DNA of 23,982 bases from a virus. Positions 1 through 23,982 of the stretch are shown one piece after another. The translations under genes were made by a program, and so were the position numbers. The stretch spans positions 1 to 23,982 of IMG/VR virus record IMGVR_UViG_3300027965_000018; one strand, given 5' to 3'. Numbering within the stretch: the first letter of the stretch is position 1; the number at the start of each line of letters is the position of its first letter. Under the pieces are notes generated by a model that was given only the letters and a program-made list of their open reading frames with translations, was not told the DNA's origin and did no database searches.

Positions 1-3000
1 TCTGCGGCCATTTCCTTTATCATTTCTCCGTAACTGCGCAATGCACCGTAGTGGTACGCTCCGAACATGGTTAGATTGGGATTGCTCATCAGCGTGCCAA
101 GCGCTTTGCTGTCAAAAATGCGGGTGGGCAGCCTATAATCCGGTATGTGCTTGGCAACGTCCGCAACTGCTTCTTTGAATGGTTGCCCAGTTCGTTCCAT
201 GTGCTCATACGTTGCCTGGAGCAGGGCTATGTCGTTCGTCATCCACGTGGCCTTGTTGGAAAAGTCATAGATGGCCCGAACCAGCTTTAGCGGATTTGCG
301 TAGCCCAAAGCCCCGGCAATCTTTGCGGCATAACCAGGATTCGATTCCAATTCTTTTCCCATGCGCTGAATAATGAGCTTATTTACAACGTCGTTATCCA
401 GCCTCTGCGATTGCAGCGGGGCGCCGGAATCGAGCGCATCTAGAAAATCCTGATTCTGATGGATGACAGCATCAATGGCGCGTGATCCCGTGCGGAGGAT
501 GGTTCCCCAGTTCTTCGGCCCAAATCCGGTCACGCCTTTCTCGACGGCCCAATGCACCCCGATGTTTGGTGTGTGAATGAGCGGATTGAAAAATGCCGCC
601 GTCCGTAAAAAGTGATTGATCCCCTGCATCGCCCGGTCGATTACCCCGGCATCACCGCCATTCATCCTTTTTGCAAACCAGTCAAGCACTTCCGCCGTAT
701 GCGGCTCGAACAAGTAGCCATGGAACTGTGGAAGCATGGTTGGACGCCAGCCCTCCGGGGCATTTCCGCTTCCTATCTTGTGCGCGATCTCGCCGAATTC
801 CGGTGAATTCTTGAAACCCTCCAGGTAATCGTATGCACGCTCGGCACGCCGCATTTGCAGGAAATCTAGAACCGCCGAAGCTAGCGCGTTTTTGTAGTAC
901 CGGATATTGGTGTTGGCCTCTATCTCTTTCGTTGTCGCCTGCTTAACATTCCATCGCTTTCCTGACTTATCAACAAACGTGCCGGGGATTTTTTCCTCTC
1001 CGCCCAATTTTTTGGCCGTGCGCTCATGAGAGATTCCGAGATCGGACGCCAGCTTTTCGAGTCCCGACATAACTTTTTCGTCGTAGTATTCGTCCACGCC
1101 CTTCTGCGCTGGCGTGCGAAATCTTCCCATGTCCGCAGGGCGGCCCTGTTCCCATGCCGTGACATGGTTGTCCTTGATCGATACCACCCGGCGATTTCCG
1201 TTCTCATCTTCGAGCGCCATCATTGTGCGGCGCTTCGCCCCAGGGGCCGATTTGGATAATGGGTTCCCCGCGTTCAGTTTGCCCTTTCCGCCGAGTATCC
1301 TGTCCAGTATGCCGCCGCGCTCTGCTGCAATGCGGTGAACGTGCTCATCGCCCTCGGCGACCTTATTGCCGGTGATTTTCTCATAGGCTTCGCGCGACGC
1401 ATCCATCAGGGGTTTAACATACTGTTCACGAATCTTGGCCTGTTCGGGGGTGAGTTTTATACTGGAATCTTCGAGGCTGTGATAAATCGTTTCAAGGTCT
1501 TTGGGGCTTCCTGGGGCATTCTTCAGTATCTCCCGCGCACGGAGCATGTCCGCCGCCGCTTGAGATTCCAGATCATACATGCCCCCTTGGACATTCCTGG
1601 ACAAGGCAACGTAGCGATTTTCTTCCGCCAATTTCTCCCGCAGTGGCTCAGGAATGAGATTCTTTAGGATTCGCGGATCGGCTCCAGAATACCTCTTCCC
1701 GGCACCGATCAAATCCTTGACTTCCTTTGCTGCTTCTAGTCTCCGATACTCACCGTTTTTTACGAACTTAATGGGGCCATCACCCTCGCGGACGTAAATG
1801 CCGCTTTTCCCCGCTTTGGTAACTTCCAGCGTTTTGCCAGCCAATGCGCCATTGCTGGCTTCTACATAGTCGCCTGGAGAAACAGCCGCTTTTTCGGCCT
1901 GCTCCGAACTCGATGGCTTACCATATTGCTCGACAAATTTGTCAATGTCAGTGCCAGGGCGATCTACGAATTTCTGTAACGGCTTTTGTCCGGTTAGTTC
2001 CTCGAGATGCTGGTTGATGGTTGCCAGGCGATCATCGATAAGAGACTGCTCTTCCGGCGAGGCAGAGCGGCGTTCTGTTTCAAGGCGCCCCTTATCCGTA
2101 CGGAAGGCATCGATCATTTGCTCTTTTGTCGGCTGCGCCGCAGCTATATTTGCGGCCTTGTCCGTCCTGAATTTCGCCGGCAAGGGTTGCGCCGGTTCTT
2201 TCTGGCGTTCGGAAATCACCTTCTCGGGCGTCTCCACGCTGACTTGCCCATTTGGAAACTGGCGGTTCAGCTCTTTTTCCTGCAAACGTACGATTGCCTT
2301 TCGGCGAAGATCAACTACACTGGCCTTCTGTTCCGTTCCGTTTGCATCCCGCGAGACAAGCACTCCGGGATTTCCTTTTTCCGCTTCCTGCTTTGTTTGT
2401 ACATTGCCAAGCAGCTTCCCATAGGTTCCATTATCGACCGCTGAATAAATGTCCTCGGACTTGATGCTTGGGTCGTGGTAGTAAATTCCGCTTCCCGGCT
2501 TATCACCGGGCACGTTTGTCACCACGGCGTTGTCCGGCGGCGCGGGGAGATTCTCCGTTCCCTTTGGAAAGTACACAACCTTATTCGTGCCTTCGGCCAG
2601 CATATCGACTTGTTTGCGCAGTGTTGCGGGTGATTCCGGCGCAAGATTCTCTCCAGCGCCTACGCGGCGGCGATCCACAACCTGCGGCCCGGTGGGCTTT
2701 CGCTGTTCCAAAACCTGAGTCGCTTCTCGTTCAAGGGGATTTGTCTCTGGACCCTGGATGGGCCCGGGCAACAAGCGAGGATATTCATCTGGGTTAAACG
2801 TGCGAGGCATGGCTACTGGCGCATTTATGCGCTCCTGTCTTGCTCTCTCAATCGCGCTCTCGGCATTGGCGAGATTCGCCATGCCTTCGCGGGCAGCATT
2901 GTTGGCCTCGAATTCTTGCATTCGGCGTGCGCCACGGCCAAGTGCTTCGTCTACCTTAAGCGGCGCACTGACCGTTCCTGGGGGCAGTGTTAATGGCGCG

Positions 3001-3857
3001 GGCTCTCCATAAGCCGCTTCTCGAAATTCATTTACGCCGTGCCCAGCAGCGGCCCCGGCCAGTGCCGTATTCACTCCGGCCAGCGTCGCAAGGCGCTTGA
3101 CTTCCGCATAGTCGCCACGGTTCCAAGCGTCGCGGATCCCGGGAATGGCGTCATAGGCACCCTTGGCCATCTGCATTGCAAAGAGAGTGCTCAATCCGGC
3201 CCTGACAGCAGCCGGTGCTTCGCCAATACCAGCCGTTGCGGCAGTGATGCCGATGTTTTCCGGTGTCGTCAGTCCGCCAATGGCCTGGAGCGCTCCGGTG
3301 GCGATTGGGTGTTCATGCTGCTGAGATTCCGTCATCAACTCTGCGGGATCGAAAAGGCGCAGGCCGCCAGCTTGCTCGCGCTGTAGCTCGGCGTCCGTTA
3401 CTCCAGCTCTGCGCTTTAGCTCCTCTGCAAAGGATCCGGGATATGCCCCTGCGGCAATGGCACGCGGCAGCGCTCCGGTAATATCTGGAACCTGCGCGGG
3501 CGCGGCACCGAATGGCATGGGGATTTCGGTATTTGGCCTTGGTCCAATAGTTCCGGCACGCTGCTTCTCTTCCTCGGTCGCTATGGGGGGGGCAAGCTCA
3601 AGCTCGTTCGTAAATGGATTCCTTGGAATTTTTGTCGTATCAACGAATAAATTCTTTGGGGGAGCCAGCGGAATCATAGGCTCGCCAAGACGCGCGGAAC
3701 GTTCCGCAAGTGTTCCAAATGGCGAACGGGTGTCTGGGGGCGCCGATTTCTCCTCCGAATAGCTCTTGACGAATTGATCTAACTCATCATCGCCAGAACT
3801 TTTGGGCACACCCTTGGCGCGATAGTTCGCCACAAATTGGTCCAGATCATCGGACAC
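1..3857 (-). CDS. Giant internal-virion / large polyvalent-type phage protein (3' end outside window)
   Basis: One uninterrupted reading frame runs from a GTG at 3857 to the left edge, 1285 codons without a stop, so the C-terminus is missing. The GTG overlaps the stop of the upstream 459-aa gene by 11 nt, suggesting translational coupling; no good Shine-Dalgarno is visible. The N-terminal third is low-complexity and rich in Pro, Ala, Glu and Arg. The later part is more helical (for example FLQMRRAERAYDYLEG and NPLKLVRAIYDFSNKATWM). The last visible stretch, with a DYRLP element followed by NPNLTMFGAYHYGALRSYG, resembles the C-terminal style of large polyvalent (LPD38-like) proteins seen in uncultured podophages. 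That is recognition by eye. A nine-residue motif [DE][LI]D[QK]FVxxY occurs at residues 4-12, 25-33 and 637-645. Position after the tail genes and large size suggest an ejected inner-core protein. No lysozyme or transglycosylase motif was recognised. Confidence 0.72.
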   Translation of the reverse strand, partial: MSDDLDQFVANYRAKGVPKSSGDDELDQFVKSYSEEKSAPPDTRSPFGTLAERSARLGEPMIPLAPPKNLFVDTTKIPRNPFTNELELAPPIATEEEKQRAGTIGPRPNTEIPMPFGAAPAQVPDITGALPRAIAAGAYPGSFAEELKRRAGVTDAELQREQAGGLRLFDPAELMTESQQHEHPIATGALQAIGGLTTPENIGITAATAGIGEAPAAVRAGLSTLFAMQMAKGAYDAIPGIRDAWNRGDYAEVKRLATLAGVNTALAGAAAGHGVNEFREAAYGEPAPLTLPPGTVSAPLKVDEALGRGARRMQEFEANNAAREGMANLANAESAIERARQERINAPVAMPRTFNPDEYPRLLPGPIQGPETNPLEREATQVLEQRKPTGPQVVDRRRVGAGENLAPESPATLRKQVDMLAEGTNKVVYFPKGTENLPAPPDNAVVTNVPGDKPGSGIYYHDPSIKSEDIYSAVDNGTYGKLLGNVQTKQEAEKGNPGVLVSRDANGTEQKASVVDLRRKAIVRLQEKELNRQFPNGQVSVETPEKVISERQKEPAQPLPAKFRTDKAANIAAAQPTKEQMIDAFRTDKGRLETERRSASPEEQSLIDDRLATINQHLEELTGQKPLQKFVDRPGTDIDKFVEQYGKPSSSEQAEKAAVSPGDYVEASNGALAGKTLEVTKAGKSGIYVREGDGPIKFVKNGEYRRLEAAKEVKDLIGAGKRYSGADPRILKNLIPEPLREKLAEENRYVALSRNVQGGMYDLESQAAADMLRAREILKNAPGSPKDLETIYHSLEDSSIKLTPEQAKIREQYVKPLMDASREAYEKITGNKVAEGDEHVHRIAAERGGILDRILGGKGKLNAGNPLSKSAPGAKRRTMMALEDENGNRRVVSIKDNHVTAWEQGRPADMGRFRTPAQKGVDEYYDEKVMSGLEKLASDLGISHERTAKKLGGEEKIPGTFVDKSGKRWNVKQATTKEIEANTNIRYYKNALASAVLDFLQMRRAERAYDYLEGFKNSPEFGEIAHKIGSGNAPEGWRPTMLPQFHGYLFEPHTAEVLDWFAKRMNGGDAGVIDRAMQGINHFLRTAAFFNPLIHTPNIGVHWAVEKGVTGFGPKNWGTILRTGSRAIDAVIHQNQDFLDALDSGAPLQSQRLDNDVVNKLIIQRMGKELESNPGYAAKIAGALGYANPLKLVRAIYDFSNKATWMTNDIALLQATYEHMERTGQPFKEAVADVAKHIPDYRLPTRIFDSKALGTLMSNPNLTMFGAYHYGALRSYGEMIKEMAA

Positions 3858-5226
3858 TGCCGTTGCCAACGATATAGCCTCTCTTCTTGAATTGCGCTAA
3901 AGCCTGATCGCGCGAAATTCCACTGTGTCTGGCCCAGGCATCCACAACGTCCATTGTTACCGTCTTCCCGCTTGCCTCCTGTCCAGATGTGGCACCCCGT
4001 CCTCCTCCGCCGCGTAGTTGTTCACGATAGTTCGGGACAACGCCAAGGTTAATGCCCATTCCTTGGGCTTCCGCCGCAGCTTGTTCGTGTGCGGCCTGCT
4101 TGCGGTCGGCATTGTCCTCCTCAATCTGTTGTCTCTGGGAGGCATACTCGTCGTCGGTAATTTCTCCCGTACTATGCTTCTTTTCGAGCGCTGCCAAGTC
4201 CGCCTTTCTGCGTGATTCGGATTCCGCGAACTGGCGATTCAAGGCGCTTTGTATTTTTTGCCTTGCTACATTGTACCGCTGGCCCGTCAGCGGCTGATCG
4301 CTTTCATCTGGCCTGCGGTCCTGGGCTCGCATTCTGGCATGTGCCTGATCCGGGGTAAGGCCCATGCCGCCTTTTTCCTTTGGCGTGGTTAGATAATCAA
4401 AATCTTGCTGTTCTGGGGTTTCTTCGCGCTCCTGTTTCGGCGGCGGTTGCAGTATCTGTGGGATTGCCGTTGGCGGCGCAGACGGAATGCTTGCGCTCAT
4501 CCTGGGCCGTCCAGAATTGAATTTTGTAGGCAATGGACCTTGCAGATCGCTCCTGCTGGGGCCTCCCCAGAGCTCAGAATTGGCGAGTGGCGCTATATTC
4601 TCTGGCAGTTGATTGCCGACAGCGGCAGATTGCTGCGTTTGCATGGTGAGCGGCAGGGTTGGCGCTATCCCGCGCTTGTCATACTTTACGATTCCTGCGT
4701 TGGTTCCGATGGTTTGATAGTCTGGCAGCGGCCCTTCTGGAGAAATGCCATTGATGACTTCCCATTGATTCGTGTTCGGATTTTGCGCCATGAAAACAGG
4801 CTCGCCGGAGGGCCCAATGCCATGTATTGCCGGGGCCGTTCTCGTGAGGCCAGGGCGGCGCAAGTTCCATTCTGCTTCAGCCCTCGCTTTTTCCACGTCA
4901 GCTTGCGTTTTTTGCATATTGGCAAGAAATTGCTGCGCTTGCATCTGGCGCATCCGCTGCTGGACGAAATAATCCTGGGCTGCGCCAAAGCCTCCTCCGG
5001 GATGCCCCTTTCCAGTGAAGCCGCCAACGGCTGCCCCTTCTAGCATTGGCGCCATCAAGTTCATCAGCATCCCGAATTTTGTTGGCGTCTTGACTGACAC
5101 CATCTGCGGGTTAGCCTCTTTCTCGGCATTCAGTGTGCGTGACAATTCTGCGCCGGGACCGGAATCCGGCGGCGTGATCGTCGGTGTTTCCAGTGGCATA
5201 TCTTGTGTTTGTTGCGTGTGGCACAT
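3847..5226 (-). CDS. Putative internal virion / structural protein, 459 aa
   Basis: The start is ATG at 5226, preceded by AAGGA five bases upstream, in preference to a longer in-frame start at 5307 that would run into the previous gene. The protein has a Pro-rich N-terminus, then a Gly-rich stretch (GGFTGKGHPGGGFGAAQDYF), then a Gln/Met-rich helical segment around QQRMRQMQAQQFLANMQKTQ. The middle is Pro-rich and disordered, and a long charged coiled-coil-like section rich in Lys, Glu and Ala follows near residues 320-400. The C-terminus has a Gly-rich linker and a short folded tail. It lies between a 181-aa Gln-rich protein and the giant left-edge protein. This is the position where short-tailed phages encode internal core or ejection proteins. 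I do not recognise a named family, so the function is inferred from context only. Confidence 0.7.
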   Translation of the reverse strand: MCHTQQTQDMPLETPTITPPDSGPGAELSRTLNAEKEANPQMVSVKTPTKFGMLMNLMAPMLEGAAVGGFTGKGHPGGGFGAAQDYFVQQRMRQMQAQQFLANMQKTQADVEKARAEAEWNLRRPGLTRTAPAIHGIGPSGEPVFMAQNPNTNQWEVINGISPEGPLPDYQTIGTNAGIVKYDKRGIAPTLPLTMQTQQSAAVGNQLPENIAPLANSELWGGPSRSDLQGPLPTKFNSGRPRMSASIPSAPPTAIPQILQPPPKQEREETPEQQDFDYLTTPKEKGGMGLTPDQAHARMRAQDRRPDESDQPLTGQRYNVARQKIQSALNRQFAESESRRKADLAALEKKHSTGEITDDEYASQRQQIEEDNADRKQAAHEQAAAEAQGMGINLGVVPNYREQLRGGGGRGATSGQEASGKTVTMDVVDAWARHSGISRDQALAQFKKRGYIVGNGSVR

Positions 5227-5236
5227 GAGATTCCTT

Positions 5237-5782
5237 TTATATGCCGGCAAATAGGTTGCTAAATCCGTGCGCCTGGCCAGCGGCGTTGAAGAGTCCGCTG
5301 ACCGCACCGCCGAGGAAATTCCCTATGCCTCCACTTTGCACCGGAGGCGCGGAAAGGACGCTGCCTGCCGCGTTACTCGCCAACTGGGCTGGCTGGAACG
5401 GGTTCAGAGAAGCGGCTGCGGATTGTTTGGTGGCCTCATTCTGCTGTAGCGCATTGATGATATTGCTGTCGAATGCTTGGCCCTCCGAGGCGCTTAGATT
5501 TTGCATCAATTGCTCTTTCATCCCAGACGGAAGGGTATCGCCGAACCCTGCCAGATTGCGATTCAACTGCCCCCAGGCAGGGGCAAATGCCTGGGCGGTC
5601 GCACCCTTGCTGTAATCGGTGAGCTGATTCATGTATGGCAACCCGCCGCTGAGACGGCTCATCCAGAACGGGTCCGTCTGCGCCTTGTATTGCTGCATCA
5701 TGTTCATCAACTGCTGGTTTAGAGCTATTTGCTGATTGGCTTCTTGTTGTTTTTGAGAAGCAAGCGCGTCGCCGCCGCACAT
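5237..5782 (-). CDS. Gln/Ala-rich small virion protein, 181 aa
   Basis: The ATG at 5782 follows a GAGG Shine-Dalgarno (AGAGGATTC) at good spacing, and the stop at 5237 lies 11 nt before the next gene. The N-terminus carries a Cys (MCGGDALASQ) and a Gln-rich helix. The middle holds repeated Met/Asn/Gln helices. The C-terminal 40 residues are Gly/Ala/Phe-rich (NFLGGAVSGLFNAAG), compatible with a membrane-active or hydrophobic core segment. This composition is common in internal virion and ejection proteins of podovirus-like phages, but no named family was recognised. Its neighbours, a GNAT-like protein upstream and two inner-protein candidates downstream, support a virion role. Confidence 0.68.
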   Translation of the reverse strand: MCGGDALASQKQQEANQQIALNQQLMNMMQQYKAQTDPFWMSRLSGGLPYMNQLTDYSKGATAQAFAPAWGQLNRNLAGFGDTLPSGMKEQLMQNLSASEGQAFDSNIINALQQNEATKQSAAASLNPFQPAQLASNAAGSVLSAPPVQSGGIGNFLGGAVSGLFNAAGQAHGFSNLFAGI

Positions 5783-5797
5783 GAATCCTCTTTCTGG

Positions 5798-6226
5798 CTA
5801 TACTCCGACTTCAAATCGATTGGCTGGAACTGCGCCAGCCTTCTTCAAAAAACCTTTCCACAATCGCTGCGCCAGCGGCGCAACATATACCATCACGCGA
5901 GTGCCGGTTCCCGCCTGATCTTGCAGGAATGCCCGGGCCCGGTTAAAAAGCATGTCACGCGCCTCCACCGCGCGTTTCCAGGTTTCTTCATCTCTTCCTT
6001 CCGATACATGGAACATCGGGCAATCAATCATGTAGCGGAGCGCTGTTACGCCTAGAATCTTGTATCCGTCGTTATCATGCTCCACTACGGCCCAGGTCTT
6101 GATGTTGTTCGAGATCAATTGCCTGCTGCCGAATTCCTGCTCGAAATATTTTTGCAGCGCGTCGTAAAGATGCGGGTCCCTAGGGGCTCCTGTGCCCACT
6201 TCGAATTCTATGGGGATTATCTGCAT
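5798..6226 (-). CDS. GNAT-like protein in the tail/inner-core gene block, 142 aa
   Basis: The ATG at 6226 follows an AGGA-type ribosome site (AGGAAAAC). The 142-residue length, a central strand YKILGVTALRYM, a helix leading into RVMVYVAPLAQRLWKGFLKK, and the ending AGAVPANRFEV give a layout like a degenerate GCN5-related acetyltransferase. No clean acetyl-CoA pyrophosphate loop (R/QxxGxG/A) is visible, so catalysis is doubtful. GNAT-fold proteins without activity are known as small core proteins in T7-like podoviruses, and this gene sits between tail and internal-protein candidates. The fold call is my inference from pattern and context; a structure prediction would decide it. Confidence 0.62.
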   Translation of the reverse strand: MQIIPIEFEVGTGAPRDPHLYDALQKYFEQEFGSRQLISNNIKTWAVVEHDNDGYKILGVTALRYMIDCPMFHVSEGRDEETWKRAVEARDMLFNRARAFLQDQAGTGTRVMVYVAPLAQRLWKGFLKKAGAVPANRFEVGV

Positions 6227-6232
6227 GTTTTC

Positions 6233-6715
6233 CTATTGCCTGAGGAAGCCTCGGCCACCCGTTGGCTCATCTCCATATCCCGGAGGGGGCGACGGGGCGG
6301 TTCCTCCCGTACCTCCGGTTAGCACCATCTGATCGGTGTTTGCCTTTGCAATGATTTGCACCTTTATGCTTTCGAGTCCAGCGTTGTTGATGGCGGAAAC
6401 GTAAAACGCCGTTGCCGTGTTTGCCGGAAGCTTAGGGCGATACTGGCGGCTATTCGGGTCGAGAATTGTATCGACAAGGTTCCCCTCGTTGTCACGATAG
6501 ATTCTCCATCCCGCAACCTCGTTGAATTTTATCGGCGCGTTCCACGTAATCAGCGCTTCGAGGCTTCCCGGCTGCGATATCAAATTGCGCGGCGGATCCG
6601 GCCTGCGGCGTGAGCTTACCAGTGGCAGAACGGATGCGGCTGTTTCCTGAAGGGCCCGCTGAAGCAATGGCTGGGCCGCTTCATATGTTGATGGGAGTGC
6701 CTGGTAGATGCTCAT
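6233..6715 (-). CDS. Fibronectin type III domain virion protein, 160 aa
   Basis: The ATG at 6715 overlaps the stop of the large tail protein by the classic ATGA, so the two are translationally coupled. After about 40 residues the sequence DPPRNLI starts an immunoglobulin-like FN3 domain (about residues 40-122). It shows the typical pattern ITWNAPI, then GWRIYRD, a YRPKL strand, and AFYVSAINNAGLES, which matches the FN3 Y-x-V-x-A-x-N-x-x-G signature. The C-terminus is a Gly/Pro-rich tail (TGGTGGTAPSPPPGYG) without obvious fold. FN3 domains are frequent on phage surface proteins and are thought to give weak carbohydrate or cell-surface binding. A tail-associated decoration role is likely but inferred. 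Confidence 0.75.
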   Translation of the reverse strand: MSIYQALPSTYEAAQPLLQRALQETAASVLPLVSSRRRPDPPRNLISQPGSLEALITWNAPIKFNEVAGWRIYRDNEGNLVDTILDPNSRQYRPKLPANTATAFYVSAINNAGLESIKVQIIAKANTDQMVLTGGTGGTAPSPPPGYGDEPTGGRGFLRQ

Positions 6716-8634
6716 GGGGCATTTGCCCTTGTCCTTCCAAAATCAGGCGTAATAACGTTTATGGTTCCGTAAGATGGCATCGGCACAAAAGGCGGATCGG
6801 TAATCTCGAAATCACCGTCCTGCGGATGTGATGTTAACTGGAATCGCGCATATACCCAGCGCGTCTCAAGACCCACTTTGATCTTGTAGCGGTTATCTGG
6901 ATTGTCGATTTCCACCACTTCCGTATTACGCGACTCAAAATCACTGAGTTGCAGTGTGGCTCTCACGGCCACGGATACTTGCACGTTCCCATCTCCCTGC
7001 CACTGGATGGAATCGAGCAATGGCTTTCCGTCTCCTGCGCCGATCAAAAAGATCGCGTCTCCAGTGTAGTTGTTCCCGTTATCCGAATTTCCATCTTCTA
7101 GCTGATACAAGTTGCCATCCGTCGCGCCAGTCCAGAGCCGCTCACGCCCATTCACATCGCGCACATTCTGCCTTGGGGTGTAACCAGAACCGATCATGGT
7201 ATTGGGCGACATGCCCGAGTAAATGGCTTCGTAGCCCTGCGCAATCGAATTACGGAAATCACGCAAACGAAAATCATGGAGAATCACAAAGGGGTTGCCA
7301 TTCGCGTCTTTCGCAAGGATGTAAATTCGGTCGATGCCAAGATCGATGTTGCGGTAGTACGCCAGTTCGACCTGTCCAATGAATTGATCCCCGATCCTTC
7401 CAAGCAGCGACGCCTCGTACTCTTCGCTGACCGGCGTCGGGCCGGTCCCGTTATAACCCATTAGCTGCTTGTCGGGAGTAACCCAATGCGGCCCATAGGG
7501 AGTATCGATCCATGCTCGCTGCCCGGCGCACCCGACATTCCAGATGGCACGCCAGGGATTCTGCCCCTGCTGGAACAAGAACAAAGACCAAATCGCCAGA
7601 TAGTTCTGGCTGAAAATCCATGCCTCCTGGTTGTAACCGTGTATCGTTGTCGGCACTTCTGCCGTAGGGAATGGTTCTACGTTGTCAGGTGGCCATGATT
7701 CCGCCGGGACACCAACATAAATTCCGTTGGTCAGGTTTGTGTCGTCCTCGGTGTAATATATGTTCACATCTCCAGGACGAATCCCAAAAATCTTGCTTCC
7801 GACTTTGGCAAAAGCATTCAAGCCGGAAATGGGCACACCGTTGCGGAACGGCAATTCCTGATTGGTGTCTATGACCGAGCTAATGATGGTGGCGGTGGTC
7901 GCCGTATTATTTGCCACCACGCGGTTTCCGTTTGCGTCAATCAGCCAATACGGAACTTGGCCGCCATCGTTTGTGCGTCCAAATCCCTTTACCCATTCTC
8001 CATTGATTCCAGAAAGGTCCGGGAGTCCGTTCACAAACAGCGCCGTCGTGGTTGTTCCTATGGTCACCGGATTGCCGATCGGGACACGGTTCCCAACCGC
8101 TCCGGTTACGGGGTTGAAATACACCATGAACAATTGGTAGCCCGAAAGGAGCGTGGTGGCAAAACTGGCGCTCGAATTACTTACTGCCGATACAGTGATC
8201 CCTGAAGTTTCCGCCGCGCTCGGTGGCCGTATGCCCACCGAGCGAAGGGTGGTGCCGTCCCAGCTCTCCAGGTCCTGCCCATTCCCTATAAAAATCCTAT
8301 TTGCGGCGCGGTAATACCCCCAAGGATTTCCTGTTGAAAGCGTGGCAATCGTAGTCGTAGTCCCGGTGCCAATTGCCACCTGCTTTAGCTGCGAACCCTG
8401 TCCGTACAGGACAAACTGGCTTCCTCCGTACTGCTGATAGTAGGCAGCCGAATGAATTGGCGCGGGAGTAGAAACCTGCGCCGGTTTTGTGTAGCCATAA
8501 CGCAAACGCAATTGTCCGGAGGGCAGCGGAGTGAAGTTCCGGCAGCGGAGAGAACGCTCCGGCGGATAATTCGCAGGATTGGACCTTGAATCCACTCCGC
8601 CAAGCGTGTACTGATCTGCCTTGCGCATTGCCAT
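6712..8634 (-). CDS. Large tail hub / nozzle-like structural protein, 640 aa
   Basis: This is the largest tail-region gene and follows the head-tail adaptor directly, 2 nt after its stop. The sequence is almost wholly beta-rich, with repeated blades such as FVLYGQGSQLKQVAIG, RIFIGNGQDLESWDG, AWIFSQNYLAIWS and RLWTGATDGNLYQLEDG. This is the look of a beta-propeller followed by a beta-barrel (about residues 540-640, containing VYARFQLTSHPQDGDFEI). Podoviruses place a beta-propeller nozzle or tubular protein B (gp12 of T7, gp10 of P22) directly after the adaptor, and size and order fit. The N-terminus, VDSRSNPANYPPERSLRCRN, resembles that family's start. Assignment rests on composition and synteny, not on a computed match. 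Confidence 0.8.
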   Translation of the reverse strand: MAMRKADQYTLGGVDSRSNPANYPPERSLRCRNFTPLPSGQLRLRYGYTKPAQVSTPAPIHSAAYYQQYGGSQFVLYGQGSQLKQVAIGTGTTTTIATLSTGNPWGYYRAANRIFIGNGQDLESWDGTTLRSVGIRPPSAAETSGITVSAVSNSSASFATTLLSGYQLFMVYFNPVTGAVGNRVPIGNPVTIGTTTTALFVNGLPDLSGINGEWVKGFGRTNDGGQVPYWLIDANGNRVVANNTATTATIISSVIDTNQELPFRNGVPISGLNAFAKVGSKIFGIRPGDVNIYYTEDDTNLTNGIYVGVPAESWPPDNVEPFPTAEVPTTIHGYNQEAWIFSQNYLAIWSLFLFQQGQNPWRAIWNVGCAGQRAWIDTPYGPHWVTPDKQLMGYNGTGPTPVSEEYEASLLGRIGDQFIGQVELAYYRNIDLGIDRIYILAKDANGNPFVILHDFRLRDFRNSIAQGYEAIYSGMSPNTMIGSGYTPRQNVRDVNGRERLWTGATDGNLYQLEDGNSDNGNNYTGDAIFLIGAGDGKPLLDSIQWQGDGNVQVSVAVRATLQLSDFESRNTEVVEIDNPDNRYKIKVGLETRWVYARFQLTSHPQDGDFEITDPPFVPMPSYGTINVITPDFGRTRANAP

Positions 8635-8636
8635 GT

Positions 8637-9353
8637 CTAATTATGTGCCTGAACTGTTTTTACGCTGTGGCTCGACGCACGCATCTCTTGCACGCGCTTC
8701 GCCGTCCAATGCGGCATTCTTGCCGCTTTTTGGCAGAATTCCATATAGCGCGAATTCGCAACGGTGAATCGCGGATCGTCCTCGCCATACAGAAATTCAT
8801 AGACGCGGCGCTCAAGCATGTACACCAATCCCCAGTGCAGGTAACTCGGCACCATAGGGATGGTGTCCTCGTCCGGCTCCGAGATTTGTGGCACGGCCCA
8901 ATAAGTGTAAAGAACGGTTTGAGCGACGCTGGCAGGAGCTTGAAAGACAACGGTGGTTGGAGAAATCTGGGGGTCGATGAAAAATGCTGCGGGAACATCC
9001 TGAACCGTGTTCTTGATCGCCACCAGTTGCCCCACTGGGTCGAGAATGGGAACGATCTCAAGCTGCTTGGTAATCCCATCGGCATTTAGAAGGATTATTT
9101 CGTCAAACTGCGCGAAATCACTGATCCCGCCGCCCGGCTGTATCGTTCCAGAAGCCGCCGACATGGAAAGGTCATACATATTTGCGCCGATGACTGTTTG
9201 AAACGTTCCGCGCTTCTTTCTCCACCAGAAATGCTGCTCGCTAACGAATTCATCCAAACCAAGGAAGAATTCCATGCGCAAGTTGATTTTCTGGTCCGCG
9301 CGGCGCTCCGTCCTCTTCGAGACCTCTTCAACGATTTGCTGAACTGTCCACAT
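8637..9353 (-). CDS. Head-tail adaptor / tail tubular A-like protein, 238 aa
   Basis: The ATG at 9353 follows GGAGG three bases upstream and overlaps the end of the glycosyltransferase gene by 26 nt. The N-terminal helices (TVQQIVEEVSKRTERRADQK and MEFFLGLDEFVSEQHFWWRK) are followed by a beta-rich middle and a helical C-terminus (WGLVYMLERRVYEFLYGEDD, then FCQKAARMPHWTAKRVQEMR). Phage adaptor proteins that bridge portal and tail often have this helix-beta-helix order, including an aromatic patch like HFWWRK early on. Immediate downstream coupling to the large nozzle-like protein supports the role. The specific family is uncertain. Confidence 0.75.
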   Translation of the reverse strand: MWTVQQIVEEVSKRTERRADQKINLRMEFFLGLDEFVSEQHFWWRKKRGTFQTVIGANMYDLSMSAASGTIQPGGGISDFAQFDEIILLNADGITKQLEIVPILDPVGQLVAIKNTVQDVPAAFFIDPQISPTTVVFQAPASVAQTVLYTYWAVPQISEPDEDTIPMVPSYLHWGLVYMLERRVYEFLYGEDDPRFTVANSRYMEFCQKAARMPHWTAKRVQEMRASSHSVKTVQAHN

Positions 9354-10272
9354 GGGCCTCCGGGTTCAACTGCACCGCATTTGCCGGCATGGTTTCGGGG
9401 AGTGCCCCGCAGTCCTTGCCGCTCTCCACCCAGTCTCGGTAGTCGATGATCGAATAAGCATATTTTCCTATATGCCCGGGCAAGACTTGCGGATCGGCAA
9501 AAATTCTGAATCCAAGCATTTTCGCCTTCCAGCAAAAACTTATGTCCTCTCCGAGTTCGGTTGCCTGAGAGTCTGCGATGTTATCTAGGAATTGAAACCA
9601 CTGGCCATCGGCTTCTTTCCAATCGCCCCCTTCTGACGTAGCGGCCTCGAAGCGGGCGCGGCGGCGTTCAGCCTTCTTGTTCCAGTAGGCATCGATTTCC
9701 TGGCAGTTGGGAAATTTTCTCTTGTCAACCAGCCGCTCAAAATGACAGTTGAGATACGCTGCGGCCATCTCCTCCAACACGCTTCGCTTGACAAGCAGAT
9801 ACGCCGCTCCAACGGCATCAATCTCGATCAGCTTGTTGGTGTCCCAATCCCATTCCACGGGCGTGATGAAGTGCTCTTTCTCGGCATCCCACATGCGGAT
9901 ATTGGGCCGTGGCGGATCGCGGCGCACTGTAGCGATTCCGGTCACAATGTCCTTGCGATAACTAAGCAGCCGGTTGAGGTGCCACGGCTGGCATAGCATG
10001 TCGTCATCCATAAGGAAAAGAAATTCCGCCGGAGGCCTTCCATCATCAACCTGGCCATAGAGCGCCATCGTGATGGCTTGATTTCTGGCCCAATGAACAA
10101 CCGTTCCGCTGGTTACAGGAAGCAGCCGCACGCTGTGGCGGCCCTTGGGGCATTTCCATGCCTCATGCGTCCCGCAAAAACATTGCGTATCGCGGATCAT
10201 CAGCGAGAGATTGCTGTTGGTTTCGTGTTCGATTCCGCGCTGTGTTGGTATTACGATATCTACGACGGCCAT
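9328..10272 (-). CDS. GT-A fold glycosyltransferase (GT2-like), 314 aa
   Basis: The protein begins with a strand typical of GT-A enzymes (MAVVDIVIPTQRG). It then has a nucleotide-sugar site with the metal-binding DxD motif embedded in FLFLMDDDMLCQPWHLNRLL (DDD at 89-91), and later GEDISFCWKAKMLGFRIFAD (about 241-260) with the acidic residue used as catalytic base in GT2-type enzymes. A histidine in PGHIGKYAY (residue 267) could complete the metal site. Three cysteines early on (C31, C33, C41) are unusual. The ATG at 10272 overlaps the previous gene by 13 nt. Its place between small capsid-region genes and the adaptor is odd for a metabolic enzyme. Donor and acceptor are unknown; virion or host-surface glycosylation is the likely purpose. 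Confidence 0.85.
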   Translation of the reverse strand: MAVVDIVIPTQRGIEHETNSNLSLMIRDTQCFCGTHEAWKCPKGRHSVRLLPVTSGTVVHWARNQAITMALYGQVDDGRPPAEFLFLMDDDMLCQPWHLNRLLSYRKDIVTGIATVRRDPPRPNIRMWDAEKEHFITPVEWDWDTNKLIEIDAVGAAYLLVKRSVLEEMAAAYLNCHFERLVDKRKFPNCQEIDAYWNKKAERRRARFEAATSEGGDWKEADGQWFQFLDNIADSQATELGEDISFCWKAKMLGFRIFADPQVLPGHIGKYAYSIIDYRDWVESGKDCGALPETMPANAVQLNPEAHVDSSANR

Positions 10273-10562
10273 ATTTCCGATGATTCTGGCGCTGGCGATG
10301 ACTTCATCGCGGAAAGTTCCGCATTGAGTTCGGCAACCTGCTTCTTTGCCTCTTCCAATTCATTCTTCAGTACCGCTGTTTCCGCTGAGTCGGGAATCAG
10401 AACATCGCTGCAAATGTTCGAGATGGATTCGATGAATACATCTTCGCCAAAGAAGGACGCGGCTTCTTCGGAGGACCCTGCGGCGATCCGCTGAAACTGC
10501 GGCGGCCCAAAGGTGCCTTTCGGCGTGTTCCTGTAGGCTATCCCGTAAATATTCAACGTCAT
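10260..10562 (-). CDS. Small protein with C-terminal coiled coil, 100 aa
   Basis: The ATG at 10562 has a GGAG ribosome site 11 nt upstream, and the stop overlaps the glycosyltransferase start. The first 40 residues look folded (LNIYGIAYRNTPKGTFGPPQ). Residues about 62-87, with LKNELEEAKKQVAELNAEL, form clear leucine-based heptads that predict a coiled coil. It shares this plan (folded front, coiled-coil back) with the 140-aa gene two places upstream. Head-region location suggests a minor capsid or connector-associated protein. No family recognised. Confidence 0.7.
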   Translation of the reverse strand: MTLNIYGIAYRNTPKGTFGPPQFQRIAAGSSEEAASFFGEDVFIESISNICSDVLIPDSAETAVLKNELEEAKKQVAELNAELSAMKSSPAPESSEIWPS

Positions 10563-10570
10563 ATGTCACT

Positions 10571-10837
10571 TCACTCCTTTACGAACCTAAGTGGCGATCT
10601 GCGCCTCATTTCAGCCGCACGCGCGGCGGTGCGCTCGATCCAATCGTAATTTTTCTGCTCGATTTGAGACCGTGTGTACACTTCGCTGCCCGCCCATATC
10701 TTTTTTCCGGTACGCACGCGCTTGTCTCCGCCAGGCATGATACATGCAGGGCAGCCCTCTCGCTTGCTTCCATCCTTGGCGAAAATAACCAGCATCTTGC
10801 TGGTCTCGCGTCTGCATTTCTTGTTCGTGCAATACAA
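10571..10837 (-). CDS. Zinc-ribbon-like small protein, 88 aa, TTG start
   Basis: The N-terminus holds CTNKKC (Cys 3 and 8) and later CPAC (about 29-32), four cysteines in two CxnC pairs as in zinc ribbons. The rest is basic (RRRSPLRFVKE at the end). No in-frame ATG precedes the cysteines; a TTG at 10837 lies six bases after GGGAG and just after the TGA of the upstream gene, so TTG initiation is likely. An overlapping 77-aa frame at 10611-10844 has no such features and was discarded. A nucleic-acid or structural zinc role is possible, but no specific function is known. Confidence 0.65.
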   Translation of the reverse strand: MYCTNKKCRRETSKMLVIFAKDGSKREGCPACIMPGGDKRVRTGKKIWAGSEVYTRSQIEQKNYDWIERTAARAAEMRRRSPLRFVKE

Positions 10838-10840
10838 TGG

Positions 10841-11263
10841 TCACTCCCGGTTTGCCAGCTTTGCTTTCAAGTCTTCGATTTCCTTGTCCTTTGCGGACAG
10901 TTCGCTGACGAGCGCATAATTTTTAGCCACCAAGCGGGCAGCGCGGCGCTCTCCAGGTTCCACCATCGAGAGATAGGTTTCCTTATCCTCGGTGATCGTG
11001 TCGCCGCCCTCGATCAGCTTGCGGATTGCGCGGATAACTTGTGGGTCCCGCGTGCGGAGAATGCCCTTGTTGAACTGGACTTCCTTGTGCCCAACGGCCA
11101 TGATCTTGCCGCTGGCATCCCGGACGCGTTCTCCTCCAGAAATGTGGATCGTAACGCTGGATGGCATTGATTGCGTTCCAGCATCGCTCCATGCGTAAAA
11201 GACCACGTCCTTGTCCACATCAGGTTCCATGCCCTCTTCTTCGTACGCTACCGCGGAAGCCAT
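10841..11263 (-). CDS. Capsid-region hypothetical protein with coiled-coil C-terminus, 140 aa
   Basis: Two in-frame ATGs both have good ribosome sites: one at 11296 (GGAGG four bases upstream), adding a basic 11-residue leader, and one at 11263 (AAGGAG ten bases upstream). I chose 11263 because the following MASAVAYEEEG looks like a natural start. The protein has an acidic front, a beta-rich middle (FYAWSDAGTQS, SSVTIHISGGERVRD, KEVQFNKGILRTRDP), and a helical end with heptads (VSELSAKDKEIEDLKAKL). It is the first gene after the capsid-gene hairpin. It could be a capsid decoration or head-completion protein, but no family was recognised. Confidence 0.72.
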   Translation of the reverse strand: MASAVAYEEEGMEPDVDKDVVFYAWSDAGTQSMPSSVTIHISGGERVRDASGKIMAVGHKEVQFNKGILRTRDPQVIRAIRKLIEGGDTITEDKETYLSMVEPGERRAARLVAKNYALVSELSAKDKEIEDLKAKLANRE

Positions 11264-11314
11264 GTTGTTAATTCTCCTTATCCTCAGCTTGTTCATATAT
11301 CCTCCGAAAAGCGT

Positions 11315-11343
11315 GGCCGGAGCGCGATAAATGCGCTCCGGCC
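11315..11343 (-). terminator. Strong hairpin after the major capsid gene (terminator or attenuator)
   Basis: GGCCGGAGCGC at 11315-11325 is perfectly complementary to GCGCTCCGGCC at 11333-11343, giving an 11-bp stem with a 7-base loop, starting 8 nt after the capsid stop codon. On the minus strand the stem is followed by a short TTTT only four bases further on, so it would be a weak intrinsic terminator or a 3'-end stabiliser. That would reduce but not stop transcription into the next gene, as expected for a highly expressed capsid gene. Confidence 0.75.
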
Positions 11344-11350
11344 TCCTGCT

Positions 11351-12565
11351 TCAGTTGTAACCGTTGACATTGTACAGACGGGCGTGGCGCTGCTCGAAGC
11401 GAATTACCCATGCGCCCTCGCACAGGTATTCATCCGAGTATTTGTCGCTGCCGTCCTTGATTACATCGGTCAGCAAATGCGTGTCGCGGTTCTCACCGTT
11501 GCCGACAAGTGGAGCGAATTCTAATGAATCCACGTCAATTGCATAGGCTTCATGTCCAGGACCGTTACCGCTCACCGGACCGTTGTCAAGCAACAGGTCT
11601 CGTGAGATGAGGAACTCTCCGTGTGAAGTCACATACCTGCGCACTTTCACTCCGTAAATTTCCTCGGATTGTTCGGTGCGCTGATGGCCGAGGGCAAAGT
11701 AGTCGAATGCGGAGATTACTCTCTTGGATGCAACCAGGAGCTTCTCGTTTCCCTGGAAGTAGGTGGAGAAGGCCATTTCCGCGAAGCTTTCCAGTCCGCC
11801 TTCGGTCAGCGTTGTGTTCGCGTTGTAAACGTTGGTCACGATTCGGGATTTGATTCCCATCGTCGTGCGAACCGTTCCGGGAGCGCCAAGAGCCAATGAC
11901 TCCGAAGGCCTGGAAAACAGAGCTGCTTGCTCCATTTGGCGGCGAATTTCCTCCAGCCCCTTCTGGCGCTGAAAAATTCGCTCATTCGACGGTCCGAATT
12001 GCGCTTGGGCGACCATTGATTTGGTGAGCTGAACAGGACGCCGGAAAATCTGTGTATAACTGATTTTCACTGACTTACTCGTTGAGCGCACCGTTCCAAA
12101 AGAATCGCCTTCGGCATATGCCGATGCAAGAATGCGGATATCGGAAGATGCCCCGATAGTGTCCGCTCCAGCGCCGCCAATGCCGCGAGTCAGGGTTACT
12201 GTATTGCCAGCGACGGCGGTTACGCGGGCAATTTCTTCCGCCGCCGAGCTGGCAGGAGCCTTGGGAATGGCAACCAGGTCGCCATAAGCAAACAGGGTTC
12301 CATCGACAACCGTGATGGACGTGGCAACCGAGCTGTAGTCGGTCGTGTTGTTTGCCTGGCCCCAGTACCCCACGTAGTCGTCTTCGATCCATTCCACGCG
12401 GGTTGATGCCGTTGTTTTTTTCCGATTACCGATCTTTGTCACTAAGGTCAGAATCGGAGTGAGATTCGGGTTGAAGAGAATATCTCTTTCCCCGAAAAAT
12501 ACTCGCTGTTGTACTGTTTCTTGAATTGCCTGGTCTACTGACCTTGGCACGGTGTTAATGGCCAT
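11351..12565 (-). CDS. Major capsid protein, SU10-like / DUF5309-type, 404 aa
   Basis: The ATG at 12565 is preceded by GGAG six bases upstream. The N-terminus contains FGERDILFNPNLTPILTLV and GNRKKTTASTRVEWIEDDYV. This is the typical start of SU10-type (DUF5309) HK97-fold capsid proteins, where a thermolabile interdomain segment and a WxED-like element follow the early Pro-rich loop. A beta-rich insert with a carbohydrate-like loop (GDLVAIPKAP, NTVTLTRGIGG) comes next, then a helical spine (NERIFQRQKGLEEIRRQMEQ) and a C-terminal domain ending in WVIRFEQRHARLYNVNGYN. It sits directly after the scaffold candidate and before the post-capsid hairpin, the classical place. Length fits the family. 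Confidence in the capsid role is high, in the exact family moderate. Confidence 0.87.
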   Translation of the reverse strand: MAINTVPRSVDQAIQETVQQRVFFGERDILFNPNLTPILTLVTKIGNRKKTTASTRVEWIEDDYVGYWGQANNTTDYSSVATSITVVDGTLFAYGDLVAIPKAPASSAAEEIARVTAVAGNTVTLTRGIGGAGADTIGASSDIRILASAYAEGDSFGTVRSTSKSVKISYTQIFRRPVQLTKSMVAQAQFGPSNERIFQRQKGLEEIRRQMEQAALFSRPSESLALGAPGTVRTTMGIKSRIVTNVYNANTTLTEGGLESFAEMAFSTYFQGNEKLLVASKRVISAFDYFALGHQRTEQSEEIYGVKVRRYVTSHGEFLISRDLLLDNGPVSGNGPGHEAYAIDVDSLEFAPLVGNGENRDTHLLTDVIKDGSDKYSDEYLCEGAWVIRFEQRHARLYNVNGYN

Positions 12566-12598
12566 GCACTACTCCGCTGGGATTGCGCGGTCCGGTTT

Positions 12599-13840
12599 TT
12601 AACGCCTTCTCATGAGCTGCTGTTTTACGGCTTCCGAGAAGTTACTCTTGGTTCCGGGCCCTCTCGTGATTTGGCCGATTATTTTTTCAGCCTCATTGAC
12701 CGGTCCGCTAAATCCGCCTTTTGGTTTTCCGGGAGCCACGCGCGAAGCCGCGACTTTCTTGGCGGTCTCCGCTGCCTGTTTTCTTCCAGTTTCCACTGCT
12801 TTCCGCACGACATCTGGATTTACTTGTTCGCCTTTGGCGATCTTGTAGGCAACCTCGATCTGCGCGGCATAATCAAGAACAGGGTCGTTGCCCTTCCCAG
12901 ATTTAACTGCGCTGATCCAAGGATTCGCCGCCATGACCTTTTTAAGGCGACCGCTCTCAACCATCTGCTCGAGGTCTGGATAGCGCATTTCTCCGGTGGC
13001 ATCCTTCAGGCTTTCCAGGTGCTCGAAAGCATTTGCTCGGATTGCCTCGGTGCGCGTCCTTCCCCAGACTGGATCACTGGCCAGATTGTTGTTGACCATG
13101 CCGAGAACCATCGGTGCGGCATCATCCAAGGCCAGCATGAACATCTCGTGAAACGCCGAAGTCAAATCATTTGCCTGCTCCTGGGAAATATTTCCCTTAA
13201 AGTCGGGCCACAATGCCTTGACGATTCTGTTGGACACGTGCATCGCTACTGCGGGATTCACGCGCCTCTTGGCGATTTCACCAATCTGGTTGAGATAGGC
13301 TTGAAACTGTTCTGGCGTCGGCGCATGCGCTTGGACCGGCTTTTCCTCGTCGGAAGCCTTGGCCTCGTCGGCCTTTTGCTCCATTGCCTTGCGCTCTTCT
13401 GCCTGGCGTTTCAGCGCCTCGCCGCGATCCATGATCTCTTTGAGCATGGCTCGGTGTGCGGGGTCTTGCGGGTCTAACTGGACTTTGTGCGTTTTGGAGT
13501 AATGCTGTGCGGCGCGTGCGTAAGCAGCATCGGAATAGTCGCGGTCAGTCTCCTGAAGAGCAAACTCGCCCTCTTCTTCCTCTGCTGCCTCTGTTGGCTC
13601 TGCTTCTTCCGCCTGTTCTTCCGGCTCGCTTGCGGGCACTTCCTCGTCGGATGCTTCCGCTATTTCTTCCGCCGGATCCGCACTGCTTTCCTCTTCGGCT
13701 ACTGGAACTTCTGCTTCCCGATTTGGCTCCTCTGCTTCTGTGGCCTCGGGTGCTTCTGTCTCAGCGCTTTGTCCGAGGACGGCTCTGACTATCGCCTCCT
13801 CGTTTGATCTATCCACTTCGCTCGTCGCTTGTAGATTCAT
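12599..13840 (-). CDS. Scaffolding protein candidate, 413 aa
   Basis: The ATG at 13840 follows AGGAG at six bases. Residues about 25-93 are dominated by Glu and Ala (for example AEEPNREAEVPVAEEESS and EEQAEEAEPTEAAEEEEG), a highly acidic disordered section. Residues about 127-163 form charged helices with coiled-coil character (MLKEIMDRGEALKRQAEERK). The C-terminus is basic (AVKQQLMRRR), as in scaffolds that bind the capsid through a basic helix. The gene is immediately upstream of the major capsid gene with 33 nt between. No protease motif was seen, so it does not look like a protease-scaffold fusion. Confidence 0.82.
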   Translation of the reverse strand: MNLQATSEVDRSNEEAIVRAVLGQSAETEAPEATEAEEPNREAEVPVAEEESSADPAEEIAEASDEEVPASEPEEQAEEAEPTEAAEEEEGEFALQETDRDYSDAAYARAAQHYSKTHKVQLDPQDPAHRAMLKEIMDRGEALKRQAEERKAMEQKADEAKASDEEKPVQAHAPTPEQFQAYLNQIGEIAKRRVNPAVAMHVSNRIVKALWPDFKGNISQEQANDLTSAFHEMFMLALDDAAPMVLGMVNNNLASDPVWGRTRTEAIRANAFEHLESLKDATGEMRYPDLEQMVESGRLKKVMAANPWISAVKSGKGNDPVLDYAAQIEVAYKIAKGEQVNPDVVRKAVETGRKQAAETAKKVAASRVAPGKPKGGFSGPVNEAEKIIGQITRGPGTKSNFSEAVKQQLMRRR

Positions 13841-13887
13841 AACTTCTCCTGTGTGCCCCGGCTCGTCGTCGCGGCACTGTGTAAAAC

Positions 13888-13962
13888 TGGTGGCGGGATC
13901 AGGATTTGAACCTGAATTTGAAGGTCATGGGCCTTCCGAGTTTCCAGTTACTCCATCCCGCG
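13888..13962 (-). tRNA. tRNA with CAU anticodon, initiator-like (tRNA-Met)
   Basis: Reading the minus strand, a 75-nt cloverleaf is complete. Acceptor 1-7 is CGCGGGA against TCCCGCC. The D-stem is GAGT/ACTC with loop AACTGGAA. The anticodon stem is GAAGG/CCTTC around loop CCCATGA (CAT at 13927-13929). The T-arm is TCAGG-TTCAAAT-CCTGA. A73 and an encoded CCA follow. Initiator-type marks are the C1xC72 mismatch and the A11-U24 pair. Against a full initiator, the anticodon stem has only two of the three consecutive G-C pairs (29-31 is AGG), and position 33 is C rather than the near-universal U. It could instead be elongator Met or Ile2; the identity is unproven. Confidence 0.88.
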
Positions 13963-13973
13963 ACAATAATTCT

Positions 13974-14022
13974 GGGGCCGCGCCTGGCAGCTCACTCCGT
14001 GTCGTCGTTCGCTCGCGGCCCC
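13974..14022 (-). repeat. GC-rich inverted repeat between exported-protein gene and tRNA
   Basis: GGGGCCGCG at 13974-13982 and CGCGGCCCC at 14014-14022 are perfect inverted copies (9 bp) enclosing 31 bases. On the minus strand it lies 12 nt before the tRNA 5' end and after the stop of the 164-aa gene. No T-tract follows, so it is not a simple intrinsic terminator. A role in processing the tRNA out of the operon transcript, or as a structured element, is possible. Confidence 0.6.
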
Positions 14023-14025
14023 TTC

Positions 14026-14039
14026 CCGCCGGGAGGCGG
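14026..14039 (-). repeat. Small hairpin just downstream of the 164-aa exported-protein gene
   Basis: CCGCC (14026-14030) and GGCGG (14035-14039) pair around a four-base loop. It begins four nucleotides after the stop codon at 14044 and is followed by the larger inverted repeat. Together they may mark a transcript 3' end or stabilise the upstream message. No T-run is present. Confidence 0.45.
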
Positions 14040-14043
14040 AAAT

Positions 14044-14538
14044 TTAATTGGGATTGCCGACGCAGATGTACTGCACTGTATCCGTTGCGCCAACGGTATC
14101 TGTAATCACAACGGTGGTGGGCGTGGGAGCCGCCTTGACCAATTGTGGCGTTGTTACATCCGTCACAACGCACACTGGCGTATTTTGGAAAGGCTTGTTG
14201 AACGTCACGGTGGCGGTGTTTGACGATAGCGCCACTGTTCCCCACGAGAAGGGTCCGGCTGGCGAAGTCGTGGTATTCGCCGTGGCCCCCTTTCCGCCGA
14301 GATTCCCGCTGATTCCGACGACGTTGCTGCCGTTCTTTGCAAGCGCAACATCGCTCGAAGAGTTGTCGCCGAACCAGAGATTGAATACCGAGGGAACGTA
14401 TACATCGCCGCGGAAAGCTCCCCTGCCATTTCCAAATGGCGTCCCTTGCGCGAATAAGCTCACTGCCAGAAGGACAAGCATGGCCAGAACACCGAAGCCA
14501 GCAAATCCATTTCGTGCCGCTGAAAGAAACTTCTTCAT
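14044..14538 (-). CDS. Exported small protein with Sec signal and paired cysteines, 164 aa
   Basis: The ATG at 14538 has an excellent GGAGG eight bases upstream. Residues 1-11 are basic (MKKFLSAARNG), 12-30 are hydrophobic (AGFGVLAMLVLLAVSLFA), and a signal-peptidase-like A/Q boundary falls at 30/31. The mature part begins Gly-rich. The last 65 residues form a beta-rich domain with TATVTFNKPFQNTPVCVVTD and end in YICVGNPN; its two cysteines (C123, C159) could form a disulfide. That pattern (strand, PF, TPVC, closing YICVGN) is one I associate with C-terminal domains of phage fibre-like and exported proteins, but I cannot name the family. A signal peptide on a late phage protein suggests export to the host envelope. 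It could be a virion surface, receptor-masking or host-surface protein. Confidence 0.75.
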   Translation of the reverse strand: MKKFLSAARNGFAGFGVLAMLVLLAVSLFAQGTPFGNGRGAFRGDVYVPSVFNLWFGDNSSSDVALAKNGSNVVGISGNLGGKGATANTTTSPAGPFSWGTVALSSNTATVTFNKPFQNTPVCVVTDVTTPQLVKAAPTPTTVVITDTVGATDTVQYICVGNPN

Positions 14539-14561
14539 GTGACTATCCTCCTAAACTGTTT

Positions 14562-15062
14562 TTACTGCTGGACGTAAGTAAGTACGCCTTGAATGTTTAC
14601 CGTAGTCCCCGCGCTTACCAGGCAGACCCCCGCGCCAACCGCCGAGCTAAAGGTTGATCCGGGATCGGCAAATGAGATGAACAGCGGCGGCGCTGCCGTT
14701 GTTAGATCGCCATTGCCGAATGTGCCTGTATTCGTAACCGTGTTGGTGCCGCAAGTCGGTCCGGTTCCGCTGATAAATTGTGCCGTATCCGCTGAAGTGG
14801 ACGACGGAGCAATTGTCAGTGAAGCTCCGCACACGAATACGGCCTCTCCCGCTGCCGGGGCAACAAGCTGTGTCGTTGTCGCCGTAGTGGCGTTTATGGG
14901 CACGCTGGATTTCGCGGTGAATTGCGAAAAGCATGGATCGGTGATAGAGGCTGGCTGATTTTGCGCGACTGTGTTTTCGGCCATGCCGCACAGGGCAATG
15001 ATCAGGATTGCCAGGAGCGGAACCGCGAACGCCAAAGCAATCGCCTTTTTTCTGTTTGTCAT
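14562..15062 (-). CDS. Exported small protein, signal/TM N-terminus, four mature cysteines, 166 aa
   Basis: The ATG at 15062 overlaps the methyltransferase stop by ATGA, so translation is coupled to the accessory cassette. Residues 1-6 are basic, and 7-26 form a strong hydrophobic segment (IALAFAVPLLAILIIALCGM) ending near an A-Q boundary (TVAQ). The mature domain is Thr/Ser/Ala-rich beta, with cysteines at 44, 78, 104 and 147 that could make two disulfides. The layout (TTTQLVAPAAGEAVFVCGA, then GTGPTCGTNTV, then GVCLVSAGTTVNIQG, ending TYVQQ) matches a common but uncharacterised family of secreted proteins found in phage contigs, as I recall it. It is adjacent to the 164-aa exported protein, and the two may act together. 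Function unknown. Confidence 0.75.
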   Translation of the reverse strand: MTNRKKAIALAFAVPLLAILIIALCGMAENTVAQNQPASITDPCFSQFTAKSSVPINATTATTTQLVAPAAGEAVFVCGASLTIAPSSTSADTAQFISGTGPTCGTNTVTNTGTFGNGDLTTAAPPLFISFADPGSTFSSAVGAGVCLVSAGTTVNIQGVLTYVQQ

Positions 15063-15667
15063 GTACTTACCTCACGGACTCCATAAGCTAGGCCTATCCT
15101 GTAGCTCCCCATTGGGAATATCAGTTGTTCTTTCAGCTTCATGCCGCCCAATTCAAACCATTCTTCAAGGTCATGCTCGCTGAAGCTCCACTGATGCTCT
15201 CCCGCAGAGAGCTCGGAATCCAATGGTTCATCGATAGGATGGGAAATCACGGCGGCATTGGCTATGCCAAGCCAATGCCGGACTTCTGCTTTAGGGTCGG
15301 CCAAATGCTCCAGAACCTCACACATCACAACGAGATCGGCTGGGGCAATGCGAATCGATCCGATTTCCTCGTTGTACAAAAACATTTTGGGGAATCGTTC
15401 TCGCGCTATGGCAACGGATTTTTCGTTGCATTCGATTCCTGTAACGATCCACCCTTTTTCAGAAAATGGCCCCGTAATGTCGGCGGTTCCGCAGCCGAGT
15501 TCTACAATGCGCGATCCCGGACTTAGGTGCCCAAGCGCCTTCGCAACAAATTCGCGGGATCGTTCGATGCGCGGCCTCTGAACCGGACAATCGGAATATA
15601 TGCGCGGGCCGACGTCGCGGTGATATCTGGCGCCTTCCGCCGCGCTGCGAATCTTCATCTCGCGCAT
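15059..15667 (-). CDS. SAM-dependent methyltransferase (class I, Methyltransf_23-like), 202 aa
   Basis: Motif I VELGCGTAD (residues 55-63) is the glycine-rich SAM loop. The acidic residue closing the second strand is in VTGIEC (E79), and the post-II region MCEVLEHLADP (115-125) is typical of the UbiE/methyltransferase-11/23 group that acts on small molecules or sugars. The C-terminus HQWSFSEHDLEEWFELGG resembles the substrate-domain cap of that group. The ATG at 15667 overlaps the previous gene by 13 nt, and the stop overlaps the next start by 4 nt. Context with glycosyltransferase and radical SAM genes suggests methylation of a sugar or glycan. No DNA-methyltransferase motif (DPPY/NPPY) is present. 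Confidence 0.88.
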   Translation of the reverse strand: MREMKIRSAAEGARYHRDVGPRIYSDCPVQRPRIERSREFVAKALGHLSPGSRIVELGCGTADITGPFSEKGWIVTGIECNEKSVAIARERFPKMFLYNEEIGSIRIAPADLVVMCEVLEHLADPKAEVRHWLGIANAAVISHPIDEPLDSELSAGEHQWSFSEHDLEEWFELGGMKLKEQLIFPMGSYRIGLAYGVREVST

Positions 15668-16065
15668 CGCGGCTCCTGCATGTCGAACGTAAGCTTGGCG
15701 GCGGGAAGATCGTCTCCCTTGCCATAATGGGCTATCACGGCTGGTTTTCCGTCAAAAACCAGGCCTGCCCAGTTTTTGGCATCGACTCGTTTTCCGTTCA
15801 AAACGCGGATTGCCTTGGCGCGGCGCCCAATCTCTTCAAGGCTTAAGTCTTGCCCGGCGCGTATCTGCCATTCCAGTTCGGCAATCGCCGAGTTTGCGAG
15901 TCCTAGCCGCGCTCCGGCAAGGAACAACTCCGCAGGGATGTTCCCGAATCGGTTGCGAAGCTCTTGTTCAATTTGCCGCAGGATTTCCTCGTCGCCGTGG
16001 CCATAGAGAACCTTTCGCGCCTCTATGGTGTACCTATCAAGCACTTCTCCGATATTCATTTCCAT
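15655..16065 (-). CDS. Hypothetical cassette protein, DUF6165-like by pattern, 136 aa
   Basis: The ATG at 16065 follows the radical SAM stop codon immediately (TAG-ATG). A second Met (MNIGEVLD) two codons later is an alternative start. The start MNIGEVLDRYTIEARKV and the later pieces AIAELEWQIR and AIRVLNGKRVDAKN resemble a family I recall as DUF6165, a small helical protein found in polysaccharide and glycosyltransferase clusters. The similarity is loose and uncomputed. The body is helical and charged. Its fixed place between radical SAM enzyme and methyltransferase implies involvement in the same process. Catalytic residues are not evident. Confidence 0.7.
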   Translation of the reverse strand: MEMNIGEVLDRYTIEARKVLYGHGDEEILRQIEQELRNRFGNIPAELFLAGARLGLANSAIAELEWQIRAGQDLSLEEIGRRAKAIRVLNGKRVDAKNWAGLVFDGKPAVIAHYGKGDDLPAAKLTFDMQEPRCAR

Positions 16066-17112
16066 CTACAACATCTCCGGCAGGGCTTCGTTTCCGACAA
16101 CATATTTCCTTACGGCGCGGTTGTAGTCGCACATCAGGCAGATGCGGCAAAGTCTTGGAACTATGGCCGCCGCCTTTTTTCGGTGTTCTTGCGATTGCCA
16201 AATATCGCGGAATCTCTTTTCATGCACGCTGCCGAATACAATGGTGCGCTGGTCACAGCATGCGGAAACATCCCCGTTCGCCCCAATCACGGCAAGGGTG
16301 TAGGCCGCGTAGCACTTATCAAACTCGCGCTGCGTGAAAACATCGTTTCCGCGCTTTCCGAGAATGCGTACGTCCAGTCTCGGGAACTTCTTTGCAACAT
16401 GCGCTATCAGCGCGGAGGCGGCATTCCAGTCGCCGTGCATGAACTGCCTTGTCTGCTCCGAAACGGGGCGGAAATGCACAAAATCCACTCCGCATTCCTG
16501 GGCCATTTCCAAGAACGGCAGAATGCTGTAGTAGGTCCTGTTACAGTCGGCAACGATGTAGGCAATTCCGATTTCAGGGCTCCGCTTATCGCCGCGAGCT
16601 TTCACAAGCGAACGGATATTCCCGACAACGCGCCTGAATTCTCCCGATTTGCTTCCGTGCATCTGCCGGTGCTCCGCATCGCATGAAGAATCTAGCGATA
16701 CGCGAATGTGATCCGCGCAATCCACCAGATAATCGGTCCAGCGGTCGATGAAACCGCCATGAGTAATCACGTTTGTTCTAAAGCCGTGGCGATGGGCTGT
16801 TTCGAGAAGCGGTCCGAAATCCCTGTGCAGCGTGGGTTCTCCGCCGCCGGAAAAATTTATAAGCCTGCAATCCATCTCGCGCAGATCGGATAGCACGCCT
16901 TCCGCAATGTCTTTGGGCAAGGTGTGCCGGTTTCCGGCGATTGTAGCTTTTCGGAAATCCAAAGGTTCGCACCACGGGCAGGCATGCGAGCATAAATTCG
17001 TCAAGTCAAGGTTCGCGCGTATCGGTCCCGGCGCATCCCCTTCCGGCTGAAGGCTCGCTTGTATCCGGTCATACCATCGCAGCACTCGCAGTTCTGAATA
17101 GCGTTCCATCAT
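16066..17112 (-). CDS. Radical SAM enzyme with SPASM-like C-terminus, 348 aa
   Basis: The canonical radical SAM cluster motif CxxxCxxC is present as CSHACPWC (C41, C45, C48), followed by the SAM-binding GGGEPT (89-94) and later strand ITHGG. The C-terminus carries extra cysteines: C267, then G280-x4-C285, and CRICLMC (C322, C325, C328). This resembles a SPASM/twitch auxiliary cluster domain, though the spacing CxxCxxC is not the textbook CX2CX5CX3C. Members of this group modify peptides, sugars or cofactors (for example sactipeptide maturases, anSME, and sugar-processing enzymes). No precursor peptide gene is obvious next door. The ATG at 17112 overlaps the glycosyltransferase by 4 nt. The substrate is unknown; a glycan or protein in the same cassette is plausible. 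Confidence 0.88.
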   Translation of the reverse strand: MMERYSELRVLRWYDRIQASLQPEGDAPGPIRANLDLTNLCSHACPWCEPLDFRKATIAGNRHTLPKDIAEGVLSDLREMDCRLINFSGGGEPTLHRDFGPLLETAHRHGFRTNVITHGGFIDRWTDYLVDCADHIRVSLDSSCDAEHRQMHGSKSGEFRRVVGNIRSLVKARGDKRSPEIGIAYIVADCNRTYYSILPFLEMAQECGVDFVHFRPVSEQTRQFMHGDWNAASALIAHVAKKFPRLDVRILGKRGNDVFTQREFDKCYAAYTLAVIGANGDVSACCDQRTIVFGSVHEKRFRDIWQSQEHRKKAAAIVPRLCRICLMCDYNRAVRKYVVGNEALPEML

Positions 17113-18107
17113 TGAACAGCCACGGGTATGGCAAGTTTCTCCATAATCACTTTCAGCCGGTTCTCCAGGCTATGATTCGCGTGCGCTTCCCGGCATCCAC
17201 TAGCGGCAATCATTTCTCTTTCCGCCGATTTTTCTTCGCTGGACCATTCCCGCAAAAGCTGCGCGACATACGGCAAATTGCTTGACCGGTAGTACACAAG
17301 GTGGTGCCCGCTGGTGAACGCAGCTTGGTTTTTAGCCACGCCCCTGTCCGCGCTCAGCATCGGCGTGAGCAAGAACGTTCCGCAGGCCATCACTTCGTAA
17401 ACCTTGGAAACCAGGCATTGCGACAGCGCCGGCAAATTGAAAAACACGCTAGTTCTCCGGTAGCAATCGGCCAGGCGCTTGGCGGATTCGAGCGCCTGGA
17501 ATCCCATTACATCAATCATCACTCCGCCTATGCGTATCGGCGGTATGGCATGCCTGCTGAGCGCCCGCAGGAATCGTGCGCGTTTCTCATAGATTCCGCC
17601 AATGAATGCTACGGGCCATTCTTTCTTCTCAAACCCGTCCGGCTTGAATACTTCCGTGTCCACGCCAAACGGGAGCCAGTGCGAATGCCCCTTGGCGAAA
17701 CTTTCTTGGTCGCAAAACTCCGCATCCTGTACTGCGGGGAAAAAGTATTCGTCGGCCCAGGGCTGTATCTGGTCGAACTGAATGCTGTAATCCTCTCGGA
17801 AAAGCGATTCGTGCAGCCATGCCGCTTTCCTTGCTTGCAGTTGTTTCCACTCGTATTTTCCGTATATCTCATCGAGCCACGGAATCAAGTGTTCCGGCCC
17901 GCTGATGAGAATGGCGTCCATAGACCGCAGATGTTCAAGGGCTGGCATCGTGACGCGAGCCGCTTCTATATCGGCGGCGCTCCCGGCGCCAGGGCGAATT
18001 GCCCCATCCGTCACAGCATGCCCCATCCTGCGCAATGTCGCCGGCAAACCGCCGCCCATGCTCCATGCCGCGCTTCTGTCTTTTGGATAAAAAACAGCGA
18101 TCCTCAT
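17109..18107 (-). CDS. GT-B fold glycosyltransferase (GT4 / CgeB-like), 332 aa
   Basis: The sequence begins MRIAVFYPKDRS with a Gly-rich N-terminal Rossmann start. A second Rossmann domain begins near WPVAFIGGIYEKRARFLRAL (164-183), and the donor-binding signature KVYEVMACGTFLLTP (235-249) is the hallmark of Glyco_trans_1_2/GT4 enzymes, including CgeB-like proteins. The terminal stretch (EREMIAASGCREAHANHSLENR) completes the C-terminal helix that packs back on the fold. The ATG at 18107 overlaps the 80-aa gene by ATGA, and its own stop overlaps the radical SAM start. Acceptor unknown; a phage or host surface glycan is the likely target. Confidence 0.87.
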   Translation of the reverse strand: MRIAVFYPKDRSAAWSMGGGLPATLRRMGHAVTDGAIRPGAGSAADIEAARVTMPALEHLRSMDAILISGPEHLIPWLDEIYGKYEWKQLQARKAAWLHESLFREDYSIQFDQIQPWADEYFFPAVQDAEFCDQESFAKGHSHWLPFGVDTEVFKPDGFEKKEWPVAFIGGIYEKRARFLRALSRHAIPPIRIGGVMIDVMGFQALESAKRLADCYRRTSVFFNLPALSQCLVSKVYEVMACGTFLLTPMLSADRGVAKNQAAFTSGHHLVYYRSSNLPYVAQLLREWSSEEKSAEREMIAASGCREAHANHSLENRLKVIMEKLAIPVAVQ

Positions 18108-18346
18108 AGTCCCGCTGCCGACCGGATTATGGCTTCCATGCTGGCAACGGCTGATGCCTTGGCCGCGTACTGGATCATTAGATTCGTGTTTGGCGATTGC
18201 TGAAGCGATTCGTTTTGAAGATGCGTTTGCCAGAAGGCGGCTTCTTCCAGAAGCAATTTGCGAAACGATGCCATCAATGCGCTGTTATCCAGCATCAGCA
18301 GCAATTGCCTGCGATCTTCAGATTCCAGGTTTGTTTTTCTCGGCAT
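18104..18346 (-). CDS. Small helical protein, 80 aa, between portal and glycosyltransferase
   Basis: The ATG at 18346 is preceded by a GGAATGAAAA stretch and lies 29 nt inside the end of the portal gene; the stop is fused to the next start (ATGA). The sequence is helical (DRRQLLLMLDNSALMASFRK, KLLLEEAAFWQTHLQNESLQ) without recognisable motifs. It may be a portal-associated or head-completion protein. Its coupling to the downstream glycosyltransferase only shows operon membership. Confidence 0.65.
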   Translation of the reverse strand: MPRKTNLESEDRRQLLLMLDNSALMASFRKLLLEEAAFWQTHLQNESLQQSPNTNLMIQYAAKASAVASMEAIIRSAAGL

Positions 18347-20483
18347 TTTTCATTCCGGGCGGCACAATGGTTTTAGGTTCATGCGCCGGTTCGGCCAAGG
18401 TCGCAGCGGCATCAGCGGCGGCTCCCACATGCTGGACAGCCTGGCTTCCATGCCGGACAAGCGATAACATGGCTTGCCCCTCGGAGGGCAAGCCCACACT
18501 CTGCAAAATGGCTGCTTGCACATCGGGAGACAAATCCTCGAACTTTGCCGTAACATTGAATCCGATCTTTACCGGGGGCGCTGGCGGAGACGGAGGAAGA
18601 ATCGCCGCCTCCGGGTCCACCCCTATCGCCTTCGCCAGTGGCGCGGCAAATACGCGCTTGTTCAGCACGTCGGGATTCTGCGCGGCCAGCATGAATCCCT
18701 GCTGCAATTTCTGTACTTTATACTGATCATCATCGGCGAGCGTCGAGCCTTCCTCTGGAAGAATCTCGAACTCCTGCTGAATGTCCATCGGATCGATGCG
18801 TATTACTTTGGGGTTTCCGCCCTGCGTTCGTTCGCTGATGGCTTCGATAATCTGATCGATTCGCGGCGAGTCGCCCTTTTGAATCTCTAGCGCATCCTCC
18901 ATCGCCTGCTGGTTGAAGGCCAGCCAAATCTCCATTACCGAACGGATAAACTGGCCTATCTCATTGAGTTCGTCGGCGAGAACGTCATCGCCGGATTGCT
19001 TCTGAAGAATCAGGCTTGTTGCCAGCTTGCCCGGCTGCGGCATGGCTTCGGTTCCGGGAGCGAAATCGGCAACCGAAGGATCAGCTTGTTGCATTTCCCG
19101 CGTCCATTGGGCCTGATCCTGAAACGCTTCCGCTGGAAAGACAGGGTCTTGCAGGAAGTCAATTTCCCCCAGGTTCTTCAGATAGAGAAGCCTCCCGAAT
19201 CCTGTTCTGACCAAATCATCGTCGGTTAGGTTTGTGCCCTCAAGCACCTTGATCAATGGCAGCAACTTGTTATTGATGAAGTCCGTTGTCTGATTCGCGC
19301 GGGAGTTCCGAAGCTGCATAAGGAAACGCGTGATTCTCGGCGTGGAATCACCAATGCCCTCGAAAAGATCGGGGATCAGCACCATATCGGTGTAAATGTA
19401 TTTTCCGTATGTGTCCCACGGATACCATTGCCTTCCGAGGTACAGAGACTCTTCGCCGACATACTCAATGCACAAGCGCCCGTCCACGATGGTGTGCCGC
19501 TCATCCACCATGAAGCGCTTGCGCGGCGGGCGAATAGGCTTGCCCGCACTCAAAGGATCGGCAACGGAAACCGCTTCGCGCATCATGCGCCGCAGGCTGA
19601 TCGACTTTTGATCCAAATAATTGCGGTCTCCGCACATATCCAGGAGCTCTTGCGCCTTTGCCGGATCAATTACCGGAGACTTCTGTCCAGTCTCGGGATC
19701 GATGCTCTCTTGCCGCGTCCAGTATTCCAGCCATTCTTCGTCACGAATGCTATTCTCGATGATGTACGCGGACTGATTGCCGGAGTAAAAGCCCGGTTCG
19801 GCAAAAATGTCGCCGGCAAATACGTAAGACAACACCGGTCCGCTGTAGCGCGTGACAGGCACTCCGAGCGTTATCTGGTCACCGTACTCGCTGGTTGCCT
19901 GAGTGATTTCCGCCTGCGTCAGATTGGGCCCTAGCTGCCTTATGGCATCGGCGATCTCATCGTCCGGAGCGCCCTGATGCGCCATCAGCTCTTCCCGCGT
20001 GAGCGTCTGCGTCAGCCTGCGGAAACGCCGAATGACCTGCACGCGGTCGTAATAGTTCTTTCCCCAGCCAATACCCAAAGCCTTGCAGCACCGCACAATG
20101 CGGCGGAATTGCGCTTGCGACTCGCTCCTGTCCCACTGATACATGAGCTGGGCGGCGGCTTTGTCCGCCGCTATCGGGTCCTTGCCGCGCAAGCGCAGAT
20201 TGGGCGAATTGCGCGTTAGCCGCGCCGTTCCGCGCCGCACCATAACATGGTGATCAGGAAGGCAGATGTTCGACCGGCTCTTATCCTCGACTTCTTCGCC
20301 TTTTTCGTTTTTCCGCATGATCGGCTCGACACGAGCCTTCATGTTCCGGTAGATTTCTGTCCATTCCTGATAATAGTTATTCATCATGTAGCGCTCGCTC
20401 GCGCGGCGCTGTTCGAGTATCTCCGAGCTATGGTCGTCGACCTTGATGTCGGAACCGGCGACTGTGGATATGGTGTCAGCCAT
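18318..20483 (-). CDS. Portal protein, 721 aa
   Basis: The chosen start is ATG at 20483, 4 nt after the upstream stop codon; a longer frame from 20537 would add 18 basic residues overlapping the upstream gene. The N-terminal region NICLPDHHVMVRRGTARLTR and the long acidic helical wing are typical of podovirus/siphovirus portal proteins. So are the central VLSYVFAGDIFAEPGFYSGN, the FEGIGDSTPRITRFLMQLRN clip/stem region, and the C-terminal Pro-rich linker LPPSPPAPPVK. Length is in the range of P22-type portals (about 720). It lies after terminase and before scaffold and capsid, as expected. Twelve subunits would form the DNA-entry vertex. Confidence 0.87.
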   Translation of the reverse strand: MADTISTVAGSDIKVDDHSSEILEQRRASERYMMNNYYQEWTEIYRNMKARVEPIMRKNEKGEEVEDKSRSNICLPDHHVMVRRGTARLTRNSPNLRLRGKDPIAADKAAAQLMYQWDRSESQAQFRRIVRCCKALGIGWGKNYYDRVQVIRRFRRLTQTLTREELMAHQGAPDDEIADAIRQLGPNLTQAEITQATSEYGDQITLGVPVTRYSGPVLSYVFAGDIFAEPGFYSGNQSAYIIENSIRDEEWLEYWTRQESIDPETGQKSPVIDPAKAQELLDMCGDRNYLDQKSISLRRMMREAVSVADPLSAGKPIRPPRKRFMVDERHTIVDGRLCIEYVGEESLYLGRQWYPWDTYGKYIYTDMVLIPDLFEGIGDSTPRITRFLMQLRNSRANQTTDFINNKLLPLIKVLEGTNLTDDDLVRTGFGRLLYLKNLGEIDFLQDPVFPAEAFQDQAQWTREMQQADPSVADFAPGTEAMPQPGKLATSLILQKQSGDDVLADELNEIGQFIRSVMEIWLAFNQQAMEDALEIQKGDSPRIDQIIEAISERTQGGNPKVIRIDPMDIQQEFEILPEEGSTLADDDQYKVQKLQQGFMLAAQNPDVLNKRVFAAPLAKAIGVDPEAAILPPSPPAPPVKIGFNVTAKFEDLSPDVQAAILQSVGLPSEGQAMLSLVRHGSQAVQHVGAAADAAATLAEPAHEPKTIVPPGMKNAEKNKPGI

Positions 20484-20487
20484 GCTC

Positions 20488-20760
20488 TTAGTATTCGTCG
20501 CTCTTTTCCGGGTACTTCTCGCCCTCGTTGTCGTCACCGTTCGGCGACACGCACATCGAGTTCGTTAAATCGTTGATGTGCTTGTGGAGCGCCGCCCGCG
20601 TCATATGCGCATGCTCCTCCGGCGGCACATACGTGGGAGCCAAGAGCCCCTTCATGCCCTTTCCGGTGGCTGGCGGCTTGTCGTGGTGATGCACGACCAC
20701 CTTGTACGCATACCCTTTGTTGCTTTTCATCTTGGACACTTCAAAACTCTTGACTCTCAT
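20488..20760 (-). CDS. Small hydrophilic protein, 90 aa, upstream of portal
   Basis: The ATG at 20760 overlaps the upstream stop by ATGA. The sequence is basic at the front (MRVKSFEVSKMKSNKGYAYK) and acidic at the end (NGDDNEGEKYPEKSDEY), with His-rich segments (VVVHHHDKP, EEHAHMTRAALHKHIND). No family recognised. A role in packaging or head assembly is suggested by location alone. Confidence 0.7.
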   Translation of the reverse strand: MRVKSFEVSKMKSNKGYAYKVVVHHHDKPPATGKGMKGLLAPTYVPPEEHAHMTRAALHKHINDLTNSMCVSPNGDDNEGEKYPEKSDEY

Positions 20761-20972
20761 GCGGTTTTCTCCTTGCCCTCAGCCAGGCTAAGCGCCTTGG
20801 CGTAGGCATGCTTGATCCATTTTCCCTGCACCAGATATCTCTCTCGCAGGATCCTGTATGCCCACATTTCGGATTGCACCAGATGCTCCTTGGGATCGCT
20901 GTGATGCGCCCGGATGGTGCTTACCAGGCGCCGCGCGGCCCATTCCGAATGGCGTTTCTCAGGACAGGACAT
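20757..20972 (-). CDS. Small helical protein, 71 aa
   Basis: The ATG at 20972 was chosen over one at 20990 because GGAG lies just upstream (3 nt) and because it overlaps the preceding stop by 14 nt. The 71 residues are basic and aromatic (WAARRLVSTIRAHHSDPKEH, MWAYRILRERYLVQGKWIKH) and look helical. No family recognised; it belongs to the packaging/portal block. Confidence 0.65.
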   Translation of the reverse strand: MSCPEKRHSEWAARRLVSTIRAHHSDPKEHLVQSEMWAYRILRERYLVQGKWIKHAYAKALSLAEGKEKTA

Positions 20973-21201
20973 TTGCTCCGCTGCCGCCAATATGGATTGG
21001 CTGCACGCTCAGCACGTCGAAGCTCTCGCCGCTCCCCAGCGTGAAATTGCTGGCCAGCACGCTCAGAATGTCCTTCGGGTGCGACGTGGCTGCCGCGAGC
21101 AAACAGGTTTTCTGTTCTCTGCGATAGATGTCGGCTTGGCCTTGGCCGATCCCCGCTTTCCGTATCTGGAATGTGACTTCGAATACAGGTGTTGTTGCCA
21201 T
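20959..21201 (-). CDS. Small beta-rich protein, 80 aa, next to terminase
   Basis: The ATG at 21201 has a GGAGG-like site 12 bases upstream. The sequence (ATTPVFEVTFQIRKAGIGQ, then SNFTLGSGESFDVLSVQPIH) suggests a small beta-sandwich or barrel. An 101-aa alternative frame at 20921-21226 and a longer start were rejected because this frame has the cleaner ribosome site and coding look. The 84 nt between this gene and terminase hold no clear gene. Function unknown. Confidence 0.65.
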   Translation of the reverse strand: MATTPVFEVTFQIRKAGIGQGQADIYRREQKTCLLAAATSHPKDILSVLASNFTLGSGESFDVLSVQPIHIGGSGANVLS

Positions 21202-21285
21202 GTGAAGTGCTATCCTCCATCGTCATCGGATTTCTTCCGCCATGTTTTGGCCGCCATCGCCCAGCGCCAGCGCATGAAACATCGC

Positions 21286-22929
21286 TTAGTACCCGGTCGC
21301 AGGATTCGCAGGAACAAATGTGCTGCGGCGCGGACCGTGTGGCGCCACAAAGCGCGGCATCTCGAGCAGTATGTAGCTAAGGCAATCCACAAGGTGCCTG
21401 TCCTTGCCCTCCGGCTCGTCTGGCGCATCCTTGTCAACGACGATGCCCCGGTATTCGCGGAAGCGCAGCCGCTCGATCTGGCCGGCCAGAATGTCGTTAT
21501 GGCCACACCCGCGCATGATGGTCAGCAGGGGCCGTGATACCTCGCCTTCCGCGCATACGATCTTCTGCGGCACCAGCGCCCGGCTAATCAGGCTGTAGCC
21601 TGCATACTCTCGATTTTTCTTCGCTGGCTGAAAATAGATGCCCTCGAGCTGATAGGCATCGAAAAAGTTGTGCTCTTGGTCGGCGTCGAAATTTTTCCCA
21701 GCCGAATCCATCCACCGCCGCAGAACCGGAGGAAAGAGCTTCGCCTCATCCACATCACGCAATCCCTCGGCATACTCGCGGATGAGGAAGCGCGACTTTC
21801 CGCGTGCTTCCCGGAGCCGGTTGTCCTCCTCGGGCCACCAGCTCCACGGCACCACCATCTCGCCGTACTTGTTCACGCAGAGCCACACAAATGCGTGGGC
21901 CCGCCTAGGATGCGGATCGCAAGCAAGGTAAGTCGTCCAGTACTGCGCGGCGAGTGGCAAACGGGCCGCTACGCAGTGCAGTCCGGCATTCCATTCAGGG
22001 AATACTTTCTGGCCGCTCCGCGCTCGCGGATCGATCTCCATCTCCCTGTCCCAGATGGATTGATCCGGGTAGCCGCGTTTCAGCTCGGCTACCCGCTCTG
22101 GCGTCATCGTCGGGTCCGCCGTATAGTGCAGCCACGCTACCGTGGTCCCTGCCGCTGGCTTACCGTCTGGTATCTTCTTGAGCGTGAGTCCGCGTACTGG
22201 CTGACCGACAAATGTAGCGGAGTCGGCCAGATCGAAGAACCAGCCGGGCGCAGCCGAGGATACCGCTACAAGCTTCTGCGGGCGCGTCGATATGGCGTTG
22301 CCGTACGCCTCGCCACCATTCGGGTTATGCGCGGCCTCATCCATCATCACGATGGTCGGATGCTCTGACCTGATCTTGTCCGGGTTCTTGCCGGGCAGGG
22401 CCTCGAGCCAGCCGCCACCGGCAAACTCGAAGCGATAGACCGCCAAGTCCTCAACCGTCCGCTTGCGCCTCGGCAGAGGATAGAGCGCTTGCAACCTCTT
22501 ATCTTGCTGAGAATACAGTACCTTACAGTAGTCTATGCATTTTTCAGCACGGTCTTGGTCGGGGCACCAGAAAATGCAAGATGCTGGCTGATGCGTCATT
22601 ACGTGATGCAGCGCCATCGCCGCGAAAAACCACGTTGCCATCATGGTGCGCGACTTCGCGACGAAGAGCACGCGCTCGTCTGTCCACAGCCGCGCTAGCT
22701 CGGCAAAATAGTCGTATTGCGGAAAGGGCTTGTGCGGAGTCGCGGTATCGTGCTCATCCCAAGTCTTCGTCCACTCGTGCAGCCACGTCAACGGCGACAC
22801 CAGCGGAGCTACCAGCGGCGAAGAGTTCAGCAAGTCTTGCTGCTCGTCCTTCGTCAGAGATGACCACGCGTACGGCAACCGCCGCAGATCGATCGTCAGT
22901 TCGATTCCCATCTTGCTGGTAGTGTCCAA
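21286..22929 (-). CDS. terL: Terminase large subunit (TerL), 547 aa
   Basis: This ATPase/nuclease drives DNA packaging. The ATPase part shows a deviant Walker A VAKSRTMMATW (about 90-100), a Walker B TIVMMDEAA (192-200, D197/E198), and the coupling segment AVSSAAPGWFFDL. The nuclease part has a first acidic strand YLACDPHPRRAHAFVW (D338) and a late HLVDCLSYILLE (D515), as in RNase H-fold terminase nucleases. The start is either TTG at 22929 or ATG at 22911; neither has a convincing ribosome site, and both lie inside the terS frame, so coupling is likely. Tryptophan is unusually frequent (18 of 547, about 3.3%). Confidence 0.93.
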   Translation of the reverse strand: MDTTSKMGIELTIDLRRLPYAWSSLTKDEQQDLLNSSPLVAPLVSPLTWLHEWTKTWDEHDTATPHKPFPQYDYFAELARLWTDERVLFVAKSRTMMATWFFAAMALHHVMTHQPASCIFWCPDQDRAEKCIDYCKVLYSQQDKRLQALYPLPRRKRTVEDLAVYRFEFAGGGWLEALPGKNPDKIRSEHPTIVMMDEAAHNPNGGEAYGNAISTRPQKLVAVSSAAPGWFFDLADSATFVGQPVRGLTLKKIPDGKPAAGTTVAWLHYTADPTMTPERVAELKRGYPDQSIWDREMEIDPRARSGQKVFPEWNAGLHCVAARLPLAAQYWTTYLACDPHPRRAHAFVWLCVNKYGEMVVPWSWWPEEDNRLREARGKSRFLIREYAEGLRDVDEAKLFPPVLRRWMDSAGKNFDADQEHNFFDAYQLEGIYFQPAKKNREYAGYSLISRALVPQKIVCAEGEVSRPLLTIMRGCGHNDILAGQIERLRFREYRGIVVDKDAPDEPEGKDRHLVDCLSYILLEMPRFVAPHGPRRSTFVPANPATGY

Positions 22930-23407
22930 GTATCTTGTTTATTTCGATTCGGGCCTTAAGCCTCGCGTCATTATCCGCCACCACGCGCTCATCGGTAACA
23001 ATGCCATCCTTCGCCCAGTACACCACCTTTTGGGCATCGGCCATTTCGGCCAGCGCCGCCAAAGCCGCCTCTCGCCCCCACCCAATAGCGTCCAGCAGCT
23101 CGCCGCACGATTTTTTTACCTTCGCCAACGCTCGCACCGCCGGGCGACGGCTTGGGTAGCCTGCCTTCGCCGCAGCTTCGCCTAGCGTGCTGCTCTCTGG
23201 CAGCGCCTCGAGCAGCCGCTGCTGTTTCTCTGTTAATGGCCGATCAGCCATGTGAAATCTCCGTAGCCCCGGTATCCGATCCTTCGCTCCCTTGGGCCGC
23301 CCCTGGTACTCCCTCGGCGCGTACTCGGGCTCTTCCACCAGGATATGGACGCGCTCTAGTACTCGCCGCTCGGGATCGGGAAGCGGCTCAAGGATGTGGT
23401 GCTCCAT
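22754..23407 (-). CDS. terS: Terminase small subunit (TerS), 217 aa
   Basis: The region LTEKQQRLLEALPESSTLGE (about 58-77) followed by AAAKAGYPSRRPAVRALAKV is the DNA-binding helix-turn-helix pattern of Terminase_2-type small subunits, which recognise the packaging site. Two starts compete. ATG 23251 (MADRPL) has GGAG seven bases upstream. ATG 23407 adds 52 residues that look coding and include the basic GRPKGAKDRIPG element common in TerS N-termini. I list the longer form. The C-terminus overlaps terL by up to 176 nt. The order terS-terL-portal is the standard packaging module. Confidence 0.78.
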   Translation of the reverse strand: MEHHILEPLPDPERRVLERVHILVEEPEYAPREYQGRPKGAKDRIPGLRRFHMADRPLTEKQQRLLEALPESSTLGEAAAKAGYPSRRPAVRALAKVKKSCGELLDAIGWGREAALAALAEMADAQKVVYWAKDGIVTDERVVADNDARLKARIEINKILGHYQQDGNRTDDRSAAVAVRVVISDEGRAARLAELFAAGSSAGVAVDVAARVDEDLG

Positions 23408-23449
23408 ATGCACGATGCCGCCAAGTCGCTGGGTTCGCTGTGACAACAC

Positions 23450-23524
23450 TGGCAGGGGAGGAGGGATTTGAACCCCCATAGCCGGTTTTGGAGGCCGGAG
23501 TCCTAGCCGTTGGACGACTCCCCT
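23450..23524 (-). tRNA. tRNA-Trp (CCA anticodon)
   Basis: A complete cloverleaf is present on the minus strand. The acceptor is AGGGGAG/CTCCCCT, the D-stem GTCC/GGAC, and the anticodon loop CTCCAAA (CCA at 23489-23491). The T-arm GGGGG-TTCAAAT-CCCTC is followed by discriminator G73 and an encoded CCA. It resembles E. coli tRNA-Trp in acceptor and anticodon arm. The closing anticodon-stem pair is C31/A39 rather than U-A. It is the first gene after the leftward promoter and precedes terS by 42 nt. Confidence 0.93.
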
Positions 23525-23594
23525 AGCCCAGCCAAGCAGGAGGGGCTTGCAGTCGGAAACCACAAGCCCCAGAAACAACCATGACGATGCGCGA

Positions 23595-23625
23595 ATTATA
23601 CCTCTTGATTGCTGCCGACTGTCAA
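23595..23625 (-). promoter_or_regulatory. Leftward sigma70-like promoter for tRNA-Trp and late operon
   Basis: On the minus strand, TTGACA (23620-23625) and TATAAT (23595-23600) are both perfect consensus hexamers, separated by 19 bases, two more than optimal. Transcription would begin near 23588, about 60 nt before the tRNA-Trp 5' end. The long spacer may lower basal activity or leave room for an activator. Confidence 0.7.
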
Positions 23626-23718
23626 AGCTGCCTGTTGAAAAAATGCCAATTTCCACGACCCCAGTCTATCCAATTGATTCTACTTCACTTAAAAATTTTT
23701 TCACTTTTTCAAAAAAAC

Positions 23719-23747
23719 TTGACAAATTGTCGGCCATTTTGTAATAT
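23719..23747 (+). promoter_or_regulatory. Rightward sigma70 promoter for the right-edge gene
   Basis: TTGACA at 23719-23724 and TAATAT at 23742-23747 with the ideal 17-base spacer form a strong promoter. Transcription should start near 23754, about 60 nt before the ATG at 23814. An upstream A/T-rich tract (A7 and T-runs at 23690-23717) looks like an UP element. Confidence 0.85.
23721..23731 (+). promoter_or_regulatory. Palindrome overlapping the -35 box (possible operator)
   Basis: GACAA-A-TTGTC is an inverted repeat of 5 bp arms with one central base, covering four bases of the -35 hexamer and running into the spacer. A repressor bound here would block the rightward promoter. The arms are short and chance occurrence cannot be excluded. 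Confidence 0.4.
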
Positions 23748-23813
23748 CGCGTTCGTGGGTATCACTCCATAGGAATGACTCATCAAGTCGAACAAATCAC
23801 CGAGGAGGAGCAA

Positions 23814-23982
23814 ATGAGAGAAGAGAGACAGTATCTGCTCTGTATGGAGGCTGAGGGTGGTGGGGAGGAAACGGCAGAAATCACCGTTCCTCCCGGCGAA
23901 GCGGATGAGCAGGACGAAGAGGCCAGGCGCCAGGCCGTCCAGATCGTGAAGGACTGGATCATGGACGGAGATTGGGGTGATG
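23814..23982 (+). CDS. Acidic early protein, N-terminal part only (runs off right edge)
   Basis: The ATG at 23814 follows GAGGAGGAG with five-base spacing, better than an upstream ATG at 23775 in the same frame that has AGGA directly adjacent. At least 56 codons are open to the window edge. The protein is very acidic (MREERQYLLCMEAEGGGEE, then PPGEADEQDEEARRQAVQIV, then DWIMDGDWG). It is the only clear plus-strand gene and the first gene of the rightward unit, where phages often place small acidic host-takeover or inhibitor proteins. No family recognised. Confidence 0.72.
   Translation, partial: MREERQYLLCMEAEGGGEETAEITVPPGEADEQDEEARRQAVQIVKDWIMDGDWGD

What the first reader, a model, noticed from the sequence alone, without database searches (positions are those of the whole stretch)
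13888..13962. Phage tRNA-CAU with initiator-like features and C33
The C1xC72 mismatch and A11-U24 pair are marks of bacterial initiator tRNAs, which phages rarely encode. It lacks one of the three anticodon-stem G-C pairs and has C at position 33, where U is nearly universal in bacteria and C33 is known from eukaryotic cytoplasmic initiators. It lies just upstream of the highly expressed scaffold and capsid genes, so it might boost late initiation.
Basis: partly seen in the sequence, partly recalled or inferred. Interest (0 to 1): 0.75.

Follow-up and report, generated by a model that had tools for sequence, protein, structure and literature searches.

The report
Phage initiator tRNA with altered anticodon loop
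A soil virus of bacteria carries its own copy of the tRNA that starts every protein, just before its shell-building genes; the virus's version has an anticodon loop that bacteria almost never use, perhaps so that host enzymes that cut this tRNA cannot destroy it.

Summary
The tRNA is real (minus strand, 13962 to 13888, CCA encoded) and belongs to the bacterial initiator class. It meets all three published initiator rules: 1:72 mismatch (C·C), A11:U24, and AGG/CCU at 29-31/39-41. An initiator profile scores it 34.2 bits against 4.5 for elongator-Met/Ile2.

The missing G-C pair is ordinary (522 of 4438 bacterial initiators). Phage initiators are not rare (345 isolate records). C33 is real but private to this phage, and recurs in about 5% of viral initiators.

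All four other lineages of this phage family carry a tRNA at the same place, upstream of scaffold and capsid genes, also with G37. Their stems have changed widely (12 of 20 pairs changed on both sides, 99/100 cells still paired), yet 1:72 is mismatched in all five. G37 initiators occur in 16 distinct viral tRNAs; a stricter search of 84,980 bacterial species gave four, at least two of them phage-derived.

Best reading: a working late-expressed initiator tRNA whose loop changed to escape host anticodon-loop nucleases. Initiator class is well supported; the reason for the loop is inferred. A test for G37 pairing with base -1 gave no clear support.

The parts
13888..13962 (-). Initiator-class tRNA (CAU), 75 nt, CCA encoded (13888-13890); C1 at 13962, C72 at 13892, A73 at 13891
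   Evidence: ARAGORN and Rfam; class by profile and published rules
13925..13931 (-). Anticodon loop CCCAUGA (32-38): C33 at 13930, anticodon CAU 13927-13929, G37 at 13926
   Evidence: sequence; G37 in all five lineages
13974..14022 (-). GC-rich hairpin 11 nt before the tRNA, conserved in L016; terminator-like in L016 (GTTTTCT follows), not in the window
   Evidence: fold -40 kcal/mol for 13963-14043, z -3.2; alignment with L016
13853..13877 (-). Small hairpin between the tRNA and the scaffold gene's ribosome-binding site
   Evidence: fold, z -1.75, weak
12599..13840 (-). Scaffold-like ORF, 413 aa, ribosome-binding site AGGAG
   Evidence: position before the capsid gene; no family match; homologues in four lineages
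11351..12565 (-). Major capsid protein, SU10 type
   Evidence: PF17236 E 5.8e-37; phrog_1328

Best explanation
The phage carries a working translation-initiator tRNA of bacterial origin, made with or just ahead of its late (capsid) transcript. Host enzymes would finish it: MetRS charges it (CAU, A73), the formylase recognises it (unpaired 1:72 with G2-C71, C3-G70) and IF2 places it in the P site (AGG/CCU stem). Its anticodon loop (C33, G37) differs from the near-invariant host loop CUCAUAA. The most likely reason is escape from host anticodon-loop ribonucleases, such as VapC toxins that cut initiator tRNA; the phage tRNA would then keep late protein synthesis going. Shown by sequence: the tRNA, its class, its conservation and place, and the enrichment of G37 in phages over bacteria. 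Inferred: expression, charging, use in initiation, and nuclease escape. I put initiator function at about 0.75 and the full chain with nuclease escape at the confidence given.
For: Initiator class: profile 34.2 versus 4.5 bits, all three tabulated rules met. Selection on the fold and on the unpaired 1:72: 99/100 stem cells paired, 12 of 20 pairs changed on both sides, 1:72 unpaired in 5/5 as C·C, C·A or U·C. Conserved place before scaffold and capsid. G37 in 5/5 lineages, 16 distinct viral cases against 4 hits in 84,980 bacterial species, while the same strict pattern with A37 hits 131 of 299 Pseudomonadota genomes. VapC toxins cut initiator tRNA in the anticodon stem-loop and read both sequence and structure (PMC7180214; PMC8522696). 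Loop mutation as an escape route for phage tRNAs is proposed in PMC10264068.
Against: No expression or infection data; host unknown, so no nuclease is identified. PMC10264068 reports that phages tend to avoid encoding tRNA-fMet where VapC-LT2 is present. The twelve isolate-phage initiators that I read keep U33 and A37. A37 and U33 are thought to help decoding, so the changes could weaken it. L014 has an 8-nt loop and L016 a shrunken D-arm, which could mean decay in those lineages.
Confidence: 0.4

Rival explanations
1. A working initiator that simply adds initiator supply for the late burst; the loop changes are drift, tolerated because the host copy remains.
For: Conserved place in the capsid operon. 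Viral initiators vary at 32, 33, 37 and 38 and often lack the bacterial A11:U24.
Against: G37 is kept in 5/5 lineages although most stem bases have turned over; drift should have scattered position 37.
Confidence: 0.3
2. Extended pairing: G37 pairs with C at -1, so the tRNA favours C-AUG starts of phage genes.
For: In the window 12 of 20 predicted ATG starts have C at -1. In GC-rich phages the excess of C at -1 over -2/-3 is 0.18 for G37 and 0.08 for A37 carriers (p 0.04, subset chosen afterwards).
Against: Raw C at -1 is the same (0.34 versus 0.33, p 0.88), and the overall excess gives p 0.19. L014's phage goes the other way.
Confidence: 0.08
3. Decoy or regulatory tRNA-like element (nuclease bait or processing signal in the late mRNA), not used in translation.
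For: Very reduced form in L016 and 8-nt loop in L014; hairpins on both sides in the window.
Against: CCA, A73, CAU and the unpaired 1:72 are all kept, which a bait or a processing signal would not need.
Confidence: 0.12
4. Remnant of integration into a host initiator gene (att site).
For: Many viral A37 initiators lie near contig ends, as integrated phages would show (26 of 91).
Against: This one is complete, diverged from any host copy, in the middle of the structural operon in five lineages; no capsid relative was found in the bacterial genome collection.
Confidence: 0.02

Closest known systems
Bacterial initiator tRNA (tRNA-fMet)
   Same: 1:72 mismatch, G2-C71/C3-G70/G4-C69, A11:U24, AGG/CCU stem, CAU, A73, encoded CCA, T-loop UUCAAAU
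   Different: C33 and G37 in place of U33 and A37; shorter D-loop and variable loop; C·C rather than the usual C·A at 1:72
Initiator tRNAs of isolate phages (for example Sinorhizobium phages phiLM21 and phiM12, Mycobacterium phage Myrna, Caulobacter phage CcrColossus, Clavibacter phage CN1A)
   Same: phage-encoded initiator-class tRNA, often near terminase or portal genes
   Different: the twelve read here keep U33 and A37; usually recorded only as tRNA-Met, and in CN1A, DoCa5 and R6L not annotated at all
Phage tRNAs proposed to escape anticodon nucleases (PMC10264068)
   Same: loop differs from the host tRNA while anticodon and fold are kept
   Different: that work is on tRNAs in large arrays of isolate phages with known hosts; for initiator tRNA it reports avoidance; no host or nuclease is known here

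Membership tests
bacterial initiator tRNA | mismatch (or U:A) at 1:72 | tested here: met
   C·C; unpaired in 5/5 lineages; 98.6% of bacterial initiators mismatched, C·C in 90 of 4438
bacterial initiator tRNA | A:U at 11:24 | tested here: met
   A11-U24 in the window; 4430 of 4438 bacterial initiators. In relatives: A:U in L015, not in L013, L014, L016
bacterial initiator tRNA | GGG/CCC or AGG/CCU at 29-31/39-41 | tested here: met
   AGG/CCU, the second commonest form, 522 of 4438
bacterial initiator tRNA | closer to initiators than to elongator Met or Ile2 | tested here: met
   34.2 versus 4.5 bits; best identity 0.77 versus 0.65
bacterial initiator tRNA | U33 and A37 in the anticodon loop (usual, not used in the published rules) | tested here: not met
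   C33, G37; all listed Pseudomonadota initiators have U33, the pattern fixing A37; G37 in 4 hits of 84,980 species
bacterial initiator tRNA | charged with Met, formylated, used at start codons | not testable with these tools
   needs experiment
elongator tRNA-Met or tRNA-Ile2 | paired 1:72 and C:G at 11:24 | tested here: not met
   C·C and A:U
nuclease-escaping phage tRNA (PMC10264068) | loop differs from the host tRNA at a nuclease recognition site | tested here: inconclusive
   loop differs from essentially all bacterial initiators, but host and nuclease are unknown

The most novel reading that the evidence does not exclude
Phages have repeatedly evolved a distinct kind of initiator tRNA, marked by G37, that replaces the host initiator during late infection: host initiator is cut or blocked while the phage tRNA, made from the capsid operon, survives and may favour particular starts. 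Translation initiation itself would then be switched to a viral part.
Probability: 0.12. Interest if true: 0.85.

Novelty: new variant of a known kind. Interest (0 to 1): 0.5.

Why it matters
Initiator tRNA is the target of known bacterial toxins (VapC, AtaT), and whether phages answer with a resistant initiator is not known. A recurring, conserved G37 form in phages, near-absent in bacteria and placed in capsid operons, gives a concrete sequence to test. It would also show whether A37 and U33 are really needed for initiation.

Tried and rejected
(1) Elongator-Met or Ile2 class: rejected. (2) 'Lost G-C pair is odd': rejected, common natural variant. (3) C33 as the main clue: rejected, private to this phage. 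(4) G37 pairing with -1 C: tested on 18 G37 and 36 A37 phages or loci, no clear effect; a first pass with a cruder gene caller looked stronger and did not hold. (5) Antisense element: the hairpin 5' of the tRNA holds a stretch complementary to the canonical initiator D-arm (10 nt perfect against the panel in the window, 13 nt in L016; shuffles 49/1000 and 1/1000), but random window 50-mers reach the same scores, and a collection scan found no further related case (L260 holds no window homologue). (6) My first elongator pattern was one base short and found nothing; corrected. (7) No DNA relatives among 50,697 isolate-phage records. (8) The terminase search added partial relatives with no tRNA called, so they neither help nor hurt; those contigs end or diverge before the tRNA's place, except that L265 was not examined further.

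Full report
OBSERVATION. ARAGORN and Rfam place one tRNA at 13888-13962, minus strand. Read 5' to 3' it is CGCGGGA TG GAGT AACTGGAA ACTC G GAAGG CCCATGA CCTTC AAAT TCAGG TTCAAAT CCTGA TCCCGCC A CCA. C1·C72, A11-U24, C33 and an A-U at 29:41 are there as stated. The same 75 bases occur in two further IMG/VR contigs from other metagenomes, so the odd bases are not errors of one assembly. The tRNA lies 47 nt before a 413-aa scaffold-like ORF and then the SU10-type capsid gene. The window is a 23,982-base virus fragment with no close isolate relative.

CLASS. PMC5143459 tabulates 4438 bacterial initiators. 1:72 is mismatched in 98.6% (C·C in 90). 11:24 is A:U in 4430. 29-31/39-41 is GGG/CCC in 3849 and AGG/CCU in 522. 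The window tRNA has C·C, A:U and AGG/CCU. Elongator Met and Ile2 almost never have any of these. A profile of 78 viral A37 initiators gives 34.2 bits and a profile of 23 bacterial elongator-Met/Ile2 sequences 4.5 bits (sequences; scores). One caution: the initiator training set was fetched with a pattern that fixes parts of the acceptor stem and T-arm, so the bit gap is somewhat flattering. The initiator call holds on the independent rules, and the 'missing' G-C pair is ordinary.

FAMILY. The capsid gene has relatives in four other contig lineages (65-75% identity). Gene order portal, glycosyltransferase, radical SAM, small genes, tRNA, scaffold, capsid is shared. ARAGORN calls the tRNA in L013, L014 and L015; in L016 I found a compact one by eye at 8556-8628. 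Across the five, aligned by hand, 99 of 100 stem cells pair and 12 of 20 pairs have changed on both sides (permuted mean 72, none of 10,000 as high). This shows that the fold is under selection. The 1:72 pair is unpaired in all five, as C·C, C·A and U·C. A73, CCA and G2-C71/C3-G70/G4-C69 are constant, and so is CAU, except that L014 has one extra base in its loop (TTCAATGA). Position 37 is G in all five. Position 33 is C only in the window phage. A11:U24 is in two of five, so that mark is not general in the family.

HOW UNUSUAL. In 84,980 bacterial species a stricter G37 pattern found four loci. L179 lies in a prophage-like stretch, L178 is an extra copy beside two normal ones and closely matches viral L047, L180 is one of two copies, and L177 may be a true host gene. 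The same strict pattern with A37 hits 131 of 299 Pseudomonadota genomes, and every listed match has U33. Initiator tRNAs as such are common in isolate phages: 345 of 50,697 records match the E. coli sequence (a few are evidently bacterial or prophage records), and the twelve that I read all have U33 and A37. C33 occurs in 5 of 91 viral A37 initiators. G37 initiators of unrelated phages also lie in capsid operons: L028 between the capsid/peptidase genes and the head-tail adaptor, L029 two genes before the capsid.

MECHANISM. [quoted passage not shown] that 2:71, 3:70 and 11:24 help formylation; and that the three G-C pairs serve P-site binding. All are met here but one G-C pair, which is a common natural variant. 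So a working initiator is likely (my estimate about 0.75). For the loop, the best available idea is nuclease escape. VapC toxins cut initiator tRNA in the anticodon stem-loop and read sequence as well as structure (PMC7180214; PMC8522696). PMC10264068 proposes that phage tRNAs escape such enzymes by loop mutations. Neither host nor enzyme is known here, so this step is inference.

TEST OF EXTENDED PAIRING. G37 could pair with C at -1 of the start codon. With a home-made gene caller, 18 G37 and 36 A37 phages or loci showed no difference in raw C at -1 (0.34 versus 0.33). A relative excess was seen only in a GC-rich subset chosen afterwards (p 0.04). I count this as not supported.

EXPRESSION SIGNALS. 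L013, L014 and L015 each have TACTAT 5-6 nt before the tRNA, which could be the -10 element of a promoter for tRNA plus capsid genes. The window lacks it and has a strong GC-rich hairpin there instead; the window scan found no minus-strand promoter-like site.

VERDICT. Two of the supporting arguments (lost G-C pair, rarity in phages) are not special, and the most telling feature is G37. It is a new variant of a known kind.

Noticed in passing
window 15059-18107: Methyltransferase, radical SAM/SPASM protein and glycosyltransferase genes sit between the portal-like gene and the tRNA, and are conserved in the relatives; a possible protein- or particle-modification cassette.
   Followed up: no
window 23450-23524: A tRNA-Trp (CCA) gene lies just before the terminase gene; Clavibacter phage CN1A also has tRNA-Trp beside an initiator tRNA before its terminase.
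   Followed up: no
L014 8346-8423: Initiator tRNA with an 8-nt anticodon loop (TTCAATGA), as in +1 frameshift suppressors, if it is not a sequencing error in a single contig.
   Followed up: no
L016 8556-8628: Compact tRNA with a 6-nt D-loop lacking G18-G19 and a T-loop lacking U55, not called by ARAGORN, but with intact acceptor, T-stem, CAU and CCA.
   Followed up: partly
window 13974-14022; L016 about 8461-8530: Conserved hairpin before the tRNA contains a stretch complementary to the canonical initiator D-arm (10 and 13 nt); significance weak.
   Followed up: yes
L013, L014, L015 just before the tRNA: TACTAT ends 5-6 nt before tRNA base 1 in all three; if a -10 element, transcription would start at about tRNA base 1.
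   Followed up: no
L045 6346-8062: A G37 initiator-like tRNA lies next to an RNA ligase gene (phrog_968), the kind of enzyme that mends cut tRNAs.
   Followed up: no
L180 1154-1230: Peptoniphilus genitalis has two near-identical initiator genes, one with A37 and one with G37; a natural bacterial test case.
   Followed up: no
L212 3001-3076, L213 1656-1731, L214 3001-3077: Initiator tRNA genes of phages CN1A, DoCa5 and R6L are not annotated in their records.
   Followed up: no

Follow-up and report, generated by a model that had tools for sequence, protein, structure and literature searches.

The window analysed here, a 23,982-nucleotide stretch of a viral genome (IMG/VR record IMGVR_UViG_3300027965_000018), carries a compact set of genes encoding a glycosyltransferase (GT), a radical SAM enzyme (rSAM), a 136-aa helical protein and a methyltransferase (MT), inserted between a portal-like and a scaffold-like gene. 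This set is probably a glycan-decorating cassette in which a radical SAM enzyme stands in place of a sugar epimerase and whose position in the operon points to late expression. The initial annotation had read the genes as a coherent glycan- or small-molecule-modifying set, a reading supported by confident HMM assignments of the GT and MT, by the presence of the rSAM and by conserved linkage; its description of an undescribed system was too strong, as the genes make up one variant among phage sugar cassettes.

All four ORFs lie where they were originally called, on the minus strand: GT (17109..18107, 332 aa), rSAM (16066..17112, 348 aa), the 136-aa protein (15655..16065) and MT (15059..15667, 202 aa). 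The junctions were likewise confirmed from the sequence: GT and rSAM share a 4-nt ATGA overlap, the TAG of the rSAM gene directly abuts the ATG of the 136-aa gene, and the latter overlaps the MT gene by 13 nt. Upstream, a small gene of 80 aa (18104..18346, minus strand; 36% identical to its L003 homologue) is the last core gene before the insertion slot, and it overlaps both the GT gene (4 nt) and the portal-like gene (29 nt), so that the coupling reaches up to the portal; ORFs of similar size are found at the same position in relatives that lack the cassette. Downstream, the ATGA run-on claimed for two exported proteins holds for exp1 (14562..15062, minus strand, 166 aa, with an N-terminal hydrophobic signal-like segment), which overlaps the MT gene by 4 nt, and fails for exp2 (14044..14538, minus strand, 164 aa), which starts 23 nt after exp1 with its own Shine-Dalgarno sequence, AGGAGG. 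ARAGORN predicts a tRNA-Met(CAT) gene (13888..13962, minus strand) ahead of the scaffold-like gene, where it marks the slot's 3′ border.

The placement of the cassette between portal and scaffold is supported by its flanks, all on the minus strand. The portal-like protein (18318..20537, 739 aa) is so labelled from its place in a TerL-portal-scaffold-MCP order and from two of eight homologues that match Pfam SU10_portal (best 9.9e-8), and the scaffold-like protein (12599..13840, 413 aa) from its position between the slot and the MCP gene and from its composition; the latter gene is kept in L003, L015, L021, L022 and L024. The MCP (11351..12565) is firmly assigned to the SU10 family (SU10_MCP, PF17236, 5.8e-37).

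The GT belongs to Pfam family PF13524 (Glyco_trans_1_2; E 4.5e-14, 53.1 bits against a curated cut-off of 25) and is the constant member of the cassette, and its profile yielded no credible match among solved structures. The MT is a Class I SAM-dependent methyltransferase (Methyltransf_23, PF13489; E 4.9e-13, 49.6 bits against a cut-off of 27) with an ELGCGT-like SAM site, at which the E, C-G and D-I positions are conserved in the homologue alignment. Homologues of the MT occur in six phage contigs at 35–48% identity, and the family as sampled here is almost confined to phages; a search of cellular genome contigs returned weak Bacillota matches alone and no close cellular relatives.

The rSAM falls within PF04055 (E 1e-12, 49 bits against 29.5), and its cluster motif CX3CX2C (C41/C45/C48) is invariant in an alignment of five sequences. 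Absence of this site from homologues had been named as a finding that would count against the original reading; the motif is conserved, except that in L024 it is interrupted by a 6-bp insertion bearing a TAA stop, which may reflect a pseudogene or an assembly error. A full SPASM domain is defined by a seven-cysteine motif, CX9-15GX4C ... CX2CX5CX3C ... C. The C-terminal domain of the rSAM matches the SPASM model PF13186 (41.7 bits against a cut-off of 21.5, E 1.4e-10), and the label SPASM-like stands at that level; its auxiliary cysteines (C267, C285, C322, C325 and C328) are too few for the full motif and follow the pattern CX12GX4C and then CX2CX2C alone, closer to a Twitch domain or a SPASM variant.

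Comparison with solved structures placed DesII first for the rSAM core (2.4e-13), with SkfB (2.2e-11) and BlsE also among the top matches, and matched the auxiliary domain to BtrN. DesII is a TDP-sugar enzyme, while BlsE acts on a sugar acid, BtrN on an aminocyclitol and SkfB on a peptide; the likeness to DesII is thus suggestive only, because the peptide-modifying SkfB also scores well. Although DesII, BlsE and BtrN are best or near-best matches, they are remote (E about 1e-13 to 1e-6), with partial coverage and no match at equivalog level. The initial annotation held that radical SAM enzymes with SPASM-like domains are rare in phage late operons; this rSAM is indeed rare in known phages, with relatives at E<=1e-5 in 8 of 50,697 phage records, each with less than 60% identity; a scan of cellular genome contigs found no cellular relative.

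For the 136-aa protein, a motif resemblance to DUF6165 had been noticed by eye. The label found no support in direct tests with the PF19662 HMM: neither the window nor the records of six relatives matched it, even at E<=10, nor did three 136-aa homologues, and 299 Bacillota genomes gave one sub-threshold match whose open frame resembles an ABC transporter. The DUF6165 assignment was set aside on these HMM results. No Pfam family scored above threshold. Homologues that are 39–48% identical are present in L021, L022 and L024, with invariant residues at E7, D10-R11, I14-E15, R17-K18 and YGHG21-24. The AlphaFold model consists of four helices (pLDDT 80.6); a fold search against the PDB returned nothing significant, and the best viral fold match was a Pithovirus protein named as a glycosyltransferase (E 3.2e-3).

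The two exported proteins, which had been counted with the cassette, are absent from most of the loci compared and therefore lie outside the conserved system. Among these loci exp1 is specific to the phage of the window, with good homologues solely in near-identical contigs, and on this distribution it is a lineage-specific accessory; exp2, for which an N-terminal signal or transmembrane helix and beta strands are predicted with low confidence (AlphaFold pLDDT 59.6), is common to this phage and L003 only, at 62% identity. As neither is conserved together with the cassette, the idea that they are its substrates was dropped.

Four divergent relatives with an rSAM (L003, L021, L022 and L024) bring the number of rSAM phages to five, and in all five the GT and rSAM genes are linked; frequent unlinking in relatives would have told against the initial annotation. 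In the four relatives both proteins are about 51–63% identical to those of the window and the GT-rSAM pair occupies the same portal-scaffold slot, which is empty in more distant relatives. L003 retains the order GT-rSAM-MT with 4-nt overlaps. That GT, rSAM and MT keep one order in a phage other than that of the window, at 48–63% amino acid identity with synonymous sites near saturation, excludes a chance arrangement. For GT and rSAM, pN is 0.25–0.34 while synonymous divergence is near saturation, and on this measure the pair is under purifying selection. The MT gene is missing from the slot of L021 and the 136-aa gene from L003; hence neither is essential. Searches with rSAM or GT alone led to two contigs, and the remaining relatives were reached through the MT and MCP. 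Relatives have a further slot within the late operon, which is filled by GT-epimerase, MT-GT or GT2-MT-rSAM-UDP-sugar dehydrogenase.

Among 21 related phage records, part of which were retrieved through the MT, 12 carry the GT, and these comprise five with rSAM and seven with a PF01370 NAD-dependent sugar epimerase. The two enzymes occur together in none of the 12, the epimerase is found in none of the nine records without GT, and all seven epimerase genes are near neighbours of the GT gene. In the MCP tree the rSAM phages form one clade (98/98) whose sister, L015, bears an epimerase (100/99); the exchange may have happened just once, in which case the pattern amounts to one or a few phylogenetic data points. 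It appears reasonably likely that the rSAM functionally replaced the epimerase in this late-operon cassette, having taken the place that other phages reserve for that enzyme in a GT-X-MT arrangement. GT-rSAM fusions are found elsewhere: one in phage WO, with an epimerase alongside, and another in L017.

In the proposed pathway, the rSAM would act on a sugar, with a nucleotide sugar as the likeliest substrate, and alter it by radical dehydrogenation, deoxygenation or epimerisation; its product would then be transferred by the PF13524 GT and capped or O-methylated by the MT, with the 136-aa protein as a putative accessory of the GT or rSAM. Such a scheme suggests that an unusual sugar coats the virus particle or the host. 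Of these two possible targets, the virion surface is slightly favoured over a host surface glycan because the cassette moves among sites yet mostly stays among structural genes. The fuller proposal, in which the enzyme exchange is combined with a radical-built sugar on the phage's own virion and possibly a polyamine-derived group (from deoxyhypusine-synthase-like genes in three relatives), is rather unlikely as a whole; if true, it would describe a polyamine- or amino-bearing virion glycan, new to description.

Late alteration of O-antigen or capsule, blocking superinfection or the re-adsorption of progeny to debris, is a possible but doubtful alternative. Cassettes with GT and radical SAM genes in marine pelagimyophages were read by their authors as modifying the O-chain (PMC7029224), and signal-bearing exported proteins are encoded directly after the cassette in the window. 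With a tyrosine integrase encoded on a near-identical contig, this phage may also be temperate. However, exp1 and exp2 do not travel with the cassette, no flippase, polymerase or GtrABC-type membrane GT was seen within it, and its late placement among head genes is unlike that of lysogenic-conversion genes, whose expression comes from the prophage.

Maturation of a short peptide or secreted protein by the rSAM, with tailoring by the GT and MT, would accord with the frequent action of SPASM-type enzymes on peptides and with the SkfB match. Yet neither a conserved precursor nor a recognition element, the marks of such clusters, was found near the rSAM: the following ORFs differ among the window, L021, L022 and L024, exp1 and exp2 do not accompany the enzyme across the relatives, and the 136-aa neighbour is all-helical in its model rather than a winged helix. 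Scores against NCBIfam maturase equivalogs (W_rSAM_matur, PqqE and others) reach at best 81.1 bits against 380, and this reading is improbable. Hypermodification of bases to shield phage DNA from restriction, a process in which GTs and other enzymes serve phages, is very improbable, as the cassette has no base-hydroxylating or hydroxymethylating enzyme, a late head-gene location would be late for DNA protection, and the epimerases and UDP-sugar dehydrogenase of relatives indicate sugar chemistry. A viperin-like antiviral or nucleotide-analogue enzyme directed against competing phages is the most remote of these proposals: the 50–51 bits obtained with PADLOC pVip models span the shared radical SAM core only, the NCBIfam prokaryotic viperin model gives 43.9 bits against a cut-off of 180, the protein has a SPASM-like domain, and its gene has a GT partner in every one of the five phages. 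Both the scores and the domain content led to rejection of a viperin identity.

A glycan-decorating role for the cassette has partial parallels. Mycobacteriophages of the Che8/Rita type, as cited in PMC11256854, encode GTs that attach glycans to the major capsid protein; that account mentions no rSAM and places the GTs of Maravista near the 3′ end of the genome, whereas the GT-rSAM-MT set of the window, which comes from a metagenomic virus record, sits among the head genes as a single tight operon. The hypervariable region of pelagimyophages (PMC7029224) similarly has exchangeable GT/radical SAM cassettes near structural genes, but these phages are unrelated, the site is a tail-fibre region rather than the portal-scaffold slot, and no rSAM/epimerase exchange is described in the accessible part of that account. 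An uncultured podovirus from Manatee Spring (MW202801) likewise packs a SPASM rSAM, GT and MT among head genes (MCP-rSAM-GT-PhyH-MT-NodB-GT), although its rSAM is just 25% identical to that of the window, the slot differs, lying after the MCP gene, and that stretch yielded no relatives of the structural genes in the window. Phage WO (MN180251) joins GT and rSAM in one polypeptide, a GT4-rSAM-SPASM fusion, but differs in that fusion, in its GT family, in its location outside the head genes and in the co-occurrence of a NAD epimerase with the rSAM.

If the replacement reading is right, these phages offer a natural comparison between sugar cassettes that keep an NAD-dependent epimerase and those in which a radical SAM enzyme has taken its place. 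The class of substrate on which an uncharacterised radical SAM/SPASM family acts would then become testable, and there would be further support for phage-made glycans on phage particles or infected-cell surfaces. As a separate observation, a deoxyhypusine-synthase-like gene is present in the slot of three relatives, which is notable in itself given that virus and phage genomes were reported to lack homologues of this type (SpeY) in a survey of viral polyamine enzymes from 2023 (PMC9992855).

The late genes of the record (23,982 bases) lie on the minus strand, and among them the initial annotation had placed a glycosyltransferase (GT, 17109–18107), a radical SAM protein (rSAM, 16066–17112), a 136-aa protein (15655–16065) and a methyltransferase (MT, 15059–15667) between a portal-like gene (18318–20537) and a scaffold-like gene (12599–13840). 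These positions were confirmed, as were the 4-nt ATGA overlap of GT and rSAM, the rSAM stop codon TAG directly followed by the ATG of the 136-aa gene, and the 13-nt overlap of the latter with MT. The cassette was also said to run on into two exported proteins; the first (exp1, 14562–15062) is indeed joined to MT by a 4-nt overlap, but the second (exp2, 14044–14538) lies 23 nt further downstream, with a separate AGGAGG. Upstream, the coupling extends to an 80-aa gene (18104–18346), which shares 29 nt with the portal-like gene, whose identity is supported by two homologues and gene order, and 4 nt with GT. In GC and GC3, the cassette shows no clear departure from the flanking genes, and thus no indication of recent insertion from a foreign source. 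Signal-like N-termini occur on small proteins in or beside the cassettes of the window (14044–15062) and of the related locus L014 (6692–7132); these proteins are not conserved across most relatives. The late operon also contains a tRNA-Met gene (13888–13962), which separates exp2 from the scaffold-like gene, and a tRNA-Trp gene lies at 23450–23524.

Pfam HMM searches assigned GT to PF13524 (E 4.5e-14), rSAM to PF04055 (1e-12) and PF13186 (1.4e-10), MT to PF13489 (4.9e-13) and the major capsid protein (MCP) to the SU10 family. The 136-aa protein matched no Pfam family, and a direct DUF6165 test was negative, contrary to its earlier label; its predicted structure has four helices, and the top viral hit in a fold comparison, a Pithovirus protein annotated as a glycosyltransferase (E 3.2e-3, probability 1.00, query TM-score 0.56), is only a hint to function. 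The cluster motif of rSAM is CX3CX2C, and its description as SPASM-like agrees with the PF13186 match, but the auxiliary cysteines (CX12GX4C and CX2CX2C) are fewer than in a full SPASM domain.

Among related phages, L002 is nearly the same phage as the window, and L003 (MCP 75% identical) has the order portal-80 aa-GT-rSAM-MT-exported-exp2-scaffold-MCP, with a 4-nt overlap at every cassette junction, about 60–63% identity in GT and rSAM and 48% in MT; the 136-aa gene is absent from its entire 62.5-kb record. Its portal-like gene (5210–7461) shows up as an overlapping pair of ORFs (551 and 199 aa), owing to either a true split or a sequencing error. Three relatives retrieved via MCP (L021, L022 and L024) carry GT, rSAM and a 136-aa homologue, and L022 and L024 also MT. 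Since nonsynonymous divergence of GT and rSAM is 0.25–0.34 while synonymous sites are at or near saturation, selection is maintaining both genes. The rSAM cluster motif of L024 is broken (about 3180–3190) by six inserted bases that include an in-frame TAA, in a gene otherwise intact; this may reflect a pseudogene or an assembly error. In the more distant relatives examined (L027, L031 and L034), the slot is without the cassette, and just one or two small ORFs separate the portal gene from scaffold and MCP.

In other relatives, the window's GT family adjoins a PF01370 NAD-dependent epimerase/dehydratase, usually with the same MT family, as in L012, L014, L047 and L048, in L034 and L036 (GT-epimerase), and in L015 (portal-GT-MT2-epimerase-MT-scaffold-MCP). 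GT occurs in 12 of 21 records, of which five have rSAM, seven the epimerase and none both; the epimerase is absent from all nine records without GT, one of which (that of L016) comes from a near-identical phage and is truncated, starting within MT. The chance of this coincidence would be about 8e-6 if the 20 records other than that of L016 were independent, a figure that is not a p-value because the records are related and some were retrieved via MT. The MCP tree groups the rSAM phages in one clade (98/98), to which the epimerase-bearing L015 is sister (100/99); the resolution of the GT tree is too poor to test this pattern. A single replacement of the epimerase by rSAM would explain the distribution, and we infer that the exchange ran in this direction. 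The near-identical phages L047 (7193–8005) and L048 (7193–7960) differ 3′ of the second MT, one having a PAPS-reductase-like gene and the other a gene that, as judged by eye, is DNA-methylase-like.

A second cargo slot in the relatives' late operon, between homologues of window genes 9328–10272 and 8637–9353, holds varied sugar enzymes: GT-epimerase in L034 (12319–14084), MT-GT2 in L027 (12775–13959), GT2-MT-B12-binding rSAM-UDP-sugar dehydrogenase in L031 (7122–11330) and, in the partly seen L033 (12020–13019), GT followed by the start of rSAM. L017 encodes a radical SAM-GT2 fusion, and in phage WO GT4, radical SAM and SPASM domains are joined in a single polypeptide, encoded next to an epimerase. 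The unrelated podovirus MW202801 has the order MCP-rSAM-GT-PhyH-MT-NodB-GT.

Among solved structures, the rSAM profile best matched DesII (2.4e-13), a TDP-sugar enzyme, followed by SkfB, a peptide enzyme, and BlsE, a sugar-acid decarboxylase; the auxiliary domain matched BtrN, an aminocyclitol dehydrogenase. In the mechanism we propose, rSAM would remodel a sugar, GT would transfer it and MT would cap it, with the cassette expressed together with the late operon; peptide maturation, DNA modification and a viperin-like function fit the data less well. The main rival concerns the target: the sugar might instead modify the host surface, as proposed for pelagimyophage cassettes (PMC7029224). Because the cassette sites vary yet mostly remain among structural genes, the virion is slightly favored. 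The phage may be temperate, given a tyrosine integrase in the contig of L016, near-identical to the window (IMGVR_UViG_3300005531_000016, 32178–32684).

That phages carry cassettes of GT and of radical SAM genes close to structural genes is already known (PMC7029224), and marine viral contigs are enriched in both enzymes (PMC7150976). Virion glycosylation by phage GTs has been reported for mycobacteriophages (via PMC11256854). Neither a GT-rSAM-MT cassette in the portal-scaffold slot nor the rSAM/epimerase exchange was found described in the open-licence literature searched. A 2023 survey reported that virus and phage genomes lack SpeY homologues (PMC9992855), and no deoxyhypusine-synthase-like homologue was detected among 50,697 phage records. 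Such a gene (PF01916, E to 3e-41) lies at the end of the cassette slot in L021 (6343–7428), L022 (6239–7309) and L024 (5728–6813).
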